59,899 nt of DNA from positions 1 through 59,899 of the forward strand of contig JACCVV010000023.1 of NCBI GenBank assembly GCA_013697955.1, in the 5' to 3' direction. This document shows positions 1-59,899 of the stretch, in pieces; the first letter of the stretch is position 1, and each line of letters opens with the position of its first letter. The notes under the pieces are model-generated. The model ran no database searches and was not told where the DNA came from. It was given only the letters and a program-made list of their open reading frames with translations. Position numbers and translations under genes: made by a program. Origin of the DNA: Tatlockia sp. GTDB taxonomy: Bacteria; Pseudomonadota; Gammaproteobacteria; Legionellales; Legionellaceae.

Positions 1-179
1 CGAACCATCGCTTCCTCAAAGCTTTCTCCTGACCCCTCTTCCTGGGGTATAAACATTTTCCTGAAACCATTCGTTAAATAGGTCGTAAATGATTTCATTC
101 GGTCAAAATCAATCCATGTCCGTACGTCAAATATACTACCAAATATTTTCGCTGTTCTTGAACTCGACCTTTTTTTCAT
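1..179 (-). CDS. icmV: IcmV, Dot/Icm type IVB secretion protein (partial, 5' end only)
   Basis: The first 59 codons of a minus-strand gene run off the left edge of the window. Translation from the ATG at 179-177 begins MKKRSSSRTAKIFG and continues through RTWIDFDRMKSF and RKMFIPQEE. This matches my memory of the N-terminus of IcmV, a small inner-membrane component of the Dot/Icm secretion system. The divergent icmW-icmX pair next door is the expected neighbour in Legionella, where icmV leads an icmV-dotA operon. The membrane segments of IcmV lie beyond the visible part. The identification rests on the N-terminal similarity plus gene order. Confidence 0.85.
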   Translation of the reverse strand, partial: MKKRSSSRTAKIFGSIFDVRTWIDFDRMKSFTTYLTNGFRKMFIPQEEGSGESFEEAMV

Positions 180-284
180 TTTCTTTACTTTTAATAAATA
201 GACTTTTGCTCTTCATACTATACTATAGTACTTATAACAATCGCACCCTAATACCTGAATTGCACCGTAAAAAAAGAGTAAAAA
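180..284. promoter_or_regulatory. Divergent icmV / icmW promoter region
   Basis: This 105-bp AT-rich spacer must hold the promoters of both icmV (minus) and icmWX (plus). For icmV, a candidate -35 TTGTTA (240-235 on the minus strand) is followed 17 nt later by TATGAA. No convincing hexamer pair is visible for icmW. Two GTAAA half-sites, at 267-271 and 278-282, sit just before the icmW start. Dot/Icm genes at this locus are known to respond to the response regulator CpxR, whose site is a GTAAA-type direct repeat. Here, however, the pair overlaps the icmW ribosome-binding region, so its role is uncertain. Confidence 0.45.
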
Positions 285-740
285 ATGCCCGATCTTAGTC
301 ATGCAGCCTCTTCACAATATTGGCACGAGTATGTTGATCCCATGATCTATCGCGTCATTACCTTTATGGAAAGTGTTGAAGATTGGACCCTCGATGGTAA
401 TCCTGAAATTGAAAGTGCAATCAATGAGCTCGGTAGAGAACTCGAAGACATCGAAAAAATAGATATGGGCTCCCTCTCTCAGGAAGATGTTTTTATTCGT
501 CTTGTTGGTAACATTAAATCGGGTCGTGGTTTACGTTTATTACAAGCAATTGATACCGTTCATCCTGGTTCCGCTTCGCGAATATTAATCCATGCCGAAG
601 AAAATAGTACAGGCAGTCATGATCCTGCCGGCTTTTTTCTTAAACGAAATATAGTTTTTGAACGCTTACGTTTGCTTGCCCGAGTTTTTTCTGAATATCG
701 CTTAAAACTTGTTGCTCGCGCTCTTGAAGGGGAAGAATGA
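285..740 (+). CDS. icmW: IcmW, Dot/Icm type IVB secretion chaperone/adaptor subunit
   Basis: This 151-residue acidic protein matches IcmW in length and in recognisable stretches: DPMIYRVITFMESVE near residues 18-32, SGRGLRLLQAIDTVHPGSAS near 80-98, and FFLKRNIVFERLRLL near 117-131. IcmW pairs with IcmS as a small cytoplasmic adaptor that brings a subset of effectors to the type IV coupling complex. The ATG lies just after an AAGAG stretch. The gene overlaps icmX by four bases (ATGA), so translation is probably coupled. It is divergent from icmV, the conserved arrangement in Legionella. Confidence 0.95.
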   Translation: MPDLSHAASSQYWHEYVDPMIYRVITFMESVEDWTLDGNPEIESAINELGRELEDIEKIDMGSLSQEDVFIRLVGNIKSGRGLRLLQAIDTVHPGSASRILIHAEENSTGSHDPAGFFLKRNIVFERLRLLARVFSEYRLKLVARALEGEE

Positions 741-2137
741 TGAAATTACTTGGCCGTTTTGCTTTATCCACCATACTAATTTTGAATGCATCGACAGGTT
801 TTACAGCTGCTGGAGGCGGAGGCGGGGGTTCTAGTGCCGGTGGTCAAGGCGGTGGTAGTATCTCCGATCTAATTAACTATTTTCTCAATTTTGGTTCTTA
901 CCTTGGCTATAATCTGCAAACTGATCCAACAAACTCAGGTAAGGAAAAAGTTTCGAATGAGTTACTTAATCCGACTCCTACTGAAGGAAATCAACAAAAA
1001 GTACCAACCATACAACTAATTAATAATCTTGTTTTTAATAATTATCTGGGTGGTAGTTTTATCGTCAATACTGTTCCTGCCATTGCACAAATTATTTCCG
1101 ATGCAGCAGGAGGCGGGTATCCAGATTATGTAAACCGTTTTGCATCTTATAGTTTTAATCCACAAGGTCTCCTAAGACAAGCGAGTTATGCTAATCAAAA
1201 TGGAACCGGCCCTTCTGTTTCTCCACTGATTGATCAACCTCCCTATCAATCCGATCCAGTTGCACAGCAACTTTTAAATATTTTGGGAACACCTGATTAC
1301 AGTTATTGCATGGATAATGCTGAGAAAAATTTTACCTGCGATTACAGTACAGCACCTTCCCGCGGCTCTAAAAGTTTAATGACAGAATATCAAGTAATGG
1401 CCAATATAATTGGAACACCGCTCCCGGGTACTGATGAATACTATTCAGCCAACCAGATTCAACCAGTCATAGGCGATTTAAATGCCAACTCTTTGATAAC
1501 TCCTATGATGTATTCGCCAAGTGGCTTCCAGCAGCAAAATAATCAAAACGCTTCAGGCGGCTTAAAAGCAAGTACTCAAATACAGCAAGCTGGCAACTTT
1601 ATCCGTTATGCAACGGGTGCAGTGGCGCCAATTGTTATGCCTGATCGCGCCCTTTATGATAAATGGGTAACTATTGCCAAACAACCAACCTCAGTCGTAC
1701 AACAACAAGCGCAAGCCGTTATAGCCACTTACCTAACTGCGTTAAGGGTTTATGCTGCTCAGGTTTCTGTGGGAGCTTCTAACTTATACTTTATTATGTC
1801 AAAACGCTTACCTCAGGGCGAAACTGGAAAAGCACAATCAAGTCAGGCTTTAAGTGAATTCACTATGGCCACCCGTCGTCTTTTTAATCCCAATCAAAGT
1901 CAAGAAGATACGCAATGGATTTCGCAAATTAATAAAGCATCTGCAGCCACTGTACAAAAAGAAATGGCCATTTTGCTTGCAGAAATTAACTATCAGCTTT
2001 ACCTCAATCGTCAACAAGAAGAGCGTATTTTGATGACAAACTCATTATTGTTACTTCAAAATGCAAAAGCATCTCAGCCGAATACCCAACTTAATCCACC
2101 CAGTACTGGTGTTCTGGGAACTCAAGGGAGCTTCTAA
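737..2137 (+). CDS. icmX: IcmX, exported Dot/Icm type IVB secretion protein
   Basis: This 466-residue protein has an N-terminal signal sequence (hydrophobic from about 4 to 24), a Gly/Ser-rich linker near 25-42, and a Gln/Asn-rich mature body. It sits directly downstream of icmW with a 4-bp overlap. Length, export signal and position identify IcmX, a periplasmic or secreted component needed for Dot/Icm function. It contains a CMDNAEKNFTC cysteine pair near 190-200. Two consecutive ATGs (737 and 740) are possible starts. The second has the better distance from the GGGGAAG ribosome-binding site, while the first gives the ATGA overlap. Confidence 0.93.
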   Translation: MMKLLGRFALSTILILNASTGFTAAGGGGGGSSAGGQGGGSISDLINYFLNFGSYLGYNLQTDPTNSGKEKVSNELLNPTPTEGNQQKVPTIQLINNLVFNNYLGGSFIVNTVPAIAQIISDAAGGGYPDYVNRFASYSFNPQGLLRQASYANQNGTGPSVSPLIDQPPYQSDPVAQQLLNILGTPDYSYCMDNAEKNFTCDYSTAPSRGSKSLMTEYQVMANIIGTPLPGTDEYYSANQIQPVIGDLNANSLITPMMYSPSGFQQQNNQNASGGLKASTQIQQAGNFIRYATGAVAPIVMPDRALYDKWVTIAKQPTSVVQQQAQAVIATYLTALRVYAAQVSVGASNLYFIMSKRLPQGETGKAQSSQALSEFTMATRRLFNPNQSQEDTQWISQINKASAATVQKEMAILLAEINYQLYLNRQQEERILMTNSLLLLQNAKASQPNTQLNPPSTGVLGTQGSF

Positions 2138-2193
2138 GACAGGCCTTTATCTTTAAGGCTTCTTTGAACAAAATTGATTAAGTTTCCAAGTGT

Positions 2194-2215
2194 CATCCCC
2201 GCTTAGACGGGGATG
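2194..2215. repeat. REP-like GC-rich palindrome (CATCCCCG / CGGGGATG)
   Basis: Perfect 8-bp arms CATCCCCG and CGGGGATG are separated by a 6-nt loop. They lie between the converging icmX and malic-enzyme genes. There is no T tract on either side, so a classic intrinsic terminator is unlikely. Sequences of the form GTCATCCCCGC...GCGGGGATG are common dispersed intergenic palindromes in many proteobacteria, so this is probably one copy of such an element. Confidence 0.6.
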
Positions 2216-2258
2216 CATCTAAATCTGGCTTTGATCTAAGCCCATTCGAAATTTTACC

Positions 2259-3968
2259 TCAACTCTCTTTTTTATAAGGAACATACTCCGGCTTCCAAAT
2301 TAGCTGTTTTATTCGGTTTTCGATTTCATCATCACTTAAATGCTCTGCCAACTTTGAATTCACTGCTTCCTTTGCAACAGCCAAGGCTACTTTATAAGAC
2401 ACCTCACGCACTTCGGTTAAAGGGGGTAATAAATTTGCCTTTGGATTGTTCTTTGCAGGAGAACAACTGGCCAGCGCTTTGGCAGCTGCCATAAACATCT
2501 TATCAGTTACTCGCTTGACCTTTAAAGCGATGAGCCCTAAACCGACTCCTGGAAAGATATAGACATTATTAGTTTGGTCTACACGAAATAACTTACCCTC
2601 TTTAATAATATTGCCAAAGGGACTACCCGTACCAATGACCGCACGATTATCAGTCCAATGCATGAGATCCGCCGGGGTCGCTTCAGAATGGGTTATTGGA
2701 TTGGAAAGCGGCATAATTATTGGCTGTTCTACGTGTGCAGCCATTTCTCGAATGATTTCTTCGGTGAATAACCCGGCTTTACCAGTAACGCCAAGCAAGG
2801 CATTAGGATGTAAATTTTGAACCACTTCTTTAAAACTAATACTTTCCTTATTTTGACATTTCCAGTTAGCCACTATTTTTTTAGATTTTAGAAATTTCTG
2901 TTGAAAAACTAATAAATCCTTCATGCCCTCAATCAATAAGCCATTGCGATCGACCATAAAAATCCGATCTCTTGCCTCTTGATCTGACAAACCATCTTCA
3001 ATCATCGCATGGACAATAAGTTCAGCAATTCCACAGCCTGCAGAACCAGCTCCCAGAATAACGATATATTGTTTAGACAAGCCTACTCCTGTCACTTGAA
3101 CTGCGGAAAATAGCGTACCAGTCGCAATTGCTGCGGTTCCTTGAATATCATCGTTAAAGGTACAAAGCTGGTCTTTGTAATTTTCCAATAAACGGGTAGC
3201 GTTTTGCAGGGCAAAATCTTCCCATTGCAGGAGAATATGAGGAAAGCGTTGTTTTAAAGCGTTTATAAATCTTTCAATAAATTCATCGTATTCTTTGGCA
3301 CGAACGCGTTCATGGCGCCAACCAATGTAAAGGGGATCACAGATTAATTCCGGATTATTCGTTCCGGTATCCAACAAAATCGGCAACGTATCTGCGGGGT
3401 AAATGCCAGCGCAAGCGCAATACAAAGCTAATTTGCCTATAGGAATTCCCATACCGCCAGCTCCCTGATCTCCGAGACCCAAGATGCGTTCGCCATCAGA
3501 AACCACGATAACCTTTACCTGATCAAAGCGAGGATGTGCCAAAATTTGTTCAATTCGCTCTCGATCAGGGTAAGAAATATATAAGCCTCGAGGACGACGA
3601 TAAATATGACTGAATTGCAAGCAGGCCTCACCAACGACAGGTGTATATACAATTGGCATTATTTCGGTGATATGTCCACAAAGTAAATTGTAATAAAGCG
3701 TTTCGTTAGAATCTTGCAAATCGCGTAAGTACATGTATTTTTCAAGATCAGTTCCTTTACTTTTAAATGCCTTATAGGAGCGAGCGCTTTGTTCCTTGAT
3801 ATTACTTTCCTCAGGGGGTAATAAACCAAACAAATTAAAGGTTTCGCGCTCATCTTGTGAAAAAGCAGTTCCCTTATTCAGGATTGGATTAGTAATTAGC
3901 TTAAAGTCGCTTACTTTCACTACCAAATAGGGTTTTCCCTTTTTATCCACGAGACGATTATAATCCAT
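2259..3968 (-). CDS. maeA: NAD-dependent malic enzyme (malate to pyruvate + CO2)
   Basis: The oxidative decarboxylation of malate is indicated by the full set of malic-enzyme signatures in a 569-residue protein: VYTPVVGEACLQFS with Tyr108, GLGDQGAGGMGIPIGK with the catalytic Lys179, the metal-binding WEDF (Glu250-Asp251) and FNDD (Asp273-Asp274), and a GAGSAG dinucleotide fold at 306-311. The length is that of the large NAD-linked class (maeA/sfcA). I place the start at the ATG at 3968, seven bases after GGAG. The longer frame begins at a TTG that is part of that ribosome-binding site. The gene is probably monocistronic and converges on icmX. Confidence 0.93.
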   Translation of the reverse strand: MDYNRLVDKKGKPYLVVKVSDFKLITNPILNKGTAFSQDERETFNLFGLLPPEESNIKEQSARSYKAFKSKGTDLEKYMYLRDLQDSNETLYYNLLCGHITEIMPIVYTPVVGEACLQFSHIYRRPRGLYISYPDRERIEQILAHPRFDQVKVIVVSDGERILGLGDQGAGGMGIPIGKLALYCACAGIYPADTLPILLDTGTNNPELICDPLYIGWRHERVRAKEYDEFIERFINALKQRFPHILLQWEDFALQNATRLLENYKDQLCTFNDDIQGTAAIATGTLFSAVQVTGVGLSKQYIVILGAGSAGCGIAELIVHAMIEDGLSDQEARDRIFMVDRNGLLIEGMKDLLVFQQKFLKSKKIVANWKCQNKESISFKEVVQNLHPNALLGVTGKAGLFTEEIIREMAAHVEQPIIMPLSNPITHSEATPADLMHWTDNRAVIGTGSPFGNIIKEGKLFRVDQTNNVYIFPGVGLGLIALKVKRVTDKMFMAAAKALASCSPAKNNPKANLLPPLTEVREVSYKVALAVAKEAVNSKLAEHLSDDEIENRIKQLIWKPEYVPYKKES

Positions 3969-4087
3969 CAAAATCTCCAATTTTAAATACTCTTAATTAT
4001 AGAGCTAATGTAGATTTTTGTATCAAAGAATGTGAACTGCCTCCAAGTCCTGATAAAGTCGAAAAAATAACTTAAATCTGAGCAACG

Positions 4088-4807
4088 ATGATAATAACCA
4101 AAGAAATTGATTATTCTGATGGCGAAATAATTTGCCGTGGATTTATGGCCTATGATAATGAACTGAAATTGCCTGTACCCGCTGTAATGGTAGCGCCAGA
4201 CTGGGGCGGTCGTGGTGAACAAGCCTGCGACAAAGTGATGCTGCTGGCCAAGAGGGGTTACGTTGGCTTTGCTATCGACATGTATGGGCAAGCAAAGCTT
4301 GGTAATAGCAAGGATGAAAAGCGCCAACTAATGACTCCTTTTAGACAAGATAGAGCGGCTTTGGTAAATCGTATGCTCGCTGCCTTTAATACCGTTGCGC
4401 GCTTGCCTGAGGTAAATCTTAATAAAATAGCGGCAATCGGTTATTGTTTTGGTGGATTATGTGTTTTGGATTTAGCCCGAGCTAATGTGGATATTAAAGG
4501 AGTAGTCAGCTTTCATGGCTTGCTTTCGGCAGCACCTGAGGCAATTTTTCATCCAATTAGATCAAAAATTCTAGTTTTGCATGGTTTCGATGATCCTTTA
4601 GTTCCCAAAGACGATTTGCTCGATTTTTCTAATGAAATGACAACAAGAAAGGCTGATTGGCAATTGCATATCTATGGATTAACTGCACATTCGTTTACCG
4701 ATCCCCAGGCTAATGATGATGAAATGGGCCTGCATTATAATAAAATTGCTGATTGCCGCTCCTGGCAATCTACTCTTCAGTTTTTAGAGGAAATTTTCAA
4801 CAGTTGA
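4088..4807 (+). CDS. Dienelactone-hydrolase-family alpha/beta hydrolase
   Basis: This 239-residue cytoplasmic enzyme has the catalytic triad expected of dienelactone hydrolases: Cys120 within GYCFGG (118-123), Asp169 in GFDDPLVP, and His201 in AHSF. An APDWGG segment near 36-41 corresponds to the family's early oxyanion region. The natural substrate cannot be read from the sequence; many such proteins are general carboxyl-ester hydrolases. It is the only plus-strand gene between icmX and the regulator at 36474. Its last 31 bases overlap the 3' end of the converging metal-hydrolase gene, an unusually long tail-to-tail overlap. Confidence 0.85.
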   Translation: MIITKEIDYSDGEIICRGFMAYDNELKLPVPAVMVAPDWGGRGEQACDKVMLLAKRGYVGFAIDMYGQAKLGNSKDEKRQLMTPFRQDRAALVNRMLAAFNTVARLPEVNLNKIAAIGYCFGGLCVLDLARANVDIKGVVSFHGLLSAAPEAIFHPIRSKILVLHGFDDPLVPKDDLLDFSNEMTTRKADWQLHIYGLTAHSFTDPQANDDEMGLHYNKIADCRSWQSTLQFLEEIFNS

Positions 4808-5640
4808 TAGGCATTTTTATGCATGAGTTCATCTTTACGTTGTTCTGATAGTTTAAATTCATCGAACCATTTTTTTGATTCGACAAGCCATTGAGAGATC
4901 TCTATTTGGCTTAATTGTCCTAAATCAGAACTATAAATAACGCGGGGCAAGCGGGTTAAAACCTCAACGAAATCGTCTTTTGTTTGATGTCCCAACAAAA
5001 AGGTAAGTGCTGTTTGTTCAATCCAAACAAACTCGTTTTCCGCGAGCTTTTTTAAATCCTTTGCCTCTAAACCGGTTAATGGATTTGCAGGTTGGTTTAA
5101 TAACAAACTTGGAACCTTATATTTTATGCATGCATCAATTAATGAAAACACTTCTTCTTTGCTGGCATGACCGGTCGAAAGAACAATTGGATATTCGCTA
5201 GCCATTTTTAAAATATCAATCACTTCTTTCCGTAAATCGTTTGATTTATTAAACAGGGTCTCCGGCTTAAGAGTTTGCTGACTTAAATGTTCAGCCGTTA
5301 ACTGCCTTGATAATTTGCTTTGATATTGTCGGCCAGTAATGGTGGGAAAGTCGACAATCATTTTTGCCGTATGCGCGGACTGATATTCTGCTAATCCTCT
5401 CATAATGACGCGATAATCAATCCCTCCAGCAATATGATTTAAAGCCAAAGAAGGAAAGACAGGCAGCCCCATACTTTGCGCAAGAGTTGCTTGCACCGTA
5501 GTTGCTCCCAAATGACTTTTTAAAACGACAGCGCCTTTAAGCCCCTGGTAACACCGCCCTGCTTCGATTGCATTTAAACGCCGCTTATAAAGATCAGGAT
5601 CCGCATGATAATGGATATCGATAAATTGATAATTTTCCAT
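4777..5640 (-). CDS. TIM-barrel metal-dependent hydrolase (DUF6282-like), last gene of six-gene cluster
   Basis: This 287-residue protein looks like an amidohydrolase-superfamily metal hydrolase. It has an N-terminal HYHAD (His10, His12), Lys41/His43 in KSHLGAT, His158 in STGHAS, and Asp239 in SSDLGQ, which are the spacings of metal ligands round a TIM barrel. I recall similar proteins under the label DUF6282, with no assigned reaction. It starts five bases after the RraA-like gene, with GAGGAT as ribosome-binding site, so it is the promoter-distal member of the six-gene minus-strand operon. The substrate is unknown; hydrolysis of an amide, lactone or cyclic imide would fit the fold. Confidence 0.75.
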   Translation of the reverse strand: MENYQFIDIHYHADPDLYKRRLNAIEAGRCYQGLKGAVVLKSHLGATTVQATLAQSMGLPVFPSLALNHIAGGIDYRVIMRGLAEYQSAHTAKMIVDFPTITGRQYQSKLSRQLTAEHLSQQTLKPETLFNKSNDLRKEVIDILKMASEYPIVLSTGHASKEEVFSLIDACIKYKVPSLLLNQPANPLTGLEAKDLKKLAENEFVWIEQTALTFLLGHQTKDDFVEVLTRLPRVIYSSDLGQLSQIEISQWLVESKKWFDEFKLSEQRKDELMHKNAYQLLKISSKN

Positions 5641-5644
5641 TTCG

Positions 5645-6298
5645 CTAATCCTCTATCCAGGGTTTGTCGTAGTGACAGTCTTTTCGAGCTTGGCTTAAAC
5701 TGGAACCTTTTTTAACCGCTGCAACAATTTTTTTTTCAGCGACCTTTATTCTTTCCGCTTTGCTTAACACCTCTTCGAGAAAATCCTTAGGAATAACTAA
5801 AGCGCCGTTGTCATCAGCAAAGATAATATCTCCCGGATTAATTACCACACCATTGATGGTTAACGGACAAAGCTCTCCCGATTTATAAACACGATTTTTA
5901 CCCGAGCGCATATACACTGCAGAGCAAAAAAGGGGATAGTTGGAAGCGCGAATGGATTCAACATCCCTGACTGCGCCATGTACCAGTGTACCTGCAATTT
6001 TTTTTTGCAAGGCGACATCCGTTAAAATATTGCCCCAGGTTGTGCAATCTGTACGACCCTTATTGTCAATAACGATGATAGCCTCTGAAGGTACCGAATC
6101 TATATAATCAGCCGCGCCTTGAAAATGCTCTGGTTTCTCTTCATACAGAGAATATTCAATGGTGTAAGCGGACCCAATGAGTTTAGTTCCTGCTTTAATC
6201 GCTTTTATATTTAACAAGGCACCTTCAATTGAGCAGGCATCCAAAGCGTCGGAAACTTCTGCTGTGCTTAATTTTTCTAGTCTTTGGTTAAATTTCAT
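5645..6298 (-). CDS. RraA-like protein (HMG/oxaloacetate aldolase-decarboxylase family)
   Basis: This 217-residue protein belongs to the RraA / 4-hydroxy-4-methyl-2-oxoglutarate aldolase family. It has the conserved WGNIL loop near 88-92 and GAVRDVE with the substrate/metal residues Arg111 and Asp112, followed by the typical INPGD-type segment near 154-160. Family members are divalent-metal aldolases or oxaloacetate decarboxylases acting on short keto-diacids; some only bind RNase E. The pathway context favours an enzyme here. I use the ATG at 6298, which overlaps the upstream dehydrogenase gene by 11 bases. A longer frame to 6319 would overlap further and has no better ribosome-binding site. 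Confidence 0.8.
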   Translation of the reverse strand: MKFNQRLEKLSTAEVSDALDACSIEGALLNIKAIKAGTKLIGSAYTIEYSLYEEKPEHFQGAADYIDSVPSEAIIVIDNKGRTDCTTWGNILTDVALQKKIAGTLVHGAVRDVESIRASNYPLFCSAVYMRSGKNRVYKSGELCPLTINGVVINPGDIIFADDNGALVIPKDFLEEVLSKAERIKVAEKKIVAAVKKGSSLSQARKDCHYDKPWIED

Positions 6299-7400
6299 CT
6301 TTCTTACCCTTTGATTCAACCGCTTGAAGTATAGCTGCAGCCATTGCTTCAGTTGAAGCCCTGCCCCCCAGATCGTAGGTCAGTGATTTTTTTTCTTGTA
6401 AGACTTTTCTAAGTGCTTCCTGGATGAGGTGAGCTTCCTTTGAATAGCCAAAATGAGTTAGTAATAATGCAATAGTTAAAAACATTGCACCAGGATTGGC
6501 ATGATTTTCTTGAATTTTTGGAGCACTTCCGTGTACGGGTTCAAAATAGCAACCCTTTTCACCGATGTTTGCACTCGGAGCCAAACCAAGTCCACCCATA
6601 ATACCTGCGCCCACATCGGATAAAATATCCCCAAACATGTTCTCGGCAACAATAATGCCAAAATCCGCTGGACGCCTTATCAGCCATAACGCCACAGCAT
6701 CAACGTTTAGGATGTCAGCTTTAATAGCTGGATAACGGCTCGCAACCTCTTCAAAAATTTCCCGTGCAAAAGCGCCGCTTTGTCTTAAAACATTAGGCTT
6801 ATCTGCTAAAGTAACCCTTTGCAAATTTTGTTTTTCAGCATATCGAAAGGCAAATTCAAACAATCGCAACAGTCCTTTTTTTGACTGTAACCGCAAGCTA
6901 CAGCTTATTTCTTTAGCATCCAGATTCTTCCAGAGAGGATTTTGAGCAAGCAAAGTTTTCAATTCTCTGGGAATTGGATGGAAATCAAATCCGGCATACA
7001 GGCCTTCTGTATTTTCCCTAATCACTGCAAAATGAAAATCGCTACCTTCTTTTTTAATGTTAAAGCAAGGTCTGACATTTGCGAATAAATCAAGCTGCTG
7101 TCTTAATTGCAGGATGGGTGAAATGTAAGCTGGTTGGTTTTCTTGAAAGGCGACTCCTAATTCGGCCATGGCTTCCCGCTTTGGCTTGCTCGTAGTTGCT
7201 CCGAGTAAAACCGTATCGCTTTCTCTAATAAGTTGCCAGGTTCTTTCAGGGATTGGGTTTCCTTCGTTTTGCCAGAAAGTCCAGCCAATGTCGCCGAACG
7301 TTAATTTTACTGGGATTTTTAATTTTTCAAAGATTGGAATTGCTGCTTTGGTGACCTCAACACCAATGCCGTCTCCTGGTAAAACCGCGATTTTTATCAA
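6288..7400 (-). CDS. Isocitrate/isopropylmalate-type beta-decarboxylating dehydrogenase
   Basis: This 370-residue member of the NAD(P)-dependent isopropylmalate/isocitrate/tartrate dehydrogenase family begins with LPGDGIGVEV. It carries the IRENTEGLYAG substrate loop, a VDA segment with the metal aspartate, and NMFGDILSD followed by the GGLGLAPSANIG nucleotide-binding region. These enzymes oxidise a 2-hydroxy-acid bearing a 3-carboxylate and lose CO2. The exact substrate is not evident, and the surroundings (no leuA/C/D) argue against leucine synthesis. I choose a TTG start at 7400: GGAG lies 7 nt upstream, and the TTGA shares bases with the preceding stop. The longer frame to 7442 also starts with TTG but lacks these signs. 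Confidence 0.82.
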   Translation of the reverse strand: MIKIAVLPGDGIGVEVTKAAIPIFEKLKIPVKLTFGDIGWTFWQNEGNPIPERTWQLIRESDTVLLGATTSKPKREAMAELGVAFQENQPAYISPILQLRQQLDLFANVRPCFNIKKEGSDFHFAVIRENTEGLYAGFDFHPIPRELKTLLAQNPLWKNLDAKEISCSLRLQSKKGLLRLFEFAFRYAEKQNLQRVTLADKPNVLRQSGAFAREIFEEVASRYPAIKADILNVDAVALWLIRRPADFGIIVAENMFGDILSDVGAGIMGGLGLAPSANIGEKGCYFEPVHGSAPKIQENHANPGAMFLTIALLLTHFGYSKEAHLIQEALRKVLQEKKSLTYDLGGRASTEAMAAAILQAVESKGKKDEI

Positions 7401-8098
7401 AGGGTTTCGCTCCCTAAATAGTCTAAAATAATTTTTTGGCAAAAAGCCGGATTATCCTGCAAAACTCGCATACCCGCCCCTGGGACTATCACTAAGCGTC
7501 CCTTATGAGGGTTTAACACATTTTTTGTATTGACCAAATTTGAACATTCACCCACTAAATGTAGATAGTTTAAGGTCGATTCTCTTAAAATTCTGCTTGA
7601 ATCACTTGCCAGGACACGTTCCAAACCAAAGATCAGGCGCGAGGCTATAAGTTCCTTCTTTAGAGGATTCAACGATTGTTTTGGGGCCTGATAGGGTGAG
7701 AAAACATCGCTATAAAGTTGTTCAAGCGCTGTTAGTAATTCATTCTCCTTACAAAAACGAATGACTTGACCCAGCTTTTTAGCTAAATCCTCATCAGCAA
7801 AGGTTGGGGTTGAAAATAGTACAATAGGTTTGGCATGGTTTAGGAAAAGATCAAAACATTGTTCTAAAATAACGCCCCCAAAAGAAAAGCCAAAAAATAC
7901 ATCGTAATTTTCCAAGTACTTTTTTAATACATTTTTCCAAAGATCATAATAGCTTTCATTAGAAACCTCAGCCTGAATTGAAAGCGGATCTATAAAATCA
8001 ATTTGGTAATCTCTACGAAGGAAGGTCAGGGTTGAAGCAATTGCTTCAATATCGGTCGCAAGCGGCATGACGGGTCCGAGGACTATTATTTTTTTCAT
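7397..8098 (-). CDS. Alpha/beta-hydrolase-like protein of six-gene cluster
   Basis: This 233-residue protein resembles a small alpha/beta hydrolase. A first strand KKIIVLGP is followed by the nucleophile elbow GFSFGG with Ser72, strands IVLFST and RLVIVPGAG, and a His near 187 in a position suitable for the triad. No close family is recognised. It may be a thioesterase or carboxyl-ester hydrolase serving the cluster. It begins seven bases after the aldolase gene with a GAGAG ribosome-binding site, and its TGA stop is interlocked with the TTG start of the dehydrogenase. Translation is therefore likely coupled. The function is inferred from fold motifs only. Confidence 0.65.
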   Translation of the reverse strand: MKKIIVLGPVMPLATDIEAIASTLTFLRRDYQIDFIDPLSIQAEVSNESYYDLWKNVLKKYLENYDVFFGFSFGGVILEQCFDLFLNHAKPIVLFSTPTFADEDLAKKLGQVIRFCKENELLTALEQLYSDVFSPYQAPKQSLNPLKKELIASRLIFGLERVLASDSSRILRESTLNYLHLVGECSNLVNTKNVLNPHKGRLVIVPGAGMRVLQDNPAFCQKIILDYLGSETL

Positions 8099-8105
8099 AC
8101 TCTCT

Positions 8106-8993
8106 CTAGGCTAAATTTGATTTATAGATTTTGAGATCAGCCGTTGAAAGATCGGTAATCCCTCTGATGAATTCATCCATCTCAATATCTTCCTGCCCTA
8201 TGCCTAAATTAGAGCGTACATAATTTGCTGCTGTTAAAATATGGGAAAGTCCATATTTTTTTACATGAATCGCATGTAGATAAGCAGCAAAAAATTCGGT
8301 TTTGAGATTTCCTATACCCTTTCCCATGCCAGCCAGGGAAACGTCAATAAATTGCACACCATTCTTCAATGCAGTTAAAGCGTTAGCCTGAGCTAAGCCC
8401 AAATTATCGTGAGCATGAAATCCAAAGGGAATCGCATAAAGTTCAGTGAACTTGCTATAGATTGCCTCAATTCTAGCTGGCAACATTGAACCATTTGAAT
8501 CAGCGAAATAAATAATATCGGGATTATGTTGCGTTATCGCACTCATTACCTCATCCAGCTCACTTTCCTTATAATAGGACATATGAATAAAATTGACAGA
8601 AGTTGCTAGGCCAATGTCCTTTGCCATTGCTATTATTGGAAAGGCCGATTCTGTTTCTCCTTTTGCAATGCAAATGCGTAATAAACCAACACCACATTCT
8701 TTGAGTTCTGCAAGATCAGCTTTAGTCACATTTTTAGGATGAACCATTACTGCAATTTTGGCTTTTTTAATTAAGGATTGACAGAATAAAAGGTAATCTT
8801 TTTCACAAAGACCTGCTTTACCTAAATTATCTATAGAATGTAAAGAACCATTGCGATATCCGATTTCTATATATTCCAGGCCAGAATTATCAAGCGGCGT
8901 TAAGATACCTTCTAAATCTCGATTCTGAAAGTGAAAATTGCTGCGATGACCGCCATCGCGAAGTGAAACATCTAAAACCTGAATTGTATTCAT
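8106..8993 (-). CDS. DRE-TIM metallolyase (HMG-CoA lyase / 4-hydroxy-2-oxovalerate aldolase-like)
   Basis: This 295-residue protein carries the defining DRE-TIM signature DVSLRDGGHRS (8-18, with Arg12-Asp13) and the metal ligands His193 and His195 in GFHAHDNLG. It most resembles DmpG-type 4-hydroxy-2-ketovalerate aldolases, although the normal C-terminal communication domain that binds the acylating aldehyde dehydrogenase seems reduced and no such dehydrogenase is encoded nearby. Members of this superfamily either cleave or form C-C bonds next to a keto acid. It is followed after 7 bases by the hydrolase gene and preceded by the ATP-grasp gene 27 bases upstream, so it is part of one operon. 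Confidence 0.8.
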   Translation of the reverse strand: MNTIQVLDVSLRDGGHRSNFHFQNRDLEGILTPLDNSGLEYIEIGYRNGSLHSIDNLGKAGLCEKDYLLFCQSLIKKAKIAVMVHPKNVTKADLAELKECGVGLLRICIAKGETESAFPIIAMAKDIGLATSVNFIHMSYYKESELDEVMSAITQHNPDIIYFADSNGSMLPARIEAIYSKFTELYAIPFGFHAHDNLGLAQANALTALKNGVQFIDVSLAGMGKGIGNLKTEFFAAYLHAIHVKKYGLSHILTAANYVRSNLGIGQEDIEMDEFIRGITDLSTADLKIYKSNLA

Positions 8994-9020
8994 AAGCTAA
9001 ACCACGTTTACGTTCTAATC

Positions 9021-10097
9021 TCAATGTACTACCAGCTTATACAACAGACCCATCAAAATTACAAAAATTAAGCTTCTCGCATAAAAATAAGTCTTTCTAT
9101 TAGTATAGAGTACAGCCAGGTAAGACAGAGGATGTCGATAAATAAGGCTGCGAATTATCTTCTTTGTAACCGGATTTGCAAGACCCGCCATGGGAATTTC
9201 ATGAATTTTTACACTAGGGCAATCATTTGCTTCGATAATAACGCCGGCAGTGGATTCAATTGGAAGGTTTATGTCTTCACATTCCACATCAAAGCCCACA
9301 AGATTCAAATCCAATACCTGGGCTGCGCGTATCATTAATCTTCTATTTTCTGCACAAATTTGTTTACTTAAGGAAACAAACGAACCGCCGCGAGAGGCGT
9401 TTGAAGTGTACCCCAGGAGAACTTGCTCACCTTCGCGAGGAATAGAACCCAGGCTCAGATTCAATTCATCAAGCCTTATTTGACACTCCACATCGACGAC
9501 TATTTTCCCTAGTGCGTCATTTAGTTTTTTACGTTTCTGATTCGTAGTTTGAATTAGTTGTTCTATAGTTTGAGCGTCATCACCAATGACAAAGGCTGGA
9601 AAACGTTCAATTACTCCAATAACCTGACGATTAAACACAAGGACCCTAAAGGATCTTAAATTAGCGTGAAATTCTTCGAGTATTAATAATTCATATTTTA
9701 AAAATAACTCTTGTAGAAGTTTTTCCAAAAGCGTTATTGTTTTGATATTGCATAAAACATCAGAGCCTTTACCACCATCAAGAGGCTTTATTACTAGAGG
9801 AAAACGGCAGCCTTGAAGACGTTCCTTGAGCTTTCCTGCTTCAAACTCCGATTTGGAAATTCCAGTTAATTTGGGTACTGGAATAGAAGCCTGAGCAAGG
9901 ACTTTATTAGTGCAGTATTTGTTTATGGCAATTTTAGCACTACAAGAGTTGTTGAATGGTGTTTCTCCTCCACGAAAATAGTAGAGATTTTTACCTAGTT
10001 GGAAGGTAAATGCTTCAATGTCTTCAATGCGATTAACAGGTAATAGCAACTGTAAAGCACTTTTGTAGTAAAGCTCTGCGTTCTTATCGATGACCAA
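9021..10097 (-). CDS. ATP-grasp ligase, cyanophycin-synthetase/RimK-like, with C-terminal membrane helix
   Basis: The 358-residue protein has the order of an ATP-grasp ligase. FPLVIKPLDGGKGSDV (about 115-130) holds the ATP-binding Lys, and ELLILEEFH is the adenine-contacting strand. GDDAQTIEQLI is typical of the cyanophycin-synthetase/glutathione-synthetase group. SNASRGGS follows, and a final FDVE / IEANDCPS pair supplies metal ligands. Such enzymes join a carboxylate to an amine via an acyl-phosphate. A hydrophobic stretch near 340-357 could anchor it in the inner membrane, which is odd for the family. The only upstream start is TTG at 10097, with GGGGA very close to it. It is the first gene of the six-gene cluster. 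Confidence 0.78.
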   Translation of the reverse strand: MVIDKNAELYYKSALQLLLPVNRIEDIEAFTFQLGKNLYYFRGGETPFNNSCSAKIAINKYCTNKVLAQASIPVPKLTGISKSEFEAGKLKERLQGCRFPLVIKPLDGGKGSDVLCNIKTITLLEKLLQELFLKYELLILEEFHANLRSFRVLVFNRQVIGVIERFPAFVIGDDAQTIEQLIQTTNQKRKKLNDALGKIVVDVECQIRLDELNLSLGSIPREGEQVLLGYTSNASRGGSFVSLSKQICAENRRLMIRAAQVLDLNLVGFDVECEDINLPIESTAGVIIEANDCPSVKIHEIPMAGLANPVTKKIIRSLIYRHPLSYLAVLYTNRKTYFYARSLIFVILMGLLYKLVVH

Positions 10098-10111
10098 ATC
10101 CCCAAACGTCT

Positions 10112-10145
10112 CGAGTGTGTTAGATTTGAAATCCTAACACACTCG
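10112..10145. terminator. Long perfect hairpin between the Thr-rich gene and the six-gene operon
   Basis: Arms CGAGTGTGTTAG (10112-10123) and CTAACACACTCG (10134-10145) pair perfectly over 12 bp. The loop itself contains a short dyad (ATTT / AAAT). It lies just after the Thr/Ser-rich protein gene and only 14 bases before the TTG of the ATP-grasp gene. On the minus strand it is followed by GAGACGTTTGGGG rather than a run of T, so it is a weak terminator at best. It could instead stabilise the upstream mRNA or attenuate readthrough. Confidence 0.7.
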
Positions 10146-10162
10146 ATGAGATAAGATCTTTA

Positions 10163-10999
10163 TTACTGGGTTGTTTTAGGTGTATGCGTTTGTGATGGAG
10201 TTTGAGTGGGTTTAACCATCTCAGCGCAAGTACCTGCTATGGTATCAACTTGAGATTTTAAGTCGTTATCTACCATGGTTTTATGATTTTTGATCACTTC
10301 CGACAACTTAGGTTGTGCGCATGAACAAAAGGATGTGGTATTGGTCTTGGCCTGTTCGGACATTTGGGGATAAATGAGTTTCCATTTGTCGAGACAAGAT
10401 TGACTCACATCTTGGTCAGTCGCTTTATCGAAACCTACGCCAGTTTTCAGGGTATCCATTGAATCTTGTAATAAAGTTCGAGACATACAGACCTGGATTG
10501 CCTTATCAACAGCAGCATCAGTATCTAAAGGTTGGGTCAAAGCGCATGCACAATATTTTTGACCGAAACTTTGATAGGCTGATTTATTTTGGACATCACC
10601 AAATCGTTTCATCCATGATGAAAGGCAAATAGTTTCAAAGGATTCACCGGATTTGGCATCAGTTGTGGTTGTAGTAGTAGAGCTGGCTGGAGTTGTTGTA
10701 GTGCTTGCTGGAGTTGTGGTTGTTGAACTGGCTGGAGTGGTCGTAGTACTTGCTGGATCAGTTGAGATGGTTGTTCCAGTTGTTCCAGTTGTTCCAGTTG
10801 TTCCAGTATCCATTGTATTAGTAGTGCTGGTCGATGTGGTACCTGAGGTGCCGGTATCACTAATTCCAGTAGGTGTACTTGTGGGTGATGTAGTTGTTGT
10901 TGGGGAGTTAGTTGTGGTTGATTGAGTAGCATTTGCTATAAAGGGACAAAAACTAACTAGTAAAGTTGCTATAATAATTTTTGGGCGATAAAAACTCAT
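10163..10999 (-). CDS. Exported Thr/Ser/Pro-rich protein with duplicated Cys domain
   Basis: Function unknown. The 278-residue product has a signal peptide ending near ANA (about residues 1-24) and a very low-complexity Thr/Ser/Pro/Gly stretch to about residue 115, including four GTT tripeptides and repeated TTTTPAS units. A C-terminal domain then occurs twice: a Cys-Leu start, about 25-30 residues, a CACA or CSCA motif, then a further Cys. The paired cysteines suggest disulfide-bonded repeats in the periplasm or outside the cell, on a flexible stalk. I take the ATG at 10999, nine bases after GGAGGA; the frame could extend to 11026 without support. A short Thr/Pro/Gln tail ends the protein. 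Confidence 0.75.
   Translation of the reverse strand: MSFYRPKIIIATLLVSFCPFIANATQSTTTNSPTTTTSPTSTPTGISDTGTSGTTSTSTTNTMDTGTTGTTGTTGTTISTDPASTTTTPASSTTTTPASTTTTPASSTTTTTTDAKSGESFETICLSSWMKRFGDVQNKSAYQSFGQKYCACALTQPLDTDAAVDKAIQVCMSRTLLQDSMDTLKTGVGFDKATDQDVSQSCLDKWKLIYPQMSEQAKTNTTSFCSCAQPKLSEVIKNHKTMVDNDLKSQVDTIAGTCAEMVKPTQTPSQTHTPKTTQ
10771..10806. repeat. Four exact 9-bp tandem repeats (TTGTTCCAG) inside the Thr-rich gene
   Basis: Four uninterrupted copies of TTGTTCCAG lie in the coding region. On the minus strand they encode the Gly-Thr-Thr repeats. Because the unit is a multiple of three, copy-number change would lengthen or shorten the stalk without breaking the frame. Imperfect GCTGGAGTTGT-type repeats lie just before it, at about 10682-10756. 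Confidence 0.85.
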
Positions 11000-11130
11000 A
11001 ACTTGGATCCTCCGTTGAATTTGCAAGCAATATCCTTTCTACAGAATTTATCATAGCCCAAAGAAATAGATTTAGCGAATTTGCATTGAGCAAACAAAGA
11101 GCTAAATTTTTGATTCGAATTGCTAACTAT

Positions 11131-11838
11131 TTAGGCTGATCGCAACATTTTTAATTGAGCATTTAATGCGCCATAAGCAGCTTCTATATTGATATAGTTC
11201 TTTTTTGAATAATAATAGGATAAAGAACCATCATTTTGGGCCTTATGTGATTGTAAAGCGACGTTATATTTGAGTCTTTTAAGGCGGCTAAACTCTTGCC
11301 CTTTGGTCACAAAATAAAAGTTTCTGAGGCTGGTATGGGGTTGATAAGCCAAGGCTTTAGAATCCGCAGCTAGGTGATGCGTTGGAAAATATTCTTTGAG
11401 TGAATAATTTTTATTGTTATGAACGGCCACTATTTTTCCTGGCGGGATTAAGCATAAAATTTCTTTAGCCAGTTTTTTTACCTCAAAGAATGCGCTTTGC
11501 GAATAGTGACCATATTTATGCAGGGTTTTTTTAATTCCTTGGCTTGTAAAAATTCGATTAGGATCAAACTCATAACGCACTCCATCTAAAAAAAACACGA
11601 TATTGCGTTTGCCTGAATGTTTCAAAGTGATTAAGGTACCGCCTTTTTTCAGTATATAAAGTCTGGCAGCAGCCAACGCTGTGGTCTCATTTTCGTGGAC
11701 ATGAACAAAGGTTTTGCCTTTACCATTGGTTTTTATGATTTGAACCAGGGTAGAACCTAATTTAACGGTATGAACCTCGGTGCACATTTTAGTGTTGAGA
11801 AAAAAATACAAATAAATAAGAAAGTTCATAAATTTCAT
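11131..11838 (-). CDS. Putative exported protein, possibly M14/AstE-like zinc hydrolase
   Basis: Function not firmly recognised. The 235-residue product begins with a short hydrophobic segment (about 4-16) that may be an export signal. HVHENETTALAAARLYI (about 46-62) resembles the HxxE zinc site of M14-type carboxypeptidase/deacylase folds. AVHNNKNYSLKEYF (about 139-152) could supply the second histidine. A strongly patterned middle segment, YEFDPNRIFTSQGI, looks like a family signature. Zinc chemistry is my inference from these spacings, not a proven assignment. It stands alone on the minus strand between the Thr-rich gene and the RCC1 gene; the ATG at 11838 follows a GGAATGA. Confidence 0.5.
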   Translation of the reverse strand: MKFMNFLIYLYFFLNTKMCTEVHTVKLGSTLVQIIKTNGKGKTFVHVHENETTALAAARLYILKKGGTLITLKHSGKRNIVFFLDGVRYEFDPNRIFTSQGIKKTLHKYGHYSQSAFFEVKKLAKEILCLIPPGKIVAVHNNKNYSLKEYFPTHHLAADSKALAYQPHTSLRNFYFVTKGQEFSRLKRLKYNVALQSHKAQNDGSLSYYYSKKNYINIEAAYGALNAQLKMLRSA

Positions 11839-11916
11839 TCATTCCATAGATTGAGCAAGTATTATACACTTTTTAATCTTCTTCACACAAGATATATTAA
11901 ATTAGCTGATAAAAGC

Positions 11917-14900
11917 CTACATAATACGGCACTCATTATCTTGATATTCATTGGCTTGCGCCTCATAAACCGCTGCGAGATCGCAGTCATAATATTCAGT
12001 TGCTTGTTGCAATTCTAAATAAGAGCTTTTGGTTATCAACCTTAAATCTGAATTGTATTTCTGTAAAACGGCGAGTCCTTCCTGATAAATTTCGAGGCAT
12101 TTTTTTGAACTATTCCAATCAGGCTTGTAATTTACCTTAGATTTAACAAACTGCAACTCAAAAAGAGATTCGGTAACTGACTTTATTCCTTTATTTTTCA
12201 AGCAACGTGATAAAACACCTGCCAGATAAAAGGCTGCATTTACTTTTCGAAAAAGTGGGTCTTCAGGGCTGTCGCACGGTATTTCAGGATTTTTCAGCAT
12301 TGCAAAATCTTTTGATTCAACTGTTTCAGTATTTAAATAATGACGTTCCTGCCCGTAATAGACCACCCTTGGCTCATTGTCTATTAAGATGGCATTGGCT
12401 ATCTCATCTTCTTTAGCAATAGCCCGGCTAATGTCTTTCTTGTGAACATCGGTCTGACTAACAAGGCTATATTCCTCAAATTGTTTATTATTAAGATGAA
12501 TTCTTGAAGTAGAGCAATCATCACGTGAACACATAATTGTGTTTATAGCTTCCGATAAATAACGAGTTTTTCCTAAAACTTCTATCAAAAATTCTTTAAT
12601 AAAGGCTATATTTCGATTTACATGGCCTGCGCTAAAAAAGGCAACTTCAAATTTATCTTTGTGTTCAAACTCATAAAGCATTAATTCCGCATATCCTGGA
12701 GGTATATAATGACTGATTCCATAAGCATTGATTATTAGGCCTTTTTTCAAAAAAAATAGAGCAGTTTCTGAATCGCAGGAATCATGAGTTGCAAGAACGT
12801 TATCGATATCCCAAACGGTGGTTATTCGCTTAAGGTTTTGCAAATGCCATTTTTTTTGCAGAGGTTCTAAAAGGTTTCTGGAACTTTGGCTGTTAATAGT
12901 TAACTGCTCATATTCCCCATGAAAAATTACATTTAAAAGACCAAGTTCAATAAGGCAGTTTATGAGTTTATTTGTTTCTGTTTTATGCTTGATAACAGTT
13001 TTGCCATCCAAGATAATTCCAAGTAGCTCAGAATCTTCAGAATTCACTTTTAACTCTTGAATAAAATGTTTTTCACAAAGGTGGATTTCACTGCCTTTGC
13101 TTACTAAGAATGGCCTGTATTTTGAACTATAATCAAGCAACTCATGTTTACGCTTATGGGCGTGACCGAAGGTTGAAGGATGAACACCCATTAAAATAGT
13201 TTGTGAAACATAGGGATTTTCTCCCTCTTTTAGAAAATCACCTATTGCAGGATCTAAGTAATTTTTTAATAGATCGACAAATTTATCATCATATAACGGA
13301 TGAATAGAGCCAGTGTTTATGAGAAATTTAACCTTATTATCCTTTTGGAAATAAAGAAATTTCAATAAATTGACTAGTGCATCTTGAGGCAAACTTTCAA
13401 GGGATTGAGTCGCAATATCTTGATAATTTTTTTTACTTTCTTCCTTGTCGGATAAATAACCTGTAAAAAGAGAAGTTCTGTGAATCAAATACAAATCCGC
13501 TACAACTTGTTTGAAGTTTGAACGAAAAACACTTTCCGAACTTAAATCTAATTGACTTAAATCCAGATAGATTACTGGGCTTTGTCCTTGCTTTTTAGCA
13601 ATCTCTTTAAAATTCCAGATTTTTTTATCATATAAATAAACTTGCTCTTGCAAACAATTATCTGAATAAAAACAATACAACATTGAAAAAATGTCCGCCA
13701 AATTAAAATTTAAAGGTCGATTAATTTCGATAATTCCTCCTTCATCTTCCTCAAAACGAGCAATAATCTCTGTGTTATCCAGGTATTCGGGTCTTATACT
13801 CTGTTCAAGAAAAAGCCTTTCAGGCTTAGCTATTTTGGAAAGGGGCATCTTTAGAAAATTTGAATTGACCGGAAATGCTAACTGCTCCAGCGCTACCCTA
13901 TTAGGATGAAGATAAGTTTGCTTGATCTCCAAGCCTAATTGAAAATAATTATTAGACCCTAAGCCATAATAAAAATTATCAGTGCCTATGAAGGTTGTTT
14001 CGCTTCCTGCATAAACTGAGTTCGGTTTTACATTTTGTGGCATTTCAATTTTTTGAAAACAAGAGTAGCCCTCTTTATCCTGTTCAAGCTTTCGGAAAAA
14101 ACCGCCAGCTTCCCATATCTCGTCTTTCTCAGAAATAACTATAAGATGTTCATGACTAAAACTAAGATTCTTCGGCGTTAAATCCTCTGGCAACTTTATG
14201 CGTCTGCAACTGTAGTCAACAGGTAGTTTAATAAAATTTCTTCCATAGAAATAACAACCATTTTCCTGCGAGAACACAAAAACAGCCTCTTTTCCAATGC
14301 AAAGAGTCCGAGGCTTTAAGGCTTCAATCGTTTTTAACCTTAAAGGAACCCTTTGAGAAAAATTTTTAAAATTACCTGGTGATTCGCCTAATTCTCTAGA
14401 ACCATTCTCGCCAAATCCATAATACTCACCTTGCTCACAAGCAATAATGGTTCGGTTAGAGCTAGTAAAAATTTGCAAGGGAACTTCATTATTTGGTAAA
14501 GATATAGGCTTTGGGAATTCAATGATTTTATCATTTCCACAACCAAGTTGCCCTTCGACATTAGATCCAAAGCCATATAGGGTTCCCTTGTTGCTTATAA
14601 TCAAAGAATGATTTCCAGCGGCGGCTATTTGAATAGGAATTTCTTCGTTTGGTAAAAGGATAGTAACTGTTTTTGAATGGTGATTATCAAAAATACCAAT
14701 ACCTAATTGGCCATATCTTCCGCAGCCATATCCTTCCAACAAACCATTCTCATATAAAATTAAAACATGACGATCACCAGCGGCAACTTGTTTTACAAGA
14801 ACCTCAGATCGCAAAGGAATTGACCAAGGTTTGTTTGTGTTTTCTCCATAGCAATAAGGATCCTTATAAAACGGATTATTACCAAGACCCAGTAATATTT

Positions 14901-15027
14901 TGGAGGAGGAATTTAAAAACAAGCTGTAATCCCAACCGGAATGAATTATTTTCCATGGAAACTGAGAATTTTGGAGAGGAAAAAATGAATGAGGGGAGCT
15001 TGAAAAATTTTCTTTTTTAATCAACAT
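11917..15027 (-). CDS. RCC1-repeat/HAD-phosphatase fusion, candidate Dot/Icm effector
   Basis: This 1036-residue protein has a eukaryotic-like RCC1 beta-propeller at about 35-370, with repeats such as GCGRYGQLG, GFGSNVEGQLG, GFGENGSRELG and GLGSNNYFQLG. A middle region of about 400-730 has no clear family. A C-terminal HAD-type hydrolase domain carries WDIDNVL (Asp740/Asp742, motif I), FFSAG with Ser799 (motif II), Lys863/864 and LIDNEP with Asp883 (motif IV). RCC1 proteins act as exchange factors or scaffolds for small GTPases, and Legionella RCC1 effectors such as LegG1 are known. There is no signal peptide; the Glu/Gln-rich C-terminus would suit Dot/Icm export. The fusion with a HAD domain is what makes it unusual. 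Confidence 0.75.
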   Translation of the reverse strand: MLIKKENFSSSPHSFFPLQNSQFPWKIIHSGWDYSLFLNSSSKILLGLGNNPFYKDPYCYGENTNKPWSIPLRSEVLVKQVAAGDRHVLILYENGLLEGYGCGRYGQLGIGIFDNHHSKTVTILLPNEEIPIQIAAAGNHSLIISNKGTLYGFGSNVEGQLGCGNDKIIEFPKPISLPNNEVPLQIFTSSNRTIIACEQGEYYGFGENGSRELGESPGNFKNFSQRVPLRLKTIEALKPRTLCIGKEAVFVFSQENGCYFYGRNFIKLPVDYSCRRIKLPEDLTPKNLSFSHEHLIVISEKDEIWEAGGFFRKLEQDKEGYSCFQKIEMPQNVKPNSVYAGSETTFIGTDNFYYGLGSNNYFQLGLEIKQTYLHPNRVALEQLAFPVNSNFLKMPLSKIAKPERLFLEQSIRPEYLDNTEIIARFEEDEGGIIEINRPLNFNLADIFSMLYCFYSDNCLQEQVYLYDKKIWNFKEIAKKQGQSPVIYLDLSQLDLSSESVFRSNFKQVVADLYLIHRTSLFTGYLSDKEESKKNYQDIATQSLESLPQDALVNLLKFLYFQKDNKVKFLINTGSIHPLYDDKFVDLLKNYLDPAIGDFLKEGENPYVSQTILMGVHPSTFGHAHKRKHELLDYSSKYRPFLVSKGSEIHLCEKHFIQELKVNSEDSELLGIILDGKTVIKHKTETNKLINCLIELGLLNVIFHGEYEQLTINSQSSRNLLEPLQKKWHLQNLKRITTVWDIDNVLATHDSCDSETALFFLKKGLIINAYGISHYIPPGYAELMLYEFEHKDKFEVAFFSAGHVNRNIAFIKEFLIEVLGKTRYLSEAINTIMCSRDDCSTSRIHLNNKQFEEYSLVSQTDVHKKDISRAIAKEDEIANAILIDNEPRVVYYGQERHYLNTETVESKDFAMLKNPEIPCDSPEDPLFRKVNAAFYLAGVLSRCLKNKGIKSVTESLFELQFVKSKVNYKPDWNSSKKCLEIYQEGLAVLQKYNSDLRLITKSSYLELQQATEYYDCDLAAVYEAQANEYQDNECRIM

Positions 15028-15096
15028 GTTTATTTAATATACTTGCGCAAATTCCCTATATTACAAGCTGAATTCCCATAGTCAAATCATTTATAG

Positions 15097-15837
15097 TTAG
15101 AGGGTGAGTAATTGATTCTCCAAAGCTTTAGCTAATGATTGGTATTTATTTTTTGTACCCAATTTCTTATTCAGTTTTTGAATATGAAAGTTTACTGTTC
15201 GTTCAGTTAATTCCAGAGATTGGGCCATCTGCTTCACCGAATAATGTTGGGCAATCAATAATAAACATTGAATTTCACGTTGTGTTAACCCGAATGATTT
15301 TTTTTCAGGCGCAGAATTGAGAAGATGAACCTGAATAAAGTGAAAATATAAATAGGAGGCAACAAAGAATTCATGTTGAAGCGATTGCTGACGCAAATCA
15401 CAATTATCCTTTTTCATTTTTACCAAAAGCAAAATCGCAAAATTATTATGAGCGCCATGAATAGGAATGGACAAGCCTTCTATTGCTCCAAAATCAATAG
15501 AATCTTGTCGCATCTTGCGCTCAGATTCACAACTAGCCTGTGCTAATTGCTGCTTTAAATTCCAGTGAATCGGCAAATGATTGTTGTAAACAAAGCGCAA
15601 AGTACTATCCACATTGTCATATTCTTCTTCTAAATAATGTTTATGCCAAGTCGCAAAATTAGCTGAGCACATATCATATTTTAATTTGTTTGGAGAATTT
15701 AAATGATAAGCATAATAGGTAAATGAAAAGGTGGTAATTCCTTTGTTTTTCAAATAGGAATTCAAAGCGACATTGCAAGCGCCAATGTGGTTTCCACCTG
15801 CCAGTTCATTTTCAAGTTGTTCAAGCCAGTCGATCAT
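15097..15837 (-). CDS. LuxR-family transcriptional regulator
   Basis: The 246-residue protein has an N-terminal sensor region (about 1-170) of the autoinducer-binding-domain type, with WHKHYLEEEYDNVD and LSIPIHGAH motifs. It ends with a LuxR-class helix-turn-helix at 184-227 (LTQREIQ ... TERTVNFHIQKLNKKLG). The ligand is unknown; several Legionella LuxR homologues of this layout lack a partner synthase. Its start overlaps the end of the MFS gene by 17 bases, so the two are one operon and the regulator probably controls the transporter or senses its substrate. A palindrome upstream of the operon is a candidate binding site. Confidence 0.85.
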   Translation of the reverse strand: MIDWLEQLENELAGGNHIGACNVALNSYLKNKGITTFSFTYYAYHLNSPNKLKYDMCSANFATWHKHYLEEEYDNVDSTLRFVYNNHLPIHWNLKQQLAQASCESERKMRQDSIDFGAIEGLSIPIHGAHNNFAILLLVKMKKDNCDLRQQSLQHEFFVASYLYFHFIQVHLLNSAPEKKSFGLTQREIQCLLLIAQHYSVKQMAQSLELTERTVNFHIQKLNKKLGTKNKYQSLAKALENQLLTL

Positions 15838-17053
15838 GATTATCCATTCGTTTAAAGGTCAATAAAACCAGGAGTAGATTCACAAATAATATTGCAAAGA
15901 AAAAAGCTTGATAACCGAGTTGTTGCTCCAACCAGCCGCTAAAAGAGCCAAAAATAACATAGCTTAAAGCCATCGTTGCTGTGCAAACCGTATACATTGA
16001 CATGGGGTATTTGCTTTGATTAGCAATTAAAAGCAAATATCCCATGTAAGCGCCATTGGCAAGACCGAAGGCAAATTGGCTAAAAATCATCGTTAAATAG
16101 ATGGCATACATGCTTGGTGAATTTAGGGTTAAAAAGAGAAAACAAAAGTGACCCAACAAAAGCAAAATGGTAATCCTTTTAAGACAAATTTGCAGTGGGA
16201 AACGACTAAGTAAAAACCCTGAGAAAAAAATACCAATTATCAAGGCAATAGACCCATAAACTCCATATATTTGGCCGAATTGAAACAATCCTAGATTTAA
16301 ACCCATTTTATCCAAAAGAAATAAGGGCACAATTTTTTGCATTTGGGCGTCTGAACAATTATATAAAAAAATAAATATCAAAGCTGCAGAAAACTGTTTG
16401 GAGGCCATTAAGCTTTTATAGATTGAAAGAGGGTTCTTTTTAACCTGAGTTGAGATTGCTTCAATCTCGGGAATTTTTATCACATGGCAAATAGTAAGCA
16501 CAAAAGCCATTATAAATAAGCAATAAAAGAAAACCTGCCAAGTGTTAAATAGAAAATAATTAGCAATTTGGGCGACGAAGGTCAATAACCCGCCTTTGAT
16601 TACTAATCGTCCCATTTGATAAAATAAACTTCTTAAAGCGATATATCGTTTCTGGCTGGGGCCATCTAGATTAATAAGATAAACACCATCTGAAACAATA
16701 TCATGCAGGGATGAAGTAAAAGCAAGAAGAGAGAAAGCTAAGATACTAAGTCTAAATGTGTATTGTCGGTCAATGCCTAATGCTAATAGCAAAAATAAAC
16801 AACTAATTAGGCCCTGCGTGAAAATAGTCAGCCGCTTTTTGGTTGAAATTTTTTCTAAATAAGGTGCGAATACAGGCTTAATAGCCCAGGGCAAAACTAA
16901 ACAGCTGGTTATTAAAGCGGATTGTGTATTATCCAAGCCCTGCTGTTGATAGAAAATCGTGGCAATTAAGCTAACAACGACAAAAGGCATGCTTTGGAAA
17001 AAATATAAAGAGCTTATCCATTGATAGGCTTTAATTGATTTTAAATCTGCCAC
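15821..17053 (-). CDS. Major facilitator superfamily transporter
   Basis: A 410-residue polytopic membrane protein with about 12 hydrophobic segments. Early segments include SLYFFQSMPFVVVSLIATIFY and a loop LEKISTKKRLTIFTQG in the usual MFS position, and the last pair of helices ends in AFFFAILFVNLLLVLLTF. The form resembles the AmpG/PAT-like MFS branch, whose members import muropeptides or acetyl-CoA-type solutes, but the substrate cannot be told. It begins at GTG 17053 and overlaps the LuxR-type regulator gene downstream. A GATACAA palindrome overlaps its likely promoter. Confidence 0.82.
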   Translation of the reverse strand: MADLKSIKAYQWISSLYFFQSMPFVVVSLIATIFYQQQGLDNTQSALITSCLVLPWAIKPVFAPYLEKISTKKRLTIFTQGLISCLFLLLALGIDRQYTFRLSILAFSLLAFTSSLHDIVSDGVYLINLDGPSQKRYIALRSLFYQMGRLVIKGGLLTFVAQIANYFLFNTWQVFFYCLFIMAFVLTICHVIKIPEIEAISTQVKKNPLSIYKSLMASKQFSAALIFIFLYNCSDAQMQKIVPLFLLDKMGLNLGLFQFGQIYGVYGSIALIIGIFFSGFLLSRFPLQICLKRITILLLLGHFCFLFLTLNSPSMYAIYLTMIFSQFAFGLANGAYMGYLLLIANQSKYPMSMYTVCTATMALSYVIFGSFSGWLEQQLGYQAFFFAILFVNLLLVLLTFKRMDNHDRLA

Positions 17054-17065
17054 TTCTTTTTCTGA

Positions 17066-17092
17066 TGATACAAACTGTTTTAAATTGTATCA
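17066..17092. promoter_or_regulatory. Palindromic operator overlapping the MFS-luxR promoter
   Basis: Perfect 8-bp arms TGATACAA and TTGTATCA are separated by 11 nt. On the minus strand the upstream arm forms an extended -10 box, TGATACAAT. A protein bound to the dyad would therefore sit on the promoter of the MFS-LuxR operon, whose GTG start is 13 bases downstream of the palindrome. The dyad symmetry and spacing suit a dimeric regulator such as the LuxR-type protein of the same operon, but that link is inference. Confidence 0.6.
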
Positions 17093-17137
17093 CATTATTT
17101 GATTTATGAATAACCACTGGGCTTATTTCAATACTGG

Positions 17138-17326
17138 CTATTCTAAAACAAACTTAGACCCACAGTAGGGACACATTTCCGATCCAGTTTTTTCAATTGG
17201 CAAATAAACCTTAGGATGAGCGTTCCATAGTGTCATTTCATCGGTTGGGCAACTTAGGGGTAGATCCTGTTGACGCACAGTATATTTTTTTTCAGTACAG
17301 GCCGGTTTTTTTTGCTGTTCAGACAT
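17138..17326 (-). CDS. Zinc-finger domain-containing protein (zf-CHCC type)
   Basis: A 62-residue protein with the Cys26, His37, Cys52 and Cys55 pattern of the short zf-CHCC family, related to the NDUFS6 subunit fold; CPYCGSKFVL at the end is characteristic. Bacterial members are small zinc proteins of unknown role. The ATG at 17326 follows GAGAAG; the longer frame starts with TTG and is unlikely. It follows miaA with a gap of 8 bases. Confidence 0.85.
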   Translation of the reverse strand: MSEQQKKPACTEKKYTVRQQDLPLSCPTDEMTLWNAHPKVYLPIEKTGSEMCPYCGSKFVLE

Positions 17327-17334
17327 GGTGCTTC

Positions 17335-18288
17335 TCAATTTTTTGCTTTTAAAGATTGGCTATTATCTAATATTTCTTTTATGAGCGCTATAATTTCAGC
17401 CTTCGTCTTTGGATTTTCACAAAAAAACCGATCTGCCTTTGACCAATTGCGCAACCAGGTTAGTTGTCGCTTTGCCAGTTGCCTTGTGGCTGCAATACCT
17501 TTATTTCGTAAAGTTTCATAATCATAATCGCCAGCAAGGTAATCAATCACTTGGCGATAACCCACTGAGCGCATTGATGGACAGGTTGAGGCTAAATGCC
17601 ATTTTTGCAGTAATTCTGCTACTTCATAAACAAAACCTTTTTCCAGCATTTCATCAAACCGACTAGCAATGCGAGCGTGTAACCAGGCTCTGTCTTGAGG
17701 CTCAATTATTATATTCACAAAGCGATAATTTTGATTCGCCTTTTGCTCTGACCAAAAGGTTGAAAGTGGACTGCCGGTAATTTGATAAACTTCCAAGGCC
17801 CGCATGATACGTTGGCTATCATTGGGATGAATTCTCGCTGCTGATTGCGGGTCAATCAAGGCTAATTCCTGATGCATATAAGCCCAGCCCTGCAAATCAG
17901 CCTGCTGAGATAATACAGCCCTCAACTCATTATCGGCCTTGGGAAGCGGAGAAAGCCCTTGTTGGAAGGCATTGAAATACATCATCGTTCCTCCCACTAA
18001 AAGCGGGATTTTTTGACGGCGATAAATAGCCTCACAAAGCGATACAGAATCTTCACAAAATTGAGCGGCAGAATAACTATCTGTTGGATCTAAAATATCA
18101 ATTAAATGATGAGGTGCAGCGGCTAATTCTTCAGGGAAAGGTTTAGCTGTACCAATATCCATTTCTCTATAAATCATCGCAGAATCGACGCTAATGATTT
18201 CAAAGGGGAAGTTTTTGACCAATTCACAGGCCAGAGCAGTTTTTCCTGAGGCGGTAGGCCCCATGAGACAGAAAATAATATTAGGCAT
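17335..18288 (-). CDS. miaA: tRNA dimethylallyltransferase MiaA
   Basis: The 317-residue enzyme transfers a dimethylallyl group to N6 of A37 in tRNAs reading UNN codons. GPTASGKT (10-17) is the P-loop, followed by ISVDSAMIYREMDIGTAKP (the substrate-binding DSxQ-like segment), LVGGTMMYF, and the late RQLAKRQLTWLRNW motif. The length is normal. It overlaps mutL by 8 bases, giving the common mutL-miaA order, though hfq does not follow; the zinc-finger gene is downstream instead. Confidence 0.96.
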   Translation of the reverse strand: MPNIIFCLMGPTASGKTALACELVKNFPFEIISVDSAMIYREMDIGTAKPFPEELAAAPHHLIDILDPTDSYSAAQFCEDSVSLCEAIYRRQKIPLLVGGTMMYFNAFQQGLSPLPKADNELRAVLSQQADLQGWAYMHQELALIDPQSAARIHPNDSQRIMRALEVYQITGSPLSTFWSEQKANQNYRFVNIIIEPQDRAWLHARIASRFDEMLEKGFVYEVAELLQKWHLASTCPSMRSVGYRQVIDYLAGDYDYETLRNKGIAATRQLAKRQLTWLRNWSKADRFFCENPKTKAEIIALIKEILDNSQSLKAKN

Positions 18289-19900
18289 CTAGCAAACCCC
18301 AACAGGTTTCTATGGTTAAATGCTTTGCGATGTTTTTGAGTTTATCACTTGTCAAGGTTTGTACAAAGTTAATTAATATTGCCATTTCTTCAGGTTGTAA
18401 TTGTTGGACTTTAAACGATTGCGAAGCGACTAATATTTCCAGCAGTTTATTGATCTCAAATTCAGATGAAGAAAAAAAATTGGTTAAAAATTGTTTAAGG
18501 TTCAAGTGAGGAACAAGTTGAGGTAAGGAACGAATAAGAATTGAATGCTCACTGGCTAGTCCTGACTCAATGCCAAGAAGACTTAAAGCCTGTTGATAAA
18601 GAGTGAACGTTTCCGTATCAACGTTTATTGAATAACTAAGCGGCACTAACAAAGGGCGACTGGCGAGCGGCAACTTTTCCTTTGCCAAAATAGATAGTAA
18701 CCAATGACGCTGAGTAGCAAGCACGTCCATTAAATAAGGTTGTTCCTGCAAAAATAGTAAAGCAAATGATTGATTTAAACCTATCCAGGGTTTCAGATCT
18801 TTTGAAGTTCCTGTTTGAATTGCAAGTGGCAGCGGTTGATAAGGCTCTTCTACCTGCCAAGAATAATTTTTTAAGGCAGGAGTTGGTTTATAGACCATTA
18901 CTTGCTCTGGTGCTTTTAATGCTTTTAACAGCTGTGAAGAAATAAAATCATGGACAAGTCTTGGTTGCTGGAAACGGACTTCATGCTTGGTCGGGTGGAC
19001 GTTCACATCAACTTCGTTTGCTTTGATTGTAAAATATAACAAACATGAAGGGTGACGTCCGGGATATAGAATACTCTCATAGGCTTGCTTGATCGCATGA
19101 TTGAGCAATTTGTCCTTTACCATCCGATTATTTACGTAAATCCAGATCTTGTCATTTTGACTGCGTTGATATTCTTTAGTACTGATCAAACCTTCAATGC
19201 GCATACCTGCAAGTTCAACATCAAGATGGTAGCTTTGCTCGACAAAGTTTTTTCCTAATAATTTGCGGATCCGTAATAGCTTAGTTTTATCACAGCTTGC
19301 GGAAGCTAGATTTAAATGTTGCTTGCCATTATGACTTAAGTTAATGGCTACATGAGGCGCGCTAAGGGCAAAGCGCTTAACCACAAATTCTATTATTTGA
19401 AATTCAAAGCGCTCCGGCTTTAAGAATTTTTTTCTAACTGGTGCGTTAAAAAAAATATCGCGCACTTCGATAGTAGTTCCTTTACTCCTGGCACAAGGGG
19501 TAATAGCTACTTTTCCGTCAGAATCAGAGGCTAGCATCATTGCAACTTCTTGATCTTCAGGCCTTGAACTAAGGGTCAGACGTGAAATCGACGCGATGCT
19601 TGCCAAGGCTTCCCCACGAAAACCCATTGTTCTAATTTCATATAAATCTTTAAGTTGGCTAATTTTAGAAGTAGCGTGTGCTGCAATTGCCAGCGGTAAA
19701 TCGTCTGCAAAAATACCTCTGCCATTATCTGAAATTTTAATCTGGGTAAGGCCACCACAACCGATATCGATAGTTATTTGATCCGCATCAGCATCTAGAG
19801 CATTTTCCAATAACTCTTTGACTACCGAGGCAGGTCTTTCAATAACCTCCCCCGCAGCAATTTGATTAGCTAGCTCCGCAGGTAATTGGTGGATTCTCAT
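18281..19900 (-). CDS. mutL: DNA mismatch repair protein MutL
   Basis: The 539-residue protein couples MutS recognition to downstream strand excision. Its N-terminal GHKL ATPase has ELLENALDAD, DNGRGI, GFRGEAL and the KGTTIEVRDIFFNAPVRKKF segment; the transducer region with NVHPTKHEVRF follows. The C-terminal dimerisation domain lacks an endonuclease DQHAxxE motif, as in other gammaproteobacterial MutL. At 539 residues it is somewhat shorter than E. coli MutL, with a short linker. It starts in a 4-bp ATGA overlap with the amidase gene. Confidence 0.96.
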   Translation of the reverse strand: MRIHQLPAELANQIAAGEVIERPASVVKELLENALDADADQITIDIGCGGLTQIKISDNGRGIFADDLPLAIAAHATSKISQLKDLYEIRTMGFRGEALASIASISRLTLSSRPEDQEVAMMLASDSDGKVAITPCARSKGTTIEVRDIFFNAPVRKKFLKPERFEFQIIEFVVKRFALSAPHVAINLSHNGKQHLNLASASCDKTKLLRIRKLLGKNFVEQSYHLDVELAGMRIEGLISTKEYQRSQNDKIWIYVNNRMVKDKLLNHAIKQAYESILYPGRHPSCLLYFTIKANEVDVNVHPTKHEVRFQQPRLVHDFISSQLLKALKAPEQVMVYKPTPALKNYSWQVEEPYQPLPLAIQTGTSKDLKPWIGLNQSFALLFLQEQPYLMDVLATQRHWLLSILAKEKLPLASRPLLVPLSYSINVDTETFTLYQQALSLLGIESGLASEHSILIRSLPQLVPHLNLKQFLTNFFSSSEFEINKLLEILVASQSFKVQQLQPEEMAILINFVQTLTSDKLKNIAKHLTIETCWGLLDA

Positions 19901-21273
19901 TGCAAAGAGGAGGGAATAATTATTTTTTGCCCTGGGCGTAGTTGCGCGCCTGATAAACGGTTAACAACTTGTAAGGAAGCTACCGAAAGATGATATTTGG
20001 CCGCGATTAAAGGTAAGGTATCCCCTTTTTGTACCAGATGTATATTTGACCGAGTTGCTAGTGCTTCAACCCTTGTTCCATGAGGTGGGTAATCCCAAAA
20101 ATAATTCTTAAGTCCCTGAAAAATAGCCTGAGTTAATTGAGTTTGATAACTGCTACTTGTCAGATTTTTTTCCTCACGCGGATTTGAAATAAAGCCTGTT
20201 TCAATCAATATTGATGGAATATCTGGCGATTTAAGAACCATAAAGCGAGCTTGTTCAACTTTATGATTATGTAAAACCGTCATTGATTGCATGTTTCGCA
20301 ACACCCTCTCACCCATATGTAAGCTGTAACCAATAGTCGCGGTTTGTGATAAATCAATCAACACAGTGCGCACTAAACCGCTTTGATCATCCAATCCGGA
20401 TAAATTGACCCCGCCTAATTCCGAGTAGTTTTCCTTTTCAGCTAACCAACGGGCAGCTTCTGAAGTAGCGCCTGATTGTGAGAGTGCGAAAACAGAGGCG
20501 CCTCGCGATTGCGGATTAATAAAGGCGTCAGCATGAATAGATACAAACACATCAGCATTGTATTTTCTTGCAATCTTTAACCGCTCTCGCAATTCGATAT
20601 AGTAGTCACCATTGCGCGTTAAAACTGCCTTCATTCCCGGCTGCCTATCAATAATTTGCTTCAATTTGAGAGCAATAGCCAAGGTAACATTTTTCTCTGA
20701 ATTATTTCCTGGACCTCTCGCCCCGGGGTCTTTACCGCCGTGGCCTGCGTCAAGCACAATAACCACATCGCGTAATCCACGGTTTGGAGGATGCTGGATG
20801 GCTAAGGGCTTTGAAGTTTCGATTTTTTTATCAGGAACTATTGCTGCTATATTTTTTGCTGGAACTTTTATTAGTTGTTTTGTAAGTGCTTCGTTAGCAG
20901 ACAAATCAAGTGAGAACCCATGTGTTGATGATTTGGTGTTTAAGGGGTTTGTTCTAGTTTGCACCATTTGATTAACCTCAAATACAACTCGGAGAGTATG
21001 AGGATTAGGATGCCCGCTTCGAATAATTTTTATTAATTTCGAACCCAAATTAACTCGATTTAGAGCCACAGCTAATTCAGTATTTTCAAAATCAATAACC
21101 ACTCGATTTGGGTTAGTCAAAGTGAAGACTTTATGAGCAACAGCGCTATCCAGATTAAACATTACTGAAGGATGGCCTGCTCCTTGCTTGATATCTATAG
21201 ATAACAGTTTTGCGGCCATTAACAGAGAACTGAATACCATTAAAAAACAAAACAAAAGTGTTCGCTTTTTCAT
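19897..21273 (-). CDS. N-acetylmuramoyl-L-alanine amidase (AmiB/AmiC type) with AMIN and LysM domains
   Basis: This 458-residue exported enzyme cleaves the amide between MurNAc and the stem peptide during cell separation. It has a signal peptide (about 1-21), an AMIN domain (about 25-125) for septal targeting, and a zinc amidase_3 domain with DAGHGGKDPGARG, the SIHAD histidine and the ETGFISN glutamate. A C-terminal LysM (about 412-456, LVQKGDTLPLIAAKYHLS) binds peptidoglycan. This is the AmiB-like architecture usually found between tsaE and mutL, as here. It has 4-bp overlaps on both sides. Confidence 0.93.
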   Translation of the reverse strand: MKKRTLLFCFLMVFSSLLMAAKLLSIDIKQGAGHPSVMFNLDSAVAHKVFTLTNPNRVVIDFENTELAVALNRVNLGSKLIKIIRSGHPNPHTLRVVFEVNQMVQTRTNPLNTKSSTHGFSLDLSANEALTKQLIKVPAKNIAAIVPDKKIETSKPLAIQHPPNRGLRDVVIVLDAGHGGKDPGARGPGNNSEKNVTLAIALKLKQIIDRQPGMKAVLTRNGDYYIELRERLKIARKYNADVFVSIHADAFINPQSRGASVFALSQSGATSEAARWLAEKENYSELGGVNLSGLDDQSGLVRTVLIDLSQTATIGYSLHMGERVLRNMQSMTVLHNHKVEQARFMVLKSPDIPSILIETGFISNPREEKNLTSSSYQTQLTQAIFQGLKNYFWDYPPHGTRVEALATRSNIHLVQKGDTLPLIAAKYHLSVASLQVVNRLSGAQLRPGQKIIIPSSLQ

Positions 21274-21728
21274 TGTTTACCTGCAAGGCATGACAAAATT
21301 TTTTCTCCTGCGACGCTATTCGTAGTACAACTTAGCAAACGTCCGCTCCCCGAAATTGTGAAGGCAAAATTAATATCAATCTGATTTAATTGAAATTTTG
21401 CACGCTCTGGCCACTCAATACAACAAATTGCCTTGTCCTGAAAGTAATCTCTAAAGCCAATATATTCTAATTCGGACTCATCTTGAATACGATATAAATC
21501 AAAGTGATGGATCTTCAAATTATCGCAGTCGTAGCTTTCGATCAATGAAAAGGTTGGGCTTTTAATTGCTGATTTAATACCTAAAGCCCGCAATAAAGCA
21601 CGAATAAGAGTGGTTTTTCCCGCTCCTATTTCACCACTAAAGGTCAATACTAAAGGCGAAACCAGACAAGATGCCAATTGTTTTGCCAAAGCTATCGAAG
21701 CCGATTCATTAACCAATTCAATCAACAT
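21270..21728 (-). CDS. tsaE: tRNA threonylcarbamoyladenosine biosynthesis ATPase TsaE
   Basis: The 152-residue P-loop protein supports the TsaB-TsaD complex in making t6A37 in ANN-decoding tRNAs. SGEIGAGKTT (31-40) is the Walker A motif, followed by SPTFSLIESYD and IHHFDLYRI, and IEWPERA is the family's switch segment. It starts 11 bases inside the preceding nnr gene and ends in an ATGA overlap with the amidase gene, the usual yjeF-tsaE-amiB-mutL order. Confidence 0.95.
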   Translation of the reverse strand: MLIELVNESASIALAKQLASCLVSPLVLTFSGEIGAGKTTLIRALLRALGIKSAIKSPTFSLIESYDCDNLKIHHFDLYRIQDESELEYIGFRDYFQDKAICCIEWPERAKFQLNQIDINFAFTISGSGRLLSCTTNSVAGEKILSCLAGKQ

Positions 21729-23214
21729 GTATAGATCCAGGGTTCACTAAATGTTGTAAATAGGACATAAGGTCAGTTGCCACTAATCCCCGCTCTCCAA
21801 GCTCTGCAGCAGCAGCATCGCCGGCTTTGGCGTGCAACCAGGGACCTAATTTGGCCGCGTCCGATAGCAATAAACCTTGCGCAACCAGTCCTCCAATGAT
21901 TCCGCAAAGCGCATCACCCATCCCTGCAGAAGCCATACCTGGATTGCCGAAATTGCAAAGATAAATTTCATTATCATCAGTAGAAATCAGCGAACCAGCA
22001 CCCTTTAAGACGACATTTCCACCATAGATATTTTGCATTCGAATTACTGCCTGATAACGATTATTTTGCACATCTGATATTGTGCAATTTAATAAAGAAG
22101 CAGCTTCACCAGGATGTGGAGTCAAAATCCAGTTATCATCGTGCTGAGGATTTTGTGCAAGTAAGCCTAAGGCAGAGGCATCAATAACCATTGGTAATTG
22201 GGAGGCTAAGGCAAAGGCAAACAATGCTTTCGCCCATTCATCCTTGCCAAGCCCCGGGCCAATAATACAAACTGTTGCTTTTTCGATGAGAGTGGATAAT
22301 TCTTTTGGCTCATCAATGCCATAGACCATTGCTTCCGGCAACGAAGGGAAAACCTTGTTGGCATGCTCTGGTCTTGTAGCTACTGAAACAACCCCTGCAC
22401 CAACACGCAAGGCTGCATGCGCTGTAATTAAAACGGAGCCAGGCATTCCATAACCACCGCCAATGATCAGCACATGTCCAAAACGTCCTTTATGAGAATT
22501 TTTGGGACGCCTCGGTAATAGCGTTTTATTAAGGTCATTTTCTAAAAAATAAGCTGCTGGTTGAATAAATGTTAAACATTTATCCAGTTGCAAGTTATGG
22601 CAAATAATTTCACCACAATGATCTGGCCCATCCGCGGTCATTAAGCCAAGTTTATAGCCAATAAAGGTGACTGTATGGGTAGCTACTACAGAAACACCCA
22701 TAACTTCGCCGCTATCAGCATTTAAACCAGAGGGAATATCTAAAGAGAGAACAGGGAGATGGGCGTCATTGATTTGGTTAATTGCAGTTGCCATAGGACC
22801 GTGCACCGGTCCTTTTAATCCAATGCCCAGCAAGGCATCCACAATGAGTTCAACTTCACTATCGAGGGGGTCGTCTATACATTGACAATCAACTCCTGCA
22901 GCCAGAGCCTGCAAAGCCGCATGCCTCGCAGCAGGCGGTAAGTTCTCAACGGACTTATATTGATTAATAACTACAGAGTAGCCTTTTTCCTTTGCGAGAC
23001 GGGCTAAAACATATCCGTCACCTGCATTATTACCACTACCACAAAAAACCGCGATGCTGCGCACTGCGGGATATAAAAGGCAAAGAGAGGAAAAGGCAGA
23101 TGAACCGGCTCGAGTCATTAGCTCGTCTTCACACAAGCCCAATTCAGCCTTGGCCGTCAACTCAATTGACCGGATTTGCGAAACTTGGTAAATCGCTGTT
23201 TTTGACGATGTCAT
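21718..23214 (-). CDS. nnr: Bifunctional NAD(P)H-hydrate epimerase / ADP-dependent dehydratase
   Basis: This 498-residue repair enzyme recycles hydrated NADH and NADPH. The N-terminal YjeF epimerase domain (about 10-215) has AVFCGSGNNAGDGYVLAR and LDIPSGLNADSGEV. The C-terminal ribokinase-like dehydratase domain (about 230-490) has IIGGGYGMPGS, VIGPGLG-type and LTPHPGEAASLL motifs, and GMGDALCGIIGGL near the end. Both active domains look intact. The gene overlaps tsaE by 11 bases. The ATG at 23214 has only a weak ribosome-binding site. Confidence 0.95.
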   Translation of the reverse strand: MTSSKTAIYQVSQIRSIELTAKAELGLCEDELMTRAGSSAFSSLCLLYPAVRSIAVFCGSGNNAGDGYVLARLAKEKGYSVVINQYKSVENLPPAARHAALQALAAGVDCQCIDDPLDSEVELIVDALLGIGLKGPVHGPMATAINQINDAHLPVLSLDIPSGLNADSGEVMGVSVVATHTVTFIGYKLGLMTADGPDHCGEIICHNLQLDKCLTFIQPAAYFLENDLNKTLLPRRPKNSHKGRFGHVLIIGGGYGMPGSVLITAHAALRVGAGVVSVATRPEHANKVFPSLPEAMVYGIDEPKELSTLIEKATVCIIGPGLGKDEWAKALFAFALASQLPMVIDASALGLLAQNPQHDDNWILTPHPGEAASLLNCTISDVQNNRYQAVIRMQNIYGGNVVLKGAGSLISTDDNEIYLCNFGNPGMASAGMGDALCGIIGGLVAQGLLLSDAAKLGPWLHAKAGDAAAAELGERGLVATDLMSYLQHLVNPGSIHVD

Positions 23215-23271
23215 GGCCTGCCTTTTTATTATTTAATCCCTGTAGTCCTTTTTTTCACTCGCAGCGACAGC

Positions 23272-23679
23272 CTAATCTTTTTTAACCAAAGTTAAGGAAG
23301 GTTTACCCCGGCCTTTAGAATCCTGGCTAGCAACTGGTGGAGGAGGCGGTAATTCATCTCCGTATTCTTCTCCAAATTCCATTCCTCGGCCATTTTCTTT
23401 AGCATAAATGGCAAGAACAGCAGCAGGAACCACATAGATTTGCACACTTTGCCCAGAAAATCGGGCAGTAAAAACAATTCTATCATTTTCAAGGTGTAAA
23501 CCACGGCATGCTTTGGGCGAAATATTTAATACTATTCGACCAGCATTCACATGTTCTTGCGGAACCTGAACAGTAGGATATTCAGCATTAACCAAAATGT
23601 AGGGCGTTAAATCATTGTCTACTATCCAATCGTAAAGACCACGAATCAGATAGGGCTTATTGGATGTCATTTTTGTCAT
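23272..23679 (-). CDS. sspB: ClpXP specificity-enhancing factor SspB
   Basis: The 135-residue adaptor tethers ssrA-tagged and other substrates to ClpXP. The dimeric domain is recognised by KPYLIRGLYDWIVDNDLTPYILV, IVLNISPKA, and VVPAAVLAIYAKENG. An acidic/proline linker with PPPPP and a basic C-terminal tail (GKPSLTLVKKD) follow, the tail being the XB motif that binds the ClpX N-domain. It is two bases downstream of sspA, in the normal sspA-sspB operon. Confidence 0.95.
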   Translation of the reverse strand: MTKMTSNKPYLIRGLYDWIVDNDLTPYILVNAEYPTVQVPQEHVNAGRIVLNISPKACRGLHLENDRIVFTARFSGQSVQIYVVPAAVLAIYAKENGRGMEFGEEYGDELPPPPPVASQDSKGRGKPSLTLVKKD

Positions 23680-23681
23680 GA

Positions 23682-24302
23682 TTAGGCCGCTCTTAATTGC
23701 CTCTCAGCATCCGTTAGGCTTGCTTGAAATGAATCACGTTTAAAAACTCGCTGCATATAGCTATTTAAACCCTTAAGTTTAATCGGAATTTCTATGCCTA
23801 ATTGGGGTAAACGCCATAATAATGGAGCTAGAGCACAATCGAGTAACGAAAATTCGTCACTAAGAAAATAAGGCTTATCGGCAAAAACTGGTTCAAGACT
23901 GATTAAACTATCAGATAAATGCTGACGTGCCTCTTCAACTTCAGTTCCTGCTCTAATTTTTTGCAACAATTGGTACCAATCCTGCTCAACTCTATGCATC
24001 ATTTTTCTTGCTTCTGCACGAGCAACTGGGTAAACAGGTAAAAGTGGAGGATGGGGAAAGCGCTCATCCAAATACTCCATAATAATCCGTGCTTCATACA
24101 ATACTAATTCACGGTCTATCAGTGTAGGAATTGAGCCATAGGGGTTAAGAGCATACAAATCGTCAGGACACTCGCCTTGCTTAGCATGAAGAATTTCCAC
24201 ATTAACACCTTTTTCGGCTAAAACTATGCGAACTTGGTGACTATAAACATCATCATTGTCAGAATACAAAGACATGATCGTTCGCTTTGCCACAATTGCC
24301 AT
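23682..24302 (-). CDS. sspA: Stringent starvation protein A (SspA)
   Basis: This 206-residue protein with a glutathione-S-transferase fold associates with RNA polymerase and is linked to starvation and acid responses. The N-terminal thioredoxin-like part contains MSLYSDNDDVYSHQVRIVLAEKG and NPYGSIPTLIDRELVLYEARIIMEYLDERFPHPPL, the SspA hallmark region. I use ATG 24302, five bases after GGAG; a GTG two codons earlier overlaps that site. In Legionella-like hosts it may also act in virulence control, but nothing here shows that. A palindrome lies just upstream. Confidence 0.95.
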   Translation of the reverse strand: MAIVAKRTIMSLYSDNDDVYSHQVRIVLAEKGVNVEILHAKQGECPDDLYALNPYGSIPTLIDRELVLYEARIIMEYLDERFPHPPLLPVYPVARAEARKMMHRVEQDWYQLLQKIRAGTEVEEARQHLSDSLISLEPVFADKPYFLSDEFSLLDCALAPLLWRLPQLGIEIPIKLKGLNSYMQRVFKRDSFQASLTDAERQLRAA

Positions 24303-24330
24303 CGTCACTCCTAATCGTTAATTTTTTTAC

Positions 24331-24345
24331 TTGACAAGATGTCAA
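24331..24345. promoter_or_regulatory. TTGACA-AGA-TGTCAA palindrome upstream of sspA
   Basis: Perfect 6-bp arms with a 3-nt centre lie about 28 bases before the sspA start. The minus-strand copy of TTGACA could serve as a -35 box, but the matching -10 would put the transcript start almost on the ribosome-binding site. A regulator binding site, or a short hairpin at the petC-sspA boundary, is as likely. Confidence 0.4.
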
Positions 24346-24392
24346 AGGGGACCATTTTAACACAGTTTTCTCAATGTTGATGAGCAACCTTA

Positions 24393-25073
24393 CTACAAAT
24401 TTTTATTTTGGGGGTAAAAAAAGACTTTTGCTATTTTTTTCCAATAAATTTGTTTAAGAAAATAGGCCACTATAGAAAAAATACCTAGAAAAACAATAAC
24501 AAACCAACCTATTTGAAAACGAAGAATTTTTATAGGTTCACCCACATAGACTAAAAAGGTTAGCAAGTCATCCAGGTTCTTTTTATATTCATCTTGATTC
24601 AAACCTTTAAGCGGATATAAAACATCAGGCATTGCCGTATCAGGAACTAGCCGATTATTTGTGCCAAAGGGTCGTGTTTTATCTGGATAGTATTCTGTTA
24701 AAAAGCGATATATCCATACCGGACCACGTTCCCGCGCACTTAAGGATAAGTCGGGAGGCATTAAACCAAACCATTTTGTGGCGTCAGTCTTCGGCATAGC
24801 GATTCTTACAGGATCAGAAATCTTCGCAGAGGTAAAAATTAAATTCGAGAGTAAAGTTGCGTCAACCTTTTTGCCAGAAGTCGTAAGGCCTAAGTCTTTA
24901 GCTATACGGTTATAACGCATATAGCGCAAAGAATGACAACCTGAACAATAATTCATAAATAGCGCAGCACCGCGCTGAAGTTTAGCTTTATCGCGGATAT
25001 TAACTTCAGGTGCGGCAATGACAGCTTTTAATTGAAAAAGGATAAGCAGGCACCCAAAAAAACTATTATTCAC
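24393..25073 (-). CDS. petC: Ubiquinol-cytochrome c reductase, cytochrome c1 subunit
   Basis: The 226-residue membrane-anchored cytochrome of complex III passes electrons from the Rieske centre to soluble cytochrome c. A signal peptide (about 1-21) precedes the covalent haem site CSGCH (43-47). MPPDLSLSARERGP and PDVLYPLKG are c1 motifs; the axial Met probably lies in the MPDVL segment. A single C-terminal helix (about 185-205) anchors it. The start is GTG, overlapping the petB stop by four bases (GTGA). It is the last gene of petABC. Confidence 0.95.
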   Translation of the reverse strand: MNNSFFGCLLILFQLKAVIAAPEVNIRDKAKLQRGAALFMNYCSGCHSLRYMRYNRIAKDLGLTTSGKKVDATLLSNLIFTSAKISDPVRIAMPKTDATKWFGLMPPDLSLSARERGPVWIYRFLTEYYPDKTRPFGTNNRLVPDTAMPDVLYPLKGLNQDEYKKNLDDLLTFLVYVGEPIKILRFQIGWFVIVFLGIFSIVAYFLKQIYWKKIAKVFFYPQNKNL

Positions 25074-26281
25074 CGATTAATCCTTTCAGGCAATGAACTA
25101 GACCTTTCATAGCGTGTATAAATTGGCATCATAAAAAAATAACTAAAATATAGAAGTGTAAATATTCGGGCCAAAAGTTGTTTAAATGGGGTGATATTAG
25201 CCATGCCTAAATAACCAAGGCCTGTAAAAGAGATTACTAAAACAACTAGAGCAAACCTGGAAAAAGCCCCTTTATATCGCATCGAACGAGCTGGACTTTT
25301 ATCCAGCCAAGGCATCAATAAGAAAATTAATGCGGCTGAACTCATAGCCATAACGCCCAATAATTTATTCGGAATTGCTCTTAAGATCGCATAAAAGGGG
25401 GTCATATACCAAACCGGAGCAATATGCTCGGGTGTAATCAGGGGATTTGCCGGCAGAAAATTATCTTTTTCTAAAAATAAACCGCCCATTTCTGGAAAGA
25501 AAAAAACTATTACAAAAAAAATAAATAAAAATACCAAAATTACGAAAAAATCTTTTACTGTAAAATAGGGATGAAAAGGCAGCCCGTCCAAAGGTTTTCC
25601 TCTTTCATTAAGATGAGCATTTATTTCTATACCTTCTGGATTGTTGGAACCCACTTTGCGCAATGCAACAAGGTGTAGAAAAACCATTCCTAACATGAGT
25701 AGGGGTATAGCAACTACATGAAAGGCAAAAAAACGCTGAAGTGTTGCTTCGGCCACATTGTAATCACCGCGTAACCAAATAACCAAACCATCTCCTATAT
25801 AAGGGATTGCTCCAAAAAGAGAAGTAATCACTTGCGCACCCCAATAAGACATTTGTCCCCAGGGTAATAGATAGCCGCAGAAGGCCTCAGCCATCAATAA
25901 AAAGAATAAGAACACACCAAAGATCCAAACTAACTCCCTAGGCTTTTGATAGGAACCATATAAAATGGCTTTAAATAAGTGGAAATATATTATGATAAAA
26001 AATGCGGAAGCCCCAGTCGTATGCATATAACGCAAAAGCCAGCCATAATTTACATCGCGCATGATGTATTCAATTGAATCAAAAGCCTGCGCTGCAGAGG
26101 CCTTGTAAAACATAGTTAACCAGAAGCCTGTCAAAAATTGCATCAATAAGACTACTAAAGACAAGGAGCCAAAAAAATAAAGAAAGTTTAAATTTTTAGG
26201 AACATAGTACTCGCTAACCTGTTGTTTCCAGGTACTTAACAGCGGAAAACGCGCATCAATCCAATTAATCAGGGCTTTCAT
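25070..26281 (-). CDS. petB: Ubiquinol-cytochrome c reductase, cytochrome b subunit
   Basis: This 403-residue integral membrane subunit of complex III carries the two haems b and the quinol sites. Recognisable segments are GWLLRYMHTTGASAFFIIIYFHL, with haem-ligand histidines, GYLLPWGQMSYWGAQVIT, the second pair of haem histidines near FHVVAIPLLMLGMVFLHL, and TPEHIAPVWYM, a variant of the PEWY motif of the Qo site. About eight transmembrane helices are present. It starts two bases after petA, in one operon. Confidence 0.96.
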   Translation of the reverse strand: MKALINWIDARFPLLSTWKQQVSEYYVPKNLNFLYFFGSLSLVVLLMQFLTGFWLTMFYKASAAQAFDSIEYIMRDVNYGWLLRYMHTTGASAFFIIIYFHLFKAILYGSYQKPRELVWIFGVFLFFLLMAEAFCGYLLPWGQMSYWGAQVITSLFGAIPYIGDGLVIWLRGDYNVAEATLQRFFAFHVVAIPLLMLGMVFLHLVALRKVGSNNPEGIEINAHLNERGKPLDGLPFHPYFTVKDFFVILVFLFIFFVIVFFFPEMGGLFLEKDNFLPANPLITPEHIAPVWYMTPFYAILRAIPNKLLGVMAMSSAALIFLLMPWLDKSPARSMRYKGAFSRFALVVLVISFTGLGYLGMANITPFKQLLARIFTLLYFSYFFMMPIYTRYERSSSLPERINR

Positions 26282-26283
26282 TC

Positions 26284-26910
26284 TTATCCCTGCTCTTCAT
26301 CTTGGCCAATCACAATAATATTTTCTGAAATAAATTGATAAGGAGGAACCTCTAAATTTATTGGTGCTGGAACATTTTTGAACACCCGGCCCGCAAGATC
26401 AAAAGTAGAACCATGACAAGGACAATAAAAACCACCCGGCCTGAAATTGCCTAAATCTTGCTTAAGGGGAGTATATTTAGGCACACAACCTAGATGAGTA
26501 CATATCCCAACTAAAACCAGAAATTCAGGGTTAATTGAACGGTATTGGTTTTTTGCATAATCAGGCTGTTGTTCAACCAAGGAATTTGGATCGCGTAATA
26601 GTGAAACTTTTCCATCAAGTTGTGACAACATTTCTTGAGTTCGTCTTAATATCCAGACTGGACGACCTCGCCATTCAACAGTGATTTGCTGCCCTGGCGC
26701 AATTTTTGATAAATCCACTTGAACAGGAGCACCAGCAGCCTTAGCATCAGTACTAGGTAACCAGGATGAAACAAAAGGAGTCAGAGCGCAGACTGCCCCA
26801 ATTCCTCCTAATATTCCACCAGTTGTTAATAAAAAACGACGTCTTCTATCATCAATACGTTCATTTGTAGAATTAAAATCCGAAGGTTCGCCTTCTTCAT
26901 TCACGATCAT
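26284..26910 (-). CDS. petA: Ubiquinol-cytochrome c reductase, Rieske iron-sulfur subunit
   Basis: The 208-residue subunit carries the [2Fe-2S] cluster that takes the first electron from quinol. CTHLGC (137-142) and CPCHGS (163-168) give the two Cys and two His ligands plus the disulfide pair. RRRRFLLTT near 22-30 followed by a hydrophobic helix is a Tat-type signal anchor. A cytosolic extension of about 20 residues precedes it. It leads petABC; its promoter must be in the 26911-27257 spacer. Confidence 0.96.
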   Translation of the reverse strand: MIVNEEGEPSDFNSTNERIDDRRRRFLLTTGGILGGIGAVCALTPFVSSWLPSTDAKAAGAPVQVDLSKIAPGQQITVEWRGRPVWILRRTQEMLSQLDGKVSLLRDPNSLVEQQPDYAKNQYRSINPEFLVLVGICTHLGCVPKYTPLKQDLGNFRPGGFYCPCHGSTFDLAGRVFKNVPAPINLEVPPYQFISENIIVIGQDEEQG

Positions 26911-27257
26911 ATGCAGGTCTTTTTATGAAACAGCATTTATAATTAGGCATCTTTATAACAAAGAATTTCTAAATTGGGAAACAAATATGGGTATTTTTTT
27001 GGCAACATAAAGAAAGATTGTTTACTGTTTATTACCTATTTACATTAAATAGTGATTTTTCTCATGTATAGAATGAATCATATATAGGTTTGTAATCTAG
27101 TAGGCTGCTAACGCTTCAATAAATCTCTAACATTCCCAATCTGAGGTATGTCTAATCTGAGTTTTTTATTTTACCTTCAGTTAGATTAACGATAAAGGAT
27201 TTTTTCCCTAAAATAAAATTGGATAATCAAAAAAATAGCGGAAAATAATCAGCATAT
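26911..27257. other. AT-rich spacer between petA and the rpsI terminator
   Basis: No open frame, RNA gene or repeat is visible in these roughly 350 bases. The part nearest petA contains TATAAA- and TTGTT-like stretches on the minus strand that could form the petABC promoter, but several overlapping pairs are possible, so I do not choose one. Confidence 0.5.
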
Positions 27258-27281
27258 AAAAAAACCCTGCAAAAGCAGGGC
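27258..27281 (-). terminator. Intrinsic terminator of rplM-rpsI
   Basis: On the minus strand, CCCTGC and GCAGGG pair across a 4-nt loop and are followed by seven T residues. It lies about 20 bases after the rpsI stop. Confidence 0.9.
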
Positions 27282-27300
27282 TTAGATAAAAATGGAAAAA

Positions 27301-27735
27301 TTAACGTTTGGAGTACTGAGTAGCACGACGTGCTTTGTGCAAACCAACTTTTTTCCTTTCCACTCGTCTTGAGTCCCGGGTTAGTAAACCACGTGCACGT
27401 AATTTCCTGCGATATGAATTTGGATTAGGTTCAGCATCTTCTGCGAGATCCTGCTCATCATAGGTAACAAGGGCGCGAGCTATACCTAACCGAACTGCAC
27501 CTGCTTGTCCGGAAATACCGCCACCTACTACAGTTGCGAAAACATCGAACTTACCGATCATTTCAACAGTCTCTAAAGGCTGGCGAACAACCATGCAGGA
27601 GGTTTCACGACCAAAATAAACGTCGAGAGCACGATTATTTACTAAAATTTCACCTTTACCAGGACGTAGAAAGACTCTGGCCGTTGAACTTTTTCTACGG
27701 CCAGTGCCGTAGTATTGCTTTTTTGCTGCAGCCAT
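27301..27735 (-). CDS. rpsI: 30S ribosomal protein S9
   Basis: The 144-residue small-subunit protein has the family start [21 protein letters not shown] and the basic tail that ends in QYSKR, which contacts P-site tRNA. I use ATG 27735 after GAGGGA; the frame runs five codons further without a site. It is the second gene of the rplM-rpsI operon, closed by an intrinsic terminator. Confidence 0.98.
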
Positions 27736-27739
27736 AATG

Positions 27740-28174
27740 CTATCCCTCAATCTCTAGTTGCTTAGGTTGCTGAGCTGTATGCGGATGTTCATTACCAGCA
27801 TACACTTTCAGCTTACGGTACATTTCTCTACCCAATGGGTTTTTAGGAAGCATACCTTTCACTGCTAGCTCGATAATACGTACAGGATTTTTTTCCTGCA
27901 ATTTATCGAAGGAAATGGATTTAATACCACCAGGGAAACCAGTGTGATGGTAATACATCTTTTCTTTGAATTTACGGCCTGTTACAGCGACCTTTTCAGC
28001 ATTGGTTATAACGATGTAATCACCGGTATCAACGTGAGGGGTAAATTCGGCCTTATGTTTGCCGCGTAAACGACGGGCTATCTCTGTAGCGAGGCGCCCC
28101 AAAATTTTGTCGCTAGCATCGATCACATACCAGTCTCGTTTGACTTCATGTGTCTTAGCGCTAAATGTCTTCAT
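27740..28174 (-). CDS. rplM: 50S ribosomal protein L13
   Basis: The 144-residue early-assembly large-subunit protein is recognised by [43 protein letters not shown] and [10 protein letters not shown]. The start at 28174, eight bases after GGAG, matches the normal family N-terminus; the longer frame adds seven unsupported residues. It is four bases upstream of rpsI. Confidence 0.98.
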
Positions 28175-28308
28175 TAAATTAACTCCGTACCGCACTTATT
28201 GGTAATCTTTCAATCATGGACGGGCGATTTTAACCAAAACTTGTAAAACCTACAAGTAAAAACCTATAAAACTTGTTAGCTTTTTAGTTTTTATCGAAAG
28301 ATTCAGGT

Positions 28309-28623
28309 TTAATTTGAGATTAACAGACGTGTTACCGGGTTGCCTGCAATCAGATGGCTATTGATAATTTCATCTATATCAGCCATGGTGGCGTAAGTGT
28401 ACCACACTCCTTCCGGATAAATCACGATACAAGGCCCCAAACTACATCGCCCTAAACATCCAGATTTTGAAATTCTGAATTTACCGGGGCCATGTAAGTC
28501 TAGTTCGAGTAGCTTTGATTTCATATAGTCAAAAAAATGCTCACCGCCCGCATTGGAGCAACATTGCTTACCTACGGCTTTTTGATTGATGCATAAAAAC
28601 AGGTGTTTGGTATAGTGATTCAA
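28309..28623 (-). CDS. Thioredoxin-like [2Fe-2S] ferredoxin
   Basis: This 104-residue protein resembles Shethna-type and NuoE-like [2Fe-2S] ferredoxins. Cys11, a Cys21-Cys22 pair, and Cys56/Cys60 in SGCLGRCSLGP supply the cluster ligands, and VIYPEGVWYT is a typical strand after the cluster. Such proteins carry single electrons; the partner is not evident. It sits three bases after ihfA on the same strand, a position often occupied in Legionella-type operons by unrelated small genes. Confidence 0.85.
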   Translation of the reverse strand: MNHYTKHLFLCINQKAVGKQCCSNAGGEHFFDYMKSKLLELDLHGPGKFRISKSGCLGRCSLGPCIVIYPEGVWYTYATMADIDEIINSHLIAGNPVTRLLISN

Positions 28624-28626
28624 ACT

Positions 28627-28920
28627 CTATTTTCCCCGTTCTTCCACTTTGGTTTTTAATTTAAGTCCAGGCTTAAATGTTACCACTCGACGGGCAACTA
28701 CCGGAATTTCTTCACCAGTTTTGGGATTTCTGCCAGGTCTTTGTGGCTTATCACGCAATGTGAAATTACCAAAACCCGATAATTTTAGATTTCGGCCGTT
28801 TTCAAGAGCATGTCTTAATGATTCATAAAACTGCTCAACCATTTCTTTTGCGTCTTGTTTTGATAGATCTAACTCACTACATAAAGTTTCGGCGATCATT
28901 GCTTTGCTTAGAGCATTCAC
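28627..28920 (-). CDS. ihfA: Integration host factor alpha subunit
   Basis: The 97-residue DNA-bending protein forms a heterodimer with IhfB. The DNABII signature [26 protein letters not shown] is complete, with the intercalating proline in RPGRNP. It starts at GTG, two bases after pheT, in the conserved pheT-ihfA order. IHF is involved in Legionella differentiation and transmissive-phase control, which I state from general knowledge of the genus. Confidence 0.97.
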
Positions 28921-28922
28921 GA

Positions 28923-31301
28923 TTAGTCCCTCAATATAATGGAAAATTCCTCATATAGTTTTTTGATTATAGCACTAATTACAGCATTGATCTCATTATC
29001 AATCATGGTGCGATTGTCATCTTGCAAAGTCATTGCAATAGCAAGGCTTTTTTTCCCAGCTGGAATTGACTCTCCGGTGTAGACATCAAATATATTAAAA
29101 GCCTTTAATAAATCTGCCCTAACCACCGCTCGTACGCTCTCTTCTATTTGACCAGCACTTATGTCCTCATTTACTAATAAAGATAAATCTCGACGTATTT
29201 GCGGAAACTTTGAAATCTGCTCATATCCTGAATCTTTTTTATTGAGAAGAGAATTTAAACGAAGCTCAAAAAACATTACTTCATCTTGTAAATCGAGAGC
29301 ATCAGCAATACGAGGATGTAATACGCCACACCAGCCAGCTTGTTCGCCATTAATGTAAATAGCAGCTGATTTTCCAGGGTGAAGTGCTGAATGTTGTTTT
29401 GAATTAAAATGAACATTTTCAACTTTTAAATCTCTAAAAAGTGCTTCTAAATCACCTTTTAAGTCAAAAAAATCAAATTTACGGACTGGTTCACTCCAGT
29501 TGAGCGTGCCAAGTTCTCCACTCAACAGGCCGGCGACACATTGATGCTCCTTTAATGAACCTTGACTCAGATCGAAAATTACACCATTTTCAAAGAATTT
29601 TATAGCTGTCTGTTGGCGGTGAACATTGTAAATCATTGATGCCAGCAAACCTGACCACATGCCAACCCTCATTTGCGATAATTCGGAGGAAATTGGGTTT
29701 AATAATTGCATGGCATCTACACCAGGATAAAGTTCCTGCTGTAGTTCCGGGTCAACAAAGCTATATGAGATTGTTTCGTGATAACCGCGAGCTGTAAAGA
29801 AGGCTGAGATTCGCATTGCTATAAGCTCAAACGGATTTATAGTGCCCGCTTGAACTTCAGTAATTATCGGCTCATTTGGCATTTTATCATAACCATAGAG
29901 ACGAAGGATTTCTTCAACCACATCAACTTCAAGCCGAATATCAAAGCGGTGACTGGGCGGATCAATTATCCATATTGAATTTTTATAATCGACACCCATC
30001 CCCAAACTTTGCAGTATCACAATCATTTCTTTTTCAGTTACTGTCAGTCCTGTTAGTTGCCTGACCTTGGCTGGGTCAAACGAAACCTTATTTCTTTCTG
30101 GCAAAAAATTTGGCTCAATGACCTGCGTTATTTTCCCTACTTCCCCGCCAACTATTTCCAACAATAATTCAGTTGCACGTTCCAGAGCTAGAATTTGCAA
30201 AGCTGGGTCGACACCTCGTTCAAATCGTTGAGATGAGTCAGAACTAAGGCCATAACTTCTAGCAACCCCCGCGATTGTTATCGGATTAAAAAAAGCACTT
30301 TCAAGGAATATATCTTTAGTTCTTTCTTGTACTGAACTTTGTTCACCACCCATCACACCTGCTAAAGCTAAAGGCTTTTCATTATCAGCTATCACCAACA
30401 CTTTTGAATTTAAATTTATTTTTTGACCATCTAGTAATTTTAGGGATTCTTCAGATTCACTAAATCGGACATGAATGCCTCCATTGATGTTTTCCAAATC
30501 AAAGGCATGCATTGGCTGGCCAAGTTCAAGCATGACATAGTTAGTTACATCAACAACTGGATGAATTGTTCGTAAACCAGCTCTTCTTAAACGTTCGCTC
30601 AACCAAATAGGCGTTTTTGCTTGAGAATTTATTCCTCGAATGACTCGGCCACAATAAGCCGGGCAGGCCTCAGGTGAAAGTAATTTTATTGAAATTGAAT
30701 CATCAATACTGGGTTTGATAACTATTTTTTGAACGGATTTAAGCGGTATCTTGGTTAAGGCGGACAGATCGCGTGCGATACCTAAAATACTAAGGCAGTC
30801 AGCACGATTCGGAGTCAAATCGATATCTAGCACAAAATCATTAAGTGATAGATAGTCGCGTAGATCCGCACCAATCGGCGCATCCTCTTCCAATTCCAAA
30901 ATGCCGTCGGATTGTTCGGCTAAGCCTAATTCTGAAACTGAACAAAGCATACCTTGAGAAAGTTCACCACGTAAGGTGGACTCTTTTATTTGCAAATCAC
31001 CAGGCAGAATAGCTCCGATTTGTGCCAGGGCGACTTTTAAACCTGCTCTCACATTGGAAGCACCACAGACCACTTTCAAAGGTTCGTCACTGCCTGTATT
31101 TATCTCACATAAGGTCAATTTATCTGCTTGAGGGTGGGGTGAAGTGTGGATTACCTCAGCAACTATAACCTTTTCAAAATCGCCGGCAACGGGACTGACC
31201 ATATCAACTTCTAAACCAGCCATAGTGAGAAGTTCTGCCACTTGTTGGACGTCTAAAGGGGGATTAACCCATTCTCGTAACCATAATTCGCTAACTTTCA
31301 T
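28923..31301 (-). CDS. pheT: Phenylalanyl-tRNA synthetase beta subunit
   Basis: The 792-residue beta chain forms the alpha2-beta2 synthetase with PheS. It begins [17 protein letters not shown], with the tRNA-binding B1/OB domain (about 40-150), B3/B4 editing domain (about 215-380), B5 repeat and a C-terminal anticodon-binding fold (about 700-792, [15 protein letters not shown]). The length is normal. It follows pheS by 84 bases and precedes ihfA by two. Confidence 0.97.
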
Positions 31302-31385
31302 CGATAATACCTGTTTTTCCTTAATCCCAAGCCAATCCGGACAATATTTTTTACCCTGTAGAATTGGTTAAAAGTTGAACGTTTA

Positions 31386-32402
<1,017 letters not shown>

Positions 32403-32543
32403 TCAACCCACACGGAAAAAAAGGAGCCAGAGGTTTATATACTAAATTAGGCGTTTAGCAACTCAGCACTTTACCAAGCTCACCATAATAAATGGGTACC
32501 TTTAACTTGCGAGGTAATTCGATAGCAGCTTAACTTAATACCA

Positions 32544-32624
32544 TTGACACAATGGCAGAGCTAAATATTAAAACCGTAAAACCTAATATTTAGATGTCCT
32601 GAATTTAAATTGCAGGACATCTAA
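32544..32624. promoter_or_regulatory. Structured rplT-pheS spacer: three inverted repeats
   Basis: Between rplT and pheS lie three inverted repeats: a 12-bp perfect hairpin (TTAGATGTCCTG 32590-32601 with CAGGACATCTAA 32613-32624), AATATTA/TAATATT around 32563-32589, and CCATTG/CAATGG around 32551. The large one is 11 bases past the rplT stop and may end part of the transcript, though its T tract is poor. No phenylalanine-rich leader peptide was found, so classic pheL attenuation is not supported. Confidence 0.6.
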
Positions 32625-32634
32625 TTCAACTGTT

Positions 32635-32991
32635 TTATGCAAGTGCAGCTTTTGCTTGTTCAGCAACTACAGCAAAAGCATTTTTATCAAATACAGCCAT
32701 ATCAGCCAATACCTTACGATCTAACTCAATATTGGCTTTCTTAAGACCATCAATCAAGCGGCTGTATGACATGCCACACTCTCGCGCCTGCGCATTAATT
32801 CGCGTAATCCATAGGGCACGAAATTGACGTTTTTTCTGGCGACGATCGCGATATGCATATTGGCCAGCTTTAATAACTGCCTGCTTTGCAACACGGTATA
32901 CCCGACTACGGGCACCGTAATAGCCTTTTGCTTGATCTAAAATTTTCTTATGACGAGCTTTAGCCGTCACACCACGTTTAACTCTTGGCAT
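32635..32991 (-). CDS. rplT: 50S ribosomal protein L20
   Basis: The 118-residue basic protein, recognised by [16 protein letters not shown] and [22 protein letters not shown], is essential for 50S assembly. In enterobacteria it also represses translation of the rpmI-rplT mRNA. It lies 15 bases after rpmI. Confidence 0.98.
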
Positions 32992-33006
32992 TTTTCATTC
33001 CTCCCC

Positions 33007-33207
33007 TTAACTACCGTGCAACATACGTGAAGCCAAACGTGCATCGCATGGCTTTAAAGTACCTGAAGCCACACGTAAACGGCGCTTCTGTTTTGTGGAT
33101 TTTTTGGTGAGGATATGATTTCTATAAGCGCCACGACGCTTGATAGCACCACTTGCTGTCTTTCGGAAGCGCTTTGCAGCTCCACGATGTGACTTTAACT
33201 TAGGCAT
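33007..33207 (-). CDS. rpmI: 50S ribosomal protein L35
   Basis: The 66-residue protein has the L35 pattern [37 protein letters not shown] and the final basic stretch. It sits between infC and rplT. The 174-base gap to infC could hold the pseudoknot that L20 binds in other gammaproteobacteria, but I did not resolve that structure. Confidence 0.98.
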
Positions 33208-33381
33208 AATTACTCCGCATTTGTTTTGCTACTATAAAAAATAGCGTTTTCAATCAGTTCTACTTTTAATTGCAATTTCTACTAATAATTTTCAAAGCTT
33301 CAGTAGACGAGCTACCAATGCCGGAAAGAAAATTAGCTGGAAAAATATCAATAAATAGAAGGAAACAAGATATTTAAACAA

Positions 33382-33918
33382 CTACTTACTCTTTTTAGGC
33401 GCCAATACCATCAACAACTGCCGACCCTCACGTTTCGCGTGCTGCTCGATTACCGCAATATCAGCAGTATCAAGTTGCAAACGCTCCATGATTTTCATAC
33501 CCAGTTCCTGATGAGCCATCTCTCTACCGCGAAAACGCAGCGTAATTTTGACTTTGTCGCCATTGTTTAGGAAACGGATCAGGTTGCGTAGCTTGACCTG
33601 ATAATCCCCATCTTCCGTCGTTGGACGGAATTTTAGTTCTTTGACCTGAATCTGCTTCTGCTTTTTCTTTGCTTCAGCTTGTTTTTTACTCAGTTCAAAA
33701 AGAAATTTACCATAATCCATTATTCGGCATACAGGTGGTCTGGCTGTTGGTGATATCTCAACCAAATCAAAGCCACCCTCTTCTGCAGCACGCAACGCCT
33801 CTCGCGTTGAAACCACACCCATCTGATTGCCATCAACATCAATTAAGCGTACCTCTGGTACATTGATATGTTCGTTAATCCGTGCGCGATCACTTTCACG
33901 CTTATTTGATGCACTAAT
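33382..33918 (-). CDS. infC: Translation initiation factor IF-3, apparently with an ATT start
   Basis: The 178-residue factor binds the 30S subunit and checks start codons. [39 protein letters not shown] and the C-terminal [13 protein letters not shown] are diagnostic. The only strong ribosome-binding site upstream, GGAGG, is eight bases before an ATT codon at 33918, and the next codons (SASNKRES) fit the family N-terminus. A TTG at 33933 lies inside that site. IF-3 in E. coli starts at AUU, so that the factor represses its own synthesis, and the same design seems present here. Confidence 0.96.
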
Positions 33919-33962
33919 AGTTAAATCCTCCAAGTAAGGGACGATAAATAAATTTATAATCC

Positions 33963-35885
33963 CTAAATTTTAACACGACTTTTAGTTGTAACTTCTAGTA
34001 GCAACCTGTCGCAAATTGTCTCAAGATTCATTTGACCGAGGTCTGCTCCCTCGCGGGTTCGCACTGAAACAGTTTCAGTTTCAACCTCTTTATCGCCAAT
34101 AACCAGTAAATAGGGTACTTTCTGTAAAGTATGCTCGCGGATTTTAAAGCCAATCTTCTCATTTCTCAAGTCAAAAGTTGCTCTAATTCCTTGCTTTTGC
34201 AAAATTGTGTTCACATTTTTAGCAAATTTATGCTGTTTATCACTAATTGTAAGTACAACAGCTTGAACAGGAGCAAGCCAAAGCGGAAAGCGGCCTGCAT
34301 AATGTTCAATCAAAATCCCCATAAAGCGTTCAAAAGTTCCTAAAATTGCTCGATGCACCATGACAGGCGTTCTTTTGGAACCATCTTCAGCAACATATTG
34401 AGCCTCTAGTCTATCCGGCATAGAGAAATCAACCTGGATTGTACCACACTGCCAAATCCGCCCTAGGCAGTCCGACAAAGAGCATTCGATTTTGGGTCCA
34501 TAGAAAGCACCTTCTCCTGGTGCATCTATCCAGGTAATACCTTTATCTCGCATAGCATCTTTCAATGCTTCTTCTGCCCTATCCCATACCGCATCGCTGC
34601 CTACTCTTTTATCGGGACGAAGGGCCAACCGGTATTTAATTTCTGTAAAACCAAAATCTTTATAGGCAGATTGAACCAGTTCTAAAATCATTGCTACTTC
34701 GGACTGGATCTGCTCTTCAGTGCAAAAAATGTGGCCATCATCCTGTACCATATTACGAACACGCAGCAAGCCATGCAAAGCGCCAGAAGGTTCACAACGA
34801 TGGCAATTACCAAACTCTGAATAACGTAGCGGTAGTTCGCGATAGGATCGCAAGCCCTGATTAAATACTTGGACATGGCAAGGACAGCTCATAGGCTTTA
34901 CTGCATATTGACGATTTTCGGTTTCGGTGATAAACATTTCTTCACGAAAATTTTCCCAATGCCCAGATTTTTCCCACAAAATTTTATCAACCAATTGGGG
35001 AGTTCTAATTTCCTGGTAACCAAAATCAGTTAAGCGGCTTCGCATATACTGCTGAAGTAATTGATAGACAATCCAGCCTTTTGGATGCCAGAAAACCATA
35101 CCTGGAGCAATGTCTTGGAAATGGAAAAAATCGAGAGATTTACCTAATTTTCGATGATCCCGCTTTTCTGCTTCTTCAATTTTATGTAAATAATCAGCTA
35201 ATGATTTTTTATCAATCCAAGCGGTGCCATAAATACGTTGCAACATTTCATTTCGTGAATCGCCACGCCAATATGCTCCGGCAACCTTTGTTAGCTTGAA
35301 TACTTTTAAAAAGCCTGTAGAAGGGGTATGAGGTCCGCGGCAAAGGTCTTCAAATTCCCCCTGCTTATAAAGAGAAAGCGTTTCTCCTGAAGGAATATCC
35401 TCAATTATTTTAGCTTTGTATTCTTCGCCTAAACTTTTGAAATAGGTAATGGCCTCATCCCGTGGCAATTCGCGACGTGAAATTGGATAATTATCCTTTA
35501 CTATTTCTTTCATTTTAACTTCAATAGATTCTAAATCTTCGGGAGTAAAAGGTCTTTCAAAGGCGAAATCATAGTAAAAGCCATCTTCAATCACTGGACC
35601 AATAGATACCTGAGCAGAGGGGAAAAGAATTTTGACAGCCTGCGCCAACAAGTGGGCCGTTGAATGCCTTATAACTTCAAGACTTGCTTGCTCTTGTTTC
35701 TCAGTAATAATTACTAATTCACAATCTTTGGAAATGATGTAACTGGTGTCAACCAAACAGCCATCTACCTGACCTGCCAAAGCAGCTTTGGCCAAACCCT
35801 GGCTTATTGTCTGGGCAAACTCATAAACACTTATAGAGTGTTCAAAGTGTTTGACAGAACCGTCAGGTAATTTAATGTTTGGCAT
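33963..35885 (-). CDS. thrS: Threonyl-tRNA synthetase
   Basis: The 640-residue class II synthetase has an N-terminal TGS domain (1-60), the editing domain with [13 protein letters not shown] and HxxxH histidines, the catalytic core with the zinc ligands ([11 protein letters not shown] Cys, and later His), motif 2 [24 protein letters not shown], and a C-terminal anticodon domain (about 535-635). ATG 35885 follows GGAG. It is the head of the thrS-infC-rpmI-rplT block. Confidence 0.97.
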
Positions 35886-35966
35886 TTATTACTCCATCCC
35901 TCAGACCAATTTGAGAAGAATTACATTTTCGAAGATTTTGTTCGGTTTCAACCATTTAAAATCCAA

Positions 35967-35991
35967 GAAAAAAACCCTGACAGACAGGGTT
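35967..35991 (-). terminator. Intrinsic terminator of tRNA-Val
   Basis: On the minus strand, AACCCTG and CAGGGTT pair across a 5-nt loop and are followed by TTTTTTTC. It lies directly after the tRNA and before thrS. Confidence 0.9.
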
Positions 35992-35995
35992 GGAT

Positions 35996-36070
35996 TGGTA
36001 GGCACGAGTGGGATCGAACCACCGACCACCACCATGTCAAGGTGGTGCTCTACCACTGAGCTACGTGCCT
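35996..36070 (-). tRNA. tRNA-Val (anticodon GAC)
   Basis: The 75-nt gene on the minus strand has acceptor arms AGGCACG and CGTGCCT, a D-arm containing AGCTCAGTGGTAGAGC, an anticodon stem CCACC/GGTGG with loop TTGACAT giving anticodon GAC, a T-loop GGTTCGATCC, and an encoded CCA end at 35998-35996. The GAC anticodon reads GUC and GUU valine codons. Confidence 0.96.
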
Positions 36071-36473
36071 AAAATTCGTTCATACAGCATAAGTGATGAC
36101 GATTATATAAAAGCTATGATCACAAAGCAATATTTATTATTGTTACTATCAGGAAAGATAATCTAAAAAAATTAGCTAATACTTGATTACAACATAGAAA
36201 GGCTTGAATAGAGGTTCAATTCAAGCCTTGAACTTGCGAGATTAACTGCTATGGTTAACCACTTTTCCTTTATTTGTACTATCGTCAGAAATTTCCATAG
36301 GTCTGACAATTTTCCTTGTCTGGACTTTTAAAACTTATCTTAAGTTTCAGCGTAATTATGCCTTAAATTTTCGATCTGTCAACTAATGATTTCGATTAGA
36401 AACTAAAGGTTTCCAATTAATAACCTATTTGCTAGATTGAGTACAGTTTGTTAGAATTTCTTGATTCACATTA
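36071..36473. other. Spacer between tRNA-Val and the HTH regulator, with a hairpin
   Basis: No gene is visible. A 10-bp perfect inverted repeat (AAGGCTTGAA 36199-36208 with TTCAAGCCTT 36220-36229) with an 11-nt loop lies in the middle; it has no T tract on either side. The right half should contain the promoter of the plus-strand regulator gene and the left half the tRNA promoter. Confidence 0.5.
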
Positions 36474-36486
36474 ATGACTTATATGC

Positions 36487-36504
36487 ATCACATGGAAAAA
36501 GTTG
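36487..36504 (+). repeat. 18-bp direct repeat, copy 1 (ATCACATGGAAAAAGTTG)
   Basis: This copy contains the ATG of the HTH regulator. An identical copy is found about 500 bases on, just before the next gene. Confidence 0.9.
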
Positions 36505-36980
36505 ACTTAACTAAACAGTTTGCTTACCGCCTTCGCGATGCAATGATTAATGCCGGATTTAACTCAAAACGTTCAACTTCAGGCGTCTGTATTCATAAAT
36601 TAGCCGAAATAACTGGCTATTCATTACAAATCTGCCGAAAATATTTGCGTGGTGAGGCCATTCCCGAACCGGTTAAATTAGTTGAAATAGCGTCGAAACT
36701 CCAGGTTTCACCTGGCTGGTTATTATTTGGAGATAGCCATAATGACAGTTTCGTGGCCAAAGATAAGGTTATAATTAGCAATAATTTACTTCTATATATT
36801 CTCAGCCAAGCGGCAAACCTATATAATGCGCCCAATATAGGAAATGATGTACCAAGTTTTTTACTTGAACTGATAAATGATGTAAGTCAGATCAATATTG
36901 ACGAAGATCAATCCAAAAAAATCATAGATTTGGCTTTATCTTCCGTTAAGCATTTTAGTCATGATGTTGGCAAGGTTTGA
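36492..36980 (+). CDS. Helix-turn-helix (Cro/CI-like) regulator
   Basis: The protein has an N-terminal HTH of the lambda-repressor type (roughly 10-75, VCIHKLAEITGYSLQICRKYLRGEAIPEPVKLVEIASKLQVSPGWLLFG), which resembles prophage-type repressors and small Legionella regulators. The C-terminal half (about 85-160) is a helical region of unknown role. I choose ATG 36492 (162 residues); two earlier in-frame ATGs at 36474 and 36483 are possible. The gene lies 21 bases before the sensor-like gene, and the three genes to 38880 form one plus-strand unit. It may regulate the transporter downstream. Confidence 0.75.
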   Translation: MEKVDLTKQFAYRLRDAMINAGFNSKRSTSGVCIHKLAEITGYSLQICRKYLRGEAIPEPVKLVEIASKLQVSPGWLLFGDSHNDSFVAKDKVIISNNLLLYILSQAANLYNAPNIGNDVPSFLLELINDVSQINIDEDQSKKIIDLALSSVKHFSHDVGKV

Positions 36981-36982
36981 AA

Positions 36983-37000
36983 ATCACATGGAAAAAGTTG
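36983..37000 (+). repeat. 18-bp direct repeat, copy 2 (ATCACATGGAAAAAGTTG)
   Basis: The exact second copy lies immediately before the ATG of the sensor-like gene. Here its own ATG opens a 7-codon frame (MEKVVWK, stop) that overlaps the true start, so it may act as a leader or be the remnant of a duplication. Confidence 0.9.
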
Positions 37001-37001
37001 T

Positions 37002-37550
37002 ATGGAAATAACACCTCACCCACGCTTGCTAGAAGCACTTTTTTATCATAAGCCTCGAGTCTCTAGAATTTTCAAGGATGTTCTTGGAATTTATGAGATA
37101 GATCACGTAGCCGTTGCAAAAATCTCTTCTACCAAAATATTGACCTTTTCTTCTACACCGGCAATGGAGTTTAATCTTTTTAATTCTAATCTTTGGAATT
37201 TTGATAATAGCTACAGTCCCGACTGGTTTACCCAATGCAGCCAGGCACATTGGGAGGCTTTATATACTCAAACTCGCTACGATGAACTTTATTATTTGAA
37301 ACAGGTGAAACATCACTACCCAATCGGATATTCATTGGCAGCTAAACTTGAAGAAAATTATTTTATTTATTCCTTTGCAAGCCATCGAGCTTGCGTTGAA
37401 ACGCGGGAACTTTTCACTAATAACATCGATAATATTTATAAAATAGGTCAATATTGTAGCAAAATGTTGGACCAACTCTTCCAAGATTACAACAATTTGC
37501 CCGAATTATTTTCAAAAAAAAGCAAGGTTGAATATGAAACATCAGACTAA
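37002..37550 (+). CDS. Sensor-like protein without DNA-binding domain
   Basis: Function unknown. The 182-residue soluble protein has the look of the N-terminal sensor domain found in LuxR-type regulators (PIGYSLAAKLEENYFIYSFAS, followed by a long final helix), but it ends without a helix-turn-helix. It could bind a small ligand and pass the signal to the HTH protein encoded just upstream. The two together resemble a split regulator next to a transporter, comparable to the fused LuxR-type gene at 15097. The 17-bp overlap with the MFS gene supports co-expression. Confidence 0.55.
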   Translation: MEITPHPRLLEALFYHKPRVSRIFKDVLGIYEIDHVAVAKISSTKILTFSSTPAMEFNLFNSNLWNFDNSYSPDWFTQCSQAHWEALYTQTRYDELYYLKQVKHHYPIGYSLAAKLEENYFIYSFASHRACVETRELFTNNIDNIYKIGQYCSKMLDQLFQDYNNLPELFSKKSKVEYETSD

Positions 37551-38880
37551 GATTATTTTAGGTGGATTTATGGGTAATGTGGTTGAAGCCTATGATGTCT
37601 CGATCTGCTATTTTCTGTCTAAAGAACTTGCAAGAGTGTTAATTGGCGACCAACACGGAAACCCCTCAGTAGTATTAGGACTTATTTTTCTTGCCTATCT
37701 AGCTAAACCTATTGGAGCTTTTGCACTTGGACTTTTTTCAGATCTTTATGGTCGAAAGAATGTATTAATTGCTTCAATCCTCATTATGGGTTTATCAACA
37801 ACTTTAATTGGTCTTATTCCGAGTTTTTCCCAGATAGGGTTGTATGCAGCAGGTTTTTTATTAATTTTGCGAACCATTCAATCAATGGCCCTAGGCTCTG
37901 AATTTTTAAATTCGGCATCTTTTTTGGTTGAAAGTGGAGATGGTAAGCAGCGTGGTTTTAGAGGTTGTTGGTCATCAGTTGGGGTCAAAGCTGGTTACTT
38001 GGTTGCTTGCATTGTAGTGCAGGTTACAAATTCATTCGATACGGAATCTTTGGGAGCTCAAGCTTGGCTATGGCGAATTCCTTTTATATTGGCTATTTTA
38101 ACTACAATTATAGGGGTTTTTATTCGCTACAAAATGCCAGAGAGTTTAGCCTATATCGTTTATTATGCTGAAAGAGCAAAACCAACAACGCGAGTAATCT
38201 ATAGACAGTCAATGGATTTTGTAAGAGCCAATCCTTTTATGTTTAATTATGCTTTTTTTGCCAGCTTTTTATCAGTTGCTACTGGATTTTTCTATTACCT
38301 TTACATTCCCTTACATGCACTTCAATATTCACATCTGAGCCATTCATTCATAATGATGTCAACAACCTCATCACTCGCTTTTGTGACTTTATTAATTCCG
38401 ATTTTTGGCTGGATTTCCGATAAACGGGATAGACTGCAAATGTTAGCCTCAGCGACTATCGGGCTTTTGATTCTTTCCTATCCCTTTATGCATGCCGTTA
38501 ATTATGGTAATGCAGGTTATTTTGTTCTAATGCAATTAATAATTTCTATACCCTGCGCTTGTTACTATAGTGTTTGTTCTGTTCTGTTAACCGAGCTTTT
38601 TCCGCTGCAAATTCGCTGCACAGCTCTATCTATCGTATTTTCTATCGCTGCAAGCCTTGCTTCCGGGCTTCCTCCACTACTATCTGATTATCTGGCACGT
38701 AAAACACATCAACCCAATTCACCCTGTTTTATTATGATTGTTTTAGCTTGCATAGTTTTGGCCAATATAAAAATACTTGCTTCTCGCTACCGCTTGGGGG
38801 CCAATCAATATCGAATAGCAGCAATAAATGAAGGAGAGCCAATATTTAAAATCCATTATCAAAAAACAGCTAACTTCTAA
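37534..38880 (+). CDS. MFS transporter, metabolite:H+ symporter type
   Basis: The 448-residue inner-membrane protein has about 12 transmembrane helices and the MFS loop motif GLFSDLYGRKN between helices 2 and 3. This and the general layout (ILRTIQSMALGSEFLNSASFLVE) fit the MHS family that includes proline/betaine and dicarboxylate symporters. The substrate is not evident. ATG 37534 follows AAGG; the frame also allows a TTG two codons earlier. It is the last gene of the regulator-sensor-transporter unit and meets the converging small gene with a 4-bp overlap. Confidence 0.85.
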   Translation: MKHQTKIILGGFMGNVVEAYDVSICYFLSKELARVLIGDQHGNPSVVLGLIFLAYLAKPIGAFALGLFSDLYGRKNVLIASILIMGLSTTLIGLIPSFSQIGLYAAGFLLILRTIQSMALGSEFLNSASFLVESGDGKQRGFRGCWSSVGVKAGYLVACIVVQVTNSFDTESLGAQAWLWRIPFILAILTTIIGVFIRYKMPESLAYIVYYAERAKPTTRVIYRQSMDFVRANPFMFNYAFFASFLSVATGFFYYLYIPLHALQYSHLSHSFIMMSTTSSLAFVTLLIPIFGWISDKRDRLQMLASATIGLLILSYPFMHAVNYGNAGYFVLMQLIISIPCACYYSVCSVLLTELFPLQIRCTALSIVFSIAASLASGLPPLLSDYLARKTHQPNSPCFIMIVLACIVLANIKILASRYRLGANQYRIAAINEGEPIFKIHYQKTANF

Positions 38881-39089
38881 ACTGTTATTGTTTCCTGGAT
38901 GAAATTAGAATTTGCTGCATGGGGTTTATTTTGCTCATCAAGCAAATGGCAAGAATTTTGGCGTTTTAGAGGATCTTTTTCTTTAGCGCATTGCTCTTGA
39001 TATACATCTAGAGGATTAGTGTTATAAACATTGTCGGCAGTCGCTAAAAATGGAATTAAACAACCAAATACTAAAGCTAATTTTTTCAT
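38877..39089 (-). CDS. Small exported protein
   Basis: The 70-residue product has a signal peptide (hydrophobic 4-17, likely cleavage after ATA) and a short mature part of about 50 residues with two cysteines (in EQCAKE and NSCHLL) that could form one disulfide. No family is recognised. It sits alone on the minus strand, tail-to-tail with the MFS gene. Confidence 0.65.
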   Translation of the reverse strand: MKKLALVFGCLIPFLATADNVYNTNPLDVYQEQCAKEKDPLKRQNSCHLLDEQNKPHAANSNFIQETITV

Positions 39090-39484
39090 AAAAACCCTTT
39101 TTTAGTTAAGTAGACCAAAGGAATTTGTATACATTCTACCATTCCTTTTTCTTTAAAGAACAGAGACTGGGTTTAGGTAATAGCCGTCCTTATATGCCCC
39201 CCTGCTCTCTATGTAACTGGCACATTATAACACAATTTAAGCTTTGAGCTCAAACCATGAAATATTTACAAATACGAGATGAATCATGAAATACAACCTT
39301 AAAAAATTATTATTATTTAATACAAGATTAATATTGGAAACCGCTTTTCCAGTGGGAGTTTCTTTAGTCAGGCTATAAGTCAAAACTTGTCGACAAATTA
39401 ACCTTTATGAGAAAAAATTATTCTACAGAGATTAGAGATTATGAAACGTCAATTTTTTCTGATAAAATTGAGATGGTTTTAGAC
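39090..39484. other. Gene-poor AT-rich spacer
   Basis: No supported gene. A 31-codon frame from 39286 (MKYNLKKLLLFNTR...) has a basic-hydrophobic start and might be a small peptide or a gene remnant, but there is no strong ribosome-binding site. The part beside 39090 should hold the promoter of the small exported-protein gene. Confidence 0.4.
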
Positions 39485-39850
39485 TTAAAATTCTTCTTTT
39501 ATTTTTGAGATTGTATCAAGATGGGTTGCAAATAGATCTCGTAGTTTTTCAATATTTTCCTGATTTGAAATTAAAAATTCGTTATTTGACACCTCATCAG
39601 AAACTACTAAATCTACTAAATGTTTAATTGAATCGATTGCTTTTGTAAGTTCCTCGTTTAGGAGAGTAAAAACTCTTTCAAGCTCGCGGTTTTGATTCTC
39701 ACTCGAATTTGAATCATTTAACGATTCAAGTTTGACTTTGACCTCTGCTTGCAAACCCTTTAGTTTTTGATCCAGGCGCAGGATGCTTTCGCGTAATTGC
39801 TTATCTACAGCGTTTAAAAACTTAGTTGGTTTTTTCTCCTGCTCAACCAT
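39485..39850 (-). CDS. Helical coiled-coil protein of unknown function
   Basis: The 121-residue product is soluble, charged and strongly helical, with heptad-like patterns at about 15-50 (RESILRLDQKLKGLQAEVKVKLESL) and 58-85. No family is recognised, and no signal or membrane segment is present. It stands alone between a spacer and ppiB, about 100 bases from the latter. Possibly a small structural or adaptor protein; nothing in the surroundings suggests a pathway. Confidence 0.6.
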   Translation of the reverse strand: MVEQEKKPTKFLNAVDKQLRESILRLDQKLKGLQAEVKVKLESLNDSNSSENQNRELERVFTLLNEELTKAIDSIKHLVDLVVSDEVSNNEFLISNQENIEKLRDLFATHLDTISKIKEEF

Positions 39851-39953
39851 TTATATTACTCCACCATTAGTTACTATAAGCCTAGCGCAAACCAGATATT
39901 TCGCCAGCGGCAATATCTGGTTTTAATTATAGAATAAAGCAAACTTATCGATT

Positions 39954-40445
39954 TTAAATTTCTTTAATTTCATTGATCAAGACATCTTCCACAGGTACAT
40001 CGGCATGCCCCATACGTTGCCCAGTTTTAACCTTAGCTATCATGTCGACAATGTCCATACCTTGAACAACTTCACCAAAGACACAATAACCATAGCCTTG
40101 TGAATTTTCACCCGAGAAATTTAAAAAAGCATTATCGGCAACATTTATGAAAAACTGAGCAGTGGCAGAATGAGGATCCATGGTTCTTGCCATTGAAATT
40201 GTACCGCGCTTATTAGGCTTAGCTGTTTGGGCTTCATTTTTTATTGGAGATTCAGTTGTTTTTTGACTCATATCAGCTCCAAACCCACCCCCTTGAATCA
40301 TAAAACCATCAATCACGCGGTGGAAAACTGTATCCTTATAATAGTCTGCGCGTACATAATTAAGAAAATTTTCAACTGTTTTCGGCGCTGTATCTTCGTG
40401 CAATTGCAGATGGATATCGCCCTTAGACGTACTAATTAATATCAT
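39954..40445 (-). CDS. ppiB: Peptidyl-prolyl cis-trans isomerase B (cyclophilin)
   Basis: The 163-residue cytoplasmic cyclophilin has [16 protein letters not shown] with the catalytic Arg, [22 protein letters not shown], and [11 protein letters not shown]. There is no signal peptide, so it is the PpiB-type form. ATG 40445 follows GGAG. It sits 64 bases downstream of tgt's stop on the same strand. Confidence 0.96.
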
Positions 40446-40509
40446 TTGATCTCCGTTAAAAAAATAACACTATTAACATTTCTGATTAAAACATAAGCAC
40501 CTAATATTC

Positions 40510-41664
40510 TTATAAATCATCAAGAATTAGGCTACGCATTTTAGCACACACCTCATTCATAACATGGATATTATGAATACTAGCCAAGGCTGTGAACAAA
40601 TTGGTTTTTTGTTTGTTTTGATGATGTAAGAATGCGCGTGAATGAGTCTTACAAGTGTAACAAGTACAGCTTGACATGATTGGTGCAAAGTCATACGCGA
40701 AACAAGCTTTTTTTATTTGAATACGCTCATTTTCATAGTCTGATTCAAATTTTAACCATTTCCCCTTTCTTACAACTTCTCCACAATACAAAGCACCGTG
40801 CCGTGCGTTGCGGGTTGGCGCTACACAATCGAACATATCAATCCCTTCTGCCACAACATCTAATAAATCCTGGGGTGACATACCCACACCCATGCTGTAT
40901 CGCGGTTTATTTAGAGGTAAAAATTCTCTCACCCAACGAATAATTTCGACAGTCTTAATCATATCAAAACCAATGGTTTCACCACCAATCGCTATCCCAT
41001 CTGTGTCCATAGCTGCAACAAATTGCGCAGACTCTTGACGTAAATCTTTATAAACCCCGCCCTGAACAATTCCAAATAAAGCCTGAACTGACCCATAACG
41101 AGAATTAGGAAATTTTTTATGGTAAGCGACTGATTGCTTAAGCCAGCGATGAGTTCTAGTCATAACCTGCTGTACTTCCTCCTTCGTACAACTATCTGCT
41201 GTACATTGGTCAAAGGCCATTATGATATCTGCACCAATGATTTTCTGAGTTTCCAAAGACATTTCAGGGGTCATATGAATAAATCGATCAGTGTCTGGAA
41301 GTTTAAAATGAGCTCCCTCTTCATCAATTGTACAAATTTCCTTATTTTTTGAGAGGCTAAAAACTTGAAACCCCCCGCTATCGGTTAACATTGGTCCCTG
41401 CCAACCCATAAAGGGATGCATGCCACCAGCTTGCTCAATAATCGGCATTCCTGGTGCACAAAGCATATGAAAGGTATTTCCGCCTAAAATGATTTGGCTG
41501 CCCGCATTAATTAATTCCTTAGGCGTCATATTATTAACCCCCGCCCTAGTCCCGACAGGCATAAATACTGGAGTTATAAAATCGCCATGCGGTGTACTTA
41601 TGCGGGTCACACGTGCATTATTTTCTGGATGATTTTTTATAACTTCCACACAAAATTTATTCAT
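40510..41664 (-). CDS. tgt: Queuine/preQ1 tRNA-guanine transglycosylase
   Basis: The 384-residue enzyme exchanges G34 for preQ1 in the GUN-anticodon tRNAs. TPVFMPVGTRAGV, the substrate-binding MLTDSGGFQVFSL, DQC-type active site DIIMAFDQCTAD, IAIGGETIG, DMFDCVAPTRNARHG and the zinc site CTCYTC...H are present. I start at ATG 41664, as the family N-terminus requires; the frame extends to 41814 but would overlap dsbB. It is linked functionally to queH at 52158, which also serves queuosine synthesis. Confidence 0.97.
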   Translation of the reverse strand: MNKFCVEVIKNHPENNARVTRISTPHGDFITPVFMPVGTRAGVNNMTPKELINAGSQIILGGNTFHMLCAPGMPIIEQAGGMHPFMGWQGPMLTDSGGFQVFSLSKNKEICTIDEEGAHFKLPDTDRFIHMTPEMSLETQKIIGADIIMAFDQCTADSCTKEEVQQVMTRTHRWLKQSVAYHKKFPNSRYGSVQALFGIVQGGVYKDLRQESAQFVAAMDTDGIAIGGETIGFDMIKTVEIIRWVREFLPLNKPRYSMGVGMSPQDLLDVVAEGIDMFDCVAPTRNARHGALYCGEVVRKGKWLKFESDYENERIQIKKACFAYDFAPIMSSCTCYTCKTHSRAFLHHQNKQKTNLFTALASIHNIHVMNEVCAKMRSLILDDL

Positions 41665-41678
41665 GGTAAGAATTGACT

Positions 41679-42191
41679 CTAGCTTTTGTAAAACTTCTGC
41701 TGCCTTCGTAAAACCCAAAATAAGGGTATAGCAGCAATCAACATAATAAAGAAATAAAGTGCAGTCCAAGCCGGCATAGGCATGCCTAGCCACTGCCAAG
41801 TTATCTCTGCACAATCTTTAGTTCCCCAAAAAAGAGCTTTAAAAACATCTTTTAAGGGAAAATAGCGAATTAGTACCCCAAGATCAGGCATGCAGGATGG
41901 TGCTTGTCCTGGAGGCAGCGATTGTAACCACAACTGTCTACCGGCAAAATACAAACCTAAAGCAGCAATAAAAAATTGAAAAAATGCAATAACTTTTCCT
42001 GCCTTTAAACTGCGAATTGCCGTTCCTGTAAAAGAAATAGCAAATAATAAAAATACCGAAAAGCGCTGCATTAAACACAGAGGACAGGGTTCCAGGCCTC
42101 TAAAATATTCAAAATAAAATGACGCTGCCAGCACTATAAGACTAATTAAGGCTAACAAGGCCTGCCACCGTCTATAGGCAGGTTTAGTCAT
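41679..42191 (-). CDS. dsbB: Disulfide bond formation protein B
   Basis: The 170-residue inner-membrane protein reoxidises DsbA and passes electrons to quinone. It has four helices, the CPLC pair at Cys36/Cys39, and a second periplasmic pair at Cys100 and Cys127. The length is normal. Its ATG overlaps the cytochrome gene's stop by four bases, so the two are co-translated. Confidence 0.95.
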   Translation of the reverse strand: MTKPAYRRWQALLALISLIVLAASFYFEYFRGLEPCPLCLMQRFSVFLLFAISFTGTAIRSLKAGKVIAFFQFFIAALGLYFAGRQLWLQSLPPGQAPSCMPDLGVLIRYFPLKDVFKALFWGTKDCAEITWQWLGMPMPAWTALYFFIMLIAAIPLFWVLRRQQKFYKS

Positions 42192-42589
42192 GATTTAGGC
42201 AACATGTATTGGATAGCATTTCTTATATCCTCGTCTGAACATTCCATACAAGTACCTTTCATTGGCATTGCATTTAAACCTTTAGTGGCGGATGCAACCA
42301 GTTCATCAATTGACTCTTTATCCAAACGAGATCTCCAGTTTTCTGCATTGCGAAATCGAGGCGCTGCGGCTATGCCATCTTGGTGACATACTGAACAATA
42401 TTGCTCATAGATTGCTCTACCTGGAGTTTCTTTTGAAGGATTATTTTCTTGTACAGGCAATTCTTGTTTAACCACGTTTACCTGACCGATTGGTTTAATA
42501 CGTTTCACTATCTCTTCCCGCGTTGATGAAGAACTAGCCCAAAGGCTTATAGATAAAGCAAGTAAAGAGATAAAAAGAGCAAAACGCAT
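42188..42589 (-). CDS. Exported c-type cytochrome (cytochrome c5-like)
   Basis: The 133-residue protein has a signal peptide (about 1-18), the haem site CSVCH (65-69) and a distal ligand methionine within GLNAMPMKG near 106-114. An additional CMEC pair near the end is the typical disulfide of cytochrome c5. It probably carries electrons between periplasmic partners. The gene starts after GGAG and is followed by dsbB with a 4-bp overlap. Confidence 0.88.
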   Translation of the reverse strand: MRFALFISLLALSISLWASSSSTREEIVKRIKPIGQVNVVKQELPVQENNPSKETPGRAIYEQYCSVCHQDGIAAAPRFRNAENWRSRLDKESIDELVASATKGLNAMPMKGTCMECSDEDIRNAIQYMLPKS

Positions 42590-42764
42590 GAACCACTCCT
42601 ACAACTGAATTTGAAAATGATACCGACAAGCAGCACATATTTCCAGCTTGTCTTCATTTGCTTCTAGCAATATATCTTAAGCCCTTCAAAACAGACAGCG
42701 TATTTATGAAGAAGTCTTTGCCAGCAAATCAGAGTTGAATTGAGTTTTCAGCCTTTCGAGGTGT

Positions 42765-42791
42765 AAAAAGACAGGATTCCCTGTCTTTTTT
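42765..42791. terminator. Bidirectional-looking intrinsic terminator after lqsR
   Basis: Arms AAAAAGACAGG (42765-42775) and CCTGTCTTTTT (42780-42790) pair across a 4-nt loop and carry A and T tails on the two sides. It is five bases past the end of lqsR, so it ends the lqsR transcript on the minus strand. Confidence 0.88.
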
Positions 42792-42795
42792 GAAG

Positions 42796-43821
42796 TTAAA
42801 CTAGAAGCAATTCTTCAGCGTCCAATTCTTCCAAATGGCGATGATAGGAAAAAATCTTTTCCTGATTGATGTCAAATAATGCAGATCCGGGTACATAGGA
42901 ATAAAAATAAGTTTCCTCAGAGGGAAACCGATGCGCATCAACCAAACAAGTAGACCAATCATTGTATTCCGGCGGTTGATTATTGGTTTGCCAGAAACAA
43001 GGTATTTTTTCTCCTGTTGCCAGTTGATCTAAAATTTCTCCACTCGCTCCATTATCCAGTGCAAAATCGTAATGCAAACTGAGATCTTCTTCACTTCTAA
43101 CTATTAAAAAACTGGGATTGGCATCATCATCAAGAAGCAAAAAACTTCCTGAGTTATCAGCCAAATAATATTCGACAATACCTTTTTTATGACAAAGCTG
43201 ATGGAAAAATTCCGCAAACTTCTTATCATGCAAGCAACTTGGAGACGTTACCGACAACATTCGTACCACCATTCCAGACATGACATGGAAATATTGCAAC
43301 TGCAAATCGTAAATACTTTTAGTTATAAGCTCCGCGACATTAGGATCGGATTTTTGAATATAACGATGGATAAGCCCTTCATTAAAGGCTTCGATAGCGA
43401 GTTTCTCATCAGCCTGACCAGTTAGCAGGATTTTACGAATATTTGTATTTTCGATTCGACGGCAAAATTCTAAACCATCCATTCCAGGCATTGCATAATC
43501 GACAACCACAACTGATATTTCTTCAAAACGGCGAGGATTATATATTTCTGCGTGGATGGCGGTTAAATCAAGGTTAATTGTGTGGTTAGTTAGTGGACAA
43601 TTTTTAGACTCAGTATATTCACTCAAACAACGCTGACTTAGCATTTCTAATTCGCAGCTTTTCTTATAAATACAATCAAGCGCATCAAAAGGCGAGTCAA
43701 AAACTCGGTAAGCTAAACCTTCATCTAGTTGCAAAACAAAATTTAAAAGAAAATCACGACTATCATCTATGAAAAGAGCAGTGCTTGGAAAATAACAGGT
43801 AGGTATTGAAAAATATTGCAT
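42796..43821 (-). CDS. lqsR: LqsR-type quorum-sensing response regulator
   Basis: The 341-residue protein begins with a receiver domain: LFIDDSRD near 16-23, the phosphorylation site VVVVDYAMPGMDG with Asp108, and YIQKSD with the Lys. Residues 165-341 form an output domain without a helix-turn-helix. I recall LqsR of L. pneumophila as a protein of about this length with its phospho-aspartate at D108. I choose ATG 43821, five bases after AGGAGG; the frame runs upstream to 43920 without support. The adjoining upstream gene encodes an LqsS-type kinase. Output activity is unknown; LqsR controls the switch from replicative to transmissive phase in L. pneumophila. Confidence 0.78.
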   Translation of the reverse strand: MQYFSIPTCYFPSTALFIDDSRDFLLNFVLQLDEGLAYRVFDSPFDALDCIYKKSCELEMLSQRCLSEYTESKNCPLTNHTINLDLTAIHAEIYNPRRFEEISVVVVDYAMPGMDGLEFCRRIENTNIRKILLTGQADEKLAIEAFNEGLIHRYIQKSDPNVAELITKSIYDLQLQYFHVMSGMVVRMLSVTSPSCLHDKKFAEFFHQLCHKKGIVEYYLADNSGSFLLLDDDANPSFLIVRSEEDLSLHYDFALDNGASGEILDQLATGEKIPCFWQTNNQPPEYNDWSTCLVDAHRFPSEETYFYSYVPGSALFDINQEKIFSYHRHLEELDAEELLLV

Positions 43822-43995
43822 AGCTCCTCCTGAGCAAGCGTTCCAGTTAAGGCCAAAATCTAAAAAAGTGTGAGGTATGATAGCTTGATATATCCTCACA
43901 AATTGTCTGTAAAATACCACGACTGCCTTTTTTTTCCAAATAAAATCAACTGTTCAGCCAGTAAAATCAACTTATTTCCGGCCTTAGTGTAGAAA

Positions 43996-45282
43996 TTATA
44001 TAGACGGAAAAGAAAGCAAAAATTGAGTATATTGACCTTCTTTGGATTCAACTCGAATATCTCCACCAAAACGATTCATAACAAGCTTGCAAAATGATAG
44101 GCCAATGCCTGTACCCATGAAAGTGGTTGTATAAAAATGATTAAACAGCTTGGAAAGTTGGTTAGGAGACATACCTTTTGCCGTATCTTTAAAATATAGC
44201 AGGTTAAATTTTTCACTCTTTTCTGTCCAGATGGTTATGGATCCTTTCTGAGCAGTCGCAATGACATATAAAGCATTTTTTAATAGATTAAAAAGAACAT
44301 GTTGCATGAGTAATTTTGAGCCAGTAAAAGCGAAATCTCCTTCCCAGCTCACTAAGGATCGCTCTTCCCTTGATTTAAAGGGGTATCTCGCCATAGCTGC
44401 TGATAAACATTCCGACATTAAACACGGTTCCAAAATACAATTTTGTAAAAAATTTTCTCGGCCTGCTTTGATTAATAACATATCTATGATGGTTGTTGCA
44501 TAATCGATTTCTGAAATTATTCGATCGCTAACTTCTTCAAGCTGTTGAATCCTTGATTCACGAAGAGTGCTTGCTAAAAGCCCCTGCTCTTTAGCCAAAT
44601 AAAAAGCTTGAAATAACTGCGGAGAATAACGAGCCAAAGCTTTGGCTCCACTTTTAATTCCAAGCAAGGGCGTTCGCAATTCATGAGCTATCATTCCAGC
44701 TGCAGCTGCCATTCCAGCCAGGCGCTGCTGTTGATGCATAGCTGTTTTATAATTGACAATCGAACCCACAATCACCACAGCAAGCAAGACTATAATAATT
44801 TGCAAATGGTTTTCCCCAATATAGGGCATGGGTGAAACTAAATAGTAGCAAATAAAGGCAAGTCCCCACCCAAGAATTACCAGGATAATTAAACTAAACA
44901 AATCAACTAAAAGAACTAATAAAAATCCAGAGCAAAGAAGGGAAATAGACGAGATAACAGAGGCGTTATTCATTAAGAATATAAAGGCAAAAAAAAATGA
45001 AAGACAATATAAAATAGTCAAGAACCAATACCAAGGTAAATAAGGTTTGCAGGCATTTGACCAGTAGGGAGTAAACATTAAACCTAATCCAAGCAAACTC
45101 CCGACAATTTGAAGTCCAAAGGGTTCAAAAGGCTGGGGGAACCATTCAGTCCATACAATATAAAATAAAGGAAAACCTAGAAAAGCAATCATGCCAACAG
45201 CTACTAATTGATGTGAAGCATTAGATAAACTGCGTTGCATTGAATTATTTAAATAGTCTAAAACTTTATTGAAATTTCTCAT
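43996..45282 (-). CDS. lqsS: LqsS-type alpha-hydroxyketone sensor histidine kinase
   Basis: The 428-residue membrane kinase has an N-terminal six-helix sensor (about 26-178) like that of Vibrio CqsS: GFPLFYIVWTEWFPQPFEP and LSFFFAFIFLMN closely follow the CqsS pattern. The dimerisation helix carries His200 in MIAHELRTPLLG, and N, G1 and G2 boxes (LLKNALYVIA, FKDTAKGM, GTGIGLSFCK) follow. CqsS/LqsS kinases detect alpha-hydroxyketone autoinducers. I recall H200 for LqsS and a slightly different number for LqsT, so LqsS is favoured, but LqsT cannot be excluded. lqsR follows after 174 bases; no lqsA synthase or hdeD is next to it. Confidence 0.8.
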   Translation of the reverse strand: MRNFNKVLDYLNNSMQRSLSNASHQLVAVGMIAFLGFPLFYIVWTEWFPQPFEPFGLQIVGSLLGLGLMFTPYWSNACKPYLPWYWFLTILYCLSFFFAFIFLMNNASVISSISLLCSGFLLVLLVDLFSLIILVILGWGLAFICYYLVSPMPYIGENHLQIIIVLLAVVIVGSIVNYKTAMHQQQRLAGMAAAAGMIAHELRTPLLGIKSGAKALARYSPQLFQAFYLAKEQGLLASTLRESRIQQLEEVSDRIISEIDYATTIIDMLLIKAGRENFLQNCILEPCLMSECLSAAMARYPFKSREERSLVSWEGDFAFTGSKLLMQHVLFNLLKNALYVIATAQKGSITIWTEKSEKFNLLYFKDTAKGMSPNQLSKLFNHFYTTTFMGTGIGLSFCKLVMNRFGGDIRVESKEGQYTQFLLSFPSI

Positions 45283-45420
45283 GACTGAATGCTCACTCCC
45301 TGTCTAATCCGTCTCTAATTCCTGTCCTTTAGTCAAGAATTTTGCATTAGCATAACATCCTTTAGCGTGATAGTTATATTCATCTAAAACAAAAATCGAA
45401 GCTTTTTTTTCATTCTTAAC

Positions 45421-45450
45421 TTGGGAATTTTCAAAAATCATGTGTATTAT
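45421..45450 (+). promoter_or_regulatory. Candidate hemC promoter
   Basis: TTGGGA (45421-45426) and TATTAT (45445-45450), 18 nt apart, with TG at 45443-45444-like position before the -10, lie 28 bases before hemC's ATG. A second TTGACA at 45453 is too near the start to serve as -35. Confidence 0.4.
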
Positions 45451-45478
45451 ATTGACACTTTCCAGCAGGTATCAGCTT

Positions 45479-46405
45479 ATGAAAACTCAATTCCTACGCA
45501 TTGCGACTAGAGAAAGTCCACTCGCTTTATGGCAGGCCAATCATGTTGGGGAAAAACTTAAGAACTATTGGCCTTCAATAAATATTGAGTTGGTTCCAAT
45601 GGCAACAACTGGCGATAAATTTCTCAAAGATAAATTACTCACAATAGGTGGCAAAGGGCTTTTTGTAAAAGAACTTGAAGAAGCTCTCTTAGCAAACCGT
45701 GCGGACATTGCTGTGCACTCAATGAAAGATGTTCCTGCCGCTTTTCCAGAGGGTTTGATGCTTGCGGCGATTTGCGAAAGACATCATCCCGGTGATGCGT
45801 TTATTTCTAACCATTTCGAAAAACTAAAGGATTTACCAAAAGGTTCGATCATAGGAACCTCAAGTTTGCGCCGTCAGTCCCAGCTTTTGGCAGAGCGTCC
45901 AGATCTGGAAATTAAAGCGTTGCGCGGTAATATTAATACTCGCTTGGACAAGCTTCATTCAGGCGATTATGATGCAATAGTATTGGCGGTTTCAGGGCTT
46001 GAACGCATGGGGTTTCAGCATGTAATTGCTGAAGTTTTAAACGAAGAGATCATGCTTCCTGCCTGTGGTCAAGGGGCGCTTGGTATCGAATGCAGGTCGA
46101 ATGATAAAGAAATCCAACAATTATTAGCTCCTTTAAATGATCCTGTTTCTGCTCTTTGTGTTCACACCGAGCGTCAGGTTAATGCATTATTAGGTGGAAA
46201 CTGTCATGTTCCCTTAGCTGTTTATGCAAAAATTGAGGAAAATGTCCAATTGCGTTTACAGGCTAGAGTACTCTCTGCAGATGGTAAAAAAATGATTAAT
46301 GACATACAAAGAGGAGCGCTCACTAACCATATGGCTATGGCTGAATTATGTGCAAATAAGTTATTAGCTAATGGAGCAGACGAATTACTAGCGACCGCTT
46401 TATGA
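45479..46405 (+). CDS. hemC: Porphobilinogen deaminase (hydroxymethylbilane synthase)
   Basis: The 308-residue enzyme polymerises four porphobilinogens into hydroxymethylbilane. RIATRESPLALWQA, the catalytic HSMKDVP, GTSSLRRQSQL, LRGNINTRL, and GGNCHVPL with the cofactor-bearing Cys242 are all present. I start at ATG 45479 after GCAGGT; a frame from 45440 is unsupported. It leads the hemC-hemD-hemX-hemY operon. Confidence 0.97.
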   Translation: MKTQFLRIATRESPLALWQANHVGEKLKNYWPSINIELVPMATTGDKFLKDKLLTIGGKGLFVKELEEALLANRADIAVHSMKDVPAAFPEGLMLAAICERHHPGDAFISNHFEKLKDLPKGSIIGTSSLRRQSQLLAERPDLEIKALRGNINTRLDKLHSGDYDAIVLAVSGLERMGFQHVIAEVLNEEIMLPACGQGALGIECRSNDKEIQQLLAPLNDPVSALCVHTERQVNALLGGNCHVPLAVYAKIEENVQLRLQARVLSADGKKMINDIQRGALTNHMAMAELCANKLLANGADELLATAL

Positions 46406-47172
46406 ATCTAAACCTCAAAGGCTTGAAGGTTTTAAATACACGTCCCAAGAAACAAGCACGGAAACTTAGCCTGGCTATCGAAGCTGCTGGTGGTGAAGCC
46501 TTAGAATTTCCTGCTATTGAAATTCAACCCACCAATAGTAATTGGTTTACTCATTTACCGAACTTGGACAAGGTCGCTAAAGCAGTTTTTATATCAGCTA
46601 ATGCCGCCCATTATTGCTTTGAAGTTTTGCAGCAAAAGAAATGTCTTTGGCCGAAAACTATTGAAGTGATAGCAGTAGGAGAAGCAACATCCTTTGCCTT
46701 GAAAAGCCATGGTATTAAAGCTCATTTAGTTCCCTCTATATCTGACAGCGAAAATTTGTTAAAACTACCAGAGCTTCGATATATTGATAATAAGATAATT
46801 TTATTATTCAAAGGAGTAAAGGGTCGGACTCTAATCGCTGAAACACTTAAGCATCGTGGAGCAAACCTTTATTGTTTTGAGGTGTATACTCGACAATTGC
46901 CAACCTTTACCGAGCAAGAACTGCATTCTTTCTGGCACAATAAGCATGTGGATATTATACTCTTTACAAGTCAGCAATCGATGCAGAATCTTTTCATCCT
47001 CTTTGGAGAAAAAGCACATACTTGGCTTCGCCATACACCTTGCTTGGTAATTTCCAAACGTCTGGCAGCTGAAGCAGCATTATTAGGTATTGAAAAAATA
47101 CTTATAAGCGATCCGAAAACCATTGTAACGACACTGCAACAATTTAACGAAGGATTAATTCATGGCCAATAG
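46402..47172 (+). CDS. hemD: Uroporphyrinogen-III synthase
   Basis: The 256-residue enzyme closes and inverts ring D to give uroporphyrinogen III. The family is poorly conserved, but the GLKVLNTRPKKQA start, FISANAAHYCFEVL, VIAVGEATSFALKSHGI and IILFTSQQSMQNLF motifs fit. It overlaps hemC by four bases (ATGA), the standard order. Confidence 0.94.
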   Translation: MNLNLKGLKVLNTRPKKQARKLSLAIEAAGGEALEFPAIEIQPTNSNWFTHLPNLDKVAKAVFISANAAHYCFEVLQQKKCLWPKTIEVIAVGEATSFALKSHGIKAHLVPSISDSENLLKLPELRYIDNKIILLFKGVKGRTLIAETLKHRGANLYCFEVYTRQLPTFTEQELHSFWHNKHVDIILFTSQQSMQNLFILFGEKAHTWLRHTPCLVISKRLAAEAALLGIEKILISDPKTIVTTLQQFNEGLIHGQ

Positions 47173-48229
47173 TAATGAGGCAAAAACAGAACCAGAGATT
47201 ATAAAAACTGATAAATATCCTGCAGAACATCATGAGAATGTAGTTAAAAGCAAATCCTCAGTGTTGGCTGTGCTTGTTGCTCTGATAGCCCTTATAATTG
47301 CTCTCTATTCGATTTATATAAATCAGCAAACCGCTCTAGCTAATGATAATCTACACCAACAACAAAGCGCTGATAGCGATAGCATCAGTACTCTCGAAGA
47401 TAAATTTAAACAGTCAAACGCGTCCTTACAGAAACAGTTTCAAGAGCTCAAAACAATAATACAAGCAACTGCTCAACAGAATGCTTCTCATAAAGAAGAT
47501 TGGTTATTACTAAAGGCTCGCTATTATTTAGAATTGGCACAAATTAATGCTTATTGGAGCAACGATCAGCAGGCGACAATTGCACTTCTTCATCAGGCTG
47601 ATTCCTTGCTAGCCACTAATGCAAATCAACAAATTTTTCCTGTAAGACAGGCAATAGCTATCGAGATTAGCGAATTACAAGCACTTCCAAAAGTGGATAT
47701 CCCAGGATTATTAAGCCAACTAGATGCAGTTCAGAACGCGCTGCCTAAGCTACAACTTATCCAACCGATACATGAAGCCTCTACCAGTGAAACCAATCCT
47801 ATAAATAATGACTCAAAACCCTGGGATGAACAATTAAAAAACTCTATTGGGGCAATCGAAAAGCTTGTTACCATCAGGCACCATGATGAGGATATCAAAC
47901 CTCTACTTTCACCGCTGCATCAGAGATTAGTGCGTGATAGTATTCAGCTCAACTTACAAGAGGCGCAATGGGCTATATTACAAAATAATCCTAAAGTTTT
48001 TCAATTAGCCCTATCGCAAGCTTTAGAACAAATTAAACGCTCGTTTAATGTCAATACGGATAGCACCAAAGCATTAATCACCCAGTTACAAGGCTTGCAA
48101 CAAACTAATTTATCAACATCAAAAATTAAGCTTGAGAAATCGCTTACTCTTCTTAACCAATTAGTCGAGCAAAACAATTCGCAGCCTATTAATAAACCTG
48201 TTGCTCCGCAAGGAGGGGCTAAAAAATGA
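47162..48229 (+). CDS. hemX: HemX-like membrane protein of haem operon
   Basis: The 355-residue product has a cytoplasmic N-terminus, one transmembrane helix (about 35-54, VLAVLVALIALIIALYSIYI) and a long helical periplasmic part with a coiled coil at 70-110 and DWLLLKARYYLELAQINAYW. This is the HemX family (once called uroporphyrinogen-III methyltransferase, with no catalytic motifs). Its role in haem synthesis is unclear. It starts 11 bases inside hemD and ends in a 4-bp overlap with hemY. Confidence 0.9.
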   Translation: MANSNEAKTEPEIIKTDKYPAEHHENVVKSKSSVLAVLVALIALIIALYSIYINQQTALANDNLHQQQSADSDSISTLEDKFKQSNASLQKQFQELKTIIQATAQQNASHKEDWLLLKARYYLELAQINAYWSNDQQATIALLHQADSLLATNANQQIFPVRQAIAIEISELQALPKVDIPGLLSQLDAVQNALPKLQLIQPIHEASTSETNPINNDSKPWDEQLKNSIGAIEKLVTIRHHDEDIKPLLSPLHQRLVRDSIQLNLQEAQWAILQNNPKVFQLALSQALEQIKRSFNVNTDSTKALITQLQGLQQTNLSTSKIKLEKSLTLLNQLVEQNNSQPINKPVAPQGGAKK

Positions 48230-49410
48230 TGCGAATACTTTTAATTTTTATGGTTTTACTTATATCAATTGTTTTTGGCGTTCAATTGAGTCGTGATCCT
48301 GGCTATTTACTTATCAGCTTTAATCATTGGAGCCTTGAAACAACTCTATGGGTTGCTATTATTGCATTGATTATTACTTTTCTCTTATTGCATTGTTTAT
48401 TTATGCTTCTTACAAAACTTAGCAGAAGCCCCAAAACCTTTCGCAAATGGAAAGCAAAACGCCGCACCTTGAAAGCGCAAGCCCAAACTCAAAAGGGATT
48501 AATAGATTTTAGCGAAGGTTATTGGTCTCAGGCGCAAGCTCATCTTATGAAAGCCTTACCAAATACTGATAGTCCTCTTTTAAATTATCTTACAGCGGCC
48601 AGAGCGGCTCAGGAAATGGGCGATAATCAACTTCGAGACAATTATCTTAAAGAGGCTCAACAGGCTATGCCGGATGCAAAAATTGCTGTTGAGCTTACTC
48701 AAGCGCAGCTGCAACTTGAGAACCACCAATGGGAACAAGCCTTATCTACTTTGCTACATTTAAGGAGTTTAGCGCCTCGTCATCCCTATGTATTGAAATT
48801 ACTTATTTATCTTTATAAAGAAATCAAAGACTGGCCGCAACTCATTGGGCTCCTCCCGGAATTAAAGAAAAGTCGCATTTTTACAGGAAAAGAGTTTGAC
48901 CACTTACAACAAGAAACCTATTTAGCAGCCTTAAGCGATACAGCAAAATATGGTCAATCTGAAACTATGACTAAAATTATCAACCATTTACCCAAAAATC
49001 TTGTTAAAGACCCAGAAATTATGGCTGTTTATTGTGAATTTTTGCTAAAGCAGACTGAAATTGACAAAGCAGAAAAAGTTTTACGTGATAGCTTACGTAT
49101 CCAATATAACGACAAATTGATTAATCTTTATGGCCTATTTAAAGCAAATGACAAACAATTGACCTTTGCTGAATCGCTTCTTAAAAAATATCCCAACTCC
49201 GCCTCGCTGTACCTTTGTCTGGGACGTTTAAGTTTAAATAATAATTTATGGGGAAAAGCAAAGATATATTTTGAAAAAAGCATTGATTTGGCTGCGGATC
49301 CAGCCGCTTATGAAGAGCTGGGTAAATTACTTGAGCGCCTTAACGATCAAGCTGGGGCTTGCCAATCATATAGACGAGGGTTAGCATTAAAAACTTGGAA
49401 ATCTGGCTAA
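48226..49410 (+). CDS. hemY: HemY, TPR-containing haem biosynthesis-associated protein
   Basis: The 394-residue inner-membrane protein has two N-terminal helices (about 3-20 and 40-63) and then a row of TPR-like helices (about 90-385). FSEGYWSQAQAHLMKAL and LSLNNNLWGKAKIYFEKSIDL are typical repeats. The first helix is followed by VQLSRDPGYLLI, the recognisable HemY start. Function is not settled; E. coli homologue is linked to haem homeostasis. It is the last gene of the operon. Confidence 0.92.
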   Translation: MMRILLIFMVLLISIVFGVQLSRDPGYLLISFNHWSLETTLWVAIIALIITFLLLHCLFMLLTKLSRSPKTFRKWKAKRRTLKAQAQTQKGLIDFSEGYWSQAQAHLMKALPNTDSPLLNYLTAARAAQEMGDNQLRDNYLKEAQQAMPDAKIAVELTQAQLQLENHQWEQALSTLLHLRSLAPRHPYVLKLLIYLYKEIKDWPQLIGLLPELKKSRIFTGKEFDHLQQETYLAALSDTAKYGQSETMTKIINHLPKNLVKDPEIMAVYCEFLLKQTEIDKAEKVLRDSLRIQYNDKLINLYGLFKANDKQLTFAESLLKKYPNSASLYLCLGRLSLNNNLWGKAKIYFEKSIDLAADPAAYEELGKLLERLNDQAGACQSYRRGLALKTWKSG

Positions 49411-49537
49411 TCTTAGATTTTACTGGCTCATCTTTGTCTCAATTTAAACTGGTTTTTGTAATCTGATTGTGCAAAAATACCGGCACTTGATGGAGCTTAA
49501 AACTTATTCAAATAAGTTAAACTTTTCCTTATGATTT

Positions 49538-51211
49538 ATGACCAAATCATCCTTTCAAAATTGCAGCTGCATTCTGGTTCTTTTTATTGTGGGTCTAGCG
49601 CTTTTTTTACCCCGTCTTGGTAGTTTGCCCTTTCGCGGCGAAGAACCGCGTCGAGTAATTAGCTCCTATGAGATGCTTGAATCTAAAAACTGGTTTGTTC
49701 CAACTATTCAACATCAGATCTTTCTTTCAAGACCACCTATGCAAAATTGGATCATCGCTTTAACGGGAATGGCCCGCGGAAGTTTTGATCATCTAACAGG
49801 ACGATTACCATCTATAGTTTGTGCCTTGTTGACGGCCTTTCTGATTTATTACTATTGCATTGGTTTCCTTCCCCGCGGTAGTGCTTTTCTTGCCTCCTTG
49901 TTTTTTTTAACCATGCCGCAGGTTTTGCAATTAGGGCGAACCGCTGAAACTGAACTCATGTTTACCCTATTTTTATCAGGCTCTTTTTTACTCTGGCATC
50001 GGGGAGAGATGAGTAATTGGCCAAATTTTTTAAAATGGGGGCTTGCTTATATTTTACTCGCTTTTGCAACACTAACTAAAGGTATTAATCAAGCTCCAGT
50101 TTTTTTTGCTGCTATTATCGGGATTAATATAATCTATACCCATCGCTTAAAATCCTTCTTTTCTTTGAGCCAATTCTTTGGATTAATGCTTTACTTTTTT
50201 ATTGTTGGTTTTTGGCAGTGGGGGTTTATTTATCATGTTGGTGCAAAAATTGGTTGGCTGATGCACGCAGGCGATGTCAGCTTGCGCTTTGAAAATTCAG
50301 GATTTTTACAATATTTCGAGCATGCTCTAATTTTTCCCTTTGAGTTATTAGCAGTAATGTTACCCTGGTCAATTTTTTTAATCATCTATGCTCACCGCTC
50401 ATTGAGGTCTAACCTATTTAATTCATCAGCCAAACCAGTAGTAATGTTCTGTTTTTCCGCAATTGTAATAACCATCTTGTCAGTTTGGATTCCACCTGGT
50501 GCACGGACAAGATATTACATGCCAATCTTCCCTTGTTTTGCAATACTTGCAGCTATTGCCGCAGAAACTCTATTAAAATCTGATCTGAAGATAAGCAGCC
50601 GAGTAGGTAACAGTATTTTCCAAATGTTCTCTAATGCTTGGCCATTCCTAATCCCTTTTGCAGGCTTAATCAATTTTCTTTTAACAATTTTGGACCTAAA
50701 ATTTTGGCAACCTTCAGAACCCATTTTGAATGCTATCATTTATCTTTTAGCTAGCTTTATCCTTGGCCTGGGATTATTTTTAAATAAACATATAGCAAAG
50801 GTAAATAAATTTTATTTTTCAGTAGTTTGTTACGCTTTATTTGCTTCCTTAACTATTAACCTTGTATACACCGATTCAAGAAAAGCAAAATATAATGATG
50901 TGGAAGAACAGCTGATTATAGGTCTTAAGAACCTTCCCAGAGATGCTAAATTTGTAAGCTTGGGGCCAATAGCCTATGAAGTGCTATATTATTACCTATT
51001 GAATCGAGGTGAGATTCTTCCGGTTGTTTCTTATGAAAGTTTATTGAAGAGTGCTAATCCTAAGACCTATCTTTTCCAAAATTTCGCTTATCAAGCCGCA
51101 ATTGCTAATCAAATTGTTTCGGAAATTGAAATTAATCGTTTTAAAAAAGAGTATAGCCTCGAACCAGTTGAGAAAGTGCTAATTTCAAGATTAATGCCCT
51201 CTAACCGCTAA
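49538..51211 (+). CDS. Glycosyltransferase family 39 / ArnT-like membrane protein
   Basis: The 557-residue protein has an N-terminal helix followed by FRGEEPRRVISSYEML (the acidic pair typical of GT39/ArnT-type enzymes), and SRPPMQNW, then about 11 more helices and a soluble C-terminal part (about 440-557). These enzymes transfer a sugar from a polyprenyl-phosphate donor onto lipid A, protein or another acceptor. The acceptor is not evident. It lies alone on the plus strand between hemY and the converging CDF gene, overlapping the latter by four bases. Confidence 0.82.
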   Translation: MTKSSFQNCSCILVLFIVGLALFLPRLGSLPFRGEEPRRVISSYEMLESKNWFVPTIQHQIFLSRPPMQNWIIALTGMARGSFDHLTGRLPSIVCALLTAFLIYYYCIGFLPRGSAFLASLFFLTMPQVLQLGRTAETELMFTLFLSGSFLLWHRGEMSNWPNFLKWGLAYILLAFATLTKGINQAPVFFAAIIGINIIYTHRLKSFFSLSQFFGLMLYFFIVGFWQWGFIYHVGAKIGWLMHAGDVSLRFENSGFLQYFEHALIFPFELLAVMLPWSIFLIIYAHRSLRSNLFNSSAKPVVMFCFSAIVITILSVWIPPGARTRYYMPIFPCFAILAAIAAETLLKSDLKISSRVGNSIFQMFSNAWPFLIPFAGLINFLLTILDLKFWQPSEPILNAIIYLLASFILGLGLFLNKHIAKVNKFYFSVVCYALFASLTINLVYTDSRKAKYNDVEEQLIIGLKNLPRDAKFVSLGPIAYEVLYYYLLNRGEILPVVSYESLLKSANPKTYLFQNFAYQAAIANQIVSEIEINRFKKEYSLEPVEKVLISRLMPSNR

Positions 51212-52155
51212 AGCCTTGGCGTGCAAGCATCCTCGCAGTAATTCAAATTACGCTCAACCTGAATAGTTACATGATGGATATTAAATTGGTCCCGTAACCT
51301 TTTTACCAAATCCCGGCGTTCTGCATCCTCTAACGCCTTATCGGGCATATAAAGATGAACTGAAAGCGCATTTTCTTGTGTAGAAATGGCCCAGATATGT
51401 AAGTCATGAACTTCCTTAACGCCAGGAATAGTTTCCAAGGATTGGCTAACTGCAACCCAAGAAATAGATCGCGGAACGCCATCTATAATCAAACGAAAAC
51501 TATCAGCAAAAAGCGACCAGGTTCCTTTTAAAATTAAAATCGCGATTAATAAACCAACAAGAGGATCAATCCAATGCCAATTCGTCCAATAAATAAGAGC
51601 CGCTGAAATGACCACACCAAAAGAAATTAAAGCATCATAAGCTAAGTGCAAGAAAGCAGCGCGTATATTTAAATCATCAGAACCCCGCATAAATAATGCC
51701 GCTGTGGCTCCATTAACTACAATCCCTATTGAAGCGATAATCATCACAGCAAGCGCCTGGACTTCTGAAGGTGAAAAGAATTTATAAACAGCTTCGGTAG
51801 CAATAATTCCGCAGGTGAAAACCAGCAATATACCATTGGCAAGGGCAGCTAGAATCGATGTTTTTTTCATACCATAAGTTTTTTGTCGCGTTGGAATGCG
51901 TTTTAACAAACCATTGGCAATCCAAGCCAAAACCAAACTCAGCACATCACCTAAATTATGTATGGCGTCTGCAAACAAACTGGTCGAATTAGCAAGATAG
52001 GCAAAAATAATCTGAATAATAACAAATAGACTATTGGCAACAATTGCAATTAAAAAAGCGCGATTAAATTGTAAAGCGCCATGATTATGATGATGACCAT
52101 GATCTGAGCCATGACAATGCTCCTGTTTATTTTCCAGATTTTCATGAATGCTCAT
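51208..52155 (-). CDS. Cation diffusion facilitator (zinc-type) with His-rich N-terminus
   Basis: The 315-residue inner-membrane exporter has six helices with the metal sites ADAIHNLGD (helix 2) and HLAYDALIS (helix 5). A cytosolic C-terminal domain with VHDLHIWAISTQENALSVHL follows, as in CzcD/ZitB. The histidine-rich stretch is at the N-terminus (HCHGSDHGHHHNHG, 13-26) and so probably binds zinc or cobalt in the cytosol. It is two bases downstream of queH in a minus-strand operon. Confidence 0.9.
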   Translation of the reverse strand: MSIHENLENKQEHCHGSDHGHHHNHGALQFNRAFLIAIVANSLFVIIQIIFAYLANSTSLFADAIHNLGDVLSLVLAWIANGLLKRIPTRQKTYGMKKTSILAALANGILLVFTCGIIATEAVYKFFSPSEVQALAVMIIASIGIVVNGATAALFMRGSDDLNIRAAFLHLAYDALISFGVVISAALIYWTNWHWIDPLVGLLIAILILKGTWSLFADSFRLIIDGVPRSISWVAVSQSLETIPGVKEVHDLHIWAISTQENALSVHLYMPDKALEDAERRDLVKRLRDQFNIHHVTIQVERNLNYCEDACTPRL

Positions 52156-52157
52156 GG

Positions 52158-52850
52158 CTAGGCCTCCTGATCCTTTTGATCTTCAGCTGCTAAATTTTGG
52201 TTTTCATTTGAATAAAAATTTATTCCAATTTTAATTCGATCCCGAGTATTTTGTTTGCGCCATGCATTTGTGTCTCGTAAGGAATAAACACAACCACAAT
52301 ATTCCTGTTTATAAAAATATTCACGTTTCGCAATTTCATACATTCGTGCAGCACCGCCATTTTTACGCCAGTTGTAAGTCCAATATTCAATATTAGGATA
52401 ACGAGCTGCGGCGCGAACTCCTGCCTCATTGATTTGATTCATATCTTTCCAGCGGGAAATACCTAGCGAAGAACAGATTAGAGGAAAACCATTTTCGTGA
52501 GCATAAAGAGCTGTTCTTTCAAAACGCATGTCAAAACAGGCTGTACATCGCTTGCCACGTTCAGGTTCCCATTCAAGCCCTTTTACACGCGAAAACCAAT
52601 TGTCTTTATCATAGTCTGCATCAATAAAAGGGATGCTATGCAGCTTGGCAAAAGCAATATTTTCATCTTTTCTGATTTCATATTCCTGAACAGGATGAAT
52701 ATTAGGATTATAGAAAAAAATTGAAAAATCTATTTTTGAGAAAAGTAGAGCCTCCATTACCTCACCTGAACAAGGAGCACAGCAGGAATGAAGTAATAAT
52801 TTTGTTGCTCCGTTAGGTAAGGTTAAAAGTTCGCGTTCAGTCATGCTCAT
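52158..52850 (-). CDS. queH: Epoxyqueuosine reductase QueH
   Basis: The roughly 230-residue enzyme reduces epoxyqueuosine to queuosine in tRNA. The Cys motifs are HSCCAPCSG at the start, RCTACFDMR in the middle, and EYCGCVYSL near the end, together supplying a [4Fe-4S] cluster and extra metal site. I begin at ATG 52850, which overlaps orn by 14 bases; ATG 52844 is an equal alternative, and a longer frame to 53006 lies inside orn and is unlikely. It acts in the same pathway as tgt at 40510. Confidence 0.93.
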
Positions 52851-53397
52851 TATCTGCCAGATTAATAAAATATTGTCGATAATAACAAAGTTCAGCAATC
52901 GAATCTCTGATATCTTCCAAAGCCAGATGCTTGGATTCTTTTTGGAGTCCATTAAGTAATTTTGGCCGCCAATGCTTGACCAATTCTTTAAGGGTAGAGA
53001 CATCAAGATTACGATAATGAAAATAAGCTGCTAATTCAGGCATGTAATTGTACAAAAAACGTCGATCCTGACAGATTGAGTTCCCACACATTGGTGATTT
53101 ACCTTTTCCTATCCAGTTTTTAAGGAAATCAATTGTCATCTGCTCAGCTTGAGATTCGGTTATTACTGATTCTAAAACGCGTTGTACTAAACCTGACTGG
53201 TTATGTTGGCGAGTATTCCATTCATCCATTTCTTTAATCAAAGACTTATCTTGATGAATCGCCAAAACAGGCCCTTCTGCTAAAATATTTAACTGTGAGT
53301 CAGTGACAATAGTAGCAATTTCTATAATTCGATCATGCTCTGGCTCCAAGCCAGTCATTTCTAAATCAATCCAAATGAAATTATTATTGCTTTTCAT
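52837..53397 (-). CDS. orn: Oligoribonuclease
   Basis: The 186-residue DEDD exonuclease degrades 2-5 nt RNA and pGpG, clearing the products of cyclic-di-GMP breakdown. IDLEMTGL with Asp11 and Glu13, the conserved [12 protein letters not shown], and the late HxxxxD segment [10 protein letters not shown] are present. It overlaps cca by 14 bases and queH by up to 14 bases. Confidence 0.97.
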
Positions 53398-54619
53398 GTT
53401 GTTTCCAAGAGTTCAAAATCAGTTGTACGCAGGCTACCCGTCTTTGATGTAGCGCCTCTTTTATTGCCTCTCCTTGATATCCCTGTTCTATCAGGATCTG
53501 TGCTGATACTTTAGCACACTCTCTTTGCACATATAGCCATTGAGAAGCTTGCTGATAATCAATTTTTTTTCCACGTCCCTGAGAGTCTGCTTCACAAGCT
53601 AATAGTAATTTTTCAAATAAAGCAGGACGGCGAAAGGCATCCGTTTGATCAAGAATCTTGACAATTGTTGTAGCCTTCAACTCAAATAAACGATGAATGT
53701 TTAAATGAAAGCGGGATACCAAAACCGCAAATTTACGGTAATCGGCCGGAATTCGCAAACGCTTGCACAAGGATTCAATTATTGGAACACCAAGTTCTTC
53801 ATGTCCATAATGTTTAGGCCATTTAAAACTAGGCGTTGCTGCTTTACCTAAATCGTGAACCAAAGCAGCAAAGCGCACCATTGGATCCTTCGATATTTCA
53901 GCGGCAGCTTGCAAAACTAACAAAGAATGCACGCCCGAATCGATTTCAGGATGATGATTCGGAGGATTTGGAATACCAAACAACAGATCAATTTCCGGCA
54001 ATATAATTGTTAGTGCACCGCAAGATCGGAGAATATGAATAAAAATCTCCGGATTTTTTTCTTCCAGACTTCGCTGCCATTCCTGCCAAACTCTCTCCGA
54101 AACTAAATGCTCTAATTCACCTTGCTTGACCATCTTGTACATTAATGCTCTCGTTTCATCAGCCAAAGTAAAGCCAAGATGATGATAACGGGCTGCAAAG
54201 CGGGCTATTCTTAAAACCCTAACCGGATCTTCACTGAAGGCTGGTGAAACATGACGCAAAATTTTAGATTGTAAATCAAGGTATCCATTGTAAGGATCGA
54301 TAAGTTGTCCCTTTTCATCCTCTGCCATCGCATTTATTGTTAGGTCTCGACGTAATAAGTCATCTTCAAGACTTATATTTTGATTAAAATCACATTGAAA
54401 ACCGTAATAACCAGGCGCTGATTTTCGTTCGGTTCGTGCCAAAGCATATTCTTCTTTTGTTTTTGGATGAAGAAAAACTGGGAAATCGCGACCGACTTGT
54501 TGATAACCTTGTTTTAGCAACTGCTCAGGGGTTGCACCAACCACCACCCAATCTCGCTCTTGGACCGGATAACCTAGGAGTTTATCTCGAACTGCGCCTC
54601 CAACTAAATATATTTTCAT
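53384..54619 (-). CDS. cca: tRNA CCA-adding nucleotidyltransferase
   Basis: The 411-residue enzyme adds or repairs CCA ends. [10 protein letters not shown] and the catalytic [10 protein letters not shown] are class II nucleotidyltransferase motifs, and RDFPVFLHP is the nearby turn. An HD domain at about 225-320 (ALVHDLGKA) is the phosphohydrolase region of gammaproteobacterial multifunctional CCA enzymes. It leads the cca-orn-queH-CDF minus-strand operon and diverges from rsgA. Confidence 0.96.
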
Positions 54620-54690
54620 ACCAATTTGTTAACCTTATTTGTACAATTATTTAAAAGTCGAAAAACCTGATTTATTAATTAAGTAACTTT

Positions 54691-54719
54691 TACTTTAAAA
54701 GGTATATCTAGTTTATAAT
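54691..54719 (+). promoter_or_regulatory. Candidate rsgA promoter
   Basis: A perfect -10 TATAAT (54714-54719) is preceded, at 17 nt, by the weak -35 TACTTT. It stands 28 bases before the rsgA ATG, in the divergent cca-rsgA spacer. Confidence 0.5.
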
Positions 54720-54747
54720 GCCGACAAGTATAGACTAACTTTAAACT

Positions 54748-55722
54748 ATGAGTAAAAGACGAATTAACAAACAGCAATCTGCACGTATTCAAAAAATACA
54801 GGCAAATTACCGTCAAAAAAATGAATTCAATGATTCTTTGGAAAGGAAAGATGGTTTAGTGCTTTCGCGTTATAGCCGCCATGCTGACATCGAAGATTCT
54901 CAAGGTAATCGCATTCATTGTTCAATAAGACCAAATATTGATTCTCTAGTTGCTGGTGATCGAGTAATTTGGCAAGTGGAAGGCGGTAAGAAAGGTATTG
55001 TGGTCAGCCGGTATCCGCGTAAAACCATGCTTGGGCGTCCGGATAAACGTGGTGAGTTTAAACCTGTAGCAGCCAATATTACTCAAGTGATTGTCGTATT
55101 AGCTGCTAAACCGGAGTTGAGCTGGTTTCTGTTAGATAGCTATCTTGTAATGATCGAACTTTTAGGTGATCTAAATGTTTGTATTGTTTTAAATAAGATG
55201 GATTTAAATTCAGTTGATTTGCAGCGAGAGTTGGTGGCTTGTTACGAACCGCTAGGCTATCAAATTATATTTACGTCGACTTTAAATAACTTTGGTTTTG
55301 AGCTTCTTAAAGAGACTTTGAACCACCAGGTTTCAGTATTTGTCGGACAATCAGGTGTAGGTAAATCCTCTTTGATTTCAGGTTTATTACCGCATGAATC
55401 AAATATTCAAACCGCTGAAATTTCAGTGAATTCAAATTTAGGCTGCCATACAACCTCCAATTCGCGTTATTATCATCTACCAAGTGGCGGCGCGTTAATT
55501 GACTCGCCTGGTGTGCGTGAAATTGGTCTATGGCATTTGCCTGTTGGCGAAATCACACATGGGTATCCTGAATTCCGACCTCTTATTTCAGGATGCAAAT
55601 TTCGAAACTGTAATCATATCAATTCACCCAATTGTGCAATTACAAAGGCTTTAAGTGAGGGTAAATTAACCCAAAAGCGCTATGATAATTATCTTAAAAT
55701 AATTAGCTTATTTGGAAAATAA
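54748..55722 (+). CDS. rsgA: Ribosome small-subunit-dependent GTPase A
   Basis: The 324-residue GTPase helps late 30S maturation. It has an N-terminal OB-fold, then a circularly permuted GTPase: NKMD (149-152) precedes the P-loop GQSGVGKS (200-207) and DSPG (252-255). The C-terminal zinc site is Cys283, Cys288, His290 and Cys296. The length is normal. It converges with the large repeat protein gene after 11 bases. Confidence 0.97.
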   Translation: MSKRRINKQQSARIQKIQANYRQKNEFNDSLERKDGLVLSRYSRHADIEDSQGNRIHCSIRPNIDSLVAGDRVIWQVEGGKKGIVVSRYPRKTMLGRPDKRGEFKPVAANITQVIVVLAAKPELSWFLLDSYLVMIELLGDLNVCIVLNKMDLNSVDLQRELVACYEPLGYQIIFTSTLNNFGFELLKETLNHQVSVFVGQSGVGKSSLISGLLPHESNIQTAEISVNSNLGCHTTSNSRYYHLPSGGALIDSPGVREIGLWHLPVGEITHGYPEFRPLISGCKFRNCNHINSPNCAITKALSEGKLTQKRYDNYLKIISLFGK

Positions 55723-55733
55723 TTGGTAATCCA

Positions 55734-58700
55734 TTAACTCGTGCATAGAATTAAAGAGCTTTGTTCCTCTGTAATCACGGGCATCTGCTGGATAAATTGA
55801 TTTAAATATTCATCTATAGATTCTAAATCTCTTTTCTTGGACGAGACTAAAATTAACTTTAATTTAATTATCAAAGTCTGAAGAGAATTAATCTCGTTAT
55901 TTTGCTGAGCATAAAGAATTAATTTATTTGTTATATCCTTTTTAAAATAGTCATAAACTTTCTTATAGTCGCCTGGAAAGCGACCAAATAATCCGGCAGC
56001 TTTATAATCATAATTTAAAGAGCCAAGTTGAGCTAAACGATGAATTAGGAACTCTTTGCTAGCAGTAAATATTTTTTCTGAAGAAGGAATAGCATCTTTT
56101 CTAATTCGTAGTGTCTGGAGGAGGGATGATTTATAAGGGGCCAATTCCTCTCCATTGATAAAATTAAAAAATTTTATATTTATCTTAATCCATTTTTTAA
56201 AGTAATTATCAGTTGAAATTAATATCTCATGTAAATTATCGAGGAATAATTCGAGCACATTATTAAATTTAAGATATAAATGCGACATCGACCAAAGATT
56301 GGTTAATAAAAACTCAGGATTAAAAAACTCTTTATGATTATCATCAAATAAAGATTCGTTTATTATTTTAGTCAACCACTCGTAAGTATCCTGGTAACGC
56401 AACCAATTATTATTAGCCAAAGCAGGTATAACGATATGTTCCAAAATTTGAACATATAAAAAACGTGCATGATTTTTAAAATCACCTTTATCAAGGTATT
56501 TTTGAATAAGGGAGAAAATCTCTTTACCCGTATCAGTCACTTTGTTTTCATGATTAGCAAAGGAAATCCAGTTGCCTGTTAATACAATACATTGAAAAGG
56601 ATGAGTCATTAGTGAACTAATCATGATTAAAATCCGTCTCATCGCCTCTTCCTCGGTCAGATCGTTATAGTCGCTATATATTTTTTTAGCCGAATGCGCT
56701 CGCATGCCCGCAATGTTTAGTCTTTGTTCAATTCTATAAGAAATTTTTATGCCAGGCGCATAGTCAAGAAGCAACTTTAAAAAAAATTCAGCCTGACCAA
56801 CTATGCACACTCTCCAGTCATAGTTTGGCATTTGAATCAAATCCAATATTTCCTGGACAGAAACTTTACGACTACGTAGTAGAATTCTATGGCGGTAAAG
56901 TTTATTTTTCTCATCTATCGGCAATTCATTAACATAAACAACAAATTTATCGTAGCACCTGGTTGCAATCTCGTAATCCTCTTTCCCAATTTGTGGACTT
57001 GTTAGCCCTTCTACAACCAGGGTCCCACACACCAATTTATAAATCTCATCCCAAGTTTTTTTACTAATTGGGAGATCATCGATTTTTTCTTCAATTCTTT
57101 TAAAATAACTAAAAATTTCTGGATCAGCATGCTCTAATCGTTCAATTTCCCTACTCTTTAGTGGCATAGGTTCCCGATAGTTGCAATTAAAAAAAGTGCC
57201 ATCTTCTTTATAATGAGCAATACAATTGGGTAAAAATATCAGTTCTTCGCCATTGGTTGACAAAATATATTTTGAAAGGGGATAGACTGTCAAAATCTCC
57301 TTAGTTACACGATCAAAATCGAGCCTTAGCGAAGGAATTAGTAATTTATAATAATTGAGTTTTATGTATCTAGCCCCCGCCAAATATTGAGCTAATCGAA
57401 TCCAGGGTTCGTTTGCAGGGTTTTTTATATGTCGCATGTAATCTAACTTCGTATCGATTACTTTTTCCCAACGAAGTGCGTATATATCTTTTATCTCATT
57501 AATAAGTTGAACTGGAACTTCTTTTTTATTAGCAATTCCCTCTTTTATCAAAAGTGCTAAGTCATTTAATAATTGATTATGCAAGCCCTTAAGCACATTA
57601 GTGTCCTGTACGTTTAGGGCAATTATCAGTTCTTCTAGAAAAAGCAAATCAAAATTAGGTCCAACTTTTAAACCTTCATAGGCAGGCGTAAGAATTTCTT
57701 TTTGACTTACTAGTGCTGGGTCAACCATACAAATCCATCGAGCTACACAACTAAGTTTTAAATCCAAATCAATTGAATTTTCTTCCATGCAGTCCAATAA
57801 AATCTCAACCAAAAAATAATCTTTTCCTTTTACATGAATATTTGCACCATAAAAATTATTTATATCTGTCACAAAGCATGTCGCTAAATAGTCTGCAAAA
57901 TATTTAAAAGCAATTTTAAAAGAGGCTAGATTACCGCCTTCAATGGTTGTCTCGGTGTATTTTTCTATTATTTCAAGTAAATAAGGCAATAAATATGTAA
58001 AACAACCTCCATTAATATGCCAAGTTGGAGCCACTTCTCTTTTGACATAATCCCAAAAACTTAAATAGTTATTACCATTGTTTGTTTTGAAGGCTAATTC
58101 GTTTCCTCGCTTTGAACGAATTCGCCGAAGCTCAATTAGCGTTAGCGGTTTAAACCTCGCTTTTTTTAATTTACCCTCAATCCCAAATATGCCGGAAGCA
58201 TAAAGGGATAAAAGTCGATGCCAGCTATTATCATTCGAAAGGAAAATTGAACGGGCATCCGGGACACGCTTTAATCTTGCAAAATTATTTGGATCATTAT
58301 TCGCAAGTATAGGTATTAAAAGTAATAAATAAGGTTTGTGTAAATAAGGGGATAGTTCTTTTGCACAAGAAACCCAGGGAGCATTAATGCCTCCTGTATA
58401 AAAGGTGTAATCATCTATCGTATCTGCAACTTTCTGCCATCGCTCTGTAAATAATTCTTCAATCCAGAACAAATAATCAGATTCTAACAGCAACATTGAA
58501 AGCGATTCTTCCTTGTCCAAACATAATAGGATATCTTGTAACTTGTATTTTAATTTATCCAAAAGAATTAAATCATGAACATTAAGTTCATCTTTTATTA
58601 ATGACAATGATTTAATTAAATTCTGAGCGCTGGTAATGACAGGTTTGAGCATAAATAAATAAGGCTTTCTAGTATAGGGAGCCATATCTTTAGCTAATAG

Positions 58701-59000
58701 AGCCCACCCTTCCCCGCCTTTATAGAAATTGTAATCATCGAAGGCGTTGGCTAGACTTTGCCAGCGAATTAAAAATAATTCCTCCATCCAGGCAAGTTCA
58801 TCTCCGGTAAGCGCCCTTTCTTCAAAATTAATTTCAACAATAACTTCTTCAATACGATTTAAACATTCCTCATTCTTTTGGTTTTTAACAAATTTATCTT
58901 CTAATTTTCTGTAAAATTCTAAATCATACTTACCAAGCTTATCTTTTACTGTGCTTAAGGATTTAATAAATTCCTTTATTCGTCGGACTAACATACTCAT
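55734..59000 (-). CDS. Large Legionella-type protein with three internal repeats, candidate effector
   Basis: Function unknown. The 1088-residue product is hydrophilic with no signal peptide or clear membrane segment. A unit of about 105 residues is found three times: about 12-125, 130-234 and 456-560 (ORF numbering). Each contains an EELF/RWxxxxDxxxDY core, a PW or W-aromatic pair, and a KPYLxxLxPxL-type end; the third copy is diverged. The rest, about 600-1088, is helical without a known domain. Size, AT-rich sequence and lack of relatives suggest a Dot/Icm substrate; the C-terminus ITEEQSSLILCTS would fit but is not proof. I use ATG 59000, six bases after AAAGG; two other ATGs lie within four codons. 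Confidence 0.6.
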   Translation of the reverse strand: MSMLVRRIKEFIKSLSTVKDKLGKYDLEFYRKLEDKFVKNQKNEECLNRIEEVIVEINFEERALTGDELAWMEELFLIRWQSLANAFDDYNFYKGGEGWALLAKDMAPYTRKPYLFMLKPVITSAQNLIKSLSLIKDELNVHDLILLDKLKYKLQDILLCLDKEESLSMLLLESDYLFWIEELFTERWQKVADTIDDYTFYTGGINAPWVSCAKELSPYLHKPYLLLLIPILANNDPNNFARLKRVPDARSIFLSNDNSWHRLLSLYASGIFGIEGKLKKARFKPLTLIELRRIRSKRGNELAFKTNNGNNYLSFWDYVKREVAPTWHINGGCFTYLLPYLLEIIEKYTETTIEGGNLASFKIAFKYFADYLATCFVTDINNFYGANIHVKGKDYFLVEILLDCMEENSIDLDLKLSCVARWICMVDPALVSQKEILTPAYEGLKVGPNFDLLFLEELIIALNVQDTNVLKGLHNQLLNDLALLIKEGIANKKEVPVQLINEIKDIYALRWEKVIDTKLDYMRHIKNPANEPWIRLAQYLAGARYIKLNYYKLLIPSLRLDFDRVTKEILTVYPLSKYILSTNGEELIFLPNCIAHYKEDGTFFNCNYREPMPLKSREIERLEHADPEIFSYFKRIEEKIDDLPISKKTWDEIYKLVCGTLVVEGLTSPQIGKEDYEIATRCYDKFVVYVNELPIDEKNKLYRHRILLRSRKVSVQEILDLIQMPNYDWRVCIVGQAEFFLKLLLDYAPGIKISYRIEQRLNIAGMRAHSAKKIYSDYNDLTEEEAMRRILIMISSLMTHPFQCIVLTGNWISFANHENKVTDTGKEIFSLIQKYLDKGDFKNHARFLYVQILEHIVIPALANNNWLRYQDTYEWLTKIINESLFDDNHKEFFNPEFLLTNLWSMSHLYLKFNNVLELFLDNLHEILISTDNYFKKWIKINIKFFNFINGEELAPYKSSLLQTLRIRKDAIPSSEKIFTASKEFLIHRLAQLGSLNYDYKAAGLFGRFPGDYKKVYDYFKKDITNKLILYAQQNNEINSLQTLIIKLKLILVSSKKRDLESIDEYLNQFIQQMPVITEEQSSLILCTS

Positions 59001-59006
59001 CAACAT

Positions 59007-59742
59007 CCTTTAAATGGTAAATATTTCACAAGTCATTGTAAAAGCTGATTATTTATAAGAAAGCAGTCTAAGAAGTACAGCGAATATAGAAAATTAAAGA
59101 CTATTCATTTTTTATGTAAAATCAACTAAATAGGGTTGCTTATAACTTATGATAACCAAGCAGTAATTATATAAATTAATTATGTTATCTACATTAATTT
59201 GGTTAAAAAAATAGGAAAAAATAATCTTTACTTCTTAATAGATTTGTCTTTTATTTCAATTTTTATATTTGATCTTAGTAGCGCCTTATTAAGGGCTTCA
59301 AAACTTTATGTTATAAATTTAGCCTATTATGGATTAGCTTACCGAAGGAACTGCTGTTTTATAAATTTAGGTTTATGAATATAGGTGGTTGGTGAACTTG
59401 GTTGGATATTACGTAAAATTAATGGTTTGTTAAATTTATTGACTTCGTTAACTTAGTTATTTTTATGTACTTAGTTAGTTTAGTGTACTTAGTTTGGTTT
59501 AGTGTACGTAGTTAGTTTGGTGTACGTAGTTAGTTTTTTATATTTAAGTGTTTCATGTACTTAGTTAATTTATAAACTTAGTCGGTTTCGTGGACTTATT
59601 TTGTGAACTATATGGAGTTGTTTACTGTTCAGGATATTTCTAGCATTTGATTGGTCTATTTTTAAATTAACCTCAGATCGATATTAATGATTTCTATATT
59701 TCGTCATATGTGCTTGAAAAAATAATATTGCAGTTCTAATTT
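59007..59742. other. AT-rich intergenic region before the rRNA terminator
   Basis: No gene is supported in about 735 bases. The first part must contain the promoter of the 1088-residue protein. The middle and end carry the GT-rich tandem repeats described separately and degenerate relatives (for example TGAACTTGGTTGG near 59393 and TTAACTTAGTTA near 59449). Confidence 0.6.
59465..59590. repeat. Imperfect ~19-bp tandem repeats (TGTAC(T/G)TAGTTAGTTT(A/G)G)
   Basis: Four adjacent units start at 59465, 59484, 59503 and 59521 (18-19 bp each); after a 15-bp gap, two degenerate units follow at 59555 and 59574. The plus strand is rich in G and T and poor in C. Further partial copies can be seen on either side. 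No coding frame runs through. Confidence 0.85.
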
Positions 59743-59769
59743 AAAAAAAAAGCGGCAATTAAGCCGCTT
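59743..59769 (-). terminator. Terminator of the rRNA operon
   Basis: On the minus strand, arms AAGCGGC and GCCGCTT pair across a 6-nt loop and are followed by seven or more T residues. It lies about 11 bases beyond the 3' end of 5S rRNA. Confidence 0.92.
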
Positions 59770-59779
59770 AAGAATAAAG

Positions 59780-59894
59780 CCCTGGCGATGACCTACTTTC
59801 ACATGGGAAACCCCACACTATCATCGGCGCGGGTCTGTTTCACTTCTGAGTTCGAGATGGATTCAGGTGGTTCCAGACCGCTATGGTCGCCAGG
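59780..59894 (-). rRNA. rrf: 5S ribosomal RNA
   Basis: Read on the minus strand, the sequence begins CCTGGCGACCATAGCGG and ends with ATCGCCAGG, which pairs with it. The interior CCATCTCGAACTCAGAAG and the GATGATAGTGTGGGG stretch are standard bacterial 5S. The length is about 115 nt. The 23S gene should lie just beyond the right edge. Confidence 0.96.
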
Positions 59895-59899
59895 AAAAC

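What the first reader, a model, noticed from the sequence alone, without database searches (positions are those of the whole stretch)
4777..10097. Six-gene operon with an ATP-grasp ligase and keto-acid enzymes: an unassigned pathway
Seen: six minus-strand genes with gaps or overlaps of at most 27 bases, including a TTGA start/stop interlock. Families: cyanophycin-synthetase-like ATP-grasp, DRE-TIM aldolase/lyase, alpha/beta hydrolase, isopropylmalate/isocitrate-type dehydrogenase, RraA-like aldolase, DUF6282-like metal hydrolase. Known: each family acts on small keto- or hydroxy-acids or joins carboxylates to amines. Inference: together they could extend or trim a keto-diacid and ligate the product to an amine. 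No leu, dmp or cyanophycin partner is present, so I cannot match it to a described pathway.
Basis: partly seen in the sequence, partly recalled or inferred. Interest (0 to 1): 0.85.

Follow-up and report, generated by a model that had tools for sequence, protein, structure and literature searches.

The report
Unassigned keto-acid pathway in Legionella
A compact set of enzyme genes that probably makes or breaks down an unknown small organic acid recurs as a block in Legionella, Pseudomonas, Bartonella and more distant bacteria, and in many Legionella it sits beside or inside the genes of the Dot/Icm secretion machine.

Summary
The six-gene operon is real. Five genes form a conserved core: HMGL-type aldolase, alpha/beta-hydrolase-fold protein, isopropylmalate/isocitrate-type dehydrogenase, RraA-type aldolase/decarboxylase and DUF6282. 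All but the hydrolase-fold gene occur together in 36 of 41 named loci found with DUF6282, 14 of them outside Legionellaceae. Dehydrogenase and RraA are one protein in 24 of 37 Legionellaceae carriers; RraA-DUF6282 and dehydrogenase-MoCF fusions occur elsewhere. The ATP-grasp ligase is a Legionella add-on: 0 of 14 outside loci. A second dienelactone hydrolase copy tracks the operon: 36 of 37 carriers, 1 of 106 others. The hydrolase-fold protein lacks a conserved nucleophile and histidine.

In the window the operon lies 2.6 kb from icmX; in a second genus it lies between dotB and dotA in 15 of 16 carriers. The aldolase alone persists in 26 genomes, by at least five changes on the tree.

Most likely it makes or remodels a small hydroxy/keto-acid. 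Substrate, product and direction are unproven. Ten searches of an open-licence paper library found no description.

The parts
9021..10097 (-). ATP-grasp carboxylate-amine ligase (cyanophycin-synthetase/RimK-like middle domain only) with a predicted C-terminal membrane helix; a Legionella-type addition, not part of the core
   Evidence: hydrophobic C-terminus in 18 of 21 rows, one of the other three being an unrelated ATP-grasp; absent from 14 of 14 non-Legionellaceae loci
8106..8993 (-). HMGL-like (DRE-TIM) aldolase, relative of 4-hydroxy-2-oxovalerate aldolase without its C-terminal domain; core gene, and the one kept where the rest is missing
   Evidence: RD and HxH invariant in 31 rows; stand-alone copies
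7397..8098 (-). alpha/beta-hydrolase-fold protein, probably not a classical Ser hydrolase; core gene
6288..7400 (-). Isopropylmalate/isocitrate-type beta-decarboxylating dehydrogenase, own subfamily; core gene; fused to RraA in 24 of 37 carriers
5645..6298 (-). RraA-family aldolase/decarboxylase with the R-D pair of HMG/CHA aldolase and a family motif MxSxKNR; core gene
4777..5640 (-). DUF6282 protein, predicted metal-dependent hydrolase (HxH, His43, His158, Asp239 invariant in 35 rows); core gene
   Evidence: within the family found only in genomes with the dehydrogenase
4088..4807 (+). Dienelactone hydrolase-family gene, convergent, overlaps DUF6282 by 31 nt; extra copy that tracks the operon in Legionellaceae
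10111..10146 (-). Perfect 13-nt inverted repeat (10-nt spacer) just upstream of the first gene: terminator of the upstream gene or operator/leader hairpin
   Evidence: z = -4.1; not among the terminator-like sites
285..740 (+). icmW (Dot/Icm region I), genomic context of the operon
737..2137 (+). icmX (Dot/Icm region I), genomic context; match 473.5 bits, just under the curated cut-off of 500

Best explanation
The operon is the Legionella version of a horizontally spread five-enzyme module that makes or remodels a small hydroxy/keto-carboxylic acid. Shown here: the five genes travel as a unit, the dehydrogenase and RraA are fused in many carriers, and the metal-site and catalytic residues of the aldolases and the dehydrogenase are kept. 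Inferred steps: (1) the HMGL-type enzyme makes or breaks a C-C bond at a 4-hydroxy-2-oxo acid, using a pyruvate-type enolate. (2) The dehydrogenase oxidises and decarboxylates a 3-substituted malate-like acid to a 2-oxo acid. (3) RraA, often physically joined to it, takes that 2-oxo acid and decarboxylates it or splits or joins it by aldol chemistry. (4) DUF6282, and in Legionella the dienelactone hydrolase, open, close or hydrolyse a lactone- or amide-like intermediate. (5) The alpha/beta-fold protein helps without Ser-hydrolase chemistry. Direction: slightly more likely biosynthetic, with a secreted product, because Bcr/CflA-like MFS transporters (name recalled) and tailoring oxidoreductases accompany the core in several lineages and the module is patchy. 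In Legionella the membrane-anchored ATP-grasp enzyme then probably joins the acid to an amine.
For: Unit: four core genes in 36 of 41 loci and all five in 34. The 5 exceptions: two with DUF6282 moved elsewhere, two cut at a contig start, one truncated beside a transposase-like ORF. DUF6282 is in 35 of 37 dehydrogenase carriers and 0 of 106 other Legionellaceae. Fusions. Residues; R-D of RraA against HMG/CHA aldolase 3NOJ, R-D and HxH of HMGL against 1NVM. RraA chemistry precedent: HMG/CHA aldolase and oxaloacetate decarboxylase (PMC5065237, passages) and a dehydratase/decarboxylase (PMC8563752, passages). Biosynthetic hint: related MFS genes, 36-45% identical between lineages, beside Bartonella, one Pseudomonas, Kistimonas and a gammaproteobacterial MAG copy; luciferase-like monooxygenase, flavin reductase, ABM and FabK-like genes in most Pseudomonas and the Serratia cluster; a LuxC-like and a weakly LuxE-like gene upstream in Pseudoalteromonas; 10 of 298 Pseudomonas genomes carry it.
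Against: No committed biosynthetic enzyme and no transporter lies in the Legionella operon. Every core family also occurs in catabolism, and LysR regulators accompany most Pseudomonas copies. The HMGL protein persists alone in 26 genomes, so it need not act only in this pathway. The alpha/beta protein is missing in 2 of 36 loci (L155, L164). Two of the MFS cases (Kistimonas L168, gammaproteobacterial MAG L167) hold only a piece of DUF6282, and the MFS genes near the Rhodospirillales and GM50 copies are not close relatives of the others.
Confidence: 0.42

Rival explanations
1. Catabolic route: a lactone- or ring-derived hydroxy-diacid is hydrolysed (DLH, DUF6282), oxidatively decarboxylated (dehydrogenase) and split by RraA/HMGL to pyruvate plus an aldehyde or keto acid, in the manner of the lower protocatechuate 4,5-cleavage pathway.
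For: Family chemistry; RraA ends aromatic catabolism in known pathways (PMC5065237 passages; PMC12673573 passages). A LysR gene lies beside most Pseudomonas copies; luciferase-like monooxygenase plus flavin reductase could open a ring. The DLH copy tracks the operon in Legionella.
Against: The MFS genes beside several copies resemble drug exporters (family name recalled; Pfam says mainly MFS_1). LuxC-like and ATP-grasp genes are anabolic in style. No dedicated uptake gene lies in the Legionella operon.
Confidence: 0.33
2. Metabolite repair or detoxification: the enzymes remove a harmful by-product keto- or hydroxy-acid, and HMGL alone can do the most needed part, which is why it is kept where the rest is missing.
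For: HMGL alone in 26 of 143 genomes with at least 5 changes on the tree and pairwise dN/dS of 0.07-0.14. Patchy distribution.
Against: Five to nine genes is large for a repair system, and lineage-specific tailoring genes are unexpected. The stand-alone HMGL may have taken another role.
Confidence: 0.12
3. The reader's six-gene pathway with the ATP-grasp ligation as the defining last step.
For: An ATP-grasp gene of this type precedes HMGL in 33 of 37 Legionellaceae carriers (in G078 at 2.8 kb, with other genes between), and every carrier has at least one family member somewhere.
Against: Absent from all 14 non-Legionellaceae loci and from the operon of G004, G007 and G021; one further carrier (G108) is cut by a contig end. 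12 of 106 genomes without the dehydrogenase also have it. It forms its own tandem arrays.
Confidence: 0.1
4. Passenger of a genomic hot spot in the Dot/Icm region without a consistent function.
For: Lies between dotB and dotA or near dotA in many species and is often missing.
Against: The same module is conserved away from dot genes in other carriers of the family and in other phyla; fusions and near-perfect co-occurrence suggest selection for the set.
Confidence: 0.03

Closest known systems
RraA-type HMG/CHA aldolase (LigK, PDB 3NOJ) and the uncharacterised RraA-like structure 3K4I
   Same: Same family; the catalytic R-D pair aligns. 3K4I shares the MxSxKNR stretch and the C-terminal YDxPW end and is the nearest solved protein (E = 1.3e-54). 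A Pseudomonas origin for 3K4I is recalled, not from a call.
   Different: 62 bits against a cut-off of 304.5 for LigK. Here it is coupled or fused to a dehydrogenase or to DUF6282.
Isopropylmalate / homoisocitrate / tartrate dehydrogenases
   Same: Dehydrogenase fold and catalytic motifs; best NCBIfam match is methanogen homoisocitrate dehydrogenase AksF2.
   Different: All curated cut-offs missed by a wide margin (295 against 540 bits for AksF2). Fused to RraA or to a MoCF domain in other carriers. No aconitase-type partner in the operon or the two genes on either side.
DmpG/BphI 4-hydroxy-2-oxovalerate aldolase
   Same: DRE-TIM barrel, R-D and HxH metal site.
   Different: 154 against 286 bits. 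No C-terminal DmpF-contact domain and no aldehyde dehydrogenase partner in the operon; the position of DmpG His21 (number recalled) varies (H, Y or N). Closer to the unassigned structure 3DXI.
Cyanophycin synthetase / RimK ATP-grasp ligases
   Same: ATP-grasp domain, 202 bits to TIGR02068 over its middle part.
   Different: Curated cut-off 850; no Mur-like half; a C-terminal membrane helix instead.
Polycarboxylate siderophore clusters (baumannoferrin)
   Same: A gene list in PMC10483418 (one passage) names bfnG an RraA family protein beside siderophore biosynthesis proteins and an efflux MFS: a precedent for RraA in a biosynthetic cluster.
   Different: No IucA/IucC-type synthetase and no TonB receptor among the six Legionella genes.

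Membership tests
Cyanophycin synthetase | Full-length curated match (TIGR02068, cut-off 850 bits, 862 positions) | tested here: not met
   202 bits, positions 165-491 only
4-hydroxy-2-oxovalerate aldolase (DmpG type) | Curated match TIGR03217 (cut-off 286) and C-terminal domain | tested here: not met
   154 bits, match ends at profile position 256 of 334
4-hydroxy-2-oxovalerate aldolase (DmpG type) | Metal site and catalytic Arg-Asp | tested here: met
   R12-D13 and H193/H195 align with 1NVM and are invariant in 31 rows
Leucine/homocitrate-type 2-oxo acid elongation | Claisen synthase of the LeuA/NifV/LysS group | tested here: not met
   Best such score 74 bits, NifV cut-off 463
Leucine/homocitrate-type 2-oxo acid elongation | Aconitase-type isomerase (LeuC/LeuD) with the set | tested here: not met
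   None among the six genes or the two genes on either side; unlinked copies not searched
Isopropylmalate/isocitrate dehydrogenase superfamily | Iso_dh domain and catalytic residues | tested here: met
   Pfam 266 bits; R100, R110, R128, Y135, K201, D234, D258, D262 invariant in 32 rows (assignment to catalysis recalled)
HMG/CHA aldolase (LigK) | Arg-Asp pair needed for metal binding and catalysis | tested here: met
   R111-D112 aligns with 3NOJ and is invariant in 32 rows
HMG/CHA aldolase (LigK) | Curated match TIGR02798 (cut-off 304.5) | tested here: not met
   62 bits
Serine alpha/beta hydrolase | Ser/Cys/Asp nucleophile at the elbow and a catalytic His | tested here: not met
   Ser in the window but Ala in all 9 non-Legionella rows and in L141 and L142; no His among the invariant columns
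Amidohydrolase-like metal hydrolase (for DUF6282) | HxH plus further His and Asp metal ligands | tested here: inconclusive
   H10xH12, H43, H158, D239 invariant in 35 rows; no homologous structure found by sequence; fold prediction unavailable
Known anti-phage defence | PADLOC match | tested here: not met
   0 matches for 7 proteins at E 0.001

The most novel reading that the evidence does not exclude
A new class of small acid (in Legionella an amine conjugate made at the membrane by the anchored ATP-grasp enzyme) is produced by this module and serves life inside host cells. Its cassette was built into Dot/Icm region I, between dotB and dotA, so that it is inherited or expressed together with the secretion machine, and the aldolase keeps a role of its own when the rest is shed.
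Probability: 0.12. Interest if true: 0.88.

Novelty: new variant of a known kind. Interest (0 to 1): 0.6.

Why it matters
It turns a chance-looking set of six genes into a defined, cross-phylum gene module with fusions that suggest which enzymes work next to each other. DUF6282 and the alpha/beta protein, for neither of which I found a function, thereby get a pathway in which to be tested. The Pseudomonas copies offer a safe system, and 3K4I is already a solved structure of an RraA with the same signature. The position between dotB and dotA, and the repeated survival of the aldolase alone, raise a testable question about metabolism linked to the Dot/Icm region.

Tried and rejected
Cyanophycin-like or leucine-like assignment: rejected on curated cut-offs. 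Defence system: rejected. Mobile-element context: one plasmid record (L. adelaidensis, NZ_LR134433.1) holds the dehydrogenase; the genome search contig of the same length also carries dotA and dotB, so it is probably not an ordinary plasmid; not pursued. I first read the ~600-aa frames as alpha/beta-protein plus dehydrogenase; one search showed they are dehydrogenase plus RraA. I first set a DLH cut by E-value that separates the 37 carriers, but the list shows no gap there (1.3e-86 for G096, then 1.1e-85 for G065), so I now rest on copy number. Other DUF6282 proteins of the phylum (nine loci, 22-28% identical where they matched) showed none of the core partners at E 1e-4 and were set aside. 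Rfam on window 1-15500: nothing at gathering score. Promoter/terminator scan: no more sites than shuffles. Paper searches: DUF6282 in 0 papers; some searches listed 1, 1, 0, 0, 2, 1 and 4 papers, none about the cluster as far as listings and abstract starts show; two searches gave RraA and Legionella context papers. I read passages only of PMC5065237, PMC8563752, PMC2922099, PMC10483418 and PMC12673573, no whole text. The library holds open-licence papers only, so 'not in print' is not shown. Rows dropped: broken or cut loci (L136, L161, L163, L165, L167, L168, L170), rows with an internal stop and rows under 80% length were left out of the residue counts; the broken G021 locus (L049) and rows under 200 aa were left out of the tree; the pair L035-L033 gave no dS.
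Full report
What is there. Six minus-strand genes fill 4777-10097 without room for anything else: gaps of 27, 7 and 4 bp and overlaps of 4 and 11 nt. In order: ATP-grasp, HMGL-like aldolase, an alpha/beta-hydrolase-fold protein, an isopropylmalate/isocitrate-type dehydrogenase, an RraA-family protein and DUF6282. A convergent dienelactone hydrolase (DLH) gene (4088-4807, +) overlaps the end of DUF6282 by 31 nt. Beyond it come a malic enzyme gene (2259-3980, -) and, at the start of the window, icmX and icmW of the Dot/Icm secretion system (the icmX match, 473.5 bits, is just under its cut-off of 500). A perfect 13-nt inverted repeat lies at 10111-10146, just upstream of the first gene.

It is a unit in Legionellaceae. 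Of 143 family genomes, 37 have the dehydrogenase at E 1e-60 or better. DUF6282 is in 35 of these 37 and in 0 of the other 106 (Fisher p = 2e-31, not corrected for kinship). In two genomes (G096, G107) DUF6282 has moved elsewhere but is still kept. All six genes are adjacent in 28 of 37 (one search finds 25 fetched loci plus the window with the best-scoring ATP-grasp copy, and L107 and L119 are added because a nearer copy lies beside HMGL). The exceptions are G004, G007 and G021 (no ATP-grasp in the operon), G108 (contig edge), G078 (ATP-grasp 2.8 kb away), G086 and G133 (no DUF6282), and G096 and G107 (DUF6282 moved). The five core genes are adjacent and unbroken in 32 of 37; G021 has all five but is frame-broken in HMGL and the alpha/beta gene. 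A second DLH gene (at E 1e-40 or better) is present in 36 of the 37 carriers and in 1 of the other 106, G139 (G034 has one copy). The operon-linked copy lies next to the operon in most carriers, on either side, and up to about 10 kb away in a few (G135).

It is wider than Legionella. A scan of the named GTDB genome collection with a DUF6282 alignment gave 41 loci. HMGL, dehydrogenase, RraA and DUF6282 occur together in 36 of 41, with the alpha/beta gene in 34 (a gene counts if 60 residues or more align). The five exceptions are L148 and L149 (the two displaced DUF6282 genes), L167 and L170 (cut at a contig start) and L168 (a truncated DUF6282 downstream of a transposase-like ORF; my reading of the sequence). 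Fourteen of the 36 are outside Legionellaceae: three Pseudomonas, Serratia marcescens, Pseudoalteromonas, Pseudosulfitobacter, a Rhodospirillales MAG, five Bartonella, Prauserella and a Micrococcales MAG. Four of the Bartonella loci are visibly frame-broken or fragmentary, and in the fifth (L159) HMGL is split. In the genus of G272, which is Pseudomonas sp. GM50 by identity of L120 and L151, the dehydrogenase subfamily is in 10 of 298 genomes; all 8 further loci that I fetched have the five core genes, and one carrier (G587) was not fetched.

Fusions suggest who works with whom. Dehydrogenase and RraA form one frame in 24 of 37 Legionellaceae carriers. RraA and DUF6282 form one frame in Pseudosulfitobacter (L156). 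The dehydrogenase carries a C-terminal MoCF/CinA-like domain in Pseudoalteromonas, Bartonella L159 and the Micrococcales MAG, and also in one Pseudomonas (L181, 719-aa frame). The Rhodospirillales copy has only a weak, sub-cut-off match there.

What varies. ATP-grasp is in no outside locus (0 of 14) and DLH in none. Most Pseudomonas copies and the Serratia copy add luciferase-like monooxygenase, flavin reductase, ABM and FabK-like genes, not all in every copy, and L181 has none of them. Prauserella shares the last two. Pseudoalteromonas has an Aldedh/LuxC-like and a weakly (sub-cut-off) LuxE-like gene upstream. MFS transporters 36-45% identical to each other stand beside Bartonella (L159), one Pseudomonas (L181), Kistimonas (L168) and gammaproteobacterial (L167) copies. 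They look Bcr/CflA-like, a name that is recalled. The Rhodospirillales and GM50 MFS genes are not close to these. In Legionella the ATP-grasp family has paralogues and tandem arrays, and 18 of 21 rows end in a hydrophobic helix (L137 among the misses is an unrelated ATP-grasp).

Chemistry. The dehydrogenase keeps its catalytic motifs in all 32 rows. The RraA Arg-Asp pair aligns with HMG/CHA aldolase 3NOJ, where changing Arg123 to Lys cuts kcat 181-fold (PMC5065237, passages). RraA-family enzymes also act as oxaloacetate decarboxylase (same paper) and as a dehydratase/decarboxylase of a 2-keto-3-deoxy sugar acid (PMC8563752, passages). HMGL keeps Arg-Asp and HxH but lacks the C-terminal domain of DmpG. 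DUF6282 has invariant HxH, His43, His158 and Asp239, which suggests a metal hydrolase; no solved relative was found. The alpha/beta protein has Ala in place of the nucleophile Ser in all 9 outside rows and in L141 and L142, and no invariant His, so it is probably not a Ser hydrolase. All this points to a small hydroxy/keto-acid with a lactone- or amide-like form. Substrate and direction are inference.

Position in the Dot/Icm region. In genus g26 (which by contig identity holds L. moravica and L. quateirensis), 15 of 16 operon carriers have the operon between dotB and dotA; the sixteenth is split over contigs. In g1, the window contig begins with icmW-icmX, 2.6 kb from the operon, and five others (G005, G006, G012, G014, G015) have dotA about 4-12 kb away. 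In the remaining carriers the link is looser or not seen: 17 kb in G116, far off on the same contig or on another contig in others, and no dotA or dotB match in G018. So the link is lineage-specific.

The aldolase that stays behind. HMGL (E 1e-50 or better) is in 63 of 143 genomes, 26 of them without the dehydrogenase. On a tree of 71 rows the 'alone' label needs 5 changes, and 5 are forced by well-supported branches; the program warns of long branches, some of them in these groups. All nine outgroup rows come from clusters, so loss of the rest is the likelier direction. Nine pairs of stand-alone genes give dN/dS of 0.07-0.14, so the gene is under purifying selection, somewhat weaker than in five operon pairs at 0.06-0.08. 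In all 19 g26 genomes of this kind the lone gene is still between dotB and dotA. In G013 it is beside the malic enzyme gene. In six g1 genomes it stands beside a dps-like gene (name by my reading). This speaks for a function of HMGL outside the pathway and is the strongest point against a purely dedicated module.

Verdict. Biosynthesis is slightly favoured over catabolism. No described system matched in ten searches of an open-licence library, which is not proof of novelty.

Noticed in passing
L095-L110 and L189-L207 (g26 genomes), window 285-2137: The operon or its lone aldolase occupies the dotB-dotA interval of the Dot/Icm locus in 34 of 35 g26 genomes that have either; the window contig starts with icmW-icmX.
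   Followed up: yes
L191:4020-5360 and equivalents: A ~447-aa protein without any Pfam match lies between the lone aldolase and dotA; relatives found in 16 of the 17 loci of the largest stand-alone clade.
   Followed up: partly
L097:12740-15693, L107:397-6462: Tandem ATP-grasp paralogues with a methyltransferase-like gene, and in L107 a 5'-nucleotidase-like gene, upstream of the operon; G000 itself has further ATP-grasp paralogues on contigs C73 and C2.
   Followed up: partly
window 10111-10146: Perfect 13-nt inverted repeat upstream of the operon (folding z = -4.1); conservation in relatives not checked.
   Followed up: partly
window 11917-15027: 1036-aa protein with RCC1 repeats and a weak AAA-ATPase-like match, eukaryote-like.
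   Followed up: no
window 10163-11026 and 11131-11838: Two genes without Pfam or NCBIfam match upstream of the operon, the first rich in Thr/Ser; by eye, relatives of both precede the remnant aldolase in G013 (L035).
   Followed up: no
L159, L161, L163, L165, L169: Bartonella copies of the module are partly frame-broken, suggesting decay there or assembly errors.
   Followed up: no
NZ_LR134433.1 / G116 contig C24 (365,419 bp): A record listed as a mobilizable Legionella adelaidensis plasmid carries the dehydrogenase with an RraA gene; a genome search contig of the same length has the operon and also dotA and dotB, so the plasmid label is doubtful.
   Followed up: partly
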